Shown here: in pieces, positions 1 to 64,000 of the stretch
Layout of the letters: every line of letters begins with the position of its first letter
Numbering within the stretch: the stretch's first letter is position 1
Source of the DNA: Rhodanobacteraceae bacterium
GTDB lineage: Bacteria; Pseudomonadota; Gammaproteobacteria; Xanthomonadales; Rhodanobacteraceae
Length of the DNA: 64,000 nucleotides
Assembly: GCA_016790075.1 (NCBI GenBank)
Contig: JAEUPP010000068.1
Location: 162,659-226,658 of the forward strand
Direction of reading: 5' to 3'
Notes under the pieces: generated by a model
What the model was told of the DNA's origin: nothing
What the model saw: only the letters and a program-made list of their open reading frames with translations
Database searches by the model: none
Made by a program: the position numbers and the translations under genes

Positions 1-421
1 GCGCGACTACGCGCTTGCCGCAGAACACTATCGCACCGCGACCGTACATAGCCCCGGTTATCCGCCGGCCTGGCGTAACTTGCCCACGGCCTTGCTCGCC
101 GCAGGTCAGCGACAAGCAGCCTTCGAGGCGGCTGAGGAGGCGATGCGGCGTTTTCCGGCCGATGCCGAAGTACTGGCTGCCGTCGGAACAGTGCGCAAAT
201 TGGGCGGGGATCTGCCCGGCGCGCTGCGCGCCTTTCAGGTGCTGGTAACCGTGCGGCCTGGAGATGCGGCTGTCTGGCTGCGGCTGGCAAGTCTGCAGGC
301 TGAGGCAGGTGCTGCTGACGACGCCCTGCAGAGCCTGTCCCGCGCCACGGCGCTGACACGTGATCCGGCTGTGTTAAACGCGGCTGAGCAGCTGCGGCGC
401 TCGCTTGAGGCGGGGCGCTGA
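1..421 (+). CDS. TPR-repeat protein, C-terminal fragment
   Basis: The reading frame is open from the first bases of the window and stops with TGA at 419-421, so only about the last 139 residues are present. The visible part is alanine/leucine-rich and reads as helical tetratricopeptide units: a repeat around AAEHYRTA, one at LGGDLPGALRAFQVLV, and a last one at AGAADDALQSLSRA. TPR domains hold protein partners. Nothing in the fragment shows whether the missing N-terminus carries an enzymatic domain such as a sulfotransferase or kinase. A bidirectional terminator hairpin follows 35 bases downstream, so this is the last gene of its transcript. Family is clear; function is unknown. Confidence 0.75.
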   Translation, partial: RDYALAAEHYRTATVHSPGYPPAWRNLPTALLAAGQRQAAFEAAEEAMRRFPADAEVLAAVGTVRKLGGDLPGALRAFQVLVTVRPGDAAVWLRLASLQAEAGAADDALQSLSRATALTRDPAVLNAAEQLRRSLEAGR

Positions 422-456
422 GTCGTTGCCGCAGCACTGCCGTTAAGGCAAAAAAG

Positions 457-480
457 AAGAGGCCCCGATCAGGGCCTCTT
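457..480. terminator. bidirectional intrinsic terminator
   Basis: A perfect 9-bp inverted repeat (AAGAGGCCC / GGGCCTCTT) encloses a 6-base loop. It is preceded by an A-run (450-455) and followed by T-rich sequence, so it can end transcription in both directions. It lies between the convergent TPR gene (+) and the P-domain protein gene (-). Confidence 0.85.
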
Positions 481-507
481 TGTGTATCACCGTTGTAATC
501 TAGCTGC

Positions 508-1077
508 TCAGTCAATCGAGAACTTGGTCAGCTCCGCGGGCAGCGGCTCATCAGCGGTCACCGTTACCGACCAGGAGTTCAGCGTGCCGGTGCATATGGC
601 ATCGTCATCGGCGACGTTGAGTGTCCAACTCAGCGCGCCAGCTGTGGCGCTGCCGTTGAAGGCCGCCATGACCGTGGCGCCCAACGGGGAGGGTCCATTG
701 CCAGCGATGTTGGTGGCGGTTGCGCAAGTGACCGGCGTGGCGCCCTGGTCATCGAAGGTCACGTTCGTTCCGGTCCAGTCGCCGTTGGTGCCGCAGTCCT
801 GGATGATCGGCGTTGCGGCCACGACCGGATTCGACGAGGCCAGGGTGATATCGACGTCTTCCGCCCAGGTATGGGTGATGGTCACGTTGAGATTGACGTC
901 GGTGATGTTTGTCGGGCTACCAGGGCCCGCCGCGGACGCAGTCGTATTGACATTGCCAGCGTCCGGAATCGCCACCGGCGTACCCGCGCCGTTAAAGGTC
1001 TGAGTTATTGCAAGAGCGCTGGCAGAGGCAAACAGCGTGCCGCAAAACAGGGACAAGGCAAGCATGTGCTTATTCAT
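508..1077 (-). CDS. secreted protein with proprotein-convertase P-domain
   Basis: I chose the ATG at 1077 (MNKHMLALSLF...) because it has GGAGG 6-7 bases upstream and opens a clean signal peptide ending near SASA-LA; the longer frame from 1137 lacks this. The mature part of about 165 residues resembles the P (Homo B) domain of subtilisin/convertase-type exported proteins. It has an ITHTW..DVDITLASS strand pattern near the N-terminus, an acidic VTFDDQG turn and spaced cysteines. P-domains usually cap a protease, but no catalytic domain is present, so this is a free-standing P-domain protein. It ends in LPAELTKFSID, a short hydrophobic tail that could be a lineage-specific C-terminal tag. It is monocistronic, with a terminator immediately downstream. 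Export is well supported; role is unknown. Confidence 0.7.
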   Translation of the reverse strand: MNKHMLALSLFCGTLFASASALAITQTFNGAGTPVAIPDAGNVNTTASAAGPGSPTNITDVNLNVTITHTWAEDVDITLASSNPVVAATPIIQDCGTNGDWTGTNVTFDDQGATPVTCATATNIAGNGPSPLGATVMAAFNGSATAGALSWTLNVADDDAICTGTLNSWSVTVTADEPLPAELTKFSID

Positions 1078-1213
1078 TGGACCTCCAGGTTGTAGCGGTT
1101 TGCGTGGCAGGCAATGGGAAGTAGCCACCGCGGTCATGGCGAAGATACGTTGGCGTACGCGAGGATTAGGATCGCAACAGGCAGCCCCCCACCGGATGCT
1201 AACCGCTAATTAA

Positions 1214-1249
1214 CGATGGTTTCGCAAAATTTGCAAGACAGAACCATCG
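1214..1249. promoter_or_regulatory. nested dyad in divergent intergenic region
   Basis: The 357-base stretch 1078-1434 separates the divergent P-domain and lipoprotein genes and contains no convincing gene. Within it, CGATGGTT (1214-1221) and AACCATCG (1242-1249) form an 8-bp inverted repeat around a second small palindrome, GCAAAATTTGC (1224-1234). The AT-rich nested dyad is a plausible operator or promoter element for either gene, but no regulator is known. Confidence 0.3.
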
Positions 1250-1434
1250 CTATCTGTCGCCCATAGGATGCGCTACAGTATGCGGCTACGTTTCGGCTGG
1301 CTTGCACGGGCTTCCTGCAAGGGCTCGAACATTCTGCTGCAGCCTTTGTATCTACTTGGTTCACAGGGAAAATTGCCCGACTGCTCGCGACAGCCAGAAG
1401 GCCGCAGCATCGGCGCTTCGCGGAGACCGCTGCG

Positions 1435-3156
1435 GTGTTGAAGGGGCGTTGGATCGTAAGCACCAGCCTGCTGCTCATGCTTGGTTTTGCGCTGGTTAGC
1501 TGCCAAGCGCCCGATAATCCGGCTCCGACGGCGATTGCGACGGGTGAAGACCCGGTAATCGCCAGGTTCAATGGTGGCGAAGTGCGGCGCAGTGAAATCG
1601 CCCGTAGCCTGGAGCGCCGTGTCGCGCGCGCGGGTGACGGCTTGGAGGTACGGCGCGCGCAGGTCCTGGCTCTGGCCCAGCGCCAGGCGCGCACCGCCCT
1701 GCTTTACCAGCGGGCACTGGCGTCCGGTATGGTGCGCCGTGGCGATGTCGCGCAGCGGCTGGCGGCACGTCGGGACTTGGTGCTGGCGCGTGACTGGCTC
1801 GATCGCGAGGTGCTGTCGCAGGTCAGCGTTTCCCCTGCCGAGCTTGACGTAGAGCTTGCCCGCCGCGAGCCCCAGGCGACGCGGCCGGAGACACGGTCCT
1901 TCAGTCATATTTTTCTGCGCGCGACCGATCCGGCTTCGGTGCAGCGCGCCGCTCGCCTCGCCGAGGAAATTCGCGAGCGTGCGGAATCAGGTGAGTCTTT
2001 CGCCGCACTGGCGCAGCAGCATTCCGATTCCATTACATCCCGTGCCGGTGGCGCGGTGCGCCTGGTGCGCCGGGATGCGCTGAGCGCTGATCTGGGCAAG
2101 CTGATTTTTGAACTCGCCGAAGGTGCGGTCAGCGAAGTCATCACCAATCGGGACGGGGTACACCTGTTTCACATCGATGCGGTTGTGCCTGCCGCTCCGG
2201 TCGATGTGGCGGCCTTGCGCTCCGTGGTCGTCGATCAGTTGCGCCGTCAGGCCCGTGAGGCTGCAGTCAGCAAGGTGCGCAGCGCCGCGCTGGCTGAAGC
2301 GGGCATCGATATTTCTGCGCTGGCCGCCGGCCTGGATACTGGCTGCGGCGCTCCGGACCGCATCGTATTCAAACTGCATGATCAAGCGCTGACCTGCGAA
2401 GGTTGGGCAATACTGCGCCGGCGCTGGCCGGACTTGCAGTCGACGGATGCGGTTACCGCACTGACTTTCCTGGTGTTCAACCGCGTGCTCGCCCAGCGTG
2501 AGTTGCAGCGCCCCGGATCCGGCGAGGGGAGGGTGCGCAAACTGCAAATGGCAGACCGCAACGAGCTGATCGCGGCCTACCGTGATGATCTGACCGATGC
2601 GGTCGATGTTTCGGTCAGTACCGCCGAACTGGAGACGGCTTACCGCGAGCTGCAACATTCGGCGCCGGAACTGCGGGAATTTGTCGCCGACCTGCTGTTC
2701 TTCGAGCAGTCGGGCGACGATGTCGCCGAGGTCTACGCGCGCGGCGAGAAGTTTGCGGCCCAATTGCGTGCCGGGGTTGATTTCGCTGCCTTGCAGGCAC
2801 GCCTGAAGCAGGAGCCTGGAGTAAGAACCTGGTCGGCGCAGGGAGGGATGACCATGGCGGAACTGGGGCGCGACCAGCCGCCGTTGCGCGACGAATTACT
2901 GCGCCTGGCTCCGGGCGAGGTTTCGGTGCCCGTGTTGATCGGCGGAAACCCGGTGCGTGCCGGCGCTGAAACCCTGATCAGTCAGAAGGGCCTGCTGTTC
3001 GTGCGCAAGACCGAGGAGCGTCGGCTCAGTCTGGAGGCGGCACGCGACTATTTGACCCGCACGCTGGTAGATGCGAAACGGGTCGCAGCGCAGAAACGTA
3101 CCTATGAAGACCTCGACAAGCAGGCTGATCTGGCTGTGCTGCTGCCTGACGGTTGA
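1435..3156 (+). CDS. lipoprotein peptidyl-prolyl cis-trans isomerase (parvulin/PpiC-SurA type)
   Basis: The protein has 573 residues with a GTG start. Residues 1-23 form a lipoprotein signal ending in the lipobox LVSC (Cys23), so it is probably anchored in the outer or inner membrane facing the periplasm. A SurA-like helical region (about 45-140) is followed by a classical parvulin rotamase domain (about 150-255): FSHIFLRA, then GESFAALAQQHS, GGAVRLVRRD, and SEVITNRDGVHLFHI. The C-terminal half repeats the architecture in degenerate form (LRAGVDFAALQARLKQEPG ... LAPGEVSVPVLIGG), suggesting a second, catalytically weak domain. Proteins of this class fold outer-membrane or secreted proteins. 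It stands alone, 33 bases before the end of the convergent cysteine dioxygenase gene. Confidence 0.8.
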   Translation: MLKGRWIVSTSLLLMLGFALVSCQAPDNPAPTAIATGEDPVIARFNGGEVRRSEIARSLERRVARAGDGLEVRRAQVLALAQRQARTALLYQRALASGMVRRGDVAQRLAARRDLVLARDWLDREVLSQVSVSPAELDVELARREPQATRPETRSFSHIFLRATDPASVQRAARLAEEIRERAESGESFAALAQQHSDSITSRAGGAVRLVRRDALSADLGKLIFELAEGAVSEVITNRDGVHLFHIDAVVPAAPVDVAALRSVVVDQLRRQAREAAVSKVRSAALAEAGIDISALAAGLDTGCGAPDRIVFKLHDQALTCEGWAILRRRWPDLQSTDAVTALTFLVFNRVLAQRELQRPGSGEGRVRKLQMADRNELIAAYRDDLTDAVDVSVSTAELETAYRELQHSAPELREFVADLLFFEQSGDDVAEVYARGEKFAAQLRAGVDFAALQARLKQEPGVRTWSAQGGMTMAELGRDQPPLRDELLRLAPGEVSVPVLIGGNPVRAGAETLISQKGLLFVRKTEERRLSLEAARDYLTRTLVDAKRVAAQKRTYEDLDKQADLAVLLPDG

Positions 3157-3189
3157 CGGGCTGGCCTGCGGCGCGGCAGCTGCAGAGCG

Positions 3190-3774
3190 TCAGTGTGTCT
3201 GGTCCAGTGCGAGCTGTCTCTGATCGCGTTCGTACCAGAAGTTTTCGAGCGGACGGAATACGCTGCAGCTGGTCATGGGGCCACGGTAGATATGCAGTGA
3301 GACCGCGACCTCCTGTTCACTGGGATTGCAAATCGTGTGGTATTCGTGCGGCGGGATCAGGCTGCCGGCCGAGCCGGCGCCGGCGATCATGGTGCCGCGC
3401 GACTCGAAACGGTACCGGTTTTCTTCATTGCCGGTCATCTCGTACGGGGTGATTTCCAGCAGGCCGTACCAGACACCTTCGACGCACCACATGCCGGCGT
3501 GATCATGAATAGGCGTGCCCTGTCCGGGGCCCCAGGTCATGGCAATCACGCTATAGCCATGTTCTTCGCTGCGGTAGAGTTCGCGCCGGGCGTAGTGGTC
3601 GCCCACTGCCTCGAACACGCAATCCGGCAGACGGACTTCGGGATCGCGGATCAGGCGGCACAGTGTGTGGCGGAGCTGGTCAGTGATTTCGGTCGGACAA
3701 TCGCGGCAGATCGCGTTGTCGAGCGCATCGATAAGGCGCTGTGCGCCAGGGAATGGCAGGGTCAGCATGGTCAT
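3190..3774 (-). CDS. cysteine dioxygenase (cupin thiol dioxygenase)
   Basis: This 194-residue cupin oxidises cysteine to cysteine sulfinic acid with Fe(II) and O2. The three-histidine iron site is visible as H90 and H92 in PIHDHAG and H146 in HEYHTI. Two further residues match mammalian CDO: Cys97 falls at the place of Cys93, and Tyr163 (LHIYRGP) at the place of Tyr157. These form the Cys-Tyr thioether cofactor, whereas many bacterial thiol dioxygenases have Gly at the Cys position. This favours true cysteine dioxygenase over 3-mercaptopropionate dioxygenase. It lies 23 bases downstream of the serine O-succinyltransferase gene on the same strand, so cysteine synthesis and cysteine oxidation probably share one transcript. 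Assigned from motifs only. Confidence 0.85.
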   Translation of the reverse strand: MTMLTLPFPGAQRLIDALDNAICRDCPTEITDQLRHTLCRLIRDPEVRLPDCVFEAVGDHYARRELYRSEEHGYSVIAMTWGPGQGTPIHDHAGMWCVEGVWYGLLEITPYEMTGNEENRYRFESRGTMIAGAGSAGSLIPPHEYHTICNPSEQEVAVSLHIYRGPMTSCSVFRPLENFWYERDQRQLALDQTH

Positions 3775-3797
3775 GCCCGCAAACGGAAGCGGCGATT

Positions 3798-4997
3798 CTA
3801 CAGCCGCGCCAGGAACTGTGCGATGGCGGCGCCGAATCGCGCGATGTCGACGAGGAACGCGTCGTGGCCCTGTGGGCTGTCCAGGGCGACGAAATCGACA
3901 TGTGCACCGCCGGTGCGCAGGCCTTCCGCAATTTCCTGCTGCTGGCTCAGCGGAAACAGGATGTCAGTCTCGACTCCAATCACGAGTGCGCGCTGCAGGT
4001 GAATGCGCGCGAGCGCGTTGGCGACGTTGCCTTCGCCATATTCACCGATGTCGAACCAGTCGCTGGCGCGGGACAGGTACAAGTAGCTGTTCGGATCGAA
4101 CTGGCGCACGAAGCGGCGGGCATGGCCGATCAGGTAGGACTCGATCTGGAACTCCGCCGCAAAGGGCTCCTCGTCACGCTGGTCCGATTCGAGGCGGATG
4201 CGGGCGAAACGGCCGACCCATTCCATTGCCGAGCGGTAGGTGATCACGCCGAGCTTGCGTGCAATCGACATACCCGCTTCCGGGTAATGTTCGTCGCTGT
4301 AGTGGCCCTGATTCCACTGTGGATCCAGGCGTATCGCCTCGCGCTGCAGCGAGCGGATCGCAATGGCGAATGGTTGTGCCTGCGGTGCCGTGGAGATGCT
4401 GACATGGCTGCGTGCGCTATCCGGATGCAGCGCGAGATAGGCGAGCGCCGTCATGCCACCCATGGAGTTGCCAAGCAGGCAGGCAAGCTGTGTTATGCCA
4501 AGCCCATGCACCAGGGCGTTGGCCGCATTCGCCGCATCCTCCAGCGTGAGTTCGGGGAAGCTGAGCCGGTAGGGCTCGCCGGTGGCTGGATCGATCGATG
4601 CGGCGCCGGTCGAGCCTTTGCAGCTACCCAGTGTGTTCACGCAGATCACGAACCAGCGCGTGGTATCGATGTATTTGCCTGGGCCCAGCATGTCTTCCCA
4701 CCAGCCCGGTGCTGGGTCCTCGGCGTTGGAAGCGGCATGTGCACTCGGCGACAGGCCGGTGAAAATCAGGATCGCGTTGTCGCGCGCCGGGCTGAGTTCG
4801 CCCCAGGTTTCGTAGGCCAGGCGTGCGGCATGCAGGTGGCCGCCGCGCTTCATCGCAAACGGCGTAGGCAGATCGAAATAGCGGCGGGCGTCGCCCATGG
4901 CGTCGTCGTCAGGCTGCGGCAGTGCGCGGAGGCGGCGACTGTAAACTTCTGGCCCAGCCAATCCAAGGCTTGCCATACGCCGGTCTTCACCAACCAT
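3798..4997 (-). CDS. MetX-family acyltransferase, likely L-serine O-succinyltransferase
   Basis: This alpha/beta-hydrolase acyltransferase of about 399 residues belongs to the homoserine O-acyltransferase family. The nucleophile elbow is GNSMGG (Ser178 from the 4997 start). The acid and base of the triad are in ETDILFPLS and GHDAFLVD, and the RSLQREAI active-site arginine helix is present. The oxyanion region reads GLSPSAHAA, with GWWEDMLGPGKYIDT following, rather than the GDAH form of homoserine acetyltransferases. From memory this matches xanthomonad enzymes reassigned as serine O-succinyltransferases, which activate serine for cysteine synthesis. Homoserine O-acylation remains possible. 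ATG codons exist at 4997 and 4976; the former overlaps the start of the divergent methyltransferase gene. Cysteine dioxygenase follows directly downstream. Confidence 0.75.
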   Translation of the reverse strand: MVGEDRRMASLGLAGPEVYSRRLRALPQPDDDAMGDARRYFDLPTPFAMKRGGHLHAARLAYETWGELSPARDNAILIFTGLSPSAHAASNAEDPAPGWWEDMLGPGKYIDTTRWFVICVNTLGSCKGSTGAASIDPATGEPYRLSFPELTLEDAANAANALVHGLGITQLACLLGNSMGGMTALAYLALHPDSARSHVSISTAPQAQPFAIAIRSLQREAIRLDPQWNQGHYSDEHYPEAGMSIARKLGVITYRSAMEWVGRFARIRLESDQRDEEPFAAEFQIESYLIGHARRFVRQFDPNSYLYLSRASDWFDIGEYGEGNVANALARIHLQRALVIGVETDILFPLSQQQEIAEGLRTGGAHVDFVALDSPQGHDAFLVDIARFGAAIAQFLARL

Positions 4998-5688
4998 GTT
5001 CGCGAACTCCCGTCCCGTCGACAGCAGCCAGAGCGGTGTACATCCGCGCCTTATGGCCACCGTACAGCGCCACCTCGATCATCCGTTCCGGCGGCCGGTC
5101 GCTGAACACTCGCGCCGCGCGTTTGATGAGCTGGCGAGTGTGCTTGCCGCTGATTCGCGGCCACGCGTGCTCGATTCGGGCTGCGGCACCGGAGCAAGTA
5201 CTTTGCGGCTGGCGCCCTTGCATGCGGACGCTGTCGTGATCGGGGTCGACAAGTCCGCGCAGCGGCTGGGGATCGGCCAGCGTCAGGCCAAGGCAGCGGA
5301 TGCGCCGCGCAACATGCTGTTGTTGCGCTGCGATCTGGTGGATTTCTGGCTTCTGGCCGCGGCGGCGCGCTGGCGTTTCACCCAGCAGTACCTGCTGTAT
5401 CCGAACCCCTGGCCCAAGCCCGAGCACCTGCAGCGGCGCTGGGCTGCACATCCGGTGCTTCCCTCGCTGCTTGCCTGTGGTGGGCAATTGGAACTGCGCA
5501 CGAACTGGAAAATCTATGCGCAGGAATGGTCAGCCGCACTCGGGCTTGCGGGCATCAGCGCAGCGCTGGACTGCTGCGACGAGGTAACCCAGCCGGACTT
5601 GACACCGTTTGAGGCCAAGTACCGCGCATCGGGGCATGTGTTGTGGCGGGTCAGGGCGGATGCGGCGAAGGCAGCCGCTGCGGCATGA
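4996..5688 (+). CDS. TrmB-like SAM-dependent methyltransferase
   Basis: The predicted 230-residue class I methyltransferase has motif I at VLDSGCGTGASTLRLA (about 58-73) and an acidic ribose-binding GVDKS. Later comes YLLYPNPWPKPEHLQRRW, followed by GGQLELRTNWKIYAQEW. The NPWPK element and the topology resemble tRNA (guanine-46-N7) methyltransferase TrmB, which uses a PDPWPK motif. The remainder is divergent, so this may be a paralogue with another RNA or small-molecule substrate. The N-terminal GVHPRL...RHLDHPF segment looks coding and favours the 4996 start over the ATG at 5053. The start codon shares two bases with the SST start on the other strand. The 3' end converges on ccmI with a 21-base gap. 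Confidence 0.65.
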   Translation: MFANSRPVDSSQSGVHPRLMATVQRHLDHPFRRPVAEHSRRAFDELASVLAADSRPRVLDSGCGTGASTLRLAPLHADAVVIGVDKSAQRLGIGQRQAKAADAPRNMLLLRCDLVDFWLLAAAARWRFTQQYLLYPNPWPKPEHLQRRWAAHPVLPSLLACGGQLELRTNWKIYAQEWSAALGLAGISAALDCCDEVTQPDLTPFEAKYRASGHVLWRVRADAAKAAAAA

Positions 5689-5709
5689 GCGGCGGCAGGC
5701 AAGTACTCG

Positions 5710-6945
5710 CTATGGCACGACCTCGTCGATCACAAGCGTTACCGGCGTTTTGCTGTCTACAGCGACAGGGGCAGACAATTTCTGCAGGTCGCCGCTTTGC
5801 GCCTTGGCATTGCCGCTGGCCGAGATGCGTGCGCCGACAACAACTTGTGGAAATTGAGATAATTTCATGTTTGGCAGCATGCCCATGGCCTCAGTCAGTA
5901 CGACCTTGGCCGGCAGGTCCGCCAGGGTCAGGCGCTGCACGGCCAGCGGCATCGGCGGGCCGGCGGCAGCGCGCGCGAACACGAACACGCTGGCGCCGGC
6001 GGGCGCCCTGTCGCGCAGTGCTGGGGCCAGCGAAACTTCCACGTTCAGGGCAATGGTCGAGTCGTTCTTTGCGGGCACCTCGGCAGTGGCAGGGGGCGCA
6101 GCGGGTGTGTTCTCCACAGCGGCCACCGGTGCTGCTGTTGTCTCATCCAGTCCAGCCCGCTGGCGCGCATCGGCGATCTGGCGATCGAGCGAGCCGCGTG
6201 CATCGGATTCCGGCGGCAACAGCGTGCGCAGACGTTCCCAGTGTGCCGTGGCCTGCGCATAGCGCTGCTGCTGGTAGTCGGCGATGCCGAGCAGCCAGAG
6301 GCCGCGCTGGTGATCCGGCTCGGCCTTCAGCACGGCCTCCAGCAGTTCGCGGGCCTGGCCTTCGATGCGGCGCCCCGTGCTGGCCAGGGCGAGCGCCTCA
6401 GCGTAGTCGACCTGGACATCCCGATTTTCCCGGGCGCGGTCGTAGGCGTTCTTCAGCGCATCCCGCGCTTCGGTGAAACGCTCCATCGACTTGTAGGCGC
6501 GGCCCAGCAGCATCCAGCCTTCGACATCGTCAGGGTTCAGGGCGAGCTTGTCGGCGAGTCCCTTGACGGCGGCATCCATGTCCGGCCCCGGCGCGCCGTT
6601 CATTGCCGCCGCCGCGGCCATGGTTGCCGGGTCCATCGCCTTGACATTGCCAAGCTGCGTGTAGAGGCCGATGGCGGCTGCGGGCAGGAGCAGGAGTATC
6701 GCCAGAGCGCTGTTGAATGCGGCGTGTGTACGTGGCGGCATCGCTGCGGTGGCTTGCTGCTCCAGTGCCGAAAGCTTGACCAGGTGTTCCTCGGCCGTGA
6801 TGACACCGGCGGCAAGTGCGTCGTCGAGGGCGCGGCGCTTTGCGGCGGATGGCGCAGCCGCACGGCCACGAAGCAACGGCAGCAGCAGAATTGCCAGTGC
6901 GGCCAGCAGCATCAATGCGGCCGTCAGTACGAATGCGGTAGTCAC
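5710..6945 (-). CDS. ccmI: cytochrome c maturation protein CcmI
   Basis: This is the apocytochrome c chaperone subunit of the haem-attachment complex, 411 residues. Two N-terminal hydrophobic stretches flank a cytoplasmic loop: the first at residues 5-25, and the second near LLLLPAAAIGLYTQL. A periplasmic TPR region follows (LALNPDDVEGWMLLGRAY and later repeats), then a C-terminal beta-rich domain (VEVSLAPALRDRAPAG ... VVVGARIS) typical of long gammaproteobacterial CcmI. A linker rich in Ala, Pro and Thr separates the two periplasmic parts. It overlaps ccmH by four bases (ATGA), showing translational coupling. It is the last gene of the ccm operon and ends 21 bases from a convergent methyltransferase gene. 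Confidence 0.9.
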   Translation of the reverse strand: MTTAFVLTAALMLLAALAILLLPLLRGRAAAPSAAKRRALDDALAAGVITAEEHLVKLSALEQQATAAMPPRTHAAFNSALAILLLLPAAAIGLYTQLGNVKAMDPATMAAAAAMNGAPGPDMDAAVKGLADKLALNPDDVEGWMLLGRAYKSMERFTEARDALKNAYDRARENRDVQVDYAEALALASTGRRIEGQARELLEAVLKAEPDHQRGLWLLGIADYQQQRYAQATAHWERLRTLLPPESDARGSLDRQIADARQRAGLDETTAAPVAAVENTPAAPPATAEVPAKNDSTIALNVEVSLAPALRDRAPAGASVFVFARAAAGPPMPLAVQRLTLADLPAKVVLTEAMGMLPNMKLSQFPQVVVGARISASGNAKAQSGDLQKLSAPVAVDSKTPVTLVIDEVVP

Positions 6946-7400
6946 CAGTCTTCCTCCTGCGACGCGACAGCGACCGCGGCCGGTGGCTGGTTCAATGACG
7001 CCTGGCGGCGCCGGACGATAACAACGACGATCCCGGCGCCGACGGCGAGTGCGAGCAGCGGCCCGAACCAGAGCAGCCAGGTCGAGGTACTGAGCGGCGG
7101 GTCATAAAGCACGAACTGCGAATAACGCGCGACAAGATAGTCCTTGATCTCGGTATTGCTCTTGCCCGAGCGCATCTGCTCGAATACTTCGCGGCGCAGG
7201 TCGCCTGCAAGCCCCGCGTCGGAGTCGGCGAGGTTCTGGTTCTGGCAGACCAGGCAGCGCAATTCGCGGGTCAGCGCCTGGAAACGTTTTTCTTCCGCCG
7301 TGTCCTTGAAATCGAGCGGCTGTACCGCATGGGCGGCAAGGGTGAACAGCAGCGCAAATGCGGCAGCCAGCGTTCTGCGGAAAATTCTCATGGTTGTCAT
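6942..7400 (-). CDS. ccmH: cytochrome c maturation protein CcmH (thioredoxin-like subunit)
   Basis: The 152-residue protein has an N-terminal signal/anchor (ending near AAHAV), the diagnostic LRCLVCQNQNLADS motif with Cys49 and Cys52, and one C-terminal membrane segment (TWLLWFGPLLALAVGAGIVVVIV). It keeps the CXXCH cysteines of apocytochrome c reduced and delivers them for haem ligation, together with CcmG, CcmF and CcmI. It has the short, membrane-anchored form found in organisms with a separate ccmI gene, unlike the fused CcmH of E. coli. Four-base overlaps with both ccmG and ccmI show operon coupling. Confidence 0.93.
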   Translation of the reverse strand: MTTMRIFRRTLAAAFALLFTLAAHAVQPLDFKDTAEEKRFQALTRELRCLVCQNQNLADSDAGLAGDLRREVFEQMRSGKSNTEIKDYLVARYSQFVLYDPPLSTSTWLLWFGPLLALAVGAGIVVVIVRRRQASLNQPPAAVAVASQEEDW

Positions 7401-7951
7401 TTCCCGCTTTGCGCTGCAGCAAGACGAGCAGCGGCGATCGCCGGTTTGAGTTCTTTCTCCACGTAGCCGGGCGTCAGTGCGCCGATGCGCTTGAGCCGGA
7501 TCATGCCTTCGCCGTCGACAAGAAAGGTCTCGGGCGCGCCGTAGACGCCGAAGTCGATCGCAGTGCGACCGGCCTGGTCAGTGACGATGACATCATAAGG
7601 ATTGCCAAAACGCGCGAGCCAGGCGTTGGCGTCGGCCGGATCATCCTTCCAGTTGTAGCCGATCAGCGGCACGCCCAGCTCCTTCGCATAGCGCACGAGT
7701 ACCGGGTGCTCGTCGACGCAGCTTGGGCACCAACTGCCGAATACATTGAGCAAATACGGCTTGCCTTTGAGATCGGCGCTGCCGAACTGGCGTGTCGTGT
7801 CGTTGAGTACCGGGAGACTGAATGCGGGTGCAGTCTTGCCGATCAGTGGCGAGGGAACTTCACGCTGATCGTGCTGCATGTTCCAGCGCAGTCCGAAACC
7901 CAGCAGCGCGACCAGCAGTGCGAAAGCGAACAGCGGCAGCAGGCGTGCCAT
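7397..7951 (-). CDS. ccmG: thiol:disulfide interchange protein CcmG/DsbE
   Basis: This is a membrane-anchored periplasmic thioredoxin-fold reductant of 184 residues. A single N-terminal membrane segment (about 4-20) precedes the thioredoxin domain. The active site is GSWCPSCVDEHP (Cys75, Cys78) and the cis-proline loop is GVYGAPETFLVD. The segment YNWKDDPADANAWLARFG matches the acidic insert characteristic of CcmG. The family reduces the apocytochrome haem-binding cysteines through CcmH. The start codon overlaps the ccmF stop as TGATG, and the gene overlaps ccmH by four bases. Confidence 0.93.
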   Translation of the reverse strand: MARLLPLFAFALLVALLGFGLRWNMQHDQREVPSPLIGKTAPAFSLPVLNDTTRQFGSADLKGKPYLLNVFGSWCPSCVDEHPVLVRYAKELGVPLIGYNWKDDPADANAWLARFGNPYDVIVTDQAGRTAIDFGVYGAPETFLVDGEGMIRLKRIGALTPGYVEKELKPAIAAARLAAAQSGK

Positions 7952-9939
7952 CAGCTTGCCTCCGCCGCGAGTGGTGCCGCATTGGCGGGAACCGGTGCGG
8001 GCACCGGCTCGGCGTCGCGGGTGAGTGCAAGGCTGCGGAAGCGGCGGTCGGCCGCTGCGATGAAGCCGCCGAGCATCATCAGCAGCGCACCCAGCCAGAT
8101 CCAGCGAATGAACGGTTTGACATAGACGCGTAGCGACCAGGCGCCCTCGTTGCCGACGGGTTCGCCCAGGGCGACATAGATGTCGCGCGTAAAGCCGGGA
8201 TCAATCGCCGACTCGGTCTGCACCTGGCCACGCAGATAGCGCCGTTTCTGTGGCGACAACGTGGCGATTGTCGCGCCGTCGCGACTGATCACGACCGTGC
8301 CCGCATCGGCCTCGTAGTTGGGACCCTGGCTATGGCGTGCGCCGTCAAAACGCACATCATAGGCGCCGATACGCGTGCTCTCCCCGGGAGCAAAGCGCAG
8401 GTCGCGTTCTATGCTGGTCGCCTCGGTCACCAGCACGCCGGTGACGAATACGCCGACACCAAGATGCGCGCAGATCATGCCCAGCATTTCCGGCGTGAAA
8501 CGGCGTCCCAGTGGCGCGTGACGCCAGCGCGACAGGGCGTAGAGCGTGATGCCGAGTCCGACCCAGAGCCCAAGGCCCACTCCCGCGACCGCCTTGAACG
8601 GCAGGTCAGCTGCGAGCAGCCAGGCCAGCACCGCTGCGGCTGCGGCCAGGGCGAGGGCCGGCAGCAAGGCGCGGAATGCAGCTGGCAGTTGGGCCTGCCG
8701 CCATTTGAGGAAAGGTCCGAAGGGCAGCAACAAGATGACAGGCGCCATCAGCAGCACGAACATGAAACCGAAGTACGGCGGCCCTACCGAGATGCGGCCC
8801 GCATCGAGGGCCTCGCCCAGCAGTGGAAACAAGGTGCCGAGCAGCACCATCAGTGCCGCGATCGAGAACAGCAGGTTGTTGATGAGTAGCAAGGTATCGC
8901 GGCTGACCGCCGCGAACGGCTCGCCACCGGCCACCTTGGGTGCGCGCAGCGCATAAAGCAGCAGCGAGCCGCCGACGACGACGACGAGGAAAGCGAGCAC
9001 GAACAGGCCACGCTCGGGGTCGCTGGCGAACGCATGTACCGAGGTCAGCACGCCAGAGCGCACGAGGAAGGTGCCTAGCAACGAAAGTGAGAACGCGGCG
9101 ATAGCCAGCAGCAAGGTCCAGGCGCGGAACGAGCCGCGTTTTTCAGTAACGGCCTGGGAGTGGATCAGCGCGGTACCCACCAGCCAGGGCATGAAGGAAG
9201 CGTTCTCGACCGGATCCCAGAACCACCAGCCGCCCCAGCCGAGCTCGTAGTACGCCCACCAGGAACCCAATGCAATGCCGAGGGTGAGAAAGGCCCAGGC
9301 AACATTGGTCCAGGGACGTGCCCAGCGCACCCAGGCCACGTCCAGCCGGCCGCCGAGCAGGGCAGCCAGTGCAAACGCGAACGCGACCGAAAAACCGACA
9401 TAACCCATGTAAAGCATGGGCGGATGAACGATGAGACCGAAATCCTGCAGCAGCGGGTTGAGATCGTTGCCGTCCGGCAGCGCGGGCACATGGCGCAGGA
9501 ACGGATTGGAAGTGAACAGCGTGAACAGCAGAAAGCCCAGACTGACGAAGCCGAGCACACCGAGCACGCGCGCCATGAACACCTCGGGCAGCCGGCGGCT
9601 GAAAGCGGCGACCGCGACGGTCCACAGGTTGAGTATCAGTATCCAGAGCAACAGCGAGCCTTCGTGCGCGCCCCAGACCGCGGAGAAGCGGTAGTACCAG
9701 GGCAGTGCCGCGTTCGAGTTCTGGGCCACATAGGCCACCGAGAAATCCTGCTGCATAAAGGCTGCAGTCAGGATCGCGAAGGCAATGGCGACAAATGCGG
9801 CCTGGCCGGCGGATGCAGGCCGCGCCGTGGCAATCAGTGCGGTGTTGTTACGCCAGGCGCCGAGCAGCGGCAGTACGGTTTGTGCCAGCGCCAGCAGCAG
9901 GGCGAGGATCAGGGCGAATTGGCCGAGTTCGGGCAACAT
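7951..9939 (-). CDS. ccmF: haem lyase subunit CcmF
   Basis: This 662-residue polytopic membrane protein is the catalytic core of cytochrome c haem ligation. It has about 14-15 hydrophobic segments and the haem-handling WWD motif GWGGWWFWDPVENASF. A large C-terminal periplasmic region (DLRFAPGEST...VQTESAIDPGFTRDIYVALG) precedes the last membrane span. It takes haem from holo-CcmE and joins it to apocytochrome c with CcmH, CcmG and CcmI. A 145-base gap separates it from ccmE; this stretch holds no other gene and is the largest interval inside the operon, so a secondary promoter is possible there. Confidence 0.95.
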   Translation of the reverse strand: MLPELGQFALILALLLALAQTVLPLLGAWRNNTALIATARPASAGQAAFVAIAFAILTAAFMQQDFSVAYVAQNSNAALPWYYRFSAVWGAHEGSLLLWILILNLWTVAVAAFSRRLPEVFMARVLGVLGFVSLGFLLFTLFTSNPFLRHVPALPDGNDLNPLLQDFGLIVHPPMLYMGYVGFSVAFAFALAALLGGRLDVAWVRWARPWTNVAWAFLTLGIALGSWWAYYELGWGGWWFWDPVENASFMPWLVGTALIHSQAVTEKRGSFRAWTLLLAIAAFSLSLLGTFLVRSGVLTSVHAFASDPERGLFVLAFLVVVVGGSLLLYALRAPKVAGGEPFAAVSRDTLLLINNLLFSIAALMVLLGTLFPLLGEALDAGRISVGPPYFGFMFVLLMAPVILLLPFGPFLKWRQAQLPAAFRALLPALALAAAAAVLAWLLAADLPFKAVAGVGLGLWVGLGITLYALSRWRHAPLGRRFTPEMLGMICAHLGVGVFVTGVLVTEATSIERDLRFAPGESTRIGAYDVRFDGARHSQGPNYEADAGTVVISRDGATIATLSPQKRRYLRGQVQTESAIDPGFTRDIYVALGEPVGNEGAWSLRVYVKPFIRWIWLGALLMMLGGFIAAADRRFRSLALTRDAEPVPAPVPANAAPLAAEAS

Positions 9940-10084
9940 GATGGTCGCAGCGGCTCCGTAAATGCCGCCGCGGCGGGCCGCGGCGGTGTCAGGTTCGATG
10001 GGATCTGGCGCAGTTCAGGTACAGCGCACCGGCTGAGGTTACAGCGATTGCCGTGTCGCGGGATCCGCGCTGGTAGTGCTGCAC

Positions 10085-10546
10085 CTATTGCGACGCAGCG
10101 TTCGGCGCGTTGACTTCGTGTTTCTTATGGGCCTTGGACATGGCTTCGGCGACGTCGCGCGGCACATAGTTCTCGTCATGTTTGGCCAGCACTTCACTCG
10201 CGACGAAACGCCCGCCTTGCATGCGCCCCGTTGCGATGACCGACTGCTTCTCGCGGAACAGGTCCGGCAATATGCCGGTGTATTCCACGGCCATGTCCGC
10301 ATCGCCGTCGGTCACGGTGAAGCCGGTCTTCAGCGAATCGCTGGCGCGCTGGATCGAGCCGGCCTTGACCATGCCGCCAAGGCGGAAGCGCGCGTCGGCA
10401 GGCACCTTGCCGGCGATGACCTCGACCGGTGTGTACAGATAGGTAATGTTCTGCTGCAGCGCGAGTACGGTCAGCGTGGCTGCAACGCCGACAGCGCCCA
10501 GGACCAGCGACAGCACGATGAGGCGCCGCTTGCGCGTAGGATTCAT
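10085..10546 (-). CDS. ccmE: haem chaperone CcmE
   Basis: The protein has 153 residues from the ATG at 10546 (MNPTRKRRL), which overlaps the ccmD stop. It has a basic N-terminus, one membrane segment (about 9-30), and an OB-fold periplasmic domain. The haem-binding site [10 protein letters not shown] gives His123 as the covalent haem ligand and Tyr127 as the axial ligand, so this is the histidine-type CcmE. It receives haem from CcmC/CcmD, is released by CcmAB ATP hydrolysis, and passes haem to CcmF. The C-terminal tail is short and charged. Confidence 0.94.
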
Positions 10547-10719
10547 GTGTTTTCCTCGTTGCTCTTGCGCGCACGGCGCAGGCGGCCGCGCAGTTCCCGC
10601 AGCACACGCCGACGCTTGAGCAGCGGTGCGGCGGCTTCCAGCGCAAGTGTGACCAGAAAAATGGCTATGGCGCTCCACACATAGCCGCCGTAACCGCCCA
10701 TGGACACGAATTCACTCAT
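10543..10719 (-). CDS. ccmD: small membrane protein CcmD
   Basis: This 58-codon frame reads ATG at 10719 to TGA at 10543-10545 and begins [20 protein letters not shown]. It has one membrane helix (about 13-30) and a strongly basic cytoplasmic tail ([19 protein letters not shown]), the classical CcmD layout with the conserved GGY..YVW segment. CcmD tethers CcmE to the CcmABC complex and helps release holo-CcmE. Its start overlaps the ccmC stop and its stop overlaps the ccmE start, each by four bases. The gene is easily missed because of its length. Confidence 0.92.
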
Positions 10720-11471
10720 GCGCGTTCCTCGGCCAGCGCGATCTGGCGCGCCCAGTCCTTGCCGGATTCGAGCTCAAGCAGGTCAACCCGTGCCCGGGAC
10801 AACAGGCTTGCGGCAAACAGGAACTTGGTCGCGACGGCCATGACCAGCAGCGGCCAGAGCATGCGTGAATCAATCAGGGACGGCCCGAACAGCTTCACCG
10901 TATCGCCCTGGTGCAGCGTGTTCCACCAGTTCACCGAGAAATGCACGATAGGCAGGTTGACGATGCCGATCAGGGCGAGAAAAGCCGCCGCACGCGCTGC
11001 CTGGCGCCGGTCCTCGATAGCCTGATGCAGGCCGAGCACACCGAGGTAGAGGAACAGCAATACGAGTTCAGAGGTAAGCCGCGCGTCCCAGGTCCACCAG
11101 GTGCCCCACATGGGCTTGCCCCAGATCGAGCCGGTCGCAAGGCAGATAAATGTGAATGCAGCGCCGATCGGAGCCGCCGCCATGGCCAGCGTTTCGGACA
11201 GCTTGATGCGCCAAACCAGGGCGATAAAACCATTGACAGCCATGAACGCGTAGATGAACAGGCTCATCCAGGCACTAGGCACGTGTACATAGATGATGCG
11301 AAAGGCATCGCTCTGCTGATAGTCAGCGGGGGCCAGCACCAGGCCGCCATAAAGACCGATCGCGAGGCCCGCCAGCGCCGCGCCCCAGAACCAGGGCAGC
11401 AGCCGCCCTGCGAAACGGTAAAAGTACGGTGGTGAACCCAGCTTGTGGAACCAGAGTACGAGTGGATTCAT
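10716..11471 (-). CDS. ccmC: haem exporter/handling protein CcmC
   Basis: The protein has 251 residues with six predicted membrane helices and the tryptophan-rich haem motif WGTWWTWDARLTSELVL. Periplasmic histidines lie in YVHVPSAW and VHFSVNWWNTLHQG, as in the family. CcmC loads haem onto the CcmE histidine. The first 40 residues (HKLGSPPYFYRFAGRLLPWF) match the usual CcmC N-terminus, supporting the start at 11471. A 40-base gap separates it from ccmB upstream, and it overlaps ccmD by four bases. Confidence 0.95.
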   Translation of the reverse strand: MNPLVLWFHKLGSPPYFYRFAGRLLPWFWGAALAGLAIGLYGGLVLAPADYQQSDAFRIIYVHVPSAWMSLFIYAFMAVNGFIALVWRIKLSETLAMAAAPIGAAFTFICLATGSIWGKPMWGTWWTWDARLTSELVLLFLYLGVLGLHQAIEDRRQAARAAAFLALIGIVNLPIVHFSVNWWNTLHQGDTVKLFGPSLIDSRMLWPLLVMAVATKFLFAASLLSRARVDLLELESGKDWARQIALAEERA

Positions 11472-11511
11472 GGATTCGTATCAAGTCAGGAGATGGGACA
11501 GGGCATCGGCG

Positions 11512-12195
11512 TCAGCTCAGCGAGATCCGCAGCGCGGCGGCACAAGCCAATGGCGCCAGCACCAGTGCCAGCGCGAGCCCGGCGCCGAGCCAGAGCAGCG
11601 GTGCCAGCACTGGCAGCCCCTGCTGTGCTGCGTTGCAGGCACCGGCGGCGAAGATCAGCACCGGCACATACAGCGGCAGGACGAGCAGCGCCAGGAGCAT
11701 ACCAGAGCGGCGCATGCCAACCGTCAGCGCGACGCAGACCGCACCAATCAGGCTAAGTAACGGCGTGGACAGCACCAGTGCAACCATAAGCACGGGCAGC
11801 ACCGGTTGTGGTAGATACAGCAGCTCGCCCAGCAACGGCGCGACCAGCAGCAGCGGCAGCGCCGTGGTCAGCCAGTGCACGGCGATCTTGCAGGCCAGCA
11901 ACAGGGCCAGCGGGTGGGGTGAGAGTACGAGCTGCTCCAGTGAGCCATCTTCCAGATCCGAACGGAACAGGGCATCCAGCGAAAGCAGGCCGGCAAGCAG
12001 CAAGGCGACCAGCACCGTGCCGGCGGCGATGCGCGCCAGCATCGTCGGTTCAGGGCCGAGGGCGAACGGAAACAGCGCAACCACCATGACGGCAAACAGA
12101 ACCGGATTCAGCGCGTCGCCGCGCTGGCGCCAGACCAGACTGAGATCCCGCTGCAGCAGGGCGCGGCAGGCGGAAGTGGTACTGCCGTAGCTCAT
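11512..12195 (-). CDS. ccmB: haem exporter permease CcmB
   Basis: The protein has 227 residues from the ATG at 12195 (MSYGSTTSACRALLQRDL), which overlaps the ccmA stop by four bases; the longer frame upstream is antisense noise. Six hydrophobic helices are visible. The DALFRSDLEDGSLEQL segment, conserved in CcmB, precedes the coupling region (SPHPLALLLACKIAVHW). It is the membrane partner of the CcmA ATPase, and the pair powers release of holo-CcmE from CcmC/CcmD. Confidence 0.92.
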   Translation of the reverse strand: MSYGSTTSACRALLQRDLSLVWRQRGDALNPVLFAVMVVALFPFALGPEPTMLARIAAGTVLVALLLAGLLSLDALFRSDLEDGSLEQLVLSPHPLALLLACKIAVHWLTTALPLLLVAPLLGELLYLPQPVLPVLMVALVLSTPLLSLIGAVCVALTVGMRRSGMLLALLVLPLYVPVLIFAAGACNAAQQGLPVLAPLLWLGAGLALALVLAPLACAAALRISLS

Positions 12196-12848
12196 GCGGC
12201 GGCTTCCTGTCCGCGCAACTGCAGGCGCCGCGGCGTGCCCGAGGTGTAGGCATAGGCGCCATGCGAGGTTATCAGTGCAGCGCCGCCGCGCATTGCGTGC
12301 AGCTCCAGCAATCGGTTGACCAGGGTGATGCCTTCCCGATCGAGGTTGGCATACGGCTCGTCGAGCAGCCAAAGCGCCGCAGGTACCAGCAGCAACCGGG
12401 CGAGTGCGACGCGTTTTTTCTGGCCCGCGGACAGCTGGCGCAGGGCGACGTCTTCGTAACCCTCCAGCCCTACGCTCTTGAGCGCCTGATGCGGCGTGAT
12501 ACCGCTGCGCAAGCCGCCCAGTCCGATGGCGAAGCGCAGATTTTGCAAAGGCGACAATTCGCCTTTGATGCCGAGCAGATGGCCGAGCAACGCGACCTGG
12601 TGCGACAGCCGTGCCAGCGTCAGCGGCTCGCCGTTGAGCAGCACGGTGCCGGTACTGGCTTGCAGCAGTCCGGACAGCACCTTGAGCAGGGTGGTCTTGC
12701 CGCTGCCGTTGTCGCCTTCCATCAATACGACCTCACCCGCCCCGAGCCGGAAGCTCAGTGGTCCAAAGATAGGCTCGTCATTGCGCAGGTAGGCCAGGCC
12801 GCGCGCTTCCAGCAGCGGCGGCGCCTCCAGGGGGATAGGGGAATTCAT
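12192..12848 (-). CDS. ccmA: haem exporter ATP-binding protein CcmA
   Basis: This 218-residue ABC ATPase has Walker A GDNGSGKTTLL, signature LSAGQKKRVALARL, Walker B LWLLDEPYANLD and switch histidine region ALITSHGAY. The LSAGQKKR signature is typical of CcmA. It is the first gene of ccmABCDEFGHI, all nine in canonical order on the minus strand. The upstream 117 bases to the Ser/Thr kinase stop carry no gene and may hold the operon promoter, although read-through from the kinase is possible. Confidence 0.93.
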   Translation of the reverse strand: MNSPIPLEAPPLLEARGLAYLRNDEPIFGPLSFRLGAGEVVLMEGDNGSGKTTLLKVLSGLLQASTGTVLLNGEPLTLARLSHQVALLGHLLGIKGELSPLQNLRFAIGLGGLRSGITPHQALKSVGLEGYEDVALRQLSAGQKKRVALARLLLVPAALWLLDEPYANLDREGITLVNRLLELHAMRGGAALITSHGAYAYTSGTPRRLQLRGQEAAA

Positions 12849-12965
12849 GCGGGCGCAATCCTAACCGCGCACGTGCGCGGTTGTCATGGATCGCGGCGAT
12901 GCGCCGCAGGCCGGTGCGTTGAACTGAAGGTCCAGGCTCGGCAACGCCCCATTGCCTGCGGCTGT

Positions 12966-15869
12966 TCAGCGCGTGCTGCCGTCCAGGTAAGCGTGGTACT
13001 GGCGCAGGATTTCGGGATCGGGATTGGCCCATTGCGGCAGCAACGCGCTGGCCTCGGCCAGGGCGGTTTTCCGGTCGCCCGCATGTCCTTGCGCACCTGC
13101 CGCGCGGGCAAGCAGAGCCCAGGCCAGGGCGCGTGTTCCGGCGCTGCCGGCGCCGGCGTCGACGGTACCGTCGATGACACGCCGGGCAAGTTTTTCTGCT
13201 TCCGCCGGCCGGGCCAGCACGAGTTCGGCGCGGGCTTGCCCCAGCAACGCGGTTGCATAGCGCGGATCCTTGCGTGCGTCCAGCCGTTCCAGTTGCGCGG
13301 CACTTTCGGCATAACTGGCACGCGCCGCATCGGCATGTCCGTTAAGCAGTTGCGCCGCGGCCAGGGTCTGCCGTATCGCGGCGTTGTCACGGCTCTCGGC
13401 CAGGAGCTTGTCGGCGATGGCGACACCTTCGGCCGCGAGTGCCTCGGCCGCGGCGCCGTTGCCGCGGCGCCGTTGCAACTGGCTCAGGCCGTTCAGGCTT
13501 GCCATCACCAGCGGATGTACCTCGCCGACGCTGGCCCGGTGGCGGGCCAGCGCCGAGCGCAGCAGGGGCTCGGCCTCGTCGAAACGCTCCAGCCGGGTGA
13601 GGGCGCTGCCCAGATTGCCCTGTACCGTCAGCCCCTGCGGTGAATCGAGCAGTTGGTTCTTCTCGAATACGGCACGGGCCTCGGTCAGCAGTTCTACCGT
13701 CTGGCCAAAGTCCTGTCGTGCAATGGCGACGGTCGCCAGCGAATTCAGGGTCGATCCCACATGCGGATGCTCGGGTCCCAGTGCTTCGCGCTGGATCAGC
13801 AACGCTTCGTTCAGTGCCGCGGCGCATTCGTCGATGCGGCCCTGCTGGCGCAGCACGGTACCAAGGATCTGCAGGGTTTCTCCGACTGCGGCGTGACGTG
13901 GGCCAAAGCGTTTGCGCCGGATATCGAGCGCAAGGCGCAGTTGACGTTCGGCGTCGGCGCTGCGCTGGCGGGTGGCGAGCAGGGTCGCGTAGTCGTTGTG
14001 GACTTCCGCGGTCTGCGAATGCTCCTGGCCGAATGCGGCCTGGCTCTGGGCGATTGCGTCCAGGAACGCTGCGTCGGCTTCGTCGTAGCGTGCCAGGCGG
14101 CTCAACAGCAATGCCTCGACCTGGCGATTGCGTGCCCGTGCCCGGGCTGCTGATGCGTCGTTGCTGTCAATCAGTGTCGCGGCGGTGCGGATCGCGACCA
14201 GCCCTTCGGCGAACTCCCCCTGGCGGTCGTTGACCAGGGCGCGTTCGGTCAGCGCGGCGATGCGCTGCGGGGTGTCGCCGTCGCGCTCGGCCTCGGCCAG
14301 CAGTGCGAGGGCTGCGCTGAAATCCGCGCGTTCGCTGTGTGTGCGCGCCAGTTCAATTTCGTTGTTTACTATGTCTTTTTTATCACTTTGCAGCAAAAAG
14401 CCATCGCGTGCCTGGCGCAGCAAGGCTGCCGACTGCTCGAACTGACCCAACTGGCGGTACAAGGTGCCCAGCGTCTGGCGCATTTGCGCCTGCAGCGCCG
14501 GCTGGCCGGCGAGTTCCTGCTCGATGCGCGCGACACCCTGGTCAATCAGTTCGCGCGCAGTCACGCGCGCGCCGGCGGCGGCATCAGGTGCTGCAGCATC
14601 AAACACGCCGGTCAGGAAATTCTGTGCGGCGCGGGCAAGTTCAGCCTCGCGCGCGGCGCGTCTGGCCTGCGACAGCGCCAGCACGCTGCCACTCACAAGA
14701 GCCACCAGCGCCAGCAGCAGCGCGGCGGATGCGGCGCGGTGGCGGGCCACATAGCGGTGCAGGCGATACCAGCCGCTGTCGCGCCGCGCGAGTATGGGCG
14801 CACCGCGCAGAAAGCGGCGCACGTCATCGGCGAGCGCCTGCACCGTCGCGTAGCGGCGCGCCGGTTCCGGGTCGGTGGCGCGCGCAACGACAATGCCAAG
14901 GTCGCCGCGCAGTTGCCGAGGTGCGATGCCGCCCTGGGCAGCCGCTGCGGCATTGCTAAGGCGTTCACTGGCCGAACCGCGGTGTGCGGCGGGATTGTCG
15001 TGAAAGCGCGCACCGCTGAGCAGCTCAAACAGCAGCACACCCAGCGCATAGACGTCGACGGCTGTGCCTACCGGTTCGCCGCGCAGTTGTTCCGGCGCAG
15101 CGTAGGCACGGCTCAGAAAGCGCGCCCCTGTCTGGGTGCGGCTGTCGGCTTCGTCTTCCTCCAGCACCTTGGCGACGCCGAAATCAAGCAGGTGCGGCCG
15201 GTTGTCGGCATCGACGAGTACGTTGCCTGGCTTGATGTCGCGATGCACGACGAGCTGGGCATGGGCATAGGCGACGGCCTCGGCGAGTTCCACAAACAGG
15301 TCAAGCCGTTGGCTCAGCGTTGCCTGTGTCGCAGCAGCCCATTCGTTCAGCGGCAGGCCGGCGACATATTCCATGACGAACCAGGGCTGGCCCAATTCGC
15401 TCACCCCCCCGTCGAGCAGCCGCGCGATCTGTGGATGCTGCAACTGCGCGAGAATGCGCCGCTCGCGGCGAAAGCGCGTCAGGATCTCGCCGGAGTCCAT
15501 GCCGCGCTTGATCCATTTGAGCGCGCCCTGCTGCACATAGTCATCGCCATCGCGTGTGGCCAGAAACACCGCGCCCATGCCGCCGCGGCCTATGCGCTGC
15601 TGTACCGTCCAGCCACCAACTACCGTGCCAACGGGCAGTTCGTCGTCCGCGTCGCCCGCCAGCTGTTCGGCGACGCGGCTGGCACCGGCATCGAGCAGAT
15701 GCGGCGTGGCCTGCGCCGCGAGCAGCTGCAGCAGCAGCTCGGCCAGCGCTGGATCACCGGCGGTGCGCTGAGCGACAAAGGCGGCATGCTGTCCAGCTTC
15801 AAGTTCCAGCGCTTCGCGCAGCAGCGCGAGGGCTTGGCGCTTGCGTGCCAGTGTCTGGTCGTCGCTCAC
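12966..15869 (-). CDS. transmembrane Ser/Thr protein kinase with C-terminal TPR domain
   Basis: The protein has 967 residues. Kinase domain, about 83-355: glycine loop GRGGMGAVF, Lys118 in GALKWIK, catalytic HRDIKPGN (Asp211), DFG at 229-231 and APEQ at 258-261. One membrane helix (about 380-399) separates the cytoplasmic kinase from an extracytoplasmic region of about 560 residues built of tetratricopeptide units of the kinesin-light-chain type (HNDYATLLATRQRSADAERQL and similar). Its start overlaps the stop of an ECF sigma factor by four bases, so the two are co-translated. The likely role is phosphorylation-dependent control of that sigma factor in response to an envelope signal sensed by the TPR part. 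The ccm operon follows downstream. Confidence 0.88.
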   Translation of the reverse strand: MSDDQTLARKRQALALLREALELEAGQHAAFVAQRTAGDPALAELLLQLLAAQATPHLLDAGASRVAEQLAGDADDELPVGTVVGGWTVQQRIGRGGMGAVFLATRDGDDYVQQGALKWIKRGMDSGEILTRFRRERRILAQLQHPQIARLLDGGVSELGQPWFVMEYVAGLPLNEWAAATQATLSQRLDLFVELAEAVAYAHAQLVVHRDIKPGNVLVDADNRPHLLDFGVAKVLEEDEADSRTQTGARFLSRAYAAPEQLRGEPVGTAVDVYALGVLLFELLSGARFHDNPAAHRGSASERLSNAAAAAQGGIAPRQLRGDLGIVVARATDPEPARRYATVQALADDVRRFLRGAPILARRDSGWYRLHRYVARHRAASAALLLALVALVSGSVLALSQARRAAREAELARAAQNFLTGVFDAAAPDAAAGARVTARELIDQGVARIEQELAGQPALQAQMRQTLGTLYRQLGQFEQSAALLRQARDGFLLQSDKKDIVNNEIELARTHSERADFSAALALLAEAERDGDTPQRIAALTERALVNDRQGEFAEGLVAIRTAATLIDSNDASAARARARNRQVEALLLSRLARYDEADAAFLDAIAQSQAAFGQEHSQTAEVHNDYATLLATRQRSADAERQLRLALDIRRKRFGPRHAAVGETLQILGTVLRQQGRIDECAAALNEALLIQREALGPEHPHVGSTLNSLATVAIARQDFGQTVELLTEARAVFEKNQLLDSPQGLTVQGNLGSALTRLERFDEAEPLLRSALARHRASVGEVHPLVMASLNGLSQLQRRRGNGAAAEALAAEGVAIADKLLAESRDNAAIRQTLAAAQLLNGHADAARASYAESAAQLERLDARKDPRYATALLGQARAELVLARPAEAEKLARRVIDGTVDAGAGSAGTRALAWALLARAAGAQGHAGDRKTALAEASALLPQWANPDPEILRQYHAYLDGSTR

Positions 15870-16432
15870 GCGCGTAAAGCTGCAGCATTCATTTCTGTGG
15901 CGAGCAGTGCCCGCGCCACTTGCCAGTCACGCATGACCGTGCGCACGGTCAGGTCTTCAAGTTCGGCGATCTCGGGGAAGGCGAGTCCACCGAAGAAATG
16001 CAGCTGCACAACACGCGCGGCACGTTCGTCGATCTGCTCCAGCGTGCTGAGAGCCTGGTCAAGCGCGAGTACTTCGACCGCGTCCACCGGATCTTCCGGC
16101 AGACGGTCGTCGAGCGTCACCAGGACGGCGCCGCCGCCGCGTTTGTCCGCCTGCAGGCGCCGCGCATGATCGACCATGACCTGACGCATCGCACGAGCGG
16201 CGAGCGCCATGAAGTGCTGCCGGCTGCTCGTGCTGAGCTGGCTGGCCGCAGCGAGCTTCAAGTAGGTTTCATTGACCAACGCCGTCGTCGACAAGGTCAG
16301 CCCCGCATTGCCGCGCAGCTGATGGCGCGCGCAGTGGCGCAGCTCATCGTAAAGCAAGGTAAACAGGCGGTTCTGCGCGTCGCTTTCGCCGCGGCTGGCA
16401 GCCGCGAGCAGGGTGGTCACGTCATCATGCAT
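15866..16432 (-). CDS. ECF-type RNA polymerase sigma factor (kinase-linked type)
   Basis: The protein has 188 residues from the ATG at 16432 (MHDDVTTLLAAAS). It belongs to the Sigma70_ECF class with sigma2 (about 15-95) and sigma4 (LDQALSTLEQIDERAARVVQLHFFGGLAFPEIAELE...VRTVMRDW). Where normal ECF factors have the acidic DAED patch in region 2.2 that contacts RNA polymerase, this protein reads STTALVNETY. Thr/Ser in place of Asp/Glu is known in kinase-activated ECF factors such as Vibrio EcfP, where phosphorylation supplies the negative charge. The co-translated kinase downstream fits that model. No anti-sigma factor is nearby. Confidence 0.85.
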   Translation of the reverse strand: MHDDVTTLLAAASRGESDAQNRLFTLLYDELRHCARHQLRGNAGLTLSTTALVNETYLKLAAASQLSTSSRQHFMALAARAMRQVMVDHARRLQADKRGGGAVLVTLDDRLPEDPVDAVEVLALDQALSTLEQIDERAARVVQLHFFGGLAFPEIAELEDLTVRTVMRDWQVARALLATEMNAAALRA

Positions 16433-16520
16433 GGGGGCAGTCCGGGGAACTTGGCGCAACTGTGCGAGTGTGATGGCGTACGCGTCAATCGGGCTGTGCT
16501 CGGCGCTTTGTCGCTGTGGC

Positions 16521-16943
16521 TCAACAGCCCGCATAACAGCGCAGCTCGGCGATTCCATGGGCTTGCACCAGCACAATGGCGTTCTGGCCATGATGCTCGG
16601 CCAGCGCGTCGACTTCGCTCAAGCTCAATCCGGCGACGAACAGCGAGGGTTCGCGCCAGCGCTGCCCCGGAATGCGGCCGACTCCGGGCAGAACCCGCGC
16701 GCCGCAGGCCCGAACCGTATCCAGCAATTGCTTTTGTGTGCGCCGGTTGGCACCAGCGGGCTGGGCAACCGAGTGCGGGTTGTAGGCGGTGATGAAGAAG
16801 CCGAATGTCTCCCCGGCGAGCCATTCAGCCAGTGGCTGCGGTATCGGTTCGCCGATGCGCAAGGTCGCCCGGCCGCGGCCTCCGGGCAGGCGCACCAGAT
16901 AGTGGCTGGCGTGATAAAGCGCGAGCAGCTCGGTCGCGTCCAC
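16521..16943 (-). CDS. DUF3293 domain protein
   Basis: The protein has 140 residues, with a GTG start immediately after the TAA of kmo (TAAGTG), so it is almost certainly co-translated with it. The features FFITAYNPHSVAQPAGANRRTQKQLLD, PGVGRIPGQRWREPSLFVAGLS and GQNAIVLV match the uncharacterised DUF3293 family of soluble proteins. No catalytic residues are known. Its place at the end of the kynurenine operon may be only historical. It is followed by 88 noncoding bases before the ECF sigma factor gene. Confidence 0.7.
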   Translation of the reverse strand: MDATELLALYHASHYLVRLPGGRGRATLRIGEPIPQPLAEWLAGETFGFFITAYNPHSVAQPAGANRRTQKQLLDTVRACGARVLPGVGRIPGQRWREPSLFVAGLSLSEVDALAEHHGQNAIVLVQAHGIAELRCYAGC

Positions 16944-18365
16944 TTATGCCGTCGTCGGCAACTCGGCCAGACGCGCCTGTACGGCCGCATCGGCGGCAGC
17001 GAGATCGACCGCGGCCAGCGTGCCCTTGCCACGGACGAATTCGCGCAGCAGCTGCGCCTGCTGCTCGCCGCGGGCGCGTGCAACCGCGTAGGGCAGGCGT
17101 GTAAACGTCACCATCGAATAACGCGGCAGATAGCGTTGCGGATGGCGCGCGGCAAGCACACGCTCGAGCTCGCGCATGAGCAGGTAGTCCGGGTCGTCGA
17201 CGCGGTCGCGCATCTCGACATAGTTGTCCAGCGCCATCGCCGCGATCGCATCGCTGTTGGGCTTGCGCCGGCGCTGGAATTCCGCGAATACCGCCGCGGC
17301 ATCCCGCTCGGTCGACAGCAGGTCGGCCAGTTCCACCGCATCCTCGAAGCCGCAGTTCATGCCCTGGCCATGGAACGGAACGATGGCGTGCGCCGCGTCG
17401 CCGAGCAGCAGGGCGCGGCCTTCCACATGCCAGCGCTCCAGATACAAGGTGGCCAGCAGGCCGGTCGGGTTGCGTGCGAAGTCCTCAAGATATCCCGGCA
17501 TCAGCGGTACGGCATCAGCGAAGTCGCGGCGGAAAAAGGCGTCGACGGCGGCGCTTGTGGTCAAGGTCGAGAATGCCGGTCCATCACCGATCGGGGTGCT
17601 TGGCAGGAACAGGGTCACAGTAAAGCTGCCTTCGGCATTCGGCAGGGCGATACACATATAACTGCCGCGGGGCCAGATATGCAGGGCGTGCGCTTCCATT
17701 GCATAACGCTCACCACGTGCCCGGGCTTCGCGCAGCGCCGGCGACAGTATCGTGTCAGGCAACTGCGGCAAGGGCGGAATTTCCAGCTCCTTGTAGCCGT
17801 GGCCCAGCGCCTCCAGGCGTTCGCCGAGGTCGGTGAGCTGCTGCATGGCCTGGCGCAGCGCCGAGCCCGCGCCGTCGGCGCCGAGCAGCAGACCAGCCTC
17901 CATTTCGCGGACGCTGCCGTCGGTATCGTTGCGCAGCCGCAGTCTTGAAGCGTCCCAGTCGACGGACTCCAGGCGCTGCCCAAAGTGGATAATTGCACCG
18001 GCGCGCTCGGCGGCGTCCAGCAGTGCGCAGTTGAGCTGGCCGCGGCTTACCGACCAGATCACTTCGGAATCATCCCGGCCGTAGCGTTGCAGGTTGGTGT
18101 TGCCGGCGGCATCGTGAATCATGCGGCCGCGCATCATTACGGCAATGGGCGCAATCACGTCGTTGAGCCCGGCGACCCGCAGCCCGTGCCAACCGCGCTC
18201 GGCCAGGGCGAGATTGATCGAGCGTCCGCCGATGAAACCGTGGATGCGTGGATCGGGCCGGCGCTCGAACACGGTTACGCGAAACCCGCGTTGTGCGAGC
18301 AAGGTAGCCAGCAAGGCGCCGACCAGGCCGGCGCCGATTAGGGTGATGTCGTGGTTAGCGGCCAA
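16944..18365 (-). CDS. kmo: kynurenine 3-monooxygenase
   Basis: This 473-residue FAD-dependent aromatic hydroxylase has the Rossmann motif GAGLVGALLA at the N-terminus and FERRPDPR ending the second strand. The family-typical GGRSINLALAERG, GRMIHD and YGRDDSEVIWSVSRGQLN follow. The second FAD motif is LLGDAAHAIVPFHGQGMNCGFEDA. It converts L-kynurenine to 3-hydroxykynurenine with NADPH and O2. The C-terminal hydrophobic anchor of the eukaryotic enzyme is absent. It lies between kynU (78 bases upstream) and the DUF3293 gene in the tryptophan catabolic operon. Confidence 0.93.
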   Translation of the reverse strand: MAANHDITLIGAGLVGALLATLLAQRGFRVTVFERRPDPRIHGFIGGRSINLALAERGWHGLRVAGLNDVIAPIAVMMRGRMIHDAAGNTNLQRYGRDDSEVIWSVSRGQLNCALLDAAERAGAIIHFGQRLESVDWDASRLRLRNDTDGSVREMEAGLLLGADGAGSALRQAMQQLTDLGERLEALGHGYKELEIPPLPQLPDTILSPALREARARGERYAMEAHALHIWPRGSYMCIALPNAEGSFTVTLFLPSTPIGDGPAFSTLTTSAAVDAFFRRDFADAVPLMPGYLEDFARNPTGLLATLYLERWHVEGRALLLGDAAHAIVPFHGQGMNCGFEDAVELADLLSTERDAAAVFAEFQRRRKPNSDAIAAMALDNYVEMRDRVDDPDYLLMRELERVLAARHPQRYLPRYSMVTFTRLPYAVARARGEQQAQLLREFVRGKGTLAAVDLAAADAAVQARLAELPTTA

Positions 18366-18442
18366 GGCTGTCTGCTCTTTCGAATCCCGAGCAAGCGAGT
18401 GCTCGTGTGGTTGCTGACGACAATGTCAGCCCGTCGGTGGTA

Positions 18443-19729
18443 TCAGCGCTGGGTGAAACCGCGCATCGCCTCTACCAGGCGCCAGGCGTCCTCGTAGCGG
18501 TTGTACAGCGCGGTTGGTGCCACGCGAATCACATCCGGTTCGCGCCAGTCGCCGACCAGGCCCTGTGCGGACAGGTGCTCGAACAGCTCGCGGCCCGCTT
18601 CGCGCGGTCCCTTGACGCGCAGGCTGAGCTGGCTGCCGCGGCGCTGCGGTTCAGCCGGAGTCAGCACATCGACGAGCTGCGCTACCTCGCGTTCCATCAG
18701 TCCGGCGAGATAGGCCGTAAGCCGCAGCGACTTCTCGCGCAGCCGTGTGATGCCGGCGCGGTGAAAGATCTCCAGCGATACGCGTAAGGGCGCCAGCGCC
18801 AGAATTGGCGGATTCGACAACTGCCAGCCATCAGCGCCCGGTGTGGGGCGGAATTCCGGCCCCATCTGAAAACGCGTGGTCTGATCGTGGCCCCACCAGC
18901 CGGCGAAACGCGGCCGCTGTTCGCTATGCGCGTGACGTTCGTGTACGAAGCAGCCCGCGACGGCGCCAGGGCCTGAGTTCACGTATTTGTAGTGGCACCA
19001 GACTGCAAAATCGCAGCCGCTGTCATGCAGGTTTACCGGCACATTGCCGACTGCATGGGCGAGATCGAAGCCGACCAGGCAGCCCTTGGCCTGAGCCAGC
19101 CGTGTGATGGCCGCAAGATCGAACACCTGGCCCGTGAGGTATTGCACGCCGGGCAGCAGCACGAGGGCGATGCGTTCGCCCTGCTCGTGCAGTACGCGTT
19201 CGATCGCGGCCAGTGAGATCGTGTCGTTGGGCTCATCGCCTTCGAGCTCGATCAGCGCCTGGTCCGGATCGAAACCGTGAAAACGAACCTGCGATTCGAG
19301 GGCGTAGCGGTCGGACGGAAAGGCGCGCTTTTCCAGCAGGATCGCGCTGCGCTGTGACGTGGGCCGGTAGAAGCTGACCAGCATCAGATGCAGGTTGGCA
19401 CTCAGCGAATTCATGGCGACCACTTCGCTGGGGCTTGCGCCGACGAGTTCGGCCAGATGCTCGCGCACGAAACTGTGATACGGCATCCAGGGATGCCGGC
19501 CGCGGAAATGGGCTTCGACCGCGAGCGTGCTCCAGTCGTCGAGCTCGTCGGCGAGGGCCTGCCGCGTGGCAAGTGGCATCAGCCCCAGCGAATTGCCGCA
19601 GAAGTAGATCTGCTCGCCGCCCTGATGCGGCGGGATGCAGAACTCACTGCGAAACGAAGCCAGCGCATCGGCGCTGTCCTGCGCCCGAGCCCATTCCAGG
19701 TCAGTGCGGAAATCTGTGGCTGCACTCAT
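18443..19729 (-). CDS. kynU: kynureninase
   Basis: The protein has 428 residues from the ATG at 19729 (MSAATDFRTD), eight bases after the stop of the preceding gene. It is a PLP enzyme that cleaves 3-hydroxykynurenine to 3-hydroxyanthranilate plus alanine. It has FCGNSLGL near the N-terminus, FDLAHAVGN (PLP aspartate), the lysine in WCHYKYVNSGPG (Lys248) and GWWGHDQTTRFQMG, all characteristic of kynureninases. The ORF upstream of 19729 is an artefact. Substrate preference between kynurenine and 3-hydroxykynurenine cannot be read from sequence, but the adjacent kmo and haao imply the hydroxylated route. Confidence 0.93.
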   Translation of the reverse strand: MSAATDFRTDLEWARAQDSADALASFRSEFCIPPHQGGEQIYFCGNSLGLMPLATRQALADELDDWSTLAVEAHFRGRHPWMPYHSFVREHLAELVGASPSEVVAMNSLSANLHLMLVSFYRPTSQRSAILLEKRAFPSDRYALESQVRFHGFDPDQALIELEGDEPNDTISLAAIERVLHEQGERIALVLLPGVQYLTGQVFDLAAITRLAQAKGCLVGFDLAHAVGNVPVNLHDSGCDFAVWCHYKYVNSGPGAVAGCFVHERHAHSEQRPRFAGWWGHDQTTRFQMGPEFRPTPGADGWQLSNPPILALAPLRVSLEIFHRAGITRLREKSLRLTAYLAGLMEREVAQLVDVLTPAEPQRRGSQLSLRVKGPREAGRELFEHLSAQGLVGDWREPDVIRVAPTALYNRYEDAWRLVEAMRGFTQR

Positions 19730-19736
19730 TGGCGGT

Positions 19737-20255
19737 TCACTTCTGCAGCGAGGCGGCGATCTGGTCGCAGCCCTGGCCAAATGCCGCAATCCAGGACTGA
19801 GTGGTGCCTTTCAGTACCGGGTGTGCACAGCGCAGCTGTACGGCAAGGCCATTCTTGTAAAAATAGCTTTCGCGATATTTGTAACGAGTCTTCTGGTTCA
19901 GCCCGCTGTAACGCAAGCTGCTGCCGTCGCCGTTGGTCTCGCTCTCGTAGCCCGGCGTCTGCCGCGCCTTTTCCAGCGACTGGCTGACGAAATTCTGAAA
20001 CGCCTGCGCATCGTCGAGCTTGCGTGTTGTTACGGTTACGCGTGTAGCCTCGCCAGTGCCGGAGTCGGCCGGGTCCTTGACCTGGAATGCGACGACCTGC
20101 GGATTGCCCTCGCTCATCTGCATGATGACGGGCCAGTCCGACGGGGCGCTGAAAGCAATGGCGCCGTCGTTGAGCGTGTAGTCGGCCGCACCCGCGGTCG
20201 CCGAAAGGCTGGTCAACAGTGCGGCAAGCAGGGCGGAAAATGGGCGAGTAGTCAT
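19737..20255 (-). CDS. small exported protein of the kynurenine operon
   Basis: The protein has 172 residues from the ATG at 20255, which overlaps the ACMSD stop by four bases. It has a signal peptide ending near TAGAA-DYTL. The mature part (LNDGAIAFSAPSDWPVIMQ, then alternating strands, ending LRCAHPVLKGTTQSWIAAFGQGCDQIAASL with two cysteines) resembles the general pattern of PsbP/DcrB-like folds. That is a weak impression and I do not recognise a family. Both neighbours are cytosolic enzymes of kynurenine catabolism, so an exported protein translationally coupled to them is unexpected. A role in uptake of an aromatic metabolite is possible but unproven. Confidence 0.65.
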   Translation of the reverse strand: MTTRPFSALLAALLTSLSATAGAADYTLNDGAIAFSAPSDWPVIMQMSEGNPQVVAFQVKDPADSGTGEATRVTVTTRKLDDAQAFQNFVSQSLEKARQTPGYESETNGDGSSLRYSGLNQKTRYKYRESYFYKNGLAVQLRCAHPVLKGTTQSWIAAFGQGCDQIAASLQK

Positions 20256-21280
20256 TGCGCCTCCGGTACAGGGGTCGAGAAACGCGTTGCAGGCAGATCC
20301 AGCCACTGCAGCGCGGTGCCGTGATAAAGCCTTGCCGCCGCTGTGTCATCGAGCTTCAGCGCGGCGATGCCGCTGCCGGGCTCCTGCTCCCCCAGCGGGA
20401 ACGGGTAGTCCGTGCCGAGCATGACGCGGTCTATGCCGGCCACTTCGACGAGATAGCGCAGCGCCTGCGGGTCGTGCACACAGGAGTCGAAAAACAGGCG
20501 GTCGAAATAGTCGCGCGGACTGCGTGCATTGTCGGTAGCGACCAGGTCGGGGCGCATGCGAAAGCCATGCTCGATGCGGCCTATCGTGTACGGGAAGGAG
20601 CCGCCGCCGTGGGCGAGGCAGACCCGCAGCTCCGGCAGGCGTTCGAGTACACCGCCAAGAATGAGGCAGCAGGCGGCGCGCGACTGTTCGGCTGGCATGC
20701 CGACCAGCCAGGGCAGCCAGTACTTGGGCATGCTCTCGCGGCCCATCATGTCCCAGGGGTGTACGAGGATCGCGGCACCGAGATCGGCGGCGGCCTCGAA
20801 AAACGGGAACAGCTCGGGCGCGTCGAGATTCCAGTTTTCCACATGCGAGCCGATCTGCACGCCGCTGAGGCCTAACTGCTCGACGCAACGCTGCAATTCC
20901 TGGATCGCGAGCGTCGGCGACTGCAATGGCACGGTGCCTATGCCGGCATAGTGCTGCGGATGGTCGCGGCAGATGGCTGCCGTATGGTCGTTCAGATGGC
21001 GATGCAGCTCCAGCGCCTGGCTGGCCTTGGCCCAGTAAGAGAACAGCACCGGTACTGTGGAGATGACTTGCACCTGCACGCCGAACTTGGCGTAGTCGGC
21101 GATACGCAGTTCCGGATCCCAGGTATTGGGCCAGATCTCGCGGAAGAACTTGCCATCTTTGTAGATACGATGGTGGCCATCGGTATGCACGATGACCGGG
21201 AAGCGGTCATCGCCGTACTTTTCGGCGAGATTGGGCCAGTCGCGCGGCAGGATATGGGCGTGGGTATCGATCTTGAGCAT
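20252..21280 (-). CDS. 2-amino-3-carboxymuconate-6-semialdehyde decarboxylase (ACMSD)
   Basis: This 342-residue amidohydrolase-fold metalloenzyme starts at the ATG at 21280 (MLKIDTHAHILP); the longer frame has no family match. Metal ligands are visible in DTHAHI, in the strand LVHPWDMMG, and in the C-terminal GTDYPFPLG; the active-site region PRDWPNLAEKYGD and HGGGSFPYTIGRIEHG are also typical. It decarboxylates the unstable product of 3-hydroxyanthranilate cleavage and so steers the pathway toward 2-aminomuconate and central metabolism instead of quinolinate/NAD. It lies 35 bases after haao, and its stop overlaps the start of the exported protein gene. Confidence 0.92.
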   Translation of the reverse strand: MLKIDTHAHILPRDWPNLAEKYGDDRFPVIVHTDGHHRIYKDGKFFREIWPNTWDPELRIADYAKFGVQVQVISTVPVLFSYWAKASQALELHRHLNDHTAAICRDHPQHYAGIGTVPLQSPTLAIQELQRCVEQLGLSGVQIGSHVENWNLDAPELFPFFEAAADLGAAILVHPWDMMGRESMPKYWLPWLVGMPAEQSRAACCLILGGVLERLPELRVCLAHGGGSFPYTIGRIEHGFRMRPDLVATDNARSPRDYFDRLFFDSCVHDPQALRYLVEVAGIDRVMLGTDYPFPLGEQEPGSGIAALKLDDTAAARLYHGTALQWLDLPATRFSTPVPEAQ

Positions 21281-21315
21281 GGGCGGCGAGTGTAAGTCAG
21301 GGCGCAGGCGCAGCG

Positions 21316-21837
21316 TCAGCCGTAGCGTGCGGGTGCGGGATTCAGGTGTCCGCAAGCCGAGCAGGTGCGGGCCGCGATCGATCCGTAGTAGCGGTCAAAC
21401 ACGGGCGGGAAATCGGACTCGACGTTCTGCAGGCTGAAGAACTCTTCGTAGAGCTTGTTGTTGCAGCGTTCGCAGTACCAGAGCAGGCCGTCCTGTTCGT
21501 GTGGCAAACGCTTGCGTTCTACCACGAGGCCTATCGAGTCGGCCATGCGCTGTGGTGAGTGCGGAATGCGCGGCGGCAGGTAGAACACTTCGCCCGCGCG
21601 GATCGGTATGTCGCGCGGCCGGCCGTCTTCCTGGATGCGCAACACCATTTCACCTTCCAGCTGATAGAAAAACTCGGGGCCTTCGTCGACGTGATAGTCG
21701 GTGCGCTGGTTTGGCCCGCCGACGACCATGACGATGAAGTCGCCGTCGTAGATGCACTTGTTCGCGACGGGCGGTTTTAGCAGATGGCGGTTCTCTGCGA
21801 TCCAGCGCGCAAAGTCCAGGGGCGGGGCTAGCGACAT
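21316..21837 (-). CDS. nbaC: 3-hydroxyanthranilate 3,4-dioxygenase
   Basis: This cupin of 173 residues uses the ATG at 21837 ([12 protein letters not shown]). Iron ligands are His49, Glu55 ([15 protein letters not shown]) and His93 (IPHSPQR). The C-terminal rubredoxin-like iron site typical of bacterial enzymes is intact: Cys122/Cys125 (YCERC) and Cys159/Cys162 (CSAC). It opens the ring of 3-hydroxyanthranilate to 2-amino-3-carboxymuconate semialdehyde, the ACMSD substrate. It is the first gene of the minus-strand kynurenine operon; the promoter should lie in the 100 bases between it and the divergent exported-protein gene. Tryptophan dioxygenase and formylkynurenine hydrolase are not in the window. 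Confidence 0.95.
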
Positions 21838-21937
21838 AGGCGGCATCCGGCGGGTTGACGCACAAGTGTAGCCGTTGTGATCGAGCCGCAGTGCTGGACG
21901 CCAGCGTATGGCCTCGCGATCATGTACCGAACCGCTA

Positions 21938-22564
21938 ATGCCAGGATCCTCTGTGACCAGAGTCACGTTGTTGCGCCGTATCGTTGCAGTGTTCGTCGCT
22001 GTCTGCTGTGCCGCGAGCATCAATGCCGTCGCCAAGGACTATCCCGCCGACAGCGGCTGGTCGACGTTCTGGGGGGCGTTCGTGGACGAAATCGCTGGGC
22101 CGCCGGGTGCCGAGGCGCTAAAGCCGCGGGAACATTTCAGCGAGGCCGGCATTGCGTTCGATTATCCGGCCGTGCTGCGCGTCCACTACGACGCGGAGGA
22201 CAGGCAGTGGCGCCTCTGGCGGGGTGACTTCGAGTTTGAAGTCCATGTAGGCAGCTACCGCGAGGGGCATGCGCAGCGCCTGCTTGAAATGATGGGTGGC
22301 ATGCTGCACGACGGCGAAACTGCTGCACCGCCTCCGGAAAGCATTCCAGCTCTGTCACTCTGCGGCCGCGACGTGCCCGGCTGGCGCTTGCGCCTGACCT
22401 TTCTCGACGAGCCGCACGAGTACCTTGCCTACACGCTGTCATTGGGTGACAACGATGCGCGCCTTTTCCTCTTCGACGACTTGCTCGTGGACGGCAAGAC
22501 CTCGCTGCTGCACGAGGCGACGCTCGAAGCGCTGCGTACTAGCTTGCGCTGCACAGCGGGTTGA
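21938..22564 (+). CDS. exported protein of unknown function
   Basis: The protein has about 208 residues with an N-terminal signal sequence ([20 protein letters not shown]). The exact start is unclear: ATG at 21908 or 21938, or GTG at 21953. The mature protein has [23 protein letters not shown], a [17 protein letters not shown] strand, a central helix and a C-terminal [26 protein letters not shown]. The strand pattern 'FDYPAVL' recalls PsbP/DcrB-type periplasmic proteins, as does the exported protein within the adjacent kynurenine operon, but I cannot name a family. It is divergent from haao and followed by a hairpin. Confidence 0.55.
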
Positions 22565-22572
22565 GCGCTGCC

Positions 22573-22623
22573 GCCGAGGTTTGCAGTACCGGACACCGAG
22601 CCGGCTTGCCGGGCGGCCTCGGC
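22573..22623 (+). terminator. GC-rich hairpin after exported-protein gene
   Basis: GCCGAGG (22573-22579) pairs with CCTCGGC (22617-22623), and an inner CCGGC-TT-GCCGG stem-loop sits at 22601-22612. It lies just after the TGA at 22564 and before the kinase gene. There is no T-run, so termination would be Rho-assisted or weak. Confidence 0.3.
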
Positions 22624-22735
22624 TGACGGTGAACGCCGGGGCGTGGCCTGCTGACCGGCAGCGCCGCTGTAGCGTTCCGGTGCTGGCTGTTTGCCCGCGA
22701 AAATACCGTGGTTTTCTTTGCCCGAAGGACTGGCG

Positions 22736-25141
22736 GTGACTTCCTCCGAGCCTGCGGCTGGCAACATGCAACGGCTGGCGGAAGATTGGGTGGCCCGCGA
22801 ACGCGAGGCGCTGGCTGCTTTCCGTGAGCTCATGGATGCGACGGCTGGCGAACAGGAAAACGCGCTTGCGGAGCTGCGTGAGCTCAGACCGGCTGTCTAC
22901 GAACGTGTTCAGGCCATGCTCGCCCGGCATCGCGAGGCGACGGATGGAGACTTCCGGCAGGCGGCTGCCGCGCTGTTCCGCCCCCTTCCGGCTCAACTCG
23001 GGCCGTTTCGCATCGTCGGGTTCATCGGCGAAGGCGGTATGGCGCAGGTCGTGCGCGGGGTCCGCACGATCGATCGTGGCGAACAGCATGTTGCCATCAA
23101 GCTCGTGTTCGCTCCGCCCAGCCAGCACATGCTTCGCGAACGCTTTCTGCGTGAGCGCAAGTTGCTGGCGCGCCTTCGCCATCCGGCCATCGCGCAGCTG
23201 ATCGATTTTGCCGAGACGCCGGACGGCCTGCTGTGGTACGCGATGGCTCTGATCGACGGCGTTTCCATCGAACAGTACGTGAGACAGAACCATTTCGGCA
23301 TGGCACATACGGCCGGCTTGATCATCGAGCTGTGTGATGTGCTGCGATACGCCCACGCGCTGGGCGTTATTCACCGGGACATCAAGCCGCAGAACGTGCT
23401 GGTGAATGCGGACGGCAAGCTTCACCTGATTGATTTCGGCATAGCCAAGGAGCTCGGCGACGATGCCGAACTGACGCTGCACGGCGGAGCGCCGATGACG
23501 CCGCACTACGCCTCGCCAGAGCAGCGCGAGCGAGCAGTGATTACCACGGCTGCCGATCAGTGGCAGGTCGCCGCAATGGCCTACGAGCTGCTGACCGGTT
23601 CGCGCGTTGACACGCTCGCCTCCGACTCGCCGCGGCGGCACCGGCGTTATGGGGCGCTGTCACCGGATCTCGGCGCGGTGTTGGCCAAGGCGCTGCGTAC
23701 GGAACCCGAAGATCGGTATGAATCGATCGCACTCCTGGGCAGCGATCTGCGCGCCGCGATCGAGGGCCGCCCGGTACAGGCGCGCATGGGCGAGCGCTGG
23801 TACGAATTCCGCAAATTCGTTTCCCGCCATCGCTGGGTGATCAGCGCAGCCGCCGTTATTGTGACCTCGCTGCTGCTGGCCGCCTGGATTTCCCTCGCTG
23901 CCGCCGGGCAGGCCAGAGAACAGGCGCGTATTGCTGAGCGCTCCAATGCGGTGCTCTCGGAGATATTCCTTTCGGACAAGCAAGGGCTCAATCTTCCACA
24001 GGCAACCCTGGCCAGCTTCATCGCCAACGGTGTGGAGCGCATGCTGGCGGAGCGCGAGCTGCCTGATTCCGCGCGCCTGAAACTGCTCGACACGCTGGCA
24101 GAACGTGCGATGGAGGCAGGTGAGTATGCCGCTGCCGAACGTGGCGCGCGGGAGGCGCTGCGGCTTGCGCGAGCCCAGGTGCCCGCGGACCGGCTCAGCA
24201 CAGGAAATGCCTGCTCGTTGCTGGCCTTTGTACTTCTGTATTCGTCCGATCGGGCAAAGCTCGATGCCGAGATTCAATCGTTGCTGCACGAAGCCCGCAT
24301 GCATGTCTATGCCAACGATGTGCCATCGGTCCGGGAAGCGGAGCTACGCATACTGGTAGAGCGAACTCACGCGTTTCACTCGGCATTCCAGCAGGACTTC
24401 GACGCAGCGCAGCGATATGCCGGCAAGTCAGCGGAGATCGCCGATCAATGGCTGGCGCATGACCCCTGGGCCGTTATCGGCGCCCGCCGCACGGCGGCGG
24501 TCATGTACGAGGGAGCGCAGCGCCATACCGATGCGGCGCGCGTTTATCGTGAAATTCTGGGTTACGCCGACTCACAGCTCGCGCAGCACCCGACGCTTGC
24601 GGAGTTCGTGCAATGGGATCGCACGGAGCACTGTTCGCAATTGTCGGTTCATGATCCGGCCGCCGCCGTGGTTGTGTGTACCGAAAACATCGCGTTGCTG
24701 GAGAAGAGTGGGCAGGCCGGGTCCAAGCTGGCCGTCGAGGCCGTGTCTTCGCTTGGCCGTAGCCTGGCGCGGCTTGGACGTTCAGAAGAAGCGTTGCAAC
24801 AGTATCAGCGCGCAGAGCGGATGCTCGCCGCGCTGGAGGGTGATGCGACAATGTCGATGCAGATGGCGTCGGTTCGCCGGCGCATTGGCCAGCGCCTGCT
24901 GCAGCTCGATCGTGCCGCGGAAGCGGTTCTCCCGCTGGAGTTCGTACTTGCGGTGATTCGTCTACGCGCTGCGGCTGGGGCGCCGGAGCAAGATGAGGTG
25001 CGCACAGAGTTGGCGCAGGCGCTTGCACGATCCGGCGCGCCGAGCCGGGCGAAGGCGCTGCTGGCGGAAGTGAGGAATCCGGAACGTATGGCTACCATCG
25101 CGCGTTCGCGCTATGAGGAGTTGCGGAAGCTGGGCAAGTAG
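22736..25141 (+). CDS. transmembrane Ser/Thr protein kinase with TPR-like C-terminal region
   Basis: I prefer the GTG at 22736 (801 residues) because GAAGGA lies six bases upstream; an ATG at 22691 is the alternative. An N-terminal helical extension (1-88) precedes the kinase domain: GEGGMAQVV loop, Lys122 in VAIKLVF, catalytic HRDIKPQN (Asp215), DFG at 233-235 and ASPEQ. A membrane helix (WVISAAAVIVTSLLLAAWISL) near 377-398 leads to an extracytoplasmic region of about 400 residues with helix-pair repeats (RLGRSEEALQQYQRAERML). The domain order matches the kinase at 12966-15869, but no sigma factor gene abuts it. The nearest is the ECF gene at 26625, 1.5 kb downstream on the same strand, beyond an opposite-strand gene. 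A terminator hairpin follows. Confidence 0.85.
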   Translation: MTSSEPAAGNMQRLAEDWVAREREALAAFRELMDATAGEQENALAELRELRPAVYERVQAMLARHREATDGDFRQAAAALFRPLPAQLGPFRIVGFIGEGGMAQVVRGVRTIDRGEQHVAIKLVFAPPSQHMLRERFLRERKLLARLRHPAIAQLIDFAETPDGLLWYAMALIDGVSIEQYVRQNHFGMAHTAGLIIELCDVLRYAHALGVIHRDIKPQNVLVNADGKLHLIDFGIAKELGDDAELTLHGGAPMTPHYASPEQRERAVITTAADQWQVAAMAYELLTGSRVDTLASDSPRRHRRYGALSPDLGAVLAKALRTEPEDRYESIALLGSDLRAAIEGRPVQARMGERWYEFRKFVSRHRWVISAAAVIVTSLLLAAWISLAAAGQAREQARIAERSNAVLSEIFLSDKQGLNLPQATLASFIANGVERMLAERELPDSARLKLLDTLAERAMEAGEYAAAERGAREALRLARAQVPADRLSTGNACSLLAFVLLYSSDRAKLDAEIQSLLHEARMHVYANDVPSVREAELRILVERTHAFHSAFQQDFDAAQRYAGKSAEIADQWLAHDPWAVIGARRTAAVMYEGAQRHTDAARVYREILGYADSQLAQHPTLAEFVQWDRTEHCSQLSVHDPAAAVVVCTENIALLEKSGQAGSKLAVEAVSSLGRSLARLGRSEEALQQYQRAERMLAALEGDATMSMQMASVRRRIGQRLLQLDRAAEAVLPLEFVLAVIRLRAAAGAPEQDEVRTELAQALARSGAPSRAKALLAEVRNPERMATIARSRYEELRKLGK

Positions 25142-25221
25142 GTTTGGCCTGCAGAACAGCCCCGTCGGTGCTGCGAACCTCGCGCGAGGCCGTACGTCCC
25201 ACGTGGTCCATCCAAGCTGTC

Positions 25222-25254
25222 CCGCCAGGCGCCTGCAGTGCGGGCGCCTGGCGG
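25222..25254. terminator. strong GC hairpin between convergent genes
   Basis: A perfect 12-bp stem (CCGCCAGGCGCC / GGCGCCTGGCGG) surrounds a nine-base loop, 80 bases after the kinase stop and ahead of the convergent exported-protein gene. No T-run follows. The rest of the 375-base gap 25142-25516 shows no gene or recognisable element. Confidence 0.6.
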
Positions 25255-25516
25255 TCTGGCCCGCTGGCCATTCAAGGTGACCAGAACCCGCGGCTCCGGT
25301 TGATCTCCTTTCCGTTCCCTCGTCGACAACGCTTCGTGCAGTCAAACAAGGCCAGCTTATCCAGAAATTCCCCGTTCGCGGCAAAGTATTTCCGCTTGCC
25401 CCCGCCGCTACCCATCGCGACGCGGGAGGCGATGCGCAGAATAGGCGGCGAGCATCGGGCGGCTCCGGCGCGATATCGGATCAGAGTCGATGCGTTACCC
25501 AGCCGCACGCGCTGGG

Positions 25517-26500
25517 TCAGTTCTGGAAACCGCTGCGGAAAAGAATGTCGTCGCTGGGCAACCGCGGCCAGCCCGTCAGATAGGTGACGACAGTCGCCTG
25601 GTTCGCGCCGGCATTGAGGTCGACGGCAAATGCAGAAGCCGGTTCGTTGTCGCTCTGGAAGATTCGGTAGACCGTCGAATAGGCAAACAGCGGTTCCGGC
25701 GTGGTAAGGATCAGCGAATCGATAACGCCCGGTACGCTGAAGACTTCACGCGTCGGATTGACGATATTGCTGTACACCGTCGTCGCCTCGCGCAGAACCC
25801 AGCCGCTATAGCTGGCACCAGTCAGGCGCGACTGATCGATGCCGTGTGAAATTCCGGCCGACCGGCTTGGGTCATTGGAAAAATTCAGCAGGTTGAAGCT
25901 GGCTGAAGTCACCGGCGCAAGGGCAACGGCGCGATTGACGGCGCTTGCATTGAGGAAGCTGATAAAGCGCACGGACCCGAATGGTGCGGTGCTGTTGAAG
26001 GTGACGACGTTTTCAAACCGCGACGTTCCGGGGACTATGCGCGATTCCGACACCCAATTTATCGCGCCGTTCGGGCCTGTGATAACACCGACCGAGCGCA
26101 CGGTGCTGGTTTGTGCGATGTACTGCACGGTGTTGTCACCGAACAGGTTCAGTTCACGTGCTCCACCGGTCGGGCCGAGTTGCACGAACGGAGTAAATTC
26201 GGTGACCAGATCGTACGCTGAGTTCTGCGTGTCGAGCGGAAATGGCACGGCATACGCGGTGCCGCCGCCCGGAGCAACAATGACTTCATAGCGGCCAGGT
26301 CCGGGCAGGCCGTTGTCGATCTGATACGTTGGCGGACGGCCGCCAGCTTCGGTCGTGTCTGACTGCGTGATACTGGCGATCAGCAACGCCAGCGTCTGTG
26401 CAAGCAGCGAGAATCTTGCCTTCACGTAGCGCGTGCCCGTGCGCTTTGTGCTGCTGGCACTGTGTTTTGTTCGTGCCGGATATACTGCGAGGCTTCGCAT
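25517..26500 (-). CDS. exported protein with C-terminal DDILFRSGFQ motif
   Basis: The protein has about 327 residues from the ATG at 26500 (GAGG ten bases upstream). A GTG at 26425 would instead begin at the hydrophobic signal region KARFSLLAQTLALLIASITQS. The mature part is beta-rich with many Asn, Ser, Thr and Gly residues (FENVVTFNSTAPFGSVRFISFLNA, AGISHGIDQSRLTGASYSGWVLREA) and contains no catalytic motif that I recognise. It resembles extracellular beta-sandwich proteins. The final residues, DDILFRSGFQN, parallel the last residues of the choice-of-anchor B protein at 49546-52062 (DDLIFKHSFE). It is divergent from an ECF sigma factor gene (26625), which could control it. Confidence 0.65.
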   Translation of the reverse strand: MRSLAVYPARTKHSASSTKRTGTRYVKARFSLLAQTLALLIASITQSDTTEAGGRPPTYQIDNGLPGPGRYEVIVAPGGGTAYAVPFPLDTQNSAYDLVTEFTPFVQLGPTGGARELNLFGDNTVQYIAQTSTVRSVGVITGPNGAINWVSESRIVPGTSRFENVVTFNSTAPFGSVRFISFLNASAVNRAVALAPVTSASFNLLNFSNDPSRSAGISHGIDQSRLTGASYSGWVLREATTVYSNIVNPTREVFSVPGVIDSLILTTPEPLFAYSTVYRIFQSDNEPASAFAVDLNAGANQATVVTYLTGWPRLPSDDILFRSGFQN

Positions 26501-26624
26501 ACCTTGTTTCCTCAATGTGGTCAGGGGTCAAGGTCAAGTACGAGAAACCGACAGTGTTTTGAACATGCATGTCCGTTGAGCAAAGGTGTCCGTCCGGGCG
26601 CCCAGTCGTGCAGGAGGCCCCCCG

Positions 26625-27155
26625 GTGAAAACTGCCAGTATTGAACCCAGTAACGAAACTGATGATCGTGAGCTGTTTGGTGTGCTCTACCAGGAGCTCA
26701 AGCAGCGTGCGCATAGCCTGCGCCGCTCGCACTACAGCCTCGCCCTGGATACGACAGTGATCGTGCACGAGACTTTCCTCAAGCTGTCCGAGAGCAAGTA
26801 CCGCTCGCTTGACCGCAAGCACTTCATGCACACCGCGGCGATGGCGATGCGTCAGATTCTTGTCGACCATGTGCGTGCTATGCAGGCACAGAAGCGTGGA
26901 CCCGAAGCGGAGCGCATTACCTTGGGCGATGTCGATCTGCAGGGCCGCGATACGCCGGAGGACTGGCTCAACGTGGTTGATGCGCTGGACCGGCTGCGCG
27001 AAGTCGACGCCCGCCTCGCCGATACCTTCTTGTTGCGTGTGTTTGCGGGACTGAGTCTGGAGGAGATTGGCGAGACGCTGGGCGTATCACACACGACCAG
27101 TCTGCGTGATTTTCAGGCGGCGAGAGCTTATCTCTTTAGTCTGCTGGACGCCTGA
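26625..27155 (+). CDS. ECF-type RNA polymerase sigma factor (kinase-linked type)
   Basis: The protein has 176 residues. The GTG at 26625 is preferred because AGGAGG lies seven bases upstream; the ATG at 26586 has no ribosome site. Sigma2 is about 10-90 and sigma4 about 115-170 (ADTFLLRVFAGLSLEEIGETLGVSHTTSLRDFQAARAYL). Region 2.2 reads LDTTVIVHETFLKL, lacking the acidic DAED patch. As in the sigma factor at 15866, threonines occupy that position, the signature of ECF factors switched on by Ser/Thr phosphorylation. The two sigma factors share class but are clearly divergent. Likely partners are the unpaired kinase at 22736 and the divergent exported protein. Confidence 0.83.
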   Translation: MKTASIEPSNETDDRELFGVLYQELKQRAHSLRRSHYSLALDTTVIVHETFLKLSESKYRSLDRKHFMHTAAMAMRQILVDHVRAMQAQKRGPEAERITLGDVDLQGRDTPEDWLNVVDALDRLREVDARLADTFLLRVFAGLSLEEIGETLGVSHTTSLRDFQAARAYLFSLLDA

Positions 27156-27731
27156 GGGCCGTCACGCCGCCGAACTCGAATGACACTCCCGGTGCCGGTG
27201 CCCGTGTTGTGTCCAAACCAGCTGTCTCGCTGGCGGCCGATAAAGCCTGGCCAATCAGCAACCGGGACTGCCCGGTCATCGACCATAGGGTCGCGCCGGG
27301 CAACCAAACTCCAAATTGTGGCGCTGTGTAAATCTCAGGCAGCGAAGGTCGTATTTGCGTCGCGGCCAAAGCGCGCAATCTCTGCAACGGGCTGTGGCGT
27401 CATGACTGCGCGGCAATGTATTTTGACGTTGCGCGCCGCGGCTTCCAGCGCGCAGGACGATCGCGACGGCAACTGATGCGCCGGCCGCTGCCGGGGTCGC
27501 GCGGCAGGTAGCCCAGGGCCGGGTCGTCTGCGGTCTGTGCAGTGGCATTGAACGCACCGGCCGTCAGCGGCAGGATTTATTGCAACAACGTTGGCGGCCA
27601 GGCACTTGCAACGAGTCCAAACCGGCTTGTTCTTCCTGCGTTCTGGGCGTTTGCAGAAGTCGGTACCTGTCGAGCTGCGAAGACGCGCAGCAGGGCATGG
27701 CCCCCGCTGTGGATACCAGGGCTGGGTCGTG
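27156..27731. other. intergenic region without convincing gene
   Basis: These 576 bases separate the ECF sigma gene from the convergent acylase gene. Short frames on both strands lack ribosome sites and family signatures. One minus-strand stretch near 27430-27580 reads like protein (LTAGAFNATAQTADDPALGY in one frame) but has no start, so it may be a decayed gene end. No strong hairpin or repeat was found. Confidence 0.35.
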
Positions 27732-30098
27732 TCAGCGCTGCGGCCGTAGCAGCAGGCGATGGATCGCAACACCCGGCAGTAGTGGCGTAGGTCTGCCGGT
27801 GACCCAGTCGTCATGACCGGCGCCGTGGAACGGCGACAGCGGATGGCTGCTTTGGCCGCCAGGCATATTGAGGTAGCTGTCCGCCTCGAAGCCCGGTGCG
27901 ATCGCAAAGCGTTCCGAGGCACCGAAGTCGAGGCGCTGCACGCGTGGCATGTTGTGGTCGCCGGCGAGTGGGATCGCGGGCATGTCGAGAAAGCGGGCAA
28001 GCAAGCCTGGTAACGCACTCGACAGCGGATGTGTGATACGTGCCGGATTGCGCTCGCCCCAGGTCTTGTCGCCGGTAACACGTTGCGCTTCCCGTGCCGC
28101 GCCGAGCAGCAGTTCATCCCAGCTCTTGTTGCCCGTGCCAAGCAGGTGGGCCGGGCGTTGCTGCAACAAGGTCCAGACGGCGGCTTCATAGCCCTGGGCC
28201 GAGGGCATCTCAAAGTCGTCATTGCGCGCGCGCGCCAGTGCGGCGAACGGCGCGAGCGTGGCCTTGATCGTGTTCTGGCGGAATTCCCGCACCAGCGCAT
28301 AGTCGGCAGCGTCGACCGAAGCCCGTCCGCTCCAGCGCACGCTGCGCTGGCGCAGCTCGGCCAGATCGGCATCGTTGTTTGCAGCGAGTGTTGCCGCCAG
28401 CAGTTGCTGCCAGCGCTGCAGGAACAGGGCGCGATCGTCGAGCTGGATCGCGAGCAGGTCCGCTGGCGCAAAGCGTTCACGCGCGCGCAAGGCATCGCGT
28501 ATCTGCAACTGGCGTGCGCCGAGATCGTAGCCGCCGTCTCCCTGCAGCGTGAGCCAGTCACCGTCGACAGTGCGGGCATTGGCGCTCCAGAGGCGGGCCT
28601 CCGCCGGATCGAGCAGGCGTGGATAGTCCGCGGGTGCTATGAAACCCTGCCAGCCCACTTCGGGCCTGCTCCAGTCGGCTGGCAGGCTGGCGTCATAGCC
28701 GCTGCGGCGCGGCAGGGCGTTGCCCGTCAGGGTCCAGCCGATATGGCCGGCCCGGTCGCCGACGACGAAGTTCTGTACCGGCATGCCGATGGCCGGGGCT
28801 AGCGCCAGTGCCTGTTCCGCCGTGCCGGTTGTTTCCAGTTGCAACAAGTTTAAATTTACCGCGCGCGGTTGATGAGCGGTCCAGGCCAGGGCTAGCGGAA
28901 CGTCGTCGAAGTCGCGCGCCAGGATAGGGCCCCAGCGTGTCTCGTCCACGAGCAGCGTCTCCTGCGGCTTGCCGTTGACCGCGATGACTTCCGCGTGACG
29001 CACCAGTTTTTCCCAGCCATCGGGCGTGCGGTAGCGCATGGGGTCGGCGGGATCGCGCTCGATGCGGACCCAATCCATCCAGTCGCCGTAGCTGTTGGTA
29101 AAGCCCCAGGCGATATGGCCATTCGAGCCGGCGGTCAACGCTGGCGTACCGGGCAGGGTAAGGCCGTTGAGATCAATCATGCGCGCCGGGTCGGCAGGAT
29201 CGGCATATCGCAAGCGCGCCCGAAACCAGATGTTGGGCACGCGCAGATTCAGATGCATATCGTTGGCTACCAGAGCTGCGCCATTGGCGGTCAGCGCGCC
29301 GCCGACCGCGAAGTTGTTGCTGCCAGGGCGCAGTCCCAGATCCTCCGCGGCCAGCGTGGCATGACGCGAATAGTCAACAGGTAGTGCCACGCGGCTCAGG
29401 TCGAAGTTGTCGGCACCGGGCATGGGGACTGGCGGCAGTGCGGTACCACGCAGCGGCGCGTCCCATTCGGATCCGGGCTGTACCAGAAAGTGAAATACGG
29501 ATTCGGGCACACTCGCCTTGAGCCGTGCGAGATTGAGTTCGCGCTTGTTCAGGCCGTCGCCATTGAGGTCGAAGTACATCGCATAGATCACCAGTACCGA
29601 GTCTTCTTCAGTCCAGGCGCGCGGTGTGTTACGCAGCAGCAGGTATTCCCAGGGGCGTAGCGTGAGACTCCCCAGTCCGTAGTTCACGCCGTCGCGGTAG
29701 GCCGTCAGCAAGGCACGCTGGTCCGTTGGCAAGGTGGCGATGGCAGCGCTTGCGCGTGCACGAAAACGATGTGCGCGATGGCGGCGGTCGATTGGCAAGG
29801 CGCGCGCGCCGAACAGCTCGGCCAGCTCGCCCGCCGCCGAGCGCCGCAGCAGATCCATCTGGAAATAGCGTTCCTGCGCGTGCACAAAACCCAGCGCATA
29901 GGCGAGGTCGCGCCGGTTCGACGCGAGCAGGGTAGCGCTGCCCAGGGCGTCACGCTCAATCGTGACGCTCTTTTCGACAGCTGCGATCTGCTCGCCTTCG
30001 AGCTGCGGCAGGCTGCCCCAGAGTGACAGGAACACGGCGAAGGCAGCGGCAAGCAGCAGAACCAGCACATATTTCAACAGACGCCCAAGCACACGCAT
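27732..30098 (-). CDS. penicillin acylase family N-terminal-nucleophile hydrolase
   Basis: The 788-residue protein starts with a membrane/signal segment (LKYVLVLLLAAAFAVFLSLWG). The propeptide/alpha region (IERDALGSATLLASNRRDLAYALGFVHAQERYFQMDLLRR) is typical of penicillin amidases. The autocatalytic nucleophile is Ser260 in RPGSNNFAVGG, after which the beta chain begins; the oxyanion/asparagine region lies later (VGWQGFIAPADYPRLLDP...). Family members hydrolyse amides such as beta-lactam side chains or acyl-homoserine lactones; substrate cannot be read here. It is probably periplasmic. It is preceded on the same strand by a LysR regulator only 48 bases away, which may be co-transcribed. The upstream ORF on the other frame (27335-28579) is a shadow. 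Confidence 0.85.
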   Translation of the reverse strand: MRVLGRLLKYVLVLLLAAAFAVFLSLWGSLPQLEGEQIAAVEKSVTIERDALGSATLLASNRRDLAYALGFVHAQERYFQMDLLRRSAAGELAELFGARALPIDRRHRAHRFRARASAAIATLPTDQRALLTAYRDGVNYGLGSLTLRPWEYLLLRNTPRAWTEEDSVLVIYAMYFDLNGDGLNKRELNLARLKASVPESVFHFLVQPGSEWDAPLRGTALPPVPMPGADNFDLSRVALPVDYSRHATLAAEDLGLRPGSNNFAVGGALTANGAALVANDMHLNLRVPNIWFRARLRYADPADPARMIDLNGLTLPGTPALTAGSNGHIAWGFTNSYGDWMDWVRIERDPADPMRYRTPDGWEKLVRHAEVIAVNGKPQETLLVDETRWGPILARDFDDVPLALAWTAHQPRAVNLNLLQLETTGTAEQALALAPAIGMPVQNFVVGDRAGHIGWTLTGNALPRRSGYDASLPADWSRPEVGWQGFIAPADYPRLLDPAEARLWSANARTVDGDWLTLQGDGGYDLGARQLQIRDALRARERFAPADLLAIQLDDRALFLQRWQQLLAATLAANNDADLAELRQRSVRWSGRASVDAADYALVREFRQNTIKATLAPFAALARARNDDFEMPSAQGYEAAVWTLLQQRPAHLLGTGNKSWDELLLGAAREAQRVTGDKTWGERNPARITHPLSSALPGLLARFLDMPAIPLAGDHNMPRVQRLDFGASERFAIAPGFEADSYLNMPGGQSSHPLSPFHGAGHDDWVTGRPTPLLPGVAIHRLLLRPQR

Positions 30099-30146
30099 GC
30101 AGGTATCCTCTGACGGTAACGGTGGCGCAGTGTGAGGTGCCGCGCG

Positions 30147-31118
30147 TTATTGTTGCGCGCGCTGGCGCTGGCGCGACTGGGTGGCAACCAGCGCATCGCC
30201 GGCGACGGCGCTGTCCACAGCGATACCGAAGCGATTCGTACGCAGCAAGGGCGGGCAGCGCGTCAGCAGGGTATCGACAACCGACTGCTGCAACCGCGTG
30301 TAATACGGCTGACGGAAATACTGCAGCAACACCGGTACGTCGACCGGCTTGAATCCAGGGACGACGCGCACGGGCATTGAAGGGTCGAGCAAGTGCACGG
30401 GCACGACGGCACGGCCTATGCCTTCGCTGACGGCGTCGATCAGTCCGTAAATGTCATCGAAATAGGCGCGCTCCATACGCGGCACGGTTGAACCGGTCTG
30501 GCTCAGAAAGTACTTTTCGGTGAAGTTGTCGCGTGGTTCGTGATCGATGTAGCAGGCGTCGCGGCCGCTATAAATCGACGACTCGATCAGCACATTGCGC
30601 TCTATGCCGATCTGCACGTTCTCTATGCCGGCACGCTCGCATTCGGACAGGCTGACGCAGAAGTCCACCTTGCCCGCGATCAGTTTTTCGTGCAGCGCTT
30701 CGACTTCGGCCTTGAGTGCATGACAGGACAGCTTGGGATTGCCACGCAGCAGATAACCCAGCGCCGGAAGCACGACAGAACGCAGCGCCGAGGAGTAGGT
30801 GGCGATGCGAAAGAAGCCGGCGAGCTGGCCGGTCCGTTCCCCGACCAGGCTGGCAAGCAGTTCGGTTTCCTGATGTTCCAGTGCGGTGCCGTAGCGCTGC
30901 AGGCTGCGGCCGGTCTCGGTAAGCTCCAGCGCGCCGTACTGGCGTATCAACAGCGCCTGGCCGAGCAATGATTCCAGGTTCTGGATGCGCTTGGTCAGGG
31001 CTGGCTGGGTGATGTGCAGCAGATCCGCCGCGCGCGAAAAATTCAGTTCGCGCGCAAGTACCAGGAACGATTCCAGAAGCGGAGACGACAGCGGAAGCCG
31101 CATCAGTTGGCAGTCCAT
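30147..31118 (-). CDS. LysR-family transcriptional regulator
   Basis: The protein has 323 residues from the ATG at 31118 (MDCQLMRLP), which has GGAAG seven bases upstream; an ATG at 31103 is possible. The N-terminal winged helix reads LLESFLVLARELNFSRAADLLHITQPALTKRIQNLESLLG, and the rest is the periplasmic-binding-protein-like effector domain. The Thr-Lys variation in the recognition helix (QPALTKRI) is normal. A perfect T-N11-A dyad lies 20 bases upstream of this start, in the region shared with the divergent sigma/kinase/CHAT unit, so it should autoregulate and may control that unit or the downstream acylase. The effector is unknown. Confidence 0.88.
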   Translation of the reverse strand: MDCQLMRLPLSSPLLESFLVLARELNFSRAADLLHITQPALTKRIQNLESLLGQALLIRQYGALELTETGRSLQRYGTALEHQETELLASLVGERTGQLAGFFRIATYSSALRSVVLPALGYLLRGNPKLSCHALKAEVEALHEKLIAGKVDFCVSLSECERAGIENVQIGIERNVLIESSIYSGRDACYIDHEPRDNFTEKYFLSQTGSTVPRMERAYFDDIYGLIDAVSEGIGRAVVPVHLLDPSMPVRVVPGFKPVDVPVLLQYFRQPYYTRLQQSVVDTLLTRCPPLLRTNRFGIAVDSAVAGDALVATQSRQRQRAQQ

Positions 31119-31137
31119 GCATGAACTTCCGCACACT

Positions 31138-31152
31138 ATAACGCGAGGTTAT
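31138..31152. promoter_or_regulatory. LysR-type operator (ATAAC-N5-GTTAT)
   Basis: ATAAC (31138-31142) and GTTAT (31148-31152) form a perfect 15-base dyad of the T-N11-A type recognised by LysR proteins. It sits between the LysR gene (start 31118, minus) and the ECF sigma gene (start 31221 or 31236, plus), where such regulators usually bind. Binding by this LysR protein is inference. Confidence 0.55.
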
Positions 31153-31220
31153 CGCTAGCTGTACCAGCTTTCATTGGCGGGCGCATACAACGCATGGCAT
31201 TGTTTACGCCAGGGTAGAAC

Positions 31221-31883
31221 ATGGCGAGGGATACGATGTCTGCTGCTGGGAGTCTTGCTCGAGTTCTTCCGTTCGGTCGTGTTGGGGCAGAGCGGCCGGT
31301 AGCGGTGGCGGCGACTGAACCGACCGAAGTGCTGATCCGCCGCGTGCGTTCGGGTGAAGGAGTTGCCCGCGACGCCCTGGTGCGCCGTTTCCTTCCGTTG
31401 TTGCGCCAGTGGGCGCACGGACGTCTGCCGCGCGCCGCGCGCGATCTGCATGAAACCGAAGACCTGGTCCAGCTCGCTCTGATGCGTGCTCTGCGCCAGA
31501 TCGACCATTTCGAATGTGAGGGGCCCGGCAGCTTCCTCGCCTATCTGCGGCAGATCCTGCTGAACCAGGTGCGGGACGAAGTGCGGCGTCTGATGCGGCG
31601 TCCCGAGTCGGTCGAAATCGATACCGAGATGGCGGACAGCGATTTGCCCTCCCCGGTAGAGCAACTGGTTGGCCATGAGCGCCTGCGCGCTTACGAAGCG
31701 GCTCTGGCGAGTCTGCCCAAGCGGCAGCAGGGACTCATCGTCATGCGCCTGGAATTTGGCATGAGCTATCCCGAAATTGCCACCGAGGTGGGCAGCACGC
31801 CGGACGCGGTCAGGGTCATGGTGGCGCGTGCGCTGGTACAGCTGGCTACGGCACTGAAGCCGCATCAGGCCGAGCACGCTTAA
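31221..31883 (+). CDS. ECF-family RNA polymerase sigma factor
   Basis: The protein has 220 residues from the ATG at 31221, or 215 from 31236, where GAGGG precedes the start. Sigma2 spans about 40-110 with the canonical acidic region 2.2, DLHETEDLVQLALMRAL. Sigma4 is about 155-210 (LASLPKRQQGLIVMRLEFGMSYPEIATEVGSTPDAVRVMVARAL). Unlike the sigma factors at 15866 and 26625 it keeps the ETED patch, so phosphorylation is not needed for core binding, and control by the neighbouring kinase must work differently. It is the first gene of a three-gene plus-strand unit with the kinase (165 bases later) and the CHAT protein. Confidence 0.85.
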   Translation: MARDTMSAAGSLARVLPFGRVGAERPVAVAATEPTEVLIRRVRSGEGVARDALVRRFLPLLRQWAHGRLPRAARDLHETEDLVQLALMRALRQIDHFECEGPGSFLAYLRQILLNQVRDEVRRLMRRPESVEIDTEMADSDLPSPVEQLVGHERLRAYEAALASLPKRQQGLIVMRLEFGMSYPEIATEVGSTPDAVRVMVARALVQLATALKPHQAEHA

Positions 31884-32048
31884 GCGAAACGCATCGTCTG
31901 CAGGGCAGCGCCGGTTCCCGGCAATCTGCGATGCAGTCTGGATGCGGCTTGTGACACAGTTCGCAGTTTTTCGCCTGCGCGTGTTCTGATGGATGCCCCG
32001 CCATCGTTGAATCAAAGGTCGCCCGCACAGCACGGGCAGGGGAACTCC

Positions 32049-33665
32049 ATGGCCGGCGAGAATCCGGATCTTGAAAAGATAGCCGCAGGCATTGCTGACG
32101 ATGCCGCGCTGGACTGGCGTCTGCTCGCCAAGCTCGACTCCACAGCCGCCGAAGCGGGCGATGGGCTGCGCGAGCTGTCGCAGCTGGCGCAAGTATTCCG
32201 CGGGCTGCAGCTCAAGCCCGAGCGTGCGGCGCAGAGTTCGGTGCAATTCCGTTTCGCCGGGCTTGACGTGCTGGAGCGATTGGGCTGCGGCGCCCAAGGT
32301 GAGGTCTGGCGGGCCTACGACCCCATGCTTGACCAGGAAGTCGCGCTGAAACTGCGCCATGTGGATTCCGATACATTGGCCCACCACTTCCTGGCCGAGG
32401 GCCGCCGCCTCGCCAAGCTGCGCCACCCCAATATCGTCAGCGTTTACGGCGCCGCGGCGCAGGATGGCCGGGTCGGGCTCTGGATAGAGCTCGTGCGCGG
32501 ACGCAGCCTGGCCGAGCTGCTGCAGAGCGAAGGCCCGCTGGGCGCGGCTGATGCAGTGCAGATCGGTATCGAGCTTTGCCGCGGCCTCGCCGCGGTGCAC
32601 CGGCACGGCCTTACCCACGGCGACGTTAAGGCCGAGAACGTGCTGCGCGATGCCAGCGGCCGCATCGTATTGGCAGATTTCGGCGCAGCGCGCGAATTCG
32701 AGCTTTGCAGCGAGTTCGACCCGGTTTCCGGTACGCGGCAATACCTGGCTCCCGAAGTGCTGGCTGGAGATCGAACGACACCTGCCTCGGACCAGTTCGC
32801 TGTCGGCGTGCTGCTGTATCGGTTGTTGACCGGGAGTTATCCCTATCTTGCTGACGACCTTGAAGGCCTGCGCCAGGAGCAACTGGCCCAGGCGCGGCGT
32901 CCACTGCATGAACTGCGGCCGGACCTGCCGCGGGCGCTTGCGCAGGCTGTTGAACGGGCTTTGGCGCCGAACCCGGCGCGGCGTCATGCGGGCATGCTGG
33001 TGCTGCTTACTGCCTTGGAAGCGGCGCTGCGGCCCTGGCGCATGCGGCCTGCGCACTGGGCAGGGATTGCCGCTGTCTGCGCCCTGTTTGCCTTGGCCGC
33101 AGCGTTCTGGCGCGCGGCGCCGCCGCCGTCGTTTGCTGTCGACAGCGGTTTCTACCGCGACCAGGAGGGCCGCCGCGAACGTCTTGCCGACGGCGCGACC
33201 ATAGCGGTCGGCGATCGCCTGCGGCTGGATCTTGCTGCGGCCCAACAGACGTGGATCTATGTCTTCAATGACGACGGCTCGGCCGTTCCGACGGTGCTGT
33301 TTCCGTTGTCCGGTATCGCGCCGACGAATCCGCTACGGCCCGGCACACGCTGGCAGTTGCCAGGGCATGACGGAGTTACCGCACTCAGCTGGCAGGTCGA
33401 TCGTGAAGCCGAACGCGAGACGTTCATTCTCGTTGCCTCGGCCGAGCCGTTGCCGCAGGTCGAACGGCGCGTCGCGGAGTGGGGGCACAGTATGACCCCG
33501 GACGAGGCATTGGTTGCCCGCGGGGTCGGCCGGCTGGCGCCGGTGCAGACCCCGGCCGCAGTTGAAGGTGCCGGCTTGGCGGCGCTGTTGCGTGAGATTG
33601 GCTGTGACGCGGCCAGGCGCACGCTGCACTGTGAGCGCTTTGTATTTCCTCAGACACGCCGGTAG
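32049..33665 (+). CDS. transmembrane Ser/Thr kinase with C-terminal DUF4384-like domain
   Basis: The protein has 538 residues from the ATG at 32049, preceded by AGGGGAA. Kinase domain, about 73-325: GCGAQGEVW loop, Lys101 in VALKLRHV, catalytic loop THGDVKAENV with Asp192, DFG in LADFGAAREF, and APEV. The usual HRD arginine is glycine (HGD), making it a non-RD kinase that should not need activation-loop phosphorylation. A membrane helix (HWAGIAAVCALFALAAAFW) near 335-355 is followed by a beta-rich extracytoplasmic domain (DGATIAVGDRLRLDL, TWIYVFNDDG, VLFPLSG, FILVASAEPLP). I read that domain as DUF4384, a module found with caspase-type proteins. It is located between the ECF sigma gene and a TPR-CHAT protease gene. 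Confidence 0.85.
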   Translation: MAGENPDLEKIAAGIADDAALDWRLLAKLDSTAAEAGDGLRELSQLAQVFRGLQLKPERAAQSSVQFRFAGLDVLERLGCGAQGEVWRAYDPMLDQEVALKLRHVDSDTLAHHFLAEGRRLAKLRHPNIVSVYGAAAQDGRVGLWIELVRGRSLAELLQSEGPLGAADAVQIGIELCRGLAAVHRHGLTHGDVKAENVLRDASGRIVLADFGAAREFELCSEFDPVSGTRQYLAPEVLAGDRTTPASDQFAVGVLLYRLLTGSYPYLADDLEGLRQEQLAQARRPLHELRPDLPRALAQAVERALAPNPARRHAGMLVLLTALEAALRPWRMRPAHWAGIAAVCALFALAAAFWRAAPPPSFAVDSGFYRDQEGRRERLADGATIAVGDRLRLDLAAAQQTWIYVFNDDGSAVPTVLFPLSGIAPTNPLRPGTRWQLPGHDGVTALSWQVDREAERETFILVASAEPLPQVERRVAEWGHSMTPDEALVARGVGRLAPVQTPAAVEGAGLAALLREIGCDAARRTLHCERFVFPQTRR

Positions 33666-33743
33666 GCGAAGATCCGCGCACTTGCTGTCGTCGCTCGCCG
33701 CTACGTGGCGGAAGCACAGCACTCTTGCCGCAGGGATCACCGC

Positions 33744-36734
33744 ATGTTGCGTCGCCGTGTTAGCTGGATTGTGCTGCTGCTCGCTTTCACCTTCGTGCCG
33801 CTGGCACGGGCCGACATCACCGCTGCGATCGACGCGCTGGTTCCGGCGGAGGACTGGGCGCAGGCCAGGGCGCTAGGTATTGCTGCTCTGGCCGAACCAC
33901 GCGAACACGATGCAGCACTCGTTGCGCTGTTCAATGCGGTGCTCGAAAGCCCCGCTGATTTCAGCGAAGCGGAGTGGTCGCCCTGGATTGCTGAGCTGGA
34001 GGCGCGCCGCCGCACCGAAGATGTGCGTGCCCGTTCCCTTGCCACGCTGGCGGCCTGGCGTGCTCAACGGGCCTTCCAGGCGCGGGAACGCGATGCGGCG
34101 GTGGCAGCGGTAGATGAAGCCCTGGCGCTGCTGCGCGAGGGCAGCGGGCGTATTGGCGCTGCCGAGCGGGCCTATGTGCTGACCAGTGCAGGGCAGATCC
34201 GCGGACTGCTCGGTAACTTTGCGGAAGGTGCGGCGCTCGCCGGCGAGGCGGTGGCGGTGCTGCGCAATCCACGCAGCATGCTGGAGCGGGCGCGGCGCCT
34301 GAGGGCGCTGTTTTTCCAGGCCCTGTTTGAAGACCGCCTCGCCCATTACGACACGGCGATGGCGCTGGCGCGCCAGGGCATAGCCGAAGCCGAGCAGTTC
34401 AATGTGCCCAACAACGGCTATCGACGTCGTCTGGTCGGTGTGCTCAGTGAGAGCCTGCTCTCGCGCGGTGATTTCACCGCAGTACGCGATCTGATGCGGC
34501 CTGAGCTCGAGCGTCAGCGTGCGCAAGTCAATCCGTCGGCACGCGATCTGGCGATGACCCTTGGGCATCTGGCGGAGGCGGAACGCCAGCTTGGTGATCG
34601 CGAGCGCGCGCTTGACTACTACCGCGAGTCGGCCCAGGCCGCAGCCAAGGATCCCGCGCTGGTCGCAGCCGGCAGCTATGCGGCGATTCTTGGCAATCTG
34701 GGTTCGCTGGCTTACGAACTGCAGCGTTACGAGGAGGCCGATACGGCGTTGGGCCAGAACCTGAGTCTGCTCGAACAGCAATTTGGTGGCGACAGCCTGC
34801 GCGTAGTCCCGCCGCTGATCAACTTCGGTGAGGTGGCATTTGAGCGCAATCTGCTGGATGAAGCCGAGCAGCGCTTCCGCCGTGCCCTCGCCATTGTCGC
34901 GACTCAGCTTGGGGCGGAACATGCAGAAGGAGCACCGGCGCTGCGCGGATTGGCCCGCGTATTGCTGCGGCGCGGTGATGCGGCGGCCGCTGCCGCCGCG
35001 CTCCAGGGCGCGATCGCGCAGCAGGAAGCCGCGGCCGGCACCGAGCATGTGCAGTTGCTGGGTTGGCGCTGCGAACTGGCGGAAGCGCTGGCTCAACGCG
35101 GCGATAAGGCTGCGGCGTTTCAGCAGGCGCTGGTCGTGGAACAGCGGCGCAACCGGCTCGTTGCGAGCGTTGCGCCGGTGCTGGGAGAAACTCAGGCACT
35201 GGAGTTCAAGCGTAATCTGGCGCGCTGCAGTGAACGACTGCTGGCGATTGCGGCCGCCTCGGCCGACCCGCGCCAGATTGACGCGGCCTGGAGCGAAATA
35301 GCCGCGGCACGGGGGCTCGCCACGCGGCTGGTAGCGCAGCGTATCGCACACGCGCGGGAACATGCCGATACGGCCGCAAGACCGCGCTGGGAGCGCTGGT
35401 TCAAGGCTGCATCGGCTTATGCGGACGCGGTGCGCGGCGGCGGAGAGGCGGCGCTGACGGAGTTACGCCAAGAACTCGACGCCGCAGTTGAAGCGCTGGG
35501 TGAGAGCGCGCCGCTGCAACCGTTGCCGAATACTTCGGTGGCGCAACTGATGGCGAAACTGCCGTCAGAGACTGCGCTGGTCGCGTTTGCCGCCGGCGCT
35601 GGCGCGGCCCCGTCCCGGCTTTATGCCTTTGTTGCCGAACCGGGTGCGGCGCCACGGCTGCTCGCACTGGGCGAGGTCGAAGCGCTCGATGCGCGCATGG
35701 AGCGATGGTATCGACTGCTGCGCGAGCCAAGCCGGGAACAGGAACTGGGCGAAGCGGGTCAGGCCGTGCGGCGGCACCTGTTCGACGCGCTCGGTCTGGC
35801 TCGCCTCGACCGCCGTTTGTTCGTTGTCGCCGACGCGGGCGTGCACCGGCTCAATTTTGCGGCGCTGCCCGACGGCGAAGGCTTCCTGGTCGAACGTGGC
35901 CTGCGCCTGCACGGGCTTGAAACTGAGCAGGATCTGGTCGGAGTCGCGACCACGCCGGCACGCGAGGGGTTGTTGCTGCTAGGCGTGCCCGAACTCGCAC
36001 GCAGTGATGCGACTGCGCTTGGCCGCCTGCGGGGCAACTGCCCCGAGTTCGGTAGTGCATTGCAATCCTTGCCGGGTGCCGAGCGCGAAATCGAGGTGCT
36101 TGCACAGCTGTCGCGTGCGGCGGGCCGCGACGACGTGGTCGCGCTCAAAGGGGCCGAGGCGACGCTGACCGCACTGCGCCGCACTTCGCCGCAGTCGGGA
36201 ATTATTCACTTTGCCACCCATGCGTTCGAGCTGGGCGCGGGTTGTGCAGCGCAGATCGGAGCCGCGGCGCGGCGTGGGGTGGGGGTGCGTCGCGAAGCCG
36301 TTGCGGTGCCGACTGCGCGCGCGGCGCTCGCACGCGAAGCTGGGCTGGTGCTCAGCGGCGAGCGTGGCCGCAACGGTCTGTTGCTGGGCGCCGACGTCAG
36401 CACACTTGCACTGCAGGGAGTGGGCTGGGTCGTGTTGTCGGCCTGTGACACAGGACTGGGCGCGCGTCTGGATGATGAAGGCGTATTCGGTCTGCGCCGT
36501 GCGTTCCGCCTCGCCGGCGCACGCACGGTGCTGATGAGCCTTTGGCCCGTAGACGACGCCGCGACATCGGCCTGGATGGAGGCGCTCTATCGCGCACGGC
36601 TGGTCGAGCATCGCACTACGGTCGACGCGGTCGCCGATGCAGGCCTCAGTGTGCTGCAGTCACGCCGCGCGCGTGGCGAGTCACTGCACCCGTTCTACTG
36701 GGCCGGGTTCGTTGCCGCGGGTGATTGGCGTTAG
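33744..36734 (+). CDS. exported TPR-CHAT (caspase-like) protease
   Basis: The protein has 996 residues from the ATG at 33744, where a clean signal peptide begins (MLRRRVSWIVLLLAFTFVPLARA); the ATG at 33705 would add a hydrophilic leader. About 550 residues of tetratricopeptide-type helix pairs (for example LGHLAEAERQLGDRERALDYYRESAQ) precede a linker. The C-terminal CHAT domain has the catalytic dyad His826 (IIHFATHAF) and Cys901 (WVVLSACDTGLG), followed by GVFGLRRAFRLAGARTVLMSLWPVDDAAT. CHAT proteases are clan CD peptidases related to caspases and separase; some are effectors activated through their TPR part. This one is probably periplasmic. It follows the DUF4384 kinase by 78 bases in the same unit. 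Confidence 0.88.
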   Translation: MLRRRVSWIVLLLAFTFVPLARADITAAIDALVPAEDWAQARALGIAALAEPREHDAALVALFNAVLESPADFSEAEWSPWIAELEARRRTEDVRARSLATLAAWRAQRAFQARERDAAVAAVDEALALLREGSGRIGAAERAYVLTSAGQIRGLLGNFAEGAALAGEAVAVLRNPRSMLERARRLRALFFQALFEDRLAHYDTAMALARQGIAEAEQFNVPNNGYRRRLVGVLSESLLSRGDFTAVRDLMRPELERQRAQVNPSARDLAMTLGHLAEAERQLGDRERALDYYRESAQAAAKDPALVAAGSYAAILGNLGSLAYELQRYEEADTALGQNLSLLEQQFGGDSLRVVPPLINFGEVAFERNLLDEAEQRFRRALAIVATQLGAEHAEGAPALRGLARVLLRRGDAAAAAAALQGAIAQQEAAAGTEHVQLLGWRCELAEALAQRGDKAAAFQQALVVEQRRNRLVASVAPVLGETQALEFKRNLARCSERLLAIAAASADPRQIDAAWSEIAAARGLATRLVAQRIAHAREHADTAARPRWERWFKAASAYADAVRGGGEAALTELRQELDAAVEALGESAPLQPLPNTSVAQLMAKLPSETALVAFAAGAGAAPSRLYAFVAEPGAAPRLLALGEVEALDARMERWYRLLREPSREQELGEAGQAVRRHLFDALGLARLDRRLFVVADAGVHRLNFAALPDGEGFLVERGLRLHGLETEQDLVGVATTPAREGLLLLGVPELARSDATALGRLRGNCPEFGSALQSLPGAEREIEVLAQLSRAAGRDDVVALKGAEATLTALRRTSPQSGIIHFATHAFELGAGCAAQIGAAARRGVGVRREAVAVPTARAALAREAGLVLSGERGRNGLLLGADVSTLALQGVGWVVLSACDTGLGARLDDEGVFGLRRAFRLAGARTVLMSLWPVDDAATSAWMEALYRARLVEHRTTVDAVADAGLSVLQSRRARGESLHPFYWAGFVAAGDWR

Positions 36735-36808
36735 TTTCGCAGGCGTTTGCAGTTCAATACGCGTAGGGCGGGCTAGCCAATTGACGCAGAACCCAGGCGG
36801 CTGCATGC

Positions 36809-36847
36809 GTGGATTCGCCTCGTCTGGTTCGGAATAGGCGAATCCAC
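36809..36847. terminator. 12-bp stem hairpin between convergent genes
   Basis: GTGGATTCGCCT (36809-36820) and AGGCGAATCCAC (36836-36847) are perfectly complementary around a 15-base loop. It lies between the CHAT gene and convergent parC. The adjoining GTAGGGCGGGCTAGCC (about 36761-36776) recalls the dispersed intergenic palindromic repeats of gammaproteobacteria, so this may be a REP-like element as well as a transcription stop. Confidence 0.5.
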
Positions 36848-36878
36848 TCGGGTTACCCGCTCAGCTTGGACAGCCCCT

Positions 36879-39119
36879 TCATGCAGTTGTCTCGATATGC
36901 TCCACCCGCTGCAGCCCGCGGGGCAGCAGACCGCCACGACCCGCCCGATTGCCGCCGTACTCGACCAGATCGGCCCAGCGCAGGGTGAGCTTGCGTGCAC
37001 CGGCGTAAAGTGTGACTTCACCCTTGCCTTCGCTCACGACGGTGATACCGGCAACACGCTCGCCGTCCGCCAGCTTGGCCTTGGGAATCTCGATCAGCTT
37101 GTTGCCCTTGCCGCCGTTGTCGAGCTCCGGCAGCTCGGCTACCGAGAACATCAGCAGATGCCCGGCATTGGTCACGACGACGATGCGGTCGCGCGCCGCA
37201 TCGGCGATATAAGCCGGGGCCAGCACATGGGCGTTGTCGTCGATATTGAGGATCTGTTTGCCGGCTTTCTTGTTGCCGACCAGGTTGGCAAAGCGTGTGA
37301 CGAAGCCATAGCCATAGTCCGAAGCAAGCGCCAGGCGTGTATCGGCGTCGGCCATAGCCACAGCTTCAAAGCGGGCTCCCGCTGGGGGGGCGAAGCGGCC
37401 CGTCAGTGGCTCGCCGTTGCCACGTGCCGAGGGCAGGCTATGGGCAGGTGTCGAGTAACTGCGACCGGTGGAATCGATGAAAGCGACTTGCTGCGTGGTC
37501 CGGCCGCGGGCATAAGCCTGCAGCGCGTCTCCTTCGCGGTAGCTCATTGCTGCGGGGTCGACCTCGTGCCCCTTGGCGGCACGAATCCAGCCTTTCTGCG
37601 ACAGCACCACGGTCGTCGGCTCGCTTGCCACCAGTGCGGCTTCATCCAGCGCCTGGGCTACCTGGCGTTCAATGATGGGTGAACGCCGGTCGTCGCCGTA
37701 CTTCTTCGCGTCTTCCTTGAGCTCGTCCTTGATCAGCGTCTTGAGGCGCTGCCTGGAATTCAGAACGACGTTGATACGTGCGCGCTCTTCCTCAAGCTGG
37801 TCGCGCTCGGCGTTGATCTTCATTTCCTCAAGGCGCGCCAACTGGCGCAGGCGCGTTTCCAGAATGTAGTCGGCCTGTTCCTCGCTGAGGCGGAAGCGTG
37901 CGATCAGTACTGGCTTGGGCTCTTCCTCGGTACGGATGATGCGAATGACTTCGTCGAGGTTCAGGTAGGCGATGCGCAGACCTTCGAGCAGGTGCAGGCG
38001 CCGTTCGAGCTTGGCAAGGCGATGATTCAGGCGGCGCGTAACGGTATCCGTGCGGAAACGCAGCCACTCGTTGAGGATCTGCTTGAGATTCTTGACCTGT
38101 GGGCGGCCATCGAGGCCGATGATGTTCAGGTTGACGCGGTAGCTTTTCTCCAGGTCCGTCGTGGCGAACAGGTGCTGCATCATTTCGTCGGCATCGACGC
38201 GGCTGGAGCGCGGAATCAGCACGAGGCGGATAGGGTTTTCGTGATCGGACTCGTCGCGCAGATCCTCGAGCATGGGCAGTTTCTTGGCCCGCATCTGCGC
38301 GGCGATCTGCTCGAGTATCTTCGATGGCGAAACCTGATAGGGCAATGCGTTAATGACGACATTGCCGTCTTCCTTGGTGTAGACAGCGCGGGCACGCACG
38401 CTGCCTATGCCATTTTCGTACAGTGCCTGCAGCTCGGTTCTGGGCGTGATGATTTCGGCGCGTGTCGGATAGTCCGGGCCCAGTACATGTTCACAAAGAT
38501 CACGCACGGTTGCGTCGGGATCTTCCAGCAGGCGGATGCAGGCACTTGCGACTTCGCGCAGATTATGCGGCGGAATATCGGTGGCCATACCGACAGCGAT
38601 GCCGGTGGAACCGTTCAGCAGTACATGCGGTACACGGGACGGCAGCCACGAGGGTTCGTCCTGGGTGCCGTCGTAGTTTGGCGAGAAATCGACGGTGCCC
38701 TGGCCGAGCTCTTCGAGCAGCAGGGTCGCAATCGGCGCGAGCTTGGCTTCGGTATAGCGCATTGCGGCGAACGACTTGGGGTCGTCGGGGGAACCGAAGT
38801 TGCCTTGCCCTTCAATCAGGGGATAGCGATAGGAGAACGACTGCGTCATCAGCACCATGGCTTCGTAGCAAGCGCTGTCGCCGTGGGGATGGTACTTGCC
38901 GAGAACCTCGCCTATGGTCAGCGCCGACTTGCGTGGTTTGGCGGTCGCCGCCAGGCCGAGTTCGCTCATGGCGTAGACGATGCGGCGCTGTACCGGTTTG
39001 AGGCCGTCGCCGACGAAGGGCAGGGCGCGATCGAGCACGACATACATGGAATAGTCGAGATAGGCGCGCTCGGCATACTCCTTGAGCGGTATCTGTTCAA
39101 AATTGCTTTGCAGACTCAT
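36879..39119 (-). CDS. parC: DNA topoisomerase IV subunit A
   Basis: The protein has 746 residues. The N-terminal breakage-reunion domain begins [30 protein letters not shown]. The active-site tyrosine is Tyr122 in MRYTEAKL. The quinolone-determining region [12 protein letters not shown] keeps Ser82 and Glu86 (E. coli 80 and 84), the sensitive state. The C-terminal part is the divergent beta-pinwheel typical of ParC ([25 protein letters not shown]). The length and [24 protein letters not shown] favour ParC over GyrA. It works with ParE (not in the window) to decatenate chromosomes. It stands alone, with 226 noncoding bases to crcB upstream in which I see no gene. Confidence 0.93.
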
Positions 39120-39345
39120 CGCGGGAATCCCTGAATCAATCTAATGGGGTTGGATCGCCGCGGCATGCCGGATCGAACCTGCGCCCAAAGGTTGGCGGCG
39201 CAAGGTCTGGCCTAGCCGTGGAGAGCAGCGGGCGCTTTCGCCATGGTGGCCGACGCTGCACCAGCCTGATCCAAAGCGGGCTATTTTGCCGGAATCAGGG
39301 CGTTGCATCGAATCGGCCCTGGCTGTCGGCCACCGCCGGGCCTGT

Positions 39346-39732
39346 TCAGCTGCGCAGCAGCGTGCGCAACAGCAACCAGCCGAGCAGTGTTGCGAGGATG
39401 GAGCCGGCTACATGAGCCGCGACCAGCGCGGCGGCCCAGCCGGCGTTGCCGCGTTCCAGCAGGGTGGCGGCTTCTGCTGAAAAAGTGGAAAAAGTGGTAA
39501 GCCCGCCGAGAAACCCGGTGCCGGCAAACAGGCGCAGCTCGGGTGAAGCGTCGGTTTGAGCCTCGGCGAACGCCAGCAGCAGGCCCATGAGCAGACCGCC
39601 GCCGAGGTTAGCCGCCAACGTGCCCAGGGGCAGTCGGTCGAACAGCGGATTCAGCCAGATGCCGAGTCCCCAGCGCAGCCAGGCGCCTAGCGCGGCGCCG
39701 CCACCGACGGCGGCGATCGATATCCAGGGCAT
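39346..39732 (-). CDS. crcB: fluoride exporter CrcB/Fluc
   Basis: This small membrane protein of 128 residues has four hydrophobic helices. It has the family motifs GAALGAWLRWG, GTLAANLGGGLLMG (pore asparagine) and FLGGLTTFSTFSAE (phenylalanine box and sodium site). The ATG at 39732 is used; the longer frame adds a hydrophilic leader. Fluc channels work as dual-topology dimers that release fluoride. I looked for a fluoride riboswitch upstream and did not find one. Confidence 0.9.
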   Translation of the reverse strand: MPWISIAAVGGGAALGAWLRWGLGIWLNPLFDRLPLGTLAANLGGGLLMGLLLAFAEAQTDASPELRLFAGTGFLGGLTTFSTFSAEAATLLERGNAGWAAALVAAHVAGSILATLLGWLLLRTLLRS

Positions 39733-39944
39733 GTGCAGGCTCCGCGTGAATTGAGTATGGATTCTAGCGGCCATGACGCGGGTGCCGGGTTGCCAGGCAG
39801 AAAACTGTTGCGCGAACTCTCTTTACATCACCTGGCCGGCATCGCGGTCGCCATTCATGCCGCGCGCGAAGGGGGCGCATGGTGCATCATGTGCGCCTTG
39901 TGCCGCGCGGATGGCGGTACTGCCCCTCAGTTAGGATCGCTCCC

Positions 39945-40658
39945 ATGCCTCAGCCAAACTCTCTTACGCAGCCGCTCAGCGAGCAGGAAATCGAAACCCT
40001 GTCCCGGTTTCTCGACGAACGCGCAGTCGAGCGCGACGGCATGAGTTTCGAGATGCTCGACGGCTATCTGACTTCCGTTTTGTCCGGGCCGGAAACGATC
40101 ATGCCCTCGGAGTGGCTGCCGCAGGTGTGGACTGGCGAAGAGGCGGACGAGCGCGACGGCGGTATTTTCGACAACGACGGGGAAGCCCAGCGCGTACTTG
40201 ATCTTCTGATGCGGCACTACAACCGTATCGCCGGCGTTCTGGCCCAAGGCGGTGCAGATTTTGAACCCTGGATAGGCGAGTTCGAGATCGAGGACGGCCA
40301 GTTCGCAGCGTTTGGGCAGGAATGGGCCTTGGGTTATCTGCGCGGTATAGGGCTGCGCGAAGCGAGCTGGGACAGTTTGCTCGATGACCCGGATTGGGCT
40401 GACGACCTTGAGGCGGTAGAACTGCTGGCGCGCGGGCCCGATGATCCCGAAACCGGTGCCGAGGTCGCCACGCAGGAACAGCGCGATGCACTCATCGACA
40501 ACATGGTCACGTTTGCGCTCGACGCGCACGACTATTGGCTTGAACTGCGGCTCAAACCAGCGACCTTGCGCCGTGCCGCGCCCAAGGTAGGCCGCAACGA
40601 CCCTTGCACCTGTGGCAGCGGCAAGAAGTACAAGCAGTGCTGCGGGCAGGGCGAGTGA
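39945..40658 (+). CDS. UPF0149/YecA-family protein with C-terminal SEC-C zinc motif
   Basis: The protein has 237 residues from the ATG at 39945 ([19 protein letters not shown]) with an AGGA ribosome site. The YecA-like helical domain reads [32 protein letters not shown], with [29 protein letters not shown] following, and conserved acidic residues. The C-terminus is the SEC-C zinc finger [19 protein letters not shown], also found at the end of SecA, where it binds zinc and contacts SecB/ribosomes. It is probably ribosome- or secretion-associated. It is divergent from crcB and followed closely by a transporter gene. Confidence 0.88.
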
Positions 40659-40731
40659 GTGAGCTGATGCCTGGGGCCGGATGCTGCGAGTGCTGCGCCA
40701 GTCTGCCAGCGCCGGTCGGCAGCTAGTTTCC

Positions 40732-41931
40732 ATGCCGAAACGCGGACTCACCCTGCTGCTGGCCGGACTGGCCATGTTCGGCCCCTTTGCGATTGACACG
40801 ATGTTTCCCGCGTTCCCGGCGATCGCGCAGGAGTTCGGCGCCGACGAATTCGCGATGCAGCAGACCTTGTCGATCTACCTGATCGCCCTGGCCTTCATGT
40901 CGCTGGTGCATGGCCCGCTGTCGGACGCACTGGGGCGCCGTCCAGTGGTGATCGGGGGTGTTGCGCTGTTCATGCTGGCCTCGATCGGCTGCGCGCTGAC
41001 CTGGTCGATAGAAAGCCTGTGGATGTTCCGCGCATTGCAGGGCATGTGTGCGGGTGCCGGCTGGATCGTTGCGCGCGCAATCATGCGTGACCTGCATGAA
41101 GGTCCAGTCGTACAGCGGCTGATGTCGAACGTGTCGATGTTATTCACCCTGGCGCCGGCAGTCGCGCCCATCCTCGGTGGCTGGGTGCTGCTGGTCGGGA
41201 GCTGGCGCTGGATTTTCTGGTTCCTGGCCGGCTGGGGCGGGTTGCTGCTCATGGCCTCGCTATGGCGTCTGCCCGAGTCGCATCCGCCCGAACGGCGCAT
41301 TCCGCTGCGGGCCGGTGCCCTGGTTGGTGGCTATGTGGAAATGTTGCTCGATCGTCAGTTCTGGCCGTTGGCGATTGCCGGCACCATGAACTTCAGCGCG
41401 CTGTTTCTGTACATTTCTGCGGCGCCGGCATTCGTCGTCGGGCTGTTGAAACTCGGTCCGCAGCAGTTTGCCTGGTTGTTCGTGCCGGCGGTGTCAGGCC
41501 TGTTTCTCGGTTCACTGCTGTCGGGACGCCTGGCCGGACATATCAGCGTTACGCGCACCATCAGTGCGGGCTATACGCTCATGCTGCTGGCCGCGGCGCT
41601 CAATGTCGGCGTTGCGCTCTGGCTGCCGCTGCCGCAGATTCCGTGGTCGGTATTGCCGATAGGCCTGCATGCGGTCGGCATTTCCCTGTCGTTCTCCAGT
41701 CTGACCATACTGCTGCTCGACCGGTTTCCGTCGCATCGTGGCGGAGCCTCGTCGTTGCAGGCCTTCGTAAGCCTGATATTCAACGCGCTGCTGGCTGGGA
41801 TCGCTGCTGTGCTGCTGTCCGATAGTGCGCTGCACCTGGCATTGGGAGCAGGAAGCTTGACCCTGATCGGCTTCATTGCCTGGCGTATGTTCCGGTATCA
41901 GACGGCTGCGACAGGCATGCAAGCCGGTTGA
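40732..41931 (+). CDS. MFS drug-resistance transporter, Bcr/CflA type
   Basis: The protein has about 399 residues from the ATG at 40732 (MPKRGLTLLLAGLAMFGPFAIDTMFPAFPAIAQEFG), with 12 hydrophobic segments. The start FAIDTMFPAFP, the loop-2 motif GPLSDALGRRPVVIGG and the RALQGMCAGAGWIVARAIMRD motif on helix 4 are characteristic of Bcr/CflA-type proton antiporters. Members export bicyclomycin, chloramphenicol, sulfonamides or cysteine/dipeptides; the substrate here is unknown. The UPF0149 gene ends 73 bases upstream on the same strand, so co-transcription is possible. The 185 bases downstream have no gene. Confidence 0.88.
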   Translation: MPKRGLTLLLAGLAMFGPFAIDTMFPAFPAIAQEFGADEFAMQQTLSIYLIALAFMSLVHGPLSDALGRRPVVIGGVALFMLASIGCALTWSIESLWMFRALQGMCAGAGWIVARAIMRDLHEGPVVQRLMSNVSMLFTLAPAVAPILGGWVLLVGSWRWIFWFLAGWGGLLLMASLWRLPESHPPERRIPLRAGALVGGYVEMLLDRQFWPLAIAGTMNFSALFLYISAAPAFVVGLLKLGPQQFAWLFVPAVSGLFLGSLLSGRLAGHISVTRTISAGYTLMLLAAALNVGVALWLPLPQIPWSVLPIGLHAVGISLSFSSLTILLLDRFPSHRGGASSLQAFVSLIFNALLAGIAAVLLSDSALHLALGAGSLTLIGFIAWRMFRYQTAATGMQAG

Positions 41932-42116
41932 TTCACCTGTTGCCGCAACTTGCCCGGGACGTTTCGGCAAAGACTGGCTGGGGTTAGCAAACTGTCATGA
42001 AGGCAGGCAGCCGGCGACGATGATGCTGCCAAATGCGGTGCTCCGGTCGTGGCTCGCGGCAACTGGCGCGGCGCAATGTGGGCAATCGCCAATCCCCCGT
42101 TGCTGTCACGCGCGGA

Positions 42117-42350
42117 TCAGGCTGCGGGTGTTCCCAGGATCTGCTTGAGCACGGTCAGCACTTCGTCCTTGCTCCCCATCAGTGTCAGTTGGTTGTCGCG
42201 TGAAATATCGGTGCCAATGTTCACGTTGTAACCCTGGCCCAGGTCGTTGCCGTCCTCGTCGATACGCGGGTAGGTTTCAACTTTGCCTATGTACATGATG
42301 CGGTTGGCATCGACGAAGCGGCCGTCAGGGAGTTTGATCCAGCGTTGCAT
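42117..42350 (-). CDS. small conserved-looking protein
   Basis: The 77-residue soluble protein (MQRWIKLPDGRFVDANRIMY...) starts at the ATG at 42350; the track upstream of it is not supported. It has an alternating strand pattern, no cysteines, and an acidic turn (RIDEDGNDLGQGYNVNIGTD), ending with a helix (SKDEVLTVLKQILG). The codon pattern matches the neighbours and the fold looks compact (about four strands and one helix). I do not recognise the family. Confidence 0.6.
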   Translation of the reverse strand: MQRWIKLPDGRFVDANRIMYIGKVETYPRIDEDGNDLGQGYNVNIGTDISRDNQLTLMGSKDEVLTVLKQILGTPAA

Positions 42351-42425
42351 GGCGTGGCTCTCGCGGTGGGCTGGCGCGAACATAACACGTGGCAGCAGCG
42401 TCGTTGAGTCTGATACACCAGTCGA

Positions 42426-42453
42426 ACAGGGCGCGCCTTGCGGCGCGCCCTGT
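42426..42453 (-). terminator. hairpin after M2 peptidase gene
   Basis: A perfect 12-bp stem (ACAGGGCGCGCC / GGCGCGCCCTGT) with a TTGC tetraloop lies 24 bases past the stop of the minus-strand M2 peptidase gene. There is no T-run, but stem strength and position make a terminator likely. Confidence 0.65.
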
Positions 42454-42476
42454 CAGGAACGTGGTACTGCCTGGAC

Positions 42477-44300
42477 TCAGTTCCAGCCGCAGCGCTTGCC
42501 CTTGTTCTGCTGCTTGAGCCAGCTGTGCAGTGGAGCGAAGTAATCGAGAATGGCTGATGCATCCATCTCGCCCTTGCCGGTCAACTCTTTCAAGGTCGAC
42601 TGCCAGGGCTGGCTCGCACCCTTTTCCAGCATGGCCCAGAATTTCGCACCTGCGGCCTTGTTGCCATAGATCGAGCATTCGTGCAGCGGCCCGCTATAGC
42701 CGGCGGCCTTGCACAGTTCGCGCTGGAACTGGAACTGCAGGATATGGGCGAGGAAATAGCGCATGTACGGCGTATTGCCGGGTACGTGATACTTCGCGCC
42801 GGGATCAAAGTCGGCCTCGCTGCGCGCCACCGTCGGCGCGACGCCCTGGTACTTGCGCTTGAGTGCCCACCATGCCGCGTTGTAGCCGTCGGGCTTGATC
42901 GAGCCATCGAACACGCCCCAGCGCCATTCGTCGATGAGCTTGCCGAAGGGCAGGAAAGCGACTTTCTCCAGCGCCTGCTTCATCTGCGCGTTGAGCATTG
43001 CTTCCTTGCTGGGTTTGCTGGCGCCCGCCAGGCCGACTTCCGCGAGATAGCCCGGGGTCAGATTCAGCTGGATCGTGTCGCCTACCGCTTCGTGGAAACC
43101 ATCGTGTGCACCGGTCTGGAACAGGACCGGCAGCTTGTTGTAGGCCAGGTAGTAATAGATATGACCTAGCTCGTGGTAGATCGTGCGGAAATCTTCCTCG
43201 TTGATGTTGATGCACATCTTGATGCGCACATCACCTTCAAGGTTCAGATCCCAGGCGCTGGCATGACAGACCACGTCGCGGTCGGCCGGACGTTTGAGCT
43301 GGGATTTTTCGTAGAACGATTTCGGCAGCGACGGGAAACCAATCGAGGTATAGAAGTCCTCGGCGCGCCGGATCATGGTTTCCGGAGTGTAGTTCTTCTC
43401 CTTGAGTGCAGCGTCCACATCAAGGTTGGACACACCCGGATAGGGCTGCAACAGCGGATACAGCGCCGCCCAGTCCTGCGCCCACATATTGCCGGTGATA
43501 TGCGCCGGGATGGTGCCGTCCTTGGCCAGCTTGCCCGGATACTGCTGTTCGAGCTTGTGCCGCGCATAGCATTGCAGGTCCTTGTACAGCGGTTCGACCT
43601 GGCTCCAGAGGCGGTCGGTTTCCTTGCGGAAATCGGCTGCGCTCATGTCATAGCTTGCGCGCCACATGTCGCCCGCGTTGGCGTAGTCCATCTCGCGCGC
43701 GCCTTCATTGACGAGTTCGGCGAAGCGTGCGTAGTCCTTGCGCATGTCGCGCGCGACGTTGTGCCAGGCGGTCCATGCTTCGAGATCCGCATCCCAGTCG
43801 CGGTTCTCGGCCAGTACCTTGCTGAGCTGATCGAGATTGCGGCAGGTTTCTGGCTTGCTCTCGTCAGTGCAGGACTTGCCCGAGCCGTAGGCCGCATTCA
43901 GGCGCGATGCGATCTGGGTCAGCTCGGCCAGCTTGGCCGGATCTTTCGGTGCGGGCATTGCAGTCTGCAAGCGGAGCAGGTCGATGCTGCGCTGCGTGGC
44001 CGGAGCAATGCCGGCGACTGTGCGAAACTGTTTGGATTTTTCCACATTGGCGGAAAGGCGGGAAAGCGCGCGCTCGTTGGCCTTGGCCACGAGCACTTCA
44101 GTGTCACCATTGATATAGGTTTCCGAAACCCATTGCGCTGCACTGATTTCGACGTAGTTGTCACGGATTTCCTGGTTGATGCCGGCAACGAAGCGATCGG
44201 CCGCGGCTGCATCAGCCGACTGGGCCGAGGCATCAGGTGCAAGGCCGTTGCTGATACAGAAAATCAGGGCCAACGCAAGTGCAGAACGAACTGGTTTCAC
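42477..44300 (-). CDS. secreted M2-family metallopeptidase (ACE-like dipeptidyl carboxypeptidase)
   Basis: The protein has 607 residues with a signal peptide (MKPVRSALALALIFCISNGLAPDASA). The M2 zinc motif is TIYHELGHIYYY (His376, Glu377, His380), with the third ligand in HEAVGDTIQL. Other family marks are NMWAQDWAALYPLL, DRDVVCHASAWDLN and KFWAMLEKGASQPW. M2 enzymes remove C-terminal dipeptides. Bacterial forms of about 600 residues are single-domain and periplasmic or extracellular. It is monocistronic, with a hairpin downstream and a 9-bp direct repeat ahead of the gene. Confidence 0.92.
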   Translation of the reverse strand: MKPVRSALALALIFCISNGLAPDASAQSADAAAADRFVAGINQEIRDNYVEISAAQWVSETYINGDTEVLVAKANERALSRLSANVEKSKQFRTVAGIAPATQRSIDLLRLQTAMPAPKDPAKLAELTQIASRLNAAYGSGKSCTDESKPETCRNLDQLSKVLAENRDWDADLEAWTAWHNVARDMRKDYARFAELVNEGAREMDYANAGDMWRASYDMSAADFRKETDRLWSQVEPLYKDLQCYARHKLEQQYPGKLAKDGTIPAHITGNMWAQDWAALYPLLQPYPGVSNLDVDAALKEKNYTPETMIRRAEDFYTSIGFPSLPKSFYEKSQLKRPADRDVVCHASAWDLNLEGDVRIKMCININEEDFRTIYHELGHIYYYLAYNKLPVLFQTGAHDGFHEAVGDTIQLNLTPGYLAEVGLAGASKPSKEAMLNAQMKQALEKVAFLPFGKLIDEWRWGVFDGSIKPDGYNAAWWALKRKYQGVAPTVARSEADFDPGAKYHVPGNTPYMRYFLAHILQFQFQRELCKAAGYSGPLHECSIYGNKAAGAKFWAMLEKGASQPWQSTLKELTGKGEMDASAILDYFAPLHSWLKQQNKGKRCGWN

Positions 44301-44347
44301 GGATATCTCCCCGGTTACGGCGCGGCGGTCGTCAAGTCGTCAAAGCG

Positions 44348-44371
44348 GTGATGCACACTAGCGTGATGCAC
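44348..44371. promoter_or_regulatory. 9-bp direct repeat GTGATGCAC ahead of M2 peptidase gene
   Basis: GTGATGCAC occurs at 44348-44356 and 44363-44371, 15 bases apart (about 1.5 helical turns). It lies within the 317-base gap 44301-44617 between the divergent M2 peptidase and small membrane protein genes. Tandem direct repeats at such spacing often bind a regulator. No other element was recognised in the gap, and short frames in it lack start sites. Confidence 0.35.
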
Positions 44372-44617
44372 CACAAATACGTTGAAGAAATTCCAGTGTT
44401 TTTTTCGGCGCGGAACCATTGCGCAATGGATAGCGTGGCGGCGTTACGGCGATGACTGGCAACGACGTATTGCGACGAAGAAGCCGGAATTGGTCAGGGT
44501 ATTTGTGGGGCGCCACACTAGTTCCCGTCACGTGCGAAAGCAACCGCGGCGCTTGAAATGCGCATCGGCAGACAACATCTGCGAGCTTACCGCACGACTT
44601 CTGCAGGACGAGCTTCG

Positions 44618-44824
44618 ATGAGCAGTGGGCAAGGTTCCGCCGGCAACGTGATCGCCGCGATCTGTAGTTTCTTCATTCCAGGACTCGGTCAGCTGGTACA
44701 GGGGCGGTTGCTGCTGGCAGTAGTGCAATTCGTACTGGCGGCGGCGCTGTGGGTGGTGTTCCTTGGCTGGATCATCCATCTCTGGTCCATTCTCGACGCG
44801 GCGCTGTTCAAGCCGCGCAGCTGA
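44618..44824 (+). CDS. small membrane protein with PGLGQ motif
   Basis: The 68-residue protein uses the ATG at 44618, preceded by AGGACG. It consists of a short Ser/Gly leader, a hydrophobic hairpin AAICSFFIPGLGQLVQGRLLLAVVQFVLAAALWVVFLGWIIHLWSILDA, and a basic end. The FFIPGLGQLVQGR element resembles the first helix of TM2-type and related small membrane proteins of unknown function. A hairpin (44831-44859) follows, and the rhomboid protease gene starts 71 bases downstream. Confidence 0.7.
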   Translation: MSSGQGSAGNVIAAICSFFIPGLGQLVQGRLLLAVVQFVLAAALWVVFLGWIIHLWSILDAALFKPRS

Positions 44825-44830
44825 CGTTTC

Positions 44831-44859
44831 ACAGCCCGCACCGTGCGGTGGCGGGCTGT
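44831..44859 (+). terminator. hairpin between small membrane protein and rhomboid genes
   Basis: ACAGCCCGC (44831-44839) pairs with GCGGGCTGT (44851-44859), with an inner ACCG/CGGT stem. Two T residues follow. It probably attenuates or ends the upstream transcript. Confidence 0.5.
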
Positions 44860-44895
44860 TAGCATGGATCGTCTCGCCGCAGGAGCCGTTTTCGC

Positions 44896-45480
44896 ATGGT
44901 CACCACTCTCGTCGTGATCGGTCTGACCACGCTGGTCTCGCTGATTGCATTCAACCAGCCGCGTCTCAGGCAGCAGCTCATACTCTGGCCGCCGGCAGTG
45001 CGGCGCAACAACGAATACTGGCGTCTGCTCAGCTATGGACTCATCCATGCGGACGGCATGCACCTGTTTTTCAACATGTTCACGCTGTTCTTTGCCGGGC
45101 GTTACATCGAAGCTTATCTGGCGTTGCGAACCGGCCCGGCAGGACTGCCGCTGCTCTACCTGGGAGGGCTCGTCGTATCGATCCTGCCCAGCTATCTCAA
45201 ACACCAGAACGATTCCAGCTACTACAGCCTTGGCGCATCCGGTGCGGTATCAGCTGTGCTGTTTGCCTTTGTACTGCTGCAGCCCGGTGCGACGCTGTAT
45301 GTGTTCTTCATTCCCATGCCGGCCCTGGTGTTCGGCATCCTGTACCTTGCGTACTCCTGGTACATGGACCGCCAGTCCGGTGACAACATCAACCATAGCG
45401 CGCATCTCTGGGGGGCTGGTTTCGGACTGCTGTTCATGGCGTTGCTGGAGCCGCAGCTCGTTGGCCGCCTGCTGCGCTGA
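44896..45480 (+). CDS. rhomboid-family intramembrane serine protease
   Basis: The protein has 194 residues and six membrane helices. The catalytic serine is Ser115 in SLGASGAVSA and the histidine His170 in NHSAHLWGAGFG; the oxyanion element HLFFNMFTLF on helix 2 gives Asn60. The first helix (TTLVVIGLTTLVSLIAF) is followed by the L1 loop, YWRLLSYGLIHAD, typical of GlpG-like rhomboids. The enzyme cleaves membrane proteins within their helices; its substrate is unknown. RBS: AGGAG about 15 bases before the start. The 312 bases after it have no gene. Confidence 0.9.
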   Translation: MVTTLVVIGLTTLVSLIAFNQPRLRQQLILWPPAVRRNNEYWRLLSYGLIHADGMHLFFNMFTLFFAGRYIEAYLALRTGPAGLPLLYLGGLVVSILPSYLKHQNDSSYYSLGASGAVSAVLFAFVLLQPGATLYVFFIPMPALVFGILYLAYSWYMDRQSGDNINHSAHLWGAGFGLLFMALLEPQLVGRLLR

Positions 45481-45792
45481 GTGCTGCCAGGTGTAATCGC
45501 CAACCGGCGCGGTCGCTGCAGGCTCCCGTTGCCTGTGATGTGGCTATCGTTGTCCCGGGTGATCCAGGTCAAACGCGCGTTTGTCTGTGAGCCGGGGAGC
45601 TTTCGTCCTCTGCTCGTGCGAGTTGCCGGGGGCAGTTTCCATCGCTGCCCGCTGCTGCAGCGGCGCTTCCTGGCGGCGTCAGCTGCGGTACTGGACTGGT
45701 CTTTGCCGCACCGTATTGTCTATATTGTTTGACCCTTCCCGCGCTAAGCCCGACACTTCCGCCCGGGGCAAGGTGTTTTCTGGGGAGGAAAC
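45481..45792. other. intergenic region upstream of response regulator
   Basis: No gene, repeat or strong hairpin is visible in these 312 bases. A frame on the plus strand lacks a ribosome site. The only clear signal is GGGGAGGAA immediately before the GTG at 45793, a strong ribosome binding site. The AT-richer stretch TATTGTCTATATTG near 45715-45728 is the best place for a promoter. Confidence 0.4.
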
Positions 45793-46293
45793 GTGGGTCT
45801 GTTGGCTTTTCTGCAGCGTATTTTCGGTGGTCAGCCCGCCGCGGCCGAGCGGCGCGACAAGCCGCGCATCAATGCCCGCGAGGGCACCCGTGTGCTCATC
45901 GTCGACGACTCGCCGACCATCGTGGCACTGTTGCGCAAGTTGCTGCAGCAGAACGGTTACGTGACGCTGGATGCCGGCGACGCGGAAGAGGGGATACGCC
46001 TGGCCCAGGCCGAGGCGCCAGATCTGATCTTTCTCGATATCGTGCTGCCGGGCATGAACGGCTTTGCAGCGCTGCGCCAGCTGCGCCGCGATGTGCGTAC
46101 GAAAGACATTCCCATCATCATGATCAGCGGCAACGAACAGGCCACCGAGCAGTTCTACGCCCAGCGAATCGGTGCCGACGATTTCATGAAGAAGCCGTTC
46201 TCGCGCGCCGAAGTATTCATGCGTATCGAGCGCCTGCTCAACGCCGAGAAGATGCCGTTTCGCCAGCAGCCCAGCGGCAGGCGCGACGTCTGA
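45793..46293 (+). CDS. single-domain CheY-like response regulator
   Basis: The protein has 166 residues with a GTG start after GGGGAGGAA. An N-terminal extension (MGLLAFLQRIFGG..) of about 30 residues precedes a complete receiver domain: acidic pair Asp38/Asp39 (LIVDDSPT), phospho-acceptor Asp82 (FLDIVLPGMNG), Ser112 and Lys134 (MKKPFS). There is no output domain, so it acts by protein contact like CheY, PilG or PilH. No kinase gene is adjacent, so its partner is elsewhere. The hydrophobic N-terminus (LLAFLQRIF) could be an amphipathic membrane-targeting helix. Confidence 0.9.
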   Translation: MGLLAFLQRIFGGQPAAAERRDKPRINAREGTRVLIVDDSPTIVALLRKLLQQNGYVTLDAGDAEEGIRLAQAEAPDLIFLDIVLPGMNGFAALRQLRRDVRTKDIPIIMISGNEQATEQFYAQRIGADDFMKKPFSRAEVFMRIERLLNAEKMPFRQQPSGRRDV

Positions 46294-46399
46294 CCCTGCT
46301 GCTACGGTCAGTTTGACCCCAACTCCAGATGTTGATCGTTCCGGTCACTGCACCGTCGCTACCCGCAATGCGACTGTGCACGTCATTTCGGAGATCATC

Positions 46400-46990
46400 A
46401 TGCATCAAGCGCCGCTCGCCCGTTGTTTCGCGATGCTGATCAATGCCGGGCTGATCCTGTGTTCTTCCGTGGCACTGGGGGGAGGACCGTCGCCAGTATC
46501 CGGGCCTGCGCTTGACCCCTGGACACGCATCGATGGGGGCGAGCTGCGCCAGCTGGAGGCGACTCCATATGCGCAGCAGTGGCGTGCGAACTTCCGCAAT
46601 TATCTGATTTACCGGGTAGACGAGCCGGCGCTGCGTGGTGCGCTGCTCGATCCGGCCCACTGGAATGGGTTGCTGCTGCACCTGCCGCAGCCAGACGGCA
46701 CGTCGCTGGTCTTCGTGTTGCACCAGGACTCGATCTTGTCGCCCGAACTGCAGGCGAAGTATCCAGAATTGCGCCAGTTCAAGGTGACGCGGGCCGGGGC
46801 TTCAGCGCCCGCCGGTACCGCCGGCTGGGGGCAGGGCTTCAACGCCCAGATTGATTATGAAAATGAAATAGCGAGTTTCGACCGTTCCCACAGCGAATTT
46901 CAGGAGTACTACGTCGTTTTTCGCAGGAGTGACTACATCGGTTCGCAGGTTCCGTCCCGCTGCGATATCGGATCCACACCAGAGGGGTAG
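46400..46990 (+). CDS. orphan metallopeptidase propeptide-like exported protein
   Basis: The protein has 196 residues from the ATG at 46400, with a signal peptide (LARCFAMLINAGLILCSSVALGG). The mature part matches the N-terminal propeptide of secreted reprolysin-like metallopeptidases: RNYLIYRVDEPALRGALLDP, LLLHLPQPDGTSLVFVLHQDSILSPELQAKYPELRQFKV (compare the usual 'SPVMAPELAAKFPEI'), and the closing YYVVFRRSDYIG. The frame stops a few residues later and no HEXXH catalytic domain follows in 46991-47206. It may be a truncated protease gene or a genuine stand-alone inhibitor/chaperone. The comparison is from memory. Confidence 0.6.
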   Translation: MHQAPLARCFAMLINAGLILCSSVALGGGPSPVSGPALDPWTRIDGGELRQLEATPYAQQWRANFRNYLIYRVDEPALRGALLDPAHWNGLLLHLPQPDGTSLVFVLHQDSILSPELQAKYPELRQFKVTRAGASAPAGTAGWGQGFNAQIDYENEIASFDRSHSEFQEYYVVFRRSDYIGSQVPSRCDIGSTPEG

Positions 46991-47155
46991 CTGGTGCAGC
47001 GGCAAGTCAGTTCCCGCAACGAATTCGACCGGATTTCGCCGCAGCATGCCTGGTGTGTCTCCTCAGGTACTTTTTGTTTCGGGGCGAAGCTCACAATGCA
47101 AGCAGTGACCTGATCACTGCGCCGCGATCACCATCGGCGCCCTGTTCTGGGTAGA

Positions 47156-47189
47156 GGGAAGCCGCCAGGATGAGTCCGGGCGGCTTCCC
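47156..47189 (-). terminator. hairpin after M3 peptidase gene
   Basis: GGGAAGCCGCC (47156-47166) pairs perfectly with GGCGGCTTCCC (47179-47189) around a 12-base loop, 18 bases past the M3 peptidase stop on the minus strand. A T-run is absent. Apart from this hairpin, 46991-47206 holds nothing recognisable. Confidence 0.65.
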
Positions 47190-47206
47190 CTGCGCGGGGC
47201 GCGGTC

Positions 47207-49363
47207 TTACTTCGCAGTCAAACCGCGGCGCTCCAGCAATGGCTTGACGTCCGGGTCACGGCCGCGGAAGTCCTTGAACAGCTGCATCGCGTCGACACTG
47301 CCGCCGCGGGAAAGCAGGGTCTGACGGAAATGGTCGCCATTCTTGCGGCTCAGCCCTCCGTTCTCCTTGAACCATTCCACGCTGTCGGCGTCTAGCACTT
47401 CGCTCCAGATGTAGGCGTAGTAGCCCGCAGAGTAGCCGCCCATGATGTGCGAGAAGTACGAGCTGCGGTAACGCGGCGGCACGGGAGCGAAATCGACGCC
47501 GGCGCGTTTCAGCGCCGCGGCCTCAAAATCGAGCACGGCGCCGGCTTCCGGCGCCTGGTTGGCCTTGATCTGATGCCAGGACTGGTCGAGCAACGCGGCG
47601 CCCAGGTATTCCGTCGTCGTGAAGCCCTGGTTGAACTTCTGCGCCGCGAGCACCTTTTCCACCAGTTCCTGCGGGATAGGCTCGCCGGTCTTGTAGTGCT
47701 TGGCGTAGTTCTTCAGCACTTCCGGCCAGGTCATCCACATTTCGTTGACTTGCGACGGGTATTCCACGAAGTCGCGCGGCACGCTGGTGCCCGAGAAGCG
47801 CGGGTACTTCACGTTCGAGAACATGCCGTGCAGCGCATGGCCGAATTCGTGGAATGCGGTATTGACCTCGTCGAAGGTCAGCAGGGTCGGCTCACCCTTG
47901 GGCGGCTTGGGAATGTTCAGGTGGTTGGCGACTACCGGGCGCGTGCCGAACAGCCCGCTCTGCGAAACGTATTCATTCATCCAGGCGCCGCCGCGCTTGT
48001 TGTCGCGGGCATACCAGTCGACGAGGAAGATCGCGAGCTGCTTGCCGTCGGCGTCGGTGACATCGAATACACGCACGTCCGGGTTATAGACCGGCAGATC
48101 CTTGCGCTCCTTGAAGCTCAGGCCGTACAGCTTGTTGGCGGCGAAGAAGACGCCGTTCTTGAGCACGTTGTCGAACTCGAAGTAGGGGCGCAGCTGACTT
48201 TCGTCAAAACTATACTTTTCTGCGCGGACTTTCTCGGCGTAGTACGACCAGTCCCAGGCGGCGAGCTGGAAGCCGCCCTTTTCCTTGTCGATCATGGCCT
48301 GCAGGTCGGCTGCCTCTTTCTTTGCATTGGCCACGGCTGCCGGCGCCAGCTGGGCCAGGCGATCGTTCACCGCCTTGACCGTCTTGGCGGTTTCGTCTTC
48401 GAGCGTATAGGCAGCGTGGTTCTCGTAGCCGAGCAGCGCAGCGCGCTCCGCACGGATCTTTGCGACCTTGGCGACAATGGCCCGGTTGTCGAACTCGCCG
48501 CCGTGACCGGCGCGGGTCACCGAAGCTTTCTGCAGGCGTTCGCGCAGCGCGCGATTCTCCAGCTGCGCCAGCGCCGGCTGGCCAGAGGTGTTCTGCAGCG
48601 CAATCACGTACTTGCCGTCGAGCTTGCGCTGCTTGGCGGCTTCGGCCGCCGCGGCAATGGCCTCGTCGGACATGCCCTTGAGCTCGTCCTTGCTGTCGAC
48701 GACGACCGCCGCGGCATTGTTTTCCTTCAGCATGTTCTGGCTGAACTGGGTCTGCAGCGTGGCCAGTTCAGAATTCATGGCCTTGAGCTTGGCCTTGTCG
48801 GCATCGTTGAGTTTGGCGCCGGCGCGGACAAAATCCGTGTAATAGCGTTCGACCAGGCGTTTGCCTTCGGCATCAAGGCCCAGTGTGTCGCGCTTGGCAT
48901 GCAGTGCCTCCACGCGTGCGAACAGCTTGGCGTTCAGCGCGATGGCGTCCTGGTGCGCCGACAGCTTGGGCGCCATCTCGCTCTGGATCTTCTCGATCGC
49001 ATCGTTGGTATTGGCGCCGGAAAGATTGAAGAAAACCGTCGTCGCACGGTTGAGCAACTGGCCTGCTTTCTCCATCGCGACGATGGTGTTTTCAAAGGTC
49101 GGCGCGTCCTTGGCCTCGGCGATTGCGTCGATTTCGGCGCGGTGCTCGGCCATGCCGGCATCCATGGCCGGTACGAAATGCTCGTTCTTGATCTTGTCAA
49201 AGGCGGGATACTGGAACGGTAGCGTGCTGGGCTTGGCGAAAGGGTTGTTGGCCATATCGGCTTTGGTGGCAGTCGCGGCGGCGGGAGCCGCCTTGTCGGC
49301 GGCGTAGAGCGGCGCCGCCAGGCCCAGGGCGAGCGCCAGGGCGACGGCAAGACGATTCTTCAT
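47207..49363 (-). CDS. dcp: secreted M3-family metallopeptidase (peptidyl-dipeptidase Dcp type)
   Basis: The protein has 718 residues from the ATG at 49363 (MKNRLAVALALALGLAAPLYAADKA), with a signal peptide. The zinc motif is FHEFGHALHGMFSN (His505, Glu506, His509). NNPFAKPSTLPFQYPAFDKIKNEHFVPAMDAGMAEH at the N-terminus, FFNLSGANTND, and the C-terminal HIMGGYSAGYYAYIWSEVLDADSVEWF are characteristic of the Dcp branch. The enzyme releases dipeptides from C-termini and is usually periplasmic in this form. Together with the M2 peptidase 3 kb away it points to degradation of exogenous peptides. It is divergent from the choice-of-anchor B gene. Confidence 0.92.
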   Translation of the reverse strand: MKNRLAVALALALGLAAPLYAADKAAPAAATATKADMANNPFAKPSTLPFQYPAFDKIKNEHFVPAMDAGMAEHRAEIDAIAEAKDAPTFENTIVAMEKAGQLLNRATTVFFNLSGANTNDAIEKIQSEMAPKLSAHQDAIALNAKLFARVEALHAKRDTLGLDAEGKRLVERYYTDFVRAGAKLNDADKAKLKAMNSELATLQTQFSQNMLKENNAAAVVVDSKDELKGMSDEAIAAAAEAAKQRKLDGKYVIALQNTSGQPALAQLENRALRERLQKASVTRAGHGGEFDNRAIVAKVAKIRAERAALLGYENHAAYTLEDETAKTVKAVNDRLAQLAPAAVANAKKEAADLQAMIDKEKGGFQLAAWDWSYYAEKVRAEKYSFDESQLRPYFEFDNVLKNGVFFAANKLYGLSFKERKDLPVYNPDVRVFDVTDADGKQLAIFLVDWYARDNKRGGAWMNEYVSQSGLFGTRPVVANHLNIPKPPKGEPTLLTFDEVNTAFHEFGHALHGMFSNVKYPRFSGTSVPRDFVEYPSQVNEMWMTWPEVLKNYAKHYKTGEPIPQELVEKVLAAQKFNQGFTTTEYLGAALLDQSWHQIKANQAPEAGAVLDFEAAALKRAGVDFAPVPPRYRSSYFSHIMGGYSAGYYAYIWSEVLDADSVEWFKENGGLSRKNGDHFRQTLLSRGGSVDAMQLFKDFRGRDPDVKPLLERRGLTAK

Positions 49364-49545
49364 GGAACACACTCCGGTCGGTGAATCGGGGCGCTGATCC
49401 TAAACGGAGTAGGGCCGCCCCGCCCCTGACGGAAGTCCCGCATCGGTTGCCGCTCTTGCTTGGGTTGCGAGGTTGTGACCGCGGTACGTGGTTACGGCAT
49501 CCGGGCTTCGCTAGACTCGGCCGGTTCAAGCTACGGAGCGGGGCC

Positions 49546-52062
49546 ATGGGTCTTTGTATTCATTCGCGCGGACGTATAGCGCCGCTGTTGCTGGCCGGTG
49601 TTTGGGCAGGATCGGGTGTCGCGGCAGAGTTCGATGTGCCCAGTTCGGTCATGCAGGCCCTGGAATCGGCGCGGCCGGCACAGCCGCAGCCGCTGGCACC
49701 GCTGCATGGAACGCCCTGTGTGAACGGTATGGCCGCCACGTATCCGTGTTCCAACGTTGACCTGCTGTCGTTCACGCCGGTCGCGACCTTTTCGGCCACG
49801 AACACCAACAGTCTCTGGGGCTGGACCGACCCGACTACCCAGATCGAATACGCCCTGATCGGCGCCAACAACGGCCTGGCGATGTTCGAGCTGTCCGACC
49901 CTACGCATCCCAAATACCTGGGCCGGCTGCCGACACGTACCGGATCGTCCGCCTGGCGCGACGTCCGCGTCTATGCCAATCATGCCTACGTGGTCAGCGA
50001 CAACAATGGCGCGCACGGCATGCAGATATTCGATCTGACGCGGCTGCGTGGAGTCACGTCGCCGCAGACCTTCACTGAAGACGCGGTCCGTAGCGACTTC
50101 GGCCGTGGTCATACGATAAGCATCAACGAGGCGACCGGCTTTGCCTATGTCGCCGGCAGCGATACCTGTCCGGCCCCCAGCGCAAACGGCGCGCTGCGCA
50201 TTTACGACATCCGTACTCCGGTGAATCCTGTCTTCGTCGGCTGTGTGCCGACCGGAGGCTATACACACGAGAGCCAATGCTTCGTCTATCACGGGCCGGA
50301 TACACAGCACGATGGCAAGGAGATCTGCCTCAACGCCAACGGCCCGACCAAGCGTTTTGCCATTGTCGACGTGAGCAACAAGGCTGCGCCGGTGACCTTG
50401 TCGTCGCTGACCTGGACTGGGGCGAGTTATCCGCACCAGGCCTGGTTCACCGAGGATCAGCGCTACGCACTGCTCAATGACGAACTCGACGAGACCTCGT
50501 TCGGCCACAGCGCACGCACGCTCGTGTTTGATCTCGCCGACCTCGATGCGCCTGTCCTGGCCGGCCACCACGACCACGCGCTCGGCGTAATCGACCATAA
50601 CCTCTTTATTCACGGACAGTACGTCTACGAATCGAACTACGAGGCGGGTCTGCGCATTCTTCGTCTGGGCAATCTGTCGCAGGCGCAGCTCAGCGAGGCA
50701 GCCTATTTCGATACCTACCCGGCCAGCAACAACGCCGAGTTCAATGGCAACTGGAACAACTACCGGTTTCCAGCCAGCGGCAATGTGATTCTTACCGGTA
50801 TCGACGAAGGCTTTTTCGTAGTTGAGCCGCGGCTGTGCACGCCGCCGGCGGCGCCGACCGCGCTGAATGCTACAGCGTCGGGCAGCCAGCAGATCGCGTT
50901 GAGCTGGAACGGCTCGGGCAGTCCCGGCGCCATCTGGAGTGTGGAACGCGCACAGGGCGGATGTAGCGGCGCGTTTGCGACCGTGGCCGAGGGCCTGACC
51001 ACACCAACCTTTACCGATACAGGCGTATCAGGGCAGGTCGACTACGGTTATCGCGTCCTTGAGAAGACGCCAAACGGCCAGTGCACCTCCGTTGCATCGG
51101 CCTGTGTTCAGGCACAGACCACAGGGACCTGTAGCGCGGCTCCCTTGTTCGGCGGTATCAGCAGTGTCGCTGATGCCGGCACGGCGAGCTGCCGTCTTGA
51201 CCTGCAATGGACGGCAGCGAGCCCGGCCTGCGGCGGTCCGGCGCGGTATTCGGTCTATCGTGGCGACAGCGCGGGGTTCACTCCGGCGGCGGTCAACCGC
51301 ATTGCGAGCGGCGTGACAGCGCAGACTTTCGCCGACATCGGGGTTGCGGGCGGCGTCAGCCGCTATTACGTGGTGCGGGCGGTCGATGCGGCCAACGGCG
51401 CCGAGGACAGCAACAGCGTGCAGCTGTCGGGACGTGCGACGGGACCGGTGCAGGATGGCAGCTTCGTTTCGGGCGCTGAGCCGGGCGATCCGTTGTTTGA
51501 CACCTCGTCGGTGGACCCCGGGCTTTCCGTTGTCACTGCACCAGAGCATGCAGGCTGGCATACATCGGCCACGCGCAAGCGCAGCGGTGCGCAGAGTTTC
51601 TGGTCGACCAGCGCGAACAATCTTTGCGTTTCGCTGGTGAGTCAGCCGCTGCAGCTGACCGCGGCGCAGAGCGCTCAGCTATCGTTCTGGAGCGCCTGGG
51701 ACATACAGGGCGGTCGGGATGGCGGCGTTGTGGAAATTTCCACCGACAACGGCGCGAACTGGACCCGGCTTACGCCCAGCGGCGGCTATCCTGGGTCGAT
51801 CACTGGCGGCGGAACGCTTTGTGGTATCGCGACTGGTTCGGGCGCCTTCAGTGGCACGAATCAGCTGGCCACGTGGACGCGTTCGCAGATCGATCTGGCG
51901 GCGTACGCGGGGCAGGCGGTACGCCTGCGCTGGCTTTATCGCACCGATGGCGCCACCGCGGGGCAGGGCTGGTTCGTCGACGACATTGAACTCACCCATG
52001 CGCAGGTGCCGGGCATATGTACGGCTGGTGACGACCTGATCTTCAAGCACAGCTTCGAATAG
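49546..52062 (+). CDS. choice-of-anchor B family surface protein with C-terminal DDLIFKHSFE
   Basis: The protein has 838 residues from the ATG at 49546 with a signal peptide (IAPLLLAGVWAGSGVAA). Residues about 40-430 form the LVIVD-repeat region of choice-of-anchor B proteins (YALIGANNGLAMFELSDPTHPKYLGRLPT, HISINEA..VAGSDTCPAPS, THESQCFVYHGPD, ALLNDELDETSFGHSARTLVFDLADL). Two fibronectin-III-like domains follow (PPAAPTALNATASGSQQIALSWNG...), then a beta-sandwich (GGRDGGVVEISTDNGANWTRL...GQGWFVDDIEL). The name reflects differing C-terminal anchors across bacteria. Here the end is GDDLIFKHSFE, resembling the tail of the exported protein at 25517, so this may be a lineage-specific sorting tag. 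Function unknown; extracellular. Confidence 0.82.
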   Translation: MGLCIHSRGRIAPLLLAGVWAGSGVAAEFDVPSSVMQALESARPAQPQPLAPLHGTPCVNGMAATYPCSNVDLLSFTPVATFSATNTNSLWGWTDPTTQIEYALIGANNGLAMFELSDPTHPKYLGRLPTRTGSSAWRDVRVYANHAYVVSDNNGAHGMQIFDLTRLRGVTSPQTFTEDAVRSDFGRGHTISINEATGFAYVAGSDTCPAPSANGALRIYDIRTPVNPVFVGCVPTGGYTHESQCFVYHGPDTQHDGKEICLNANGPTKRFAIVDVSNKAAPVTLSSLTWTGASYPHQAWFTEDQRYALLNDELDETSFGHSARTLVFDLADLDAPVLAGHHDHALGVIDHNLFIHGQYVYESNYEAGLRILRLGNLSQAQLSEAAYFDTYPASNNAEFNGNWNNYRFPASGNVILTGIDEGFFVVEPRLCTPPAAPTALNATASGSQQIALSWNGSGSPGAIWSVERAQGGCSGAFATVAEGLTTPTFTDTGVSGQVDYGYRVLEKTPNGQCTSVASACVQAQTTGTCSAAPLFGGISSVADAGTASCRLDLQWTAASPACGGPARYSVYRGDSAGFTPAAVNRIASGVTAQTFADIGVAGGVSRYYVVRAVDAANGAEDSNSVQLSGRATGPVQDGSFVSGAEPGDPLFDTSSVDPGLSVVTAPEHAGWHTSATRKRSGAQSFWSTSANNLCVSLVSQPLQLTAAQSAQLSFWSAWDIQGGRDGGVVEISTDNGANWTRLTPSGGYPGSITGGGTLCGIATGSGAFSGTNQLATWTRSQIDLAAYAGQAVRLRWLYRTDGATAGQGWFVDDIELTHAQVPGICTAGDDLIFKHSFE

Positions 52063-52172
52063 CGCAGGTCTCCGGACCAGCGCCTGTGGCGAGCAGCGGT
52101 TGTCCCGCTGCTTGCCGGTACTTTGTGGATGGATCGCCGTCACACACCCGCGGCGCCCGCGCAGCGCGGGCC

Positions 52173-53264
52173 TTAGATCTTCCAGTACCAGCGTTTCCGG
52201 TCCAGTGGCAGCGAAACCAGCCACCAGACGCCTGTGACGGCGGCGGCCCAGGCCGCGGACGCCGCTGTGGAGCCGGCCAGCGGCGCCAGCCAGGAAGCGA
52301 ATGCATGGCGATAAAGCCAGCTGTCCGCGCCGGTTGCGGCGAGCATGCAGACCATGAGCCACGAGCCGGCATAGGCCAGGATTGCATTTCGCCCCAGCGC
52401 TCCACCCGGCAACCACAGGCCGCGGCGGTCAGCGAGCCAGTGCGCGGCGAGCAGTGCGAGGCAGGCTATGCCTCCACTCCAGAGTACGAAGGCCGGAGTC
52501 CATAGCGATTTGTTCATTGGCTGCAGCAGGTGCAGCCATGCGCCCGTGGCGATAGCAGCAACACCCGCAGCAGCGAGAACCGCCAAACGTGCGTGGCGCA
52601 GCCAATGACCGGCACGCAGGCCAAGCAGTGTCGTCATGACGGCGCCCAGCGTGCTGACTAGGCCTTCGGGGTCGAAGGCGAGGCCAGTGGCTGGGTCGTA
52701 GCGGTAGGCGAAGCGGCCAAGTACGGCGCTGTCGATCACCAGCGCCGGGTTGTGGTCGATAGCGACGCCGGTGAATGCGAGCAGCAGCGAATAGCCGATC
52801 AGTAGAGCGCCTGCCAGTACCCATTGCGCGCGCGGCTTCAGATACAGCGCAACCGGGCCGGCCACCGCGATGCAAAGGCCGATGCGCTGGAGCACGCCGG
52901 GCAGGCGCAGGTCGCGCTCGGGAATCAGCAGCGCGGCAACCAGGTGCAGCAGCAGGCCAAGAGCGAACACCCGGGCAGCACGCCACAGCACCGCGAGGCG
53001 CAGGGCGGCCGGCGAGCGCCCGAGTTCGCGCTGTGGCTCCAGCGCGAGGCTTAGCGATACACCGGCGATAAACAGGAACAGAGGAAAGATCAGGTCGGCG
53101 GGCGTGCAGCCATGCCAGGGCGCGTGTTGCAGCCAGGGATGGATGTGATTCCAGTCGCCAGCGTTGTTGACGAGCAGCATCGCCGCGACGGTGAGTCCGC
53201 GCAGGCTGTCGACCGAGGAAAAACGCGGCGTTGCTGCCGTCGCAGCGCTGGTCGCTGAAGGCAT
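52173..53264 (-). CDS. HGSNAT-like transmembrane acyltransferase
   Basis: The protein has 363 residues and about ten hydrophobic helices. The N-terminal RFSSVDSLRGLTVAAMLLVNNAGDW and the following HAPWHGCTPADLIFPLFLFIAGVSLSLAL are hallmarks of the heparan-alpha-glucosaminide N-acetyltransferase/YeiB-like family, which moves acetyl groups across membranes. PGVLQRIGLC and NAILAYAGSWLM also match. The bacterial substrate is not known but is probably a cell-surface sugar or amine. It is followed by 109 noncoding bases to the choice-of-anchor gene, which converges on it. It is preceded by a 99-base gap after rhlE on the same strand. Confidence 0.85.
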   Translation of the reverse strand: MPSATSAATAATPRFSSVDSLRGLTVAAMLLVNNAGDWNHIHPWLQHAPWHGCTPADLIFPLFLFIAGVSLSLALEPQRELGRSPAALRLAVLWRAARVFALGLLLHLVAALLIPERDLRLPGVLQRIGLCIAVAGPVALYLKPRAQWVLAGALLIGYSLLLAFTGVAIDHNPALVIDSAVLGRFAYRYDPATGLAFDPEGLVSTLGAVMTTLLGLRAGHWLRHARLAVLAAAGVAAIATGAWLHLLQPMNKSLWTPAFVLWSGGIACLALLAAHWLADRRGLWLPGGALGRNAILAYAGSWLMVCMLAATGADSWLYRHAFASWLAPLAGSTAASAAWAAAVTGVWWLVSLPLDRKRWYWKI

Positions 53265-53363
53265 GGCGAACCTCGCAGGGAAAGCGCGAGGTTCGCATAC
53301 GGATGGCAGCCGTGCTGATGATGTAACGGCATGGTTGCGGTGTTGCGCCGCAACCGTTGTTCC

Positions 53364-54713
53364 TCAGCGCGGTGTGCGCGGGCTGCGGTTCCCCGGCTGA
53401 CTGCCACGGCTGTCGGAACGGCGCCCGGCGTTCTGGCCACCATTACTGTTGCGGCGCTGGTCCTTGCCGGCGTGGTGCTTGCTGCCGCTGGGCTGGCTGC
53501 TACGTCCGCGGCGTGCCGTGCGTGCGGCTGGCTTGCCACTGCGTTGTGCATCGGAGCCGGCGCGCAGCGGCTGTTTCGGCTCAAAACCTGGCAGCACGGC
53601 GATCTCGATATCCCGCTTGAGCAGGCGCTGGATATCGTTGAGCAGGCCCTGCTCTTCGCGGCAGACCAGCGACAGCGCGAGGCCGTCGCAGCCGGCGCGG
53701 CCGGTGCGGCCTATGCGATGCACGTAGTCGGCGGCAACCATGGGCAGGTCGTGATTGATGACGACCGGCAGCTGATCGATATCAAGGCCGCGTGCCGCGA
53801 TATCCGTCGCAACGAGTACATGGATGCGGCCTTCCTTGAAGTCCTTGAGCGCGCGCTGGCGCGCGTTCTGGCTCTTGTTGCCGTGGATCGCATCGGCCTT
53901 GAAGCCGGCCTGGCAAAGCTGGCGCGCAAGACGGTCAGAGCCATGCTTGGTGCGGCCGAATACCAGGGTCTGACGGCGGCTGTCCTGGGCCAGCAGCTCG
54001 ATCAGCAGATCCTTCTTGCGTTCGGCATCGACCGAATAGACCCGGTGCTGCACGGTTGCTGCAACGCTGTTCTGCTGCGCGATCTGGATCTGGGCCGGAT
54101 CATTCAGCAGCTCGGTAGCGAGCGTGCGGATGTCGTCGGCATAGGTGGCCGAAAACATCAGGTTCTGCCGCTGGCGCGGCAGTTGGCCGAGAATCTTCTT
54201 GAGGGCTGGCAGGAAGCCCATGTCCAGCATGCGGTCGGCTTCATCGAGCACCAGGATTTCGACATCGCGCAGGCTCAGCGTGCGCTGGTCGAGATGGTCG
54301 ATCAGGCGGCCCGGCGTGGCTACCAGCAGATCCATGCCGCGCCGTAGCGCCTGCACCTGGCCGCCCATGCCGACGCCGCCGAAGATGGTCGTGGAATTGA
54401 AGCGGATGTTCTTGCCATAGGCGCGGATGCTGTCGTGCACCTGTACCGCAAGTTCCCGCGTAGGGGTCAGCACCAGAGCGCGGACCTTGCGTGGCTGTCC
54501 GCTCTGCAGCGCGCCATTGGGATAGAGGCGTTCCAGCAGCGGCAGGGCGAACGCAGCGGTCTTGCCGGTGCCGGTCTGTGCGCCGGCAAGCAGGTCGCGA
54601 CCGGCAAGGATCAGCGGAATCGCTTCTGCCTGAATCGGCGTCGGTGTGTCATAGCCGAGTTCATTCAGCGCACACAGCAGGGCGGGCGAAAGCCCGAGTT
54701 GATCGAAAGCCAT
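53364..54713 (-). CDS. rhlE: DEAD-box ATP-dependent RNA helicase RhlE
   Basis: The protein has 449 residues from the ATG at 54713 (MAFDQLGLSPALLCALNELGY), with TTAGGAGT upstream; longer frames are unsupported. Helicase motifs: Q (GYDTPTPIQAEAI), I (AQTGTGKT), Ia (PTRELAVQV), II (VLDEADRMLDMGF), III (SATY), V (TDIAARGLDID) and VI (HRIGRTGRAG). The DRMLDMGFLPALKKIL context and the basic Ser/Gly/Arg/Asn-rich tail after residue 370 are typical of RhlE. It acts in ribosome assembly and RNA turnover, often cold-induced. The low-complexity tail probably binds RNA. Confidence 0.9.
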   Translation of the reverse strand: MAFDQLGLSPALLCALNELGYDTPTPIQAEAIPLILAGRDLLAGAQTGTGKTAAFALPLLERLYPNGALQSGQPRKVRALVLTPTRELAVQVHDSIRAYGKNIRFNSTTIFGGVGMGGQVQALRRGMDLLVATPGRLIDHLDQRTLSLRDVEILVLDEADRMLDMGFLPALKKILGQLPRQRQNLMFSATYADDIRTLATELLNDPAQIQIAQQNSVAATVQHRVYSVDAERKKDLLIELLAQDSRRQTLVFGRTKHGSDRLARQLCQAGFKADAIHGNKSQNARQRALKDFKEGRIHVLVATDIAARGLDIDQLPVVINHDLPMVAADYVHRIGRTGRAGCDGLALSLVCREEQGLLNDIQRLLKRDIEIAVLPGFEPKQPLRAGSDAQRSGKPAARTARRGRSSQPSGSKHHAGKDQRRNSNGGQNAGRRSDSRGSQPGNRSPRTPR

Positions 54714-55187
54714 GGGATTACTCCTAAGTTGAAACCCATAGCGTTCCCAAGGCCATCCAGGGCCATACATCCGCGCTGCAGGTAATGATGGTGCGGCCGC
54801 AAGGCGCAATGCCGGGCCGTGTCGTCGTGGAAAACCGGTGGAGGGAGAAAGCTGCAGACGTGGCGGGCGCGGAGATTGCGCCGGCTGCGTCACGTCAGAA
54901 ATCCGGAAAGGGAGGCCGGACAGTCCGCACGAAAACTCAGCGACTATACGGGAAAGTGCGCCGTGATGCGAGCAGCGGACACGACAGGCGTGCTGCGAAT
55001 TGTGTTTTGGGTCCTCGGTGTCTGGCGTGATCGCCAACAACCGGTGGCTGAGCCCTGGGCGATATGGCGCAGCGCCGCGGTATTGCCGGACGGTAATAAC
55101 CCGCTATTACATGACCAAGACCCATGACAACCATCTGCTAGGCTATGCGCCCTTCGCGCCCGGCCCGCTATACGATCCGAGGAAATC
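54714..55187. other. divergent promoter region of rhlE and hisS
   Basis: These 474 bases between the two divergent start sites contain no supported gene. A candidate hisS promoter is TTGCCG (55084-55089), 16 bases, then TATTAC (55106-55111); this is a weak match. The hisS ATG at 55188 is preceded by GAGGAA. The length leaves room for an rhlE 5' leader, which in cold-induced helicase genes is often regulatory, but I see no specific element. Confidence 0.4.
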
Positions 55188-56561
55188 ATGGCATTGACCG
55201 CCGCCCGCACGCCGCCCGGCGTGCTTGAACTGCTGCCGCTGGACCAGATCGCGTTCCAGGACATGCTCGACACGATACGCCGCAGCTTCGAGCGCTTCGG
55301 CTTCCTGCCGGTGGAAACACCGGTCATGGAATTGACCGATGTGCTGTTGACCAAGGAAGGCGGTGAGACCGAACGGCAGGTGTATTTCGTGCAGTCCACC
55401 GGCAATCTCGGCAAGGAAGGCACGCCGGAAATGGCCTTGCGTTTCGACCTGACCGTGCCGTTGGCGCGTTATGTCGCCGAACACGAACACCAGCTCAACT
55501 TCCCGTTCCGCCGCTACCAGATGCAGCGCGTCTACCGTGGCGAGCGTCAGCAGCGTGGCCGCTTCCGCGAGTTCTATCAGTGCGACATCGACGTCATCGG
55601 CAAGGATGCCTTGTCGATACGTTATGACGCCGAGCTGCCGGCGGTGATCTACCAGGTGTTCCGCGATCTCAAGATCGGTCCGTTCACGATCCAGCTCAAC
55701 AATCGCAAGCTGCTGCGCGGATTCTTCGAGAATCTTGGTCAATCCGATGCGCAGCGTCAGGCGCTGATCCTGCGGGAGATAGACAAGCTCGACAAGGTTG
55801 GCAGCGACAAGGTCGCTGACACCTTGCGCGGCGGCGATTTCTGCCTCTCGGATACGGATGTCACGAAGCTGCTCGACTTCGTGCAGACGCGCTCCAGCAG
55901 TCATGCGGATGCGATGGAAAAACTTGCGGCACTGGGCACAGGCAGCGTTACGTTCAACGAAGGTATCGCCGAGCTGCGCGAAGTGCTGGAGCTGATTCGT
56001 GCGCTCGGCGTGCCTGAGGCGTACTACGCGCTGAACCTGTCCATTGCCCGCGGTCTGGACTACTACACCGGCACGGTCTACGAAACGCATCTGCTGGAGC
56101 ATCCGCAGATCGGGTCCATCTGCTCGGGTGGCCGCTACGAAAACCTTGCCGGCCACTACACCAAGTCGCATCTGCCCGGCGTCGGCATCTCGATCGGTGC
56201 GACGCGCCTGTACTGGCAACTGCGCGAGGCAGGCCTGATCGGCACTGGTACCAGCACGGTGCAGGTGCTGGTCACGCAGATGGACGAGGCGGAGCTGCCG
56301 CGTTATCTCGCTATCGCCAACGAGCTGCGCCAGGCCGGCATCAATACCGAGGTCGTGCTCGAAGGCGGCAAGCTCGCCAGGCAGTTCAAGTACGCCGAGA
56401 AGGCCGGTATTGCGTTCGCCGTCGTCTGCGGCAGCGACGAAATCGCCAGGGACGCGGTAGTCATCAAGGATCTGCGTCGCCGCGAGCAGTTTGAAGTCGC
56501 ACGCGCTGAAATGGTCAAGGCACTACGTGTCGAGATCGAACAAGCGCAGGCCATGGGGTAA
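55188..56561 (+). CDS. hisS: histidyl-tRNA synthetase
   Basis: This 457-residue class II synthetase has motif 1 region [15 protein letters not shown] and motif 2 [34 protein letters not shown]. The histidine-specific [24 protein letters not shown] and motif 3 [13 protein letters not shown] follow. The C-terminal anticodon-binding domain is [26 protein letters not shown]. It charges tRNA-His. The longer HisRS insert domain and overall form suggest the variant found in several proteobacterial groups; whether a second hisS exists elsewhere cannot be seen. Only seven bases separate its stop from the following ammonia-lyase gene, so the two are co-expressed. Confidence 0.93.
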
Positions 56562-56568
56562 CACCGAC

Positions 56569-58464
56569 ATGAATGATCCGTCCATTACGTTGAACGGCGC
56601 GTCGCTGACGCGTGCGCAGGTGGCTGCCATCGCCTATGACGGCTGCGGCATAGTGCTCGATTCGGCTCAGCTCGCGCGCGTGCAGCAGACGGCGGATTTC
56701 CTCGCCGACAAGGTCAGCTGCGGCGAGCCGATCTACGGCGTCACCACTGGTTTCGGCAGCAACGCGGACAAGCTGCTCGGCGCGCATCGCGCGCGCGACG
56801 AACTGCCCGGCGGCAATCCGGAGCGGCCCCAGGGCACGCTGATGGAGGAACTGCAGTACAACCTCGTCGTTACGCATGCGGTTTGCGTCGGTGAGCCGTT
56901 CGCGCCACCGGTAGTGCGTGCCATGCTGGCGATCCGCGTGAACACGCTGATGCGCGGTCATTCGGGCATACGCGCCTCGACCCTGCAGGCGCTGGCGGAA
57001 TTGCTCAATCGCAACGTGATTCCGGTCATTCCGCAAAAAGGTTCCGTTGGCGCCAGCGGCGATCTCGCCCCTTTGTCGCATCTGGCCATTGTCTTGCTCG
57101 GCGGTGGCGAGGCCTTCCTGCACGGCGAGCGCATGCCGGGAGCACAGGCCCTGGAGCGTGCCGGCCTGGCGCCGCTGCGCCTGTCGTTCAAGGAAGGCCT
57201 GGCGCTGAACAACGGCACTACGCAGATGCTGGCGACGGCGGCACTGGCGCTGGCACGCATGGAGCAACTGATCGCAACGGCCGACCTGGCGGCGGCCATG
57301 ACGCTGGATGCCTTCGCCGGCCGTACCGGCGCGCTGAAGCCGGAAGTGCATGCCCTGCGCCCGCATCCGGGCCAGGTGCAGTCGGCGGCGAACCTGCGCG
57401 AATTGTTGCGCGGCTCGACCTTGGCCGATATCGCCTATCACCTGGTACCACGCTTCCGCCCCTGGCTGGCCAGCTCATGGTCGCAGGCGCAGGACCAGGC
57501 CGCGCGTTTTGACCTGAGCTGGGACTATGTCCCGCCGGCGCAGCGCCACGGCAAGGAGTCGTTCTATGCGCGTTTCCTGCCGTTCAAGGGCGGCAAGAAG
57601 CATCAGCCGCAGGACGCCTATTGCCTGCGCTGTGCGCCACAGGTTCATGGTGCCGTGCGTGATGCCTGGAACCAGGCCTGCCGCGTCATCGATATCGAAC
57701 TCAATGCTGTCACCGACAATCCGCTGATTTTTCCGCAAATGGAAAATGCAGCGGTAATCGAGGACCAGGTCGTTTCCGCCGGCCACTTCCACGGTATGCC
57801 GCTGGCGCTGGCGATGAGTTATCTCAAGGCGGCCATTCCGGTGCTGGCATCCATTTCGGAGCGGCGCCTGAACAAGCTGGTCGATCCGGCGAATAACGAC
57901 GGGTTGCCGGCGTTTCTGATCGGCAACGAAGACGCGACTGACTCGGGCTTCATGATCGTGCAGTACACCGCGGCCGCGCTGGTCAACGATCTGGCGACGC
58001 GGGCGCATCCGGCCAGTGTGTATTCGATTCCGACTAGCGCAAACGCCGAGGACCATGTGTCCATGGGCGCAAACGAAGCACGCCACGTGCTCGATATGCT
58101 CGATGATCTGTCGGATGTGCTGGCGCTGGAAATTTATACGGCGGCGCAAGCGCTGGAATATCGCCAGGACATGCTCAACGCGGCGCGGCGCCTTGCCGAT
58201 CGTGGCGACCGCGGTGCGGTGGCGGCCAAGATCAGTGGCGCGCCGGCGCCTGACCACCCCGACTATGCCCAGTTTCAGCGCGAGGTTGATGCACTGATGC
58301 AGGCGCTGAGCCAGGCTGGTGAGTTCCGTGCCGGCGACGCCGTGCGCACCGCGTTTGCCCGTGTGCGCGAGGTGGTCGGCTTCATGCAGCGTGACCGCCC
58401 CATGGATGCGGAAGTGCAGCGCATCTGCGCGCTCGTGCGTAGCGGCGCACTCCTGCGCGGCTGA
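56569..58464 (+). CDS. MIO-type aromatic amino acid/histidine ammonia-lyase with insertion
   Basis: The protein has 631 residues from the ATG at 56569, against about 510 for histidine ammonia-lyase (HAL). The MIO triad Ala162-Ser163-Gly164 is in KGSVGASGDLAPLSHLA. Active-site features include YGVTTGFG (Tyr56), THAVCVGEP (His103 at the HAL histidine), ALNNGTT, RPHPGQ, CLRCAPQVHG and PTSANAEDHVSMG. Differences from HAL: about 50 extra residues at 285-348, a long C-terminal tail, SAGHFHG in place of SGGNFHG, and Asp474 where HAL has the catalytic Glu414. Deamination of histidine is the default guess; a tyrosine/other lyase or aminomutase remains possible. It follows hisS by seven bases, and no other hut gene is present. 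Confidence 0.82.
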   Translation: MNDPSITLNGASLTRAQVAAIAYDGCGIVLDSAQLARVQQTADFLADKVSCGEPIYGVTTGFGSNADKLLGAHRARDELPGGNPERPQGTLMEELQYNLVVTHAVCVGEPFAPPVVRAMLAIRVNTLMRGHSGIRASTLQALAELLNRNVIPVIPQKGSVGASGDLAPLSHLAIVLLGGGEAFLHGERMPGAQALERAGLAPLRLSFKEGLALNNGTTQMLATAALALARMEQLIATADLAAAMTLDAFAGRTGALKPEVHALRPHPGQVQSAANLRELLRGSTLADIAYHLVPRFRPWLASSWSQAQDQAARFDLSWDYVPPAQRHGKESFYARFLPFKGGKKHQPQDAYCLRCAPQVHGAVRDAWNQACRVIDIELNAVTDNPLIFPQMENAAVIEDQVVSAGHFHGMPLALAMSYLKAAIPVLASISERRLNKLVDPANNDGLPAFLIGNEDATDSGFMIVQYTAAALVNDLATRAHPASVYSIPTSANAEDHVSMGANEARHVLDMLDDLSDVLALEIYTAAQALEYRQDMLNAARRLADRGDRGAVAAKISGAPAPDHPDYAQFQREVDALMQALSQAGEFRAGDAVRTAFARVREVVGFMQRDRPMDAEVQRICALVRSGALLRG

Positions 58465-58472
58465 TGATGTGG

Positions 58473-58491
58473 CCAGCGAAGGGTTCGCTGG
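58473..58491 (+). terminator. 8-bp stem hairpin after ammonia-lyase gene
   Basis: CCAGCGAA (58473-58480) and TTCGCTGG (58484-58491) form a perfect stem with a GGG loop, nine bases after the stop codon. There is no T-run, so it is a likely but weak or Rho-assisted terminator of the hisS operon. Confidence 0.55.
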
Positions 58492-59188
58492 GGCAGTCGA
58501 GTCACCGGACGCGAACACGGGTTAGGCAGGGTCGGGTCCCGGAGGGCAGGGAATGCCTTGGTCATGACCTGCCCGTCGAATTTGCCCACTCCGCGTAAAC
58601 CGGACTGCTGTTCCGCGGCGGCGGAGTTGCCGCGAAATCCGCTCCGGAAAATTGTTTCTCCATTTTACGTGTTGTTTATTTTTGACTTTCACTGTTCAGC
58701 AGCAGTGGCCAGCGACTCGCAAGCCAGCGTCTGGCATGACGACGAAGACTGGTGGCAGCGACACGGGCTGTACGGCAGGCCCGAGTTCCATGCCGCCGAC
58801 GGAGGTCAGCTGCATTGCGATGGGTTTTACGCAATGCCACGAAAGTCGGCTGCCTTAACGGCTTTTTGCATGCGCCGGTGAAACCGCTGGTTAGGATTGA
58901 CCCTGCCTCGAAACGGGCAGGAGCGTCCTGGTACGGCGGCATTCAGCACCTTTGCGCGCGCGTCTCAATTGCTGCGCCACGCGGACGCTACTGTGGCTGC
59001 CGGCGCCAGCTTTGGCCTGCGAGGGAACTCCCTGAATTCGGGTTGTTTGCTCCGCGTGAGGCAGAAGCGGCGAGCTCGTGATGCAAGACGATCAGACGGG
59101 TTACACCGGCTGATAGCAGCAATACCGGGAGGCGTAGCCACAGCCAGCTGCGCCGGCTTTTCTTGAAGGTTCATTACAGGGGTTGTTG
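58492..59188. other. long intergenic region upstream of SpvB/RHS gene
   Basis: Almost 700 bases hold no supported gene. An unusually AT-rich patch for this genome (about 58643-58692, ATTGTTTCTCCATTTTACGT and onward) is the best promoter candidate, or marks foreign DNA next to the giant exported protein gene. The last bases carry AGGGG (59178-59182), six bases before the ATG at 59189. Short frames on both strands look like noise. Confidence 0.4.
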
Positions 59189-62100
59189 ATGAATAGGCAA
59201 TCGTTTCCGTGGTGCCTGCGCGCGCAGGCGCGGCGGCAGGGTGGCTTTTTCTGTCGTGGTCTGGCGCCGCTGGTGCTGGTGGTGGTACTGGCGCTGCTGG
59301 CGTTGCTGCCGGGAGGCAGGGCCTGGGCGCATGACGCCGATCTGGGCAGCATGGGCTTGAGTCAGGCGCAGACGGTGTGCCGGGATGTGAATACGCACCC
59401 CTGGTTGTCGGGGGTGGCGCTGGCGCAACCGGGGCGCTGGTGGAATCCCAAGCGCTACGGGACGGGCTGGGATCTGGTCTATAGCGACGATCGCAAGAGC
59501 CTCAAGGCGTTCTTCTACACCTATAACGCGAATGGGCATCCGGTCTGGCTGGCCACGAAGATGACCGCGATCGACAACTCCGGGGATTTCTGGCGCGCCA
59601 ACCTGCTGGAATACACCATGAGCACCGGGGGCGAGATCGACACCGGTACCGATGTGGGTGATGTGTACTTTCGTTTCTTCCGCGACGATCCCTCGCGCAT
59701 TGCGATGCGCTGGCACTGGGATGCGGTGCCGGCGGGCGGGGCGGCGTATTTCGAGGAATGCCTGAGCGACCTGACGCGGCTGAACCCGACGTATTACACC
59801 GGTGCGCAAGCTCCCCAGACCGTGGAGCTGGCGGCCCCCGAAGCGACGGCGCCGGGCCTGAACCAGACGTTTTCCGGCTATTGGTCCGACCTCACTGACG
59901 TGGACAAGGTGCCCGGCGTGGTCATGACCATCATGCAGACCTCGCTCGGGGAACAGGTCGGTCATTTCGGCGAAGCGGCGGTCTGGCTGAGCTTCAACCA
60001 GCTGGCCGAAGGCGGCAGGAAACGGCCCGTGTTCCTGCAGGCGCAACGCGTGAACCTGCGTGCCTGGCTACCGTTCGAGACCGATGCGTTTGACCTGTAT
60101 TTCCACTATGCGATCGGCTACCCGAACGGGTTTCCGACCACGGACTGTGTCTATAACGGTCCTACCGGCCCGGGCGACACGAACCCCTGCGTCAGCAACC
60201 ACCGCATCGGCAGCTACGAGCGGACATTTCGGTTCAGCAACAACTACCGCAAGGCCGATGTGAAGTACACGCTGGACCCGGCGGCGTTGACCTCCGAGGG
60301 CACGGTAGCCAATCCGCGTCCACCGCGCAGCTCGGTCAAGCTGATCCCCAGCGGGCAGATGACGATCAACCGCATGACGCGGCTGCAGGACATTTCTGTC
60401 AATCGCTATGTTTGCACCCCGGCTGCCCCGGCGTTTCCTGGGGATCAGCCGACCTGTGACGTCCAGGTGAGCTGGTCGGGCAACCAGATCGGCAAACCCT
60501 GGAAGCGTGACCTGGGCACCTTGAGCTACGACCCGGCACCGCTGAGCCTGGAGGATATCGGCGTCGCCGCGGTGGCGCTGCGGACCGGTGACCGGTTTCA
60601 GTTCGAGCTCTGGTCGGGAACGCCCGGGGCGCCGGGGGCGCAACTGCTCGACCGCGCTCCCGAGGTGCGCGGGGTATCGGTCCATTCGGCCAGCACGGGT
60701 GCTATCCCGCTGCCGGATGCGTCGCTGATCAGCAATGCCGAGGACCTGCCGGTGCATGATGCGACGGTCGGTGCCGTCGCCGGCAGCGCCGATGTCAGCG
60801 GCGGCGCGGCGACGTATACCGTTCCGATCCAGGTGCCGCCGGGGCGCAACGGCATGCAGCCGGCGGTGTCGCTGAACTACAGCAGCCGGGCCGGCAACGG
60901 TGTCGCCGGGCTGGGTTGGAGTTTGAGTGCCGGCAGCAGCCTGCACCGCTGTCCGCAGACCCTGGCCCAGGACGGCGCACTACGGGGCGTACGCCTGGAC
61001 GGGGCCGACCGGCTGTGCCTGGACGGCCAGCGCCTGATGCGGGCACCCGGCTCGTCGGCGAGCTACGGGCTGGCCAGTGCGGAATACCGCACCGAGATCG
61101 ACAGCTTCGCCAGGATCACCCAGAGCGGCGCCGCCCTGAATGCCGGGGGCGTGTGTTTCACGGTGCTGCAGAAGGACGGGCGCAAGCTCAGCTATGGCTG
61201 TGCACCGGCCGCACAGCCGGGTTGTGCCGCCGGTAGCGTGGCACCCCGGGTACAGCCCTCGGGCCAGTCGGTGGAGCTGTCGTGGCTGCTCAGCCGGGTG
61301 GAAGATCCCCAGGGCAATACCCTGGACTACTGCTACGGTGCAGGCGAACAGGGCAGTGAAGTGCTGCTGCGCCGTATCGTCTATACCGGATCGACCCAGG
61401 CTGGCCTGCCAGCACCCAACCGCCGGGTCGATTTCCGCTACGAAGCCCGCCCGACGGACTGGCGCGGCAACGACCGCAGCTCGTCCTGGATCGCCGGCGG
61501 CGGAGTGGAGCAGACGCAGCGGCTCACCGAGATCGCGACCTATTCGCCCGATTCACCCGACCCGGCCCGGCTCTACCGCCTGCAGTACACCGATGTCGGT
61601 GTCACGGAGCTGCCCTACAGCTATACCAGTGGCCGCAGCCTGCTGCGGGGTATCGAGGAATGCGGTTATGCGCAAGGCGTCAGAACCTGCCTCAAGCCGA
61701 CCGTGTTCACCTGGTCCGACGGGACCTGGCTGTTTGAGAGCCGCAAGCTGGTCGTCTCGCCGCTGGGCACGCAGCAGTCCGCGCCCGTGACGCCGCCACC
61801 ACCTGGCCAGGAGGTCCGCTACACCCCCGACTACCGGCGCAACCGCGTCGAGGCCATCGGCGACCTCGACGGCGACGGCGCGCGCGAGTGGTGGATCGTC
61901 AAGACCTGGTATGACGCGGCCAGCCGCGACCAGCCCTGGCGTACTCAGGTGCAGATCGCCAAGGTGACGGCCGATCGCACGCTGCAGGGTGTGCTGACCC
62001 TGACGGAGATGCCGCCGTTCGCGCGCGCCGCCGATTTCGACGGCGACGGGGTCAGCGAGCTGCTGGCCGAATCCTATCTGTACAAGTGGAAACGCGGGCG

Positions 62101-64000
62101 TGGTGCGCCGCTTTGCGATGGTGCGGCGGCGACCTGCACCGCCACGGCGAGCAGCTATTTCGATCGGATACCGAGCAACCTGCCCGCGGGCACGCAGGAC
62201 TTCATCGAAGGCATCGCCGATTTCAACGGCGACGGCGCTCCCGATGTGCTGATGCGTACTGGCCTGCTTGATCCTTGTCCGGTGAACGACAATCCGCCCG
62301 ATCCCGGCGAGGGCACCCTGCCGACCGGTTGCGCACCGCTGTACGCCTACCTCAATCCACGCCCGGGTGTGCTGGTCGCCGGCAGCAGCCTGTCCTTCGT
62401 GCGCAGCCCGCTGCTGGGTACGCTCAGTGCGAATGGCGGATTGGCCGAGTCGATTCAGCACCTGACTGACTTCAACGGCGACGGCTTTACCGACCTTGTG
62501 ATCGGCAACGCGGCGGGCCTGCGCCGCCTGCTGCTGGTCAGCCCCAGTGGGACGACGCTCAGCGCTGCCCAGGTAACTCCCGGCAGCGTGGGTTTCCCGG
62601 CCGATACGCGCCAGATGCGCTGGCTCGATGTCAACGGCGACGGCCTCGATGACGTGCTGACCGTGAGCCTGCCCGCCGGTGCCGGCAACTGCCAGGCCAC
62701 GAGTTGTTTTGGTTTCTGGCAGTTGCGGCTCAATCGCGGCGGTCAGCTGGGCCCTATGGCCGAACTCAGTGGTGCCACGACCGCCGGACTGCGTTACGAC
62801 GGTATGGACGGCACGCCGCAGCTACGCTATTTCAGCAAGCTGCTGTCCTCGGATATCGATACCGACGGGCGCGGGGACCTGCTCTATCCGGCCCGGTTCG
62901 CCGCCCGCCTGTGTTTTGGCGCCTACCTGCCGCACAACCGCTTTCTTGCGCCGCGGCCAGCCAAGGATTGCCCGCTGGTGGCAGGCCGTGGCGCCACCTG
63001 CGAAGCCGATGTCTGCGCCGCGCCGCCGCCGGAAGACGGCAGCACCTGGGACGCGCATCCGAGCAGCGCGCAGATCGATGCCGCTGATGCATTCACCAGC
63101 GGACTGGGCGCGTTCGATCCGAGTGTCTACCGCTTCAATGCGATCCGCTTCGTGCAGACCGGCACCAATGCGTTCCGGCTGCAGGTTGATGAAACGCCGG
63201 TCATCGCGGCGACCTCGGTGCTGGGCAATCAGGCCGGGCGTATCGATGACTACTTCGGCGATGGGCTAGCCGACGTGGTCTCGGATGTGACCTGTCCGCT
63301 GCGCCCCACCAAGCTGTTTGATACCAACACCTGCAGCCTCGCCGCGGGCGGCCGGGCCGGGCCGGGGGCGGCTGACGGCAGCAGCTTCCTGGACAGCCAG
63401 CAGACGGTGCGGATGAGCGATCTGGTCAGCCCGGCCAACATCAACCTGCTGATCAACGAAAACCAGGGCGATGGCGCGCGGCCCGGCCTGGCGCCGGTAC
63501 TGCCCGACCTGATGGTGCGCGCGGTCAATGCGCTGAATGAGCGCGCACAATGGGATTATTTCCCCTTGTCCAGTAGTGCCGGCCGCAGCGGCAGCGATTT
63601 CCCGCTGTACCAGATCGACACGGGTTATGTGGACACCCGGCATTTCCTGTTCCAGTCCTCGATGCCGGTAGTGGGGCTGCTGGCGCGCTCGCATGCCGCC
63701 TCGGGCGGCACGTCGGGATTGAGTCTGTTTGGCACACGCTCGCTGCGTTATGCCTATGGCGGGGCGATGTATCACAGCGAAGGCCGTGGCTTTCAAGGCT
63801 TCCGCACGATCGCCACAGAAACCCTGGGCACACCCGAGCGCACCCTGCGCACGATCACGACCTTCCACCAGAAATTCCCGCTGACCGGGCGTATCGAGAG
63901 CATCGAGACCCGGGTGCCGCAGGTCAGTGGTGCCAACGGCCGGCTGTCGCTGGAAACCCAGACCTGGGGCTGCAACCGGGCGAATCGCGCGCAGCCCTGC
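59189..64000 (+). CDS. giant exported SpvB/RHS-type protein, N-terminal 1604 codons
   Basis: The frame is open from the ATG at 59189 (AGGGG upstream) to the window edge, so the C-terminus is missing. Residues 1-48 are a long signal peptide (LAPLVLVVVLALLALLPGGRAWA). About 75-195 and 225-370 are two related beta-domains (WWNPKRYGTGWDLVY..KAFFYTYNANGHPVWL; FSGYWSDLTDV...) of a kind I associate with exported proteins of Xanthomonadales. The SpvB/TcaC-type domain begins near 545: PIQVPPGRNGMQPAVSLNYSSRAGNG, then AGLGWSLSAGS. Calcium-binding FG-GAP/VCBS units follow from about 890 to 1355 (DLDGDG, DFDGDG, DFNGDG twice, DVNGDG, DIDTDG, DYFGDG). Such proteins precede an RHS cage and a variable C-terminal toxin, expected beyond the window. 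Confidence 0.87.
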   Translation, partial: MNRQSFPWCLRAQARRQGGFFCRGLAPLVLVVVLALLALLPGGRAWAHDADLGSMGLSQAQTVCRDVNTHPWLSGVALAQPGRWWNPKRYGTGWDLVYSDDRKSLKAFFYTYNANGHPVWLATKMTAIDNSGDFWRANLLEYTMSTGGEIDTGTDVGDVYFRFFRDDPSRIAMRWHWDAVPAGGAAYFEECLSDLTRLNPTYYTGAQAPQTVELAAPEATAPGLNQTFSGYWSDLTDVDKVPGVVMTIMQTSLGEQVGHFGEAAVWLSFNQLAEGGRKRPVFLQAQRVNLRAWLPFETDAFDLYFHYAIGYPNGFPTTDCVYNGPTGPGDTNPCVSNHRIGSYERTFRFSNNYRKADVKYTLDPAALTSEGTVANPRPPRSSVKLIPSGQMTINRMTRLQDISVNRYVCTPAAPAFPGDQPTCDVQVSWSGNQIGKPWKRDLGTLSYDPAPLSLEDIGVAAVALRTGDRFQFELWSGTPGAPGAQLLDRAPEVRGVSVHSASTGAIPLPDASLISNAEDLPVHDATVGAVAGSADVSGGAATYTVPIQVPPGRNGMQPAVSLNYSSRAGNGVAGLGWSLSAGSSLHRCPQTLAQDGALRGVRLDGADRLCLDGQRLMRAPGSSASYGLASAEYRTEIDSFARITQSGAALNAGGVCFTVLQKDGRKLSYGCAPAAQPGCAAGSVAPRVQPSGQSVELSWLLSRVEDPQGNTLDYCYGAGEQGSEVLLRRIVYTGSTQAGLPAPNRRVDFRYEARPTDWRGNDRSSSWIAGGGVEQTQRLTEIATYSPDSPDPARLYRLQYTDVGVTELPYSYTSGRSLLRGIEECGYAQGVRTCLKPTVFTWSDGTWLFESRKLVVSPLGTQQSAPVTPPPPGQEVRYTPDYRRNRVEAIGDLDGDGAREWWIVKTWYDAASRDQPWRTQVQIAKVTADRTLQGVLTLTEMPPFARAADFDGDGVSELLAESYLYKWKRGRGAPLCDGAAATCTATASSYFDRIPSNLPAGTQDFIEGIADFNGDGAPDVLMRTGLLDPCPVNDNPPDPGEGTLPTGCAPLYAYLNPRPGVLVAGSSLSFVRSPLLGTLSANGGLAESIQHLTDFNGDGFTDLVIGNAAGLRRLLLVSPSGTTLSAAQVTPGSVGFPADTRQMRWLDVNGDGLDDVLTVSLPAGAGNCQATSCFGFWQLRLNRGGQLGPMAELSGATTAGLRYDGMDGTPQLRYFSKLLSSDIDTDGRGDLLYPARFAARLCFGAYLPHNRFLAPRPAKDCPLVAGRGATCEADVCAAPPPEDGSTWDAHPSSAQIDAADAFTSGLGAFDPSVYRFNAIRFVQTGTNAFRLQVDETPVIAATSVLGNQAGRIDDYFGDGLADVVSDVTCPLRPTKLFDTNTCSLAAGGRAGPGAADGSSFLDSQQTVRMSDLVSPANINLLINENQGDGARPGLAPVLPDLMVRAVNALNERAQWDYFPLSSSAGRSGSDFPLYQIDTGYVDTRHFLFQSSMPVVGLLARSHAASGGTSGLSLFGTRSLRYAYGGAMYHSEGRGFQGFRTIATETLGTPERTLRTITTFHQKFPLTGRIESIETRVPQVSGANGRLSLETQTWGCNRANRAQPC

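Follow-up and report, generated by a model that had tools for sequence, protein, structure and literature searches.

We identified, at positions 31221-36734 on the plus strand of a 64,000-nucleotide window from a Rhodanobacteraceae bacterium, three genes that encode, in order, an ECF sigma factor, a DUF4384-bearing membrane kinase of the Hanks type and a TPR-CHAT protein. On our best reading, this unit represents a modified ECF-sigma/Ser-Thr-kinase signalling system: where related kinases have a fused TPR part, a periplasmic TPR-CHAT protein encoded by its own gene stands in for it and acts on DUF4384. The unit would then work as an envelope-to-transcription relay, from the exported TPR-CHAT protein through the DUF4384 ectodomain and the Hanks kinase to the ECF sigma factor; we judge this relay to be about evenly poised between right and wrong, and the direction of signalling is one that we infer. 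All three open reading frames lie where the original prediction had placed them, in the claimed order, and their Pfam domains agree with it. We found no description of the sigma/kinase/TPR-CHAT combination in the literature, as judged by titles and the starts of abstracts in a search that covered few subscription papers. If a separate periplasmic protease does feed the kinase, caspase-like proteases, receptor kinases and sigma factors would come together in one bacterial pathway, with a bearing on the signal input of Hanks-type kinases that are paired with ECF sigma factors; DUF4384 would become a protease-partner domain, and TPR-CHAT control of sigma factors would gain a non-CRISPR setting.

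The kinase (31989..33665, plus strand; Pkinase 5.3e-43 in Pfam) retains the Hanks-type catalytic residues (Lys, Asp, Asn, Asp-Phe-Gly), and Lys121, Asp212, Asn217, Asp230 and Gly232 are invariant in 16/16 aligned kinases. HGD replaces HRD in all 16, and the Eisenbacteria kinase has HRD. Candidate start codons are 31989 and an alternative ATG at 32049, both with matching ATGs in several genus loci; the kinase starts in alignment A2 were picked by hand and carry no weight on the true starts. Between the kinase domain and the ectodomain, a predicted helix (residues 354-376; 33048..33116, plus strand), helical in structure model m5018dd4cf4ca and hydrophobic by reading, looks like a membrane segment. 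The DUF4384 ectodomain (residues 406-487; 33204..33449, plus strand) scored 1.6e-6 and 28.5 bits in Pfam, barely above the cut-off of 27, and a low-confidence linker beyond it (residues 501-527; 33489..33569, plus strand; pLDDT <50) contains Arg511-Gly512, with Arg in 24/24 and Gly in 23/24 sequences. All 50 matches listed in a fold search with the kinase model were kinase domains, so this search is uninformative on the ectodomain. Wider searches with the ectodomain gave matches, mostly weak, in 7/274 genomes of the class and 4/299 of the phylum, with the window's own genome counted in both, and four of these wider matches (L150, L152-L154) carried DUF4384 and no kinase domain in Pfam.

The ECF sigma factor (31221..31883, plus strand) matched Sigma70_r2 (6.5e-13) and Sigma70_r4_2 (9.5e-13) in Pfam. 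Its Thr79 (codon 31455..31457, plus strand), located in sigma2.2 (E-T-E-D), is a candidate phosphosite: it is invariant in 15/15 sequences of the sigma alignment A3, and an xTxD motif with Thr recurs in 53/53 further sigma factors of the same kind. Among eight other ECF relatives of the same genome, the six for which a candidate motif was obtained had no Thr in xTxD (0/6). Since the acidic residues of sigma2.2 are kept, the sigma factor is not obviously inactive without phosphate, which counts against our best explanation. A Pfam scan recognised no anti-sigma gene among the window neighbours of the sigma gene, and the neighbours of the unit in the window are of housekeeping type (ParC, penicillin amidase). 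In the genus loci, a LysR-family regulator gene (30147..31136, minus strand; HTH_1 5.5e-18 in Pfam) is the divergent neighbour; its true start may lie near 31103, and the LysR matches of three of five relatives start at residue 12. A near-perfect palindrome, TATAAC-N5-GTTATC (31137..31153, unstranded), lies between lysR and the sigma gene, with both arms present in 6/6 aligned genus loci including the window. Because the palindrome is kept there in the genus, LysR may act as a local regulator in these loci; "LysR-gated", as the whole system had been called, is not supported as a system property, since LysR was seen next to the unit in no loci other than the five of the genus whose flanks reach far enough.

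The third gene encodes an exported-looking TPR-CHAT protein (33744..36734, plus strand; TPR_12 1.5e-14 in Pfam) within an ORF that opens at GTG 33705. This GTG is probably not the true start, and ATG 33744 is preferred because a matching ATG occurs in three relatives (L018, L019, L020) and the hydrophobic stretch MLRRRVSWIVLLLAFTFVPLARA then becomes N-terminal; the numbering of His826 and Cys901 is consistent with this start. On the plus strand, the protein comprises a signal-peptide-like N-terminus (33744..33812), recognised by reading and by the hydropathy of relatives, a TPR-like helical superhelix (33855..35504), seen as helix pairs in structure model mf098af5814e7 and matched by TPR_12, and a CHAT domain (35763..36725; Pfam 4.1e-48). 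Export was judged by eye and with a hydropathy scan, in which an N-terminal 12-residue stretch with a mean hydropathy of 2.1-3.2 was present in 13/15 loci, the exceptions being a fragment (L024) and a frame without its N-terminus (L032). The catalytic His826 (36219..36221, plus strand) and Cys901 (36444..36446, plus strand), the dyad that had been described as intact, are both present and invariant in 22/22 CHAT proteins. An extra pair, Cys766 (36039..36041, plus strand) and Cys834 (36243..36245, plus strand), occurs in 19/22, both members being absent from the same three second-lineage CHATs. Since these putative partners are kept or lost together, they suggest a disulfide and hence a periplasmic CHAT protein, which, with the signal-like N-terminus, agrees with the signal peptide originally proposed.

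Conserved adjacency in relatives had been put forward as a check on the system idea, and it was observed. The sigma-kinase(DUF4384)-CHAT order is found on one strand in 14/16 fetched CHAT-bearing loci, which come from the genus, from further genera in the family and from further families in the order; the two exceptions (L023, L024) are cut by contig ends, and all 16 were found through CHAT. A profile search of genome contigs, in which the best 80 of 539 matches were examined, also gave the whole unit in Dokdonella (L035) and Rudaea (L048), a rearranged unit in L036 and one contig too short to judge (L034). The other 76 had no clear sigma-kinase pair within their flanks (at most 6 kb, some contigs shorter); they included nine weak sigma-type matches (21-41 bits) and two kinases (L060, L063), the former with a 20-bit ectodomain match. 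An Eisenbacteria contig, from a draft genome of another phylum, has a sigma gene, a DUF4384 kinase gene and a TPR-CHAT gene within about 10 kb, the last lying about 4 kb upstream, beyond a subtilase gene and a radical-SAM gene. As for the alignments, L024 is outside all of them, L023, whose contig ends within the TPR part, enters only A2 and the kinase tree, and L032, with a short TPR-CHAT frame of 653 residues, is outside A1. An apparent kinase-CHAT fusion in L033 was rejected: its 1681-residue frame is a wrong frame over the kinase gene, and kinase and CHAT are separate genes.

The association of CHAT with the kinase was further assessed in 200 genomes of the order, using the A1 (CHAT) and A2 (kinase) alignments; these were made from CHAT-linked loci, so that the searches are biased toward such loci. 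Ten kinase places matched A2 over the full length at 600 bits or more, and they adjoined 10/11 A1 CHAT places. In support of the predicted coupling of CHAT to the kinase, the kinase search placed TPR-CHAT close to 13/15 DUF4384 kinases, whereas it was found in 0/52 related kinase loci without DUF4384, 49 of which have a sigma gene; when only the loci without DUF4384 that have at least 3 kb downstream were counted, CHAT occurred in 0/46 (Fisher p 1.6e-11, kinship ignored). Two loci with a DUF4384 kinase (L124, L126) lack CHAT over the roughly 7 kb of downstream sequence that was fetched, and in L126 no gene was recognised as a sigma gene either. L123 and L127 have their CHAT gene in convergent orientation to the kinase gene, so the two are not co-transcribed; DUF4384 of L123 is under the Pfam cut-off (20.5 bits), and its sigma match is cut by a contig end. 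The kinase tree places 24 DUF4384 kinases in a single starred group together with L128, in whose 11.5 kb DUF4384 and a CHAT gene are both missing, and the CHAT tree has two lineages (17 window-type, 3 second-type) with this same kinase group as partner. Of the kinases without DUF4384 that were scanned with Pfam, 10/12 have TPRs above the cut-off, like PknS. In two kinases of this contrast set (L133, L136) the kinase domain is followed by an AAA ATPase domain, and the picture of a TPR in cis as periplasmic sensor therefore does not cover all of them.

The presence of CHAT tracks DUF4384 rather than the sigma gene, which argues for contact with the ectodomain. It also bears on an alternative in which TPR-CHAT is an output, the kinase-sigma pair sensing envelope stress via DUF4384 and turning on the exported protease as its main target. 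Such an arrangement would suit the position of the CHAT gene as the final one of the unit, a short way downstream, as well as the separate convergent CHAT genes of L123 and L127, as regulon members could be; however, the 52 kinase loci of the other build lack CHAT even though 49 have the sigma gene, and L128 lacks CHAT together with DUF4384, so that we consider this alternative rather unlikely.

Under the relay that we prefer, the kinase would activate the sigma factor by phosphorylation, by analogy with EcfP/PknT and EcfK/PknS, with Thr79 as the best candidate site. The sensor would be the TPR superhelix, which would do in trans what a TPR part does in cis in related kinases; the CHAT protease would act on or dock to the DUF4384 ectodomain and thereby switch the kinase. 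The invariant Arg-Gly in the flexible ectodomain loop is tentatively a candidate cleavage or docking site. In a more speculative version, which we hold to be doubtful, the periplasmic CHAT protein would cut after Arg511 and so set off sigma phosphorylation and transcription, and would itself be restrained by its own Arg844-Gly loop, which resembles the Arg511 site and would serve as a pseudosubstrate. The peptides after the Arg (+1 to +3) in the kinase and CHAT loops agree within loci more than in shuffles (p 0.0016, 18 pairs, kinship ignored), as they do for 12 representatives picked after viewing the alignment (p 0.0057, kinship likewise ignored); the second CHAT lineage has no RG loop. As a control, 30 DUF4384 loci from the phylum search (29 informative, the tail of L220 being empty) had RG at most 75 residues from the domain in 11 cases and RG[VIAST] after DUF4384 in 8/30. 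Longer flanks were fetched for 20 control loci, of which nine carry RG (L232-L240); direct neighbours there include a CHAT gene in L238, a CHASE2-cyclase gene in L239 and a caspase gene in L240. CHAT was found in 0/11 of the others (L241-L251), and a caspase-like motif occurs in the stretch of three of them (L245, L249, L251), caspases being sought by a crude motif and by Pfam on seven chosen proteins. With no enrichment seen, the RG motif was rejected as a mark of CHAT partners, and the cleavage idea was downgraded accordingly.

The occurrence of the RG loop outside CHAT partners fits a different role for TPR-CHAT, namely that of a non-proteolytic periplasmic co-receptor or kinase chaperone whose dyad persists because of some slow or unrelated activity. 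This role would also suit TPR superhelices, which serve as binding scaffolds. Nevertheless, His and Cys are invariant in 22/22 proteins although identity to the window protein falls as low as 29% within A1, and we regard the non-proteolytic role as decidedly unlikely.

Defence or cell death, the role suggested at the outset, did not find support. A defence or programmed-death module resembling the type III-E CRISPR Csx29 systems would be in line with the fold match to Csx29 and with the fusion of DUF4384 to caspase-like proteins of cyanobacteria (PMC7475262), but a fold match assigns no function, the window neighbours are of housekeeping type, and neither the sigma factor nor the CHAT protein gave a PADLOC match at E <=0.01. 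For the kinase, the best 25 of 34 PADLOC matches were only uninformative kinase-domain stretches of PD-T4-6, mad6 and other defence kinases, and we find a defence role very improbable. That the genes are merely neighbours, held together by descent with no joint function, can hardly be right: the unit loci are, as far as known, all but one from a single order and the Fisher test ignores kinship, but the unit persists from family to family amid different flanking genes, recurs in a draft genome from outside the phylum, pairs a single kinase group with two CHAT lineages, and lacks DUF4384 and CHAT jointly in L128.

Among known systems, separase was the top Foldseek match of the TPR-CHAT model and likewise joins a helical scaffold to a caspase-like protease, the window protein having a CHAT domain with the His/Cys dyad of CHAT proteases. 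Separase, which cleaves after Arg, is inhibited by a pseudosubstrate (PMC6858450); unlike the exported-looking TPR-CHAT protein, it is eukaryotic and not exported, and the two are very remote from each other (12-13% identity over the fold alignment). The second match was DdvA (8rot_A, E 8.6e-12), a likeness that may be limited to TPR repeats. DdvS/DdvA of Myxococcus xanthus, by its PDB title, is an ECF sigma factor with a membrane regulator, as here; unlike the window kinase, DdvA is an anti-sigma factor (PMC4374960).

In the type III-E CASP/Craspase system (Csx29, Csx30, CASP-sigma), as presented in PMC10028731, a TPR-CHAT protease is also tied to an ECF-like sigma factor. The parallel with Csx29 drawn in the original prediction stood at the level of fold (8eey_B, Foldseek E 3.5e-11, TM-score by target 0.47) and failed at the level of sequence, where the CHAT profile A5 found nothing in the PDB at E <=0.001, the best chain being an unrelated one (0.69), and gave no homology to Csx29; moreover, Csx29 works in that account with an inhibitor of the sigma factor and not with a kinase. 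Unlike Craspase, the unit has an exported-looking CHAT protein and a kinase in between, and its designation as non-CRISPR fits the scans made: the neighbours covered included no CRISPR gene, and neither Cas7-11 nor Csx30 was seen among 16 window proteins scanned with Pfam. ECF54 sigma factors, compared by description only, have CHAT, subtilase or carboxypeptidase neighbours, and so share with the unit an ECF sigma gene near a CHAT gene; the ECF54 passage of PMC8999054 names no kinase and proposes control by proteolysis.

The unit also resembles the ECF43 pairs EcfP/PknT of Vibrio parahaemolyticus and EcfK/PknS of Xanthomonas citri (PMC8999054, PMC13147305), in which an ECF sigma gene adjoins a membrane Hanks kinase gene and sigma2.2 contains a Thr, both as in the window. 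PknS has a kinase domain, a membrane helix and a periplasmic part, like the window kinase, together with an N-terminal extension, and it carries TPRs. Typical ECF43 factors have lost the acidic residues of the sigma2.2 DxxD (STTA/QTTA) and have the phospho-Thr third, with exceptions noted in the same sources and EcfK reading QATE, whereas the window sigma factor (E-T-E-D) and the others of its kind (xTxD) keep acidic residues and have the Thr second. The unit further differs from these pairs in its DUF4384 ectodomain, in place of TPRs, and in its additional exported-looking TPR-CHAT protein.

Three plus-strand genes occupy window 31221-36734, as the original prediction had proposed. The first encodes an ECF sigma factor of 220 aa, and the second a Hanks-type kinase in which one membrane helix is predicted and whose ectodomain is DUF4384; the kinase has 558 aa, or 538 if it starts at an ATG at 32049. 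The third encodes a TPR-CHAT protein, for which ATG 33744 (996 aa) is a likelier real start than GTG 33705 (1009 aa). The window comes from a single contig of a draft assembly of 5.6 Mb; genes for a LysR regulator and for a penicillin amidase lie to the left of this unit, and ParC lies to its right. The lysR-sigma gap carries a near-perfect palindrome, TATAAC-N5-GTTATC (31137-31153), and a conserved TTTCATTGG in 6/6 loci of the genus. Elsewhere in the window we noted a Peptidase_M2 (angiotensin-converting-enzyme-like) gene at 42477-44300 on the minus strand and a second Ser/Thr kinase of 816 aa with a weak TPR match (22691-25141, plus strand), near which no sigma-like ORF was seen by eye among the listed ORFs of at least 120 aa at 21400-22800.

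CHAT protein matches (E <= 1e-20) occurred in 15 of 61 near genomes, including all eight of the genus, the window's own among them, and 16 larger loci were taken around them. The adjacency of the three families, on which the predicted unit depended, is conserved in 14 of these 16 CHAT-found loci, with sigma, kinase, DUF4384 and CHAT in this order on one strand, although the TPR part gave no tblastn match in two of the 14 (L027 and L033); of the remaining two loci, L023 breaks off within the TPR part and L024 contains the CHAT end alone. The description of the unit as "LysR-gated" fared less well, as both LysR and penicillin amidase accompany the unit in L018-L022, the five genus loci whose flanks are long enough, but neither was found beside it in the other loci of the 16. 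Three genus loci (L019, L020, L024), as well as L025 and L029, have ParC near the unit. Among named genomes, the whole unit was found in one Dokdonella and one Rudaea, the latter a member of Rhodanobacteraceae.

A 200-genome sample of the order was searched with three profiles, the best few candidates per genome being scored. The CHAT profile (E <= 1e-60) gave 11 places in 9 genomes, the kinase profile (E <= 1e-70) 71 places in 34 genomes, and the sigma profile (E <= 1e-35) matches in 43 genomes. A CHAT place adjoins all 10 kinase places scoring at least 600 bits over the profile length, with gaps up to ~1.3 kb; the eleventh CHAT (genome G081) lacks an N-terminus resembling a signal peptide, and its 6.7 kb contig gave neither a sigma nor a kinase match. 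An ectodomain profile built without them placed DUF4384 on five more kinases (L123-L127), confirmed by Pfam in four, with L123 below the cut-off. TPR-CHAT lies downstream on the same strand in L125 and convergent to the kinase in L123 and L127, while none was found within the stretch taken around L124 and L126. Since all 10 strong places and three of these five have it, TPR-CHAT is close to 13 of the 15 DUF4384 kinases found by the kinase search. In contrast, a broader CHAT profile found no CHAT beside related kinases without DUF4384 (0/52 loci, part of the places from the kinase and sigma searches; 49 with a sigma gene, 46 with at least 3 kb of downstream sequence). Among 12 of these kinases scanned with Pfam, 10 had TPRs above cut-off, none had DUF4384, L128 was a bare kinase domain and two had an AAA ATPase domain. 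In the latter, both sigma-linked, AAA_16 follows the kinase domain (L133:1435-5187, 1251 residues; L136:1488-5099, 1204 residues), so some of the relatives may not be receptor kinases.

In a kinase-domain tree of 76 rows, made by a quick method with some long branches, the 24 DUF4384 kinases and L128 form one starred group, and the ectodomain label changes twice. L128, with 378 residues, no ectodomain and no CHAT nearby, reads as a joint loss of both. A TPR-CHAT gene accompanies 22 of the 24, counting L023 and L161 (~4 kb away), but this figure is biased because 19 of the 24, counting the window, were identified by way of CHAT; the order-wide figure of 13 of 15 is the unbiased one. In the CHAT tree (100 rows), 17 linked CHATs and L034, whose contig is too short to show neighbours, form one group (support 100), and the CHATs of L123, L125 and L127 form another (support 99); L161 was left out because its match is split.

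This L161 locus, from Eisenbacteria, carries the sigma (8677-9351), DUF4384 kinase (6855-8717) and TPR-CHAT (13574-16801) genes on the minus strand, with subtilase and radical-SAM genes between CHAT and sigma; since the contig is a draft metagenome assembly, a binning error is possible. A further genome from the window's phylum (L238) has a lipoprotein-like TPR-CHAT (5601-7874) upstream of a secreted-looking DUF4384 protein (8458-9339), with no kinase or sigma match in 18 kb around the pair. DUF4384 also precedes a caspase (Peptidase_C14) bearing a signal-like N-terminus and an FGE-sulfatase domain (L240:8328-11367), and CHASE2-adenylate cyclase genes lie directly upstream of DUF4384 genes at L239:6177-8111 and L241:6440-8368. 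In the window's own genome, a Sel1-repeat caspase (Peptidase_C14; L251 813-2963, minus strand, contig C42) lies ~6 kb from a second DUF4384 gene.

The predicted His826/Cys901 dyad is intact, and both residues are invariant in 22/22 aligned CHAT proteins, second lineage included; kinase Lys121, Asp212, Asn217 and Asp230 are kept in 16/16, with HGD replacing HRD. Cysteines 766, 834 and catalytic 901 are the ones common to all 14 window-type proteins in the CHAT alignment, and five of these proteins have no others past residue 30. Cys766 and Cys834 occur in 19/22 CHATs and are missing together from the other three, for which a putative disulfide is the simplest reading of the sequences; such a bond would therefore place CHAT in an oxidising compartment.

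Kinase Arg511 is present in 24/24 DUF4384 kinases and Gly512 in 23/24, within a linker of pLDDT under 50 and little other conservation. Arg844, in the CHAT loop between His and Cys, is present in 19/19 window-type proteins with a similar peptide after it, and kinase and CHAT loop peptides agree more closely when they come from one locus than when shuffled (p 0.0016, 18 pairs; 0.0057, 12 chosen). Separase cleaves after Arg, and a pseudosubstrate inhibits it (PMC6858450); orthocaspases cleave after basic residues (PMC6426788). Cleavage of the kinase by CHAT after Arg511 is a tentative lead, because the Arg844-type loop is absent from the second CHAT lineage, the arginine is kept in L124 and L126 with no CHAT found nearby, and RG after DUF4384 occurs in other proteins too.

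The predicted TPR-CHAT model (mean pLDDT 84.6, pTM 0.76) had human separase (rank 1), the Myxococcus anti-sigma DdvA (rank 2) and Csx29 (rank 7; TM-score 0.37 by query, 0.47 by target) among its best PDB fold matches. The TM-scores are modest, and repeats raise the scores of fold matches of this sort; a search with the CHAT sequence profile found no PDB chain at E <= 0.001.

The sigma2.2 motif of the window reads E-T-E-D, and its Thr is kept in 15/15 unit sigma factors and 53/53 additional ones of the unit's kind. For the 53, the candidate at the motif's place was taken where two were printed, weak second sigma matches in L183 and L186 were set aside, and duplicate locus L140 was uncounted; a kinase match lies alongside 52, with none at L137. 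Among eight other ECF relatives examined in the same genome, none of the six with a candidate motif has Thr there. In ECF43, as described in PMC8999054 and PMC13147305, the phosphorylated Thr is the third residue of the motif and acidic residues are typically lost. Other kinase-linked groups, according to a review, keep the acidic residues, some with Ser/Thr nearby, and may work differently; the window group fits this description.

We assigned the unit to kinase-linked ECF signalling, and not to ECF43, Craspase or a defence system. Coupling of CHAT to the ectodomain rests on the co-occurrence observed here, and kinase-to-sigma coupling would follow described systems by analogy. We favour CHAT as input rather than output because it follows the ectodomain type and not the sigma type. 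The model needing the fewest assumptions is a sigma-kinase switch like EcfP/PknT, with the role of sensor falling to TPR-CHAT, which would be a separate exported protein acting on DUF4384 and not a part fused to the kinase.
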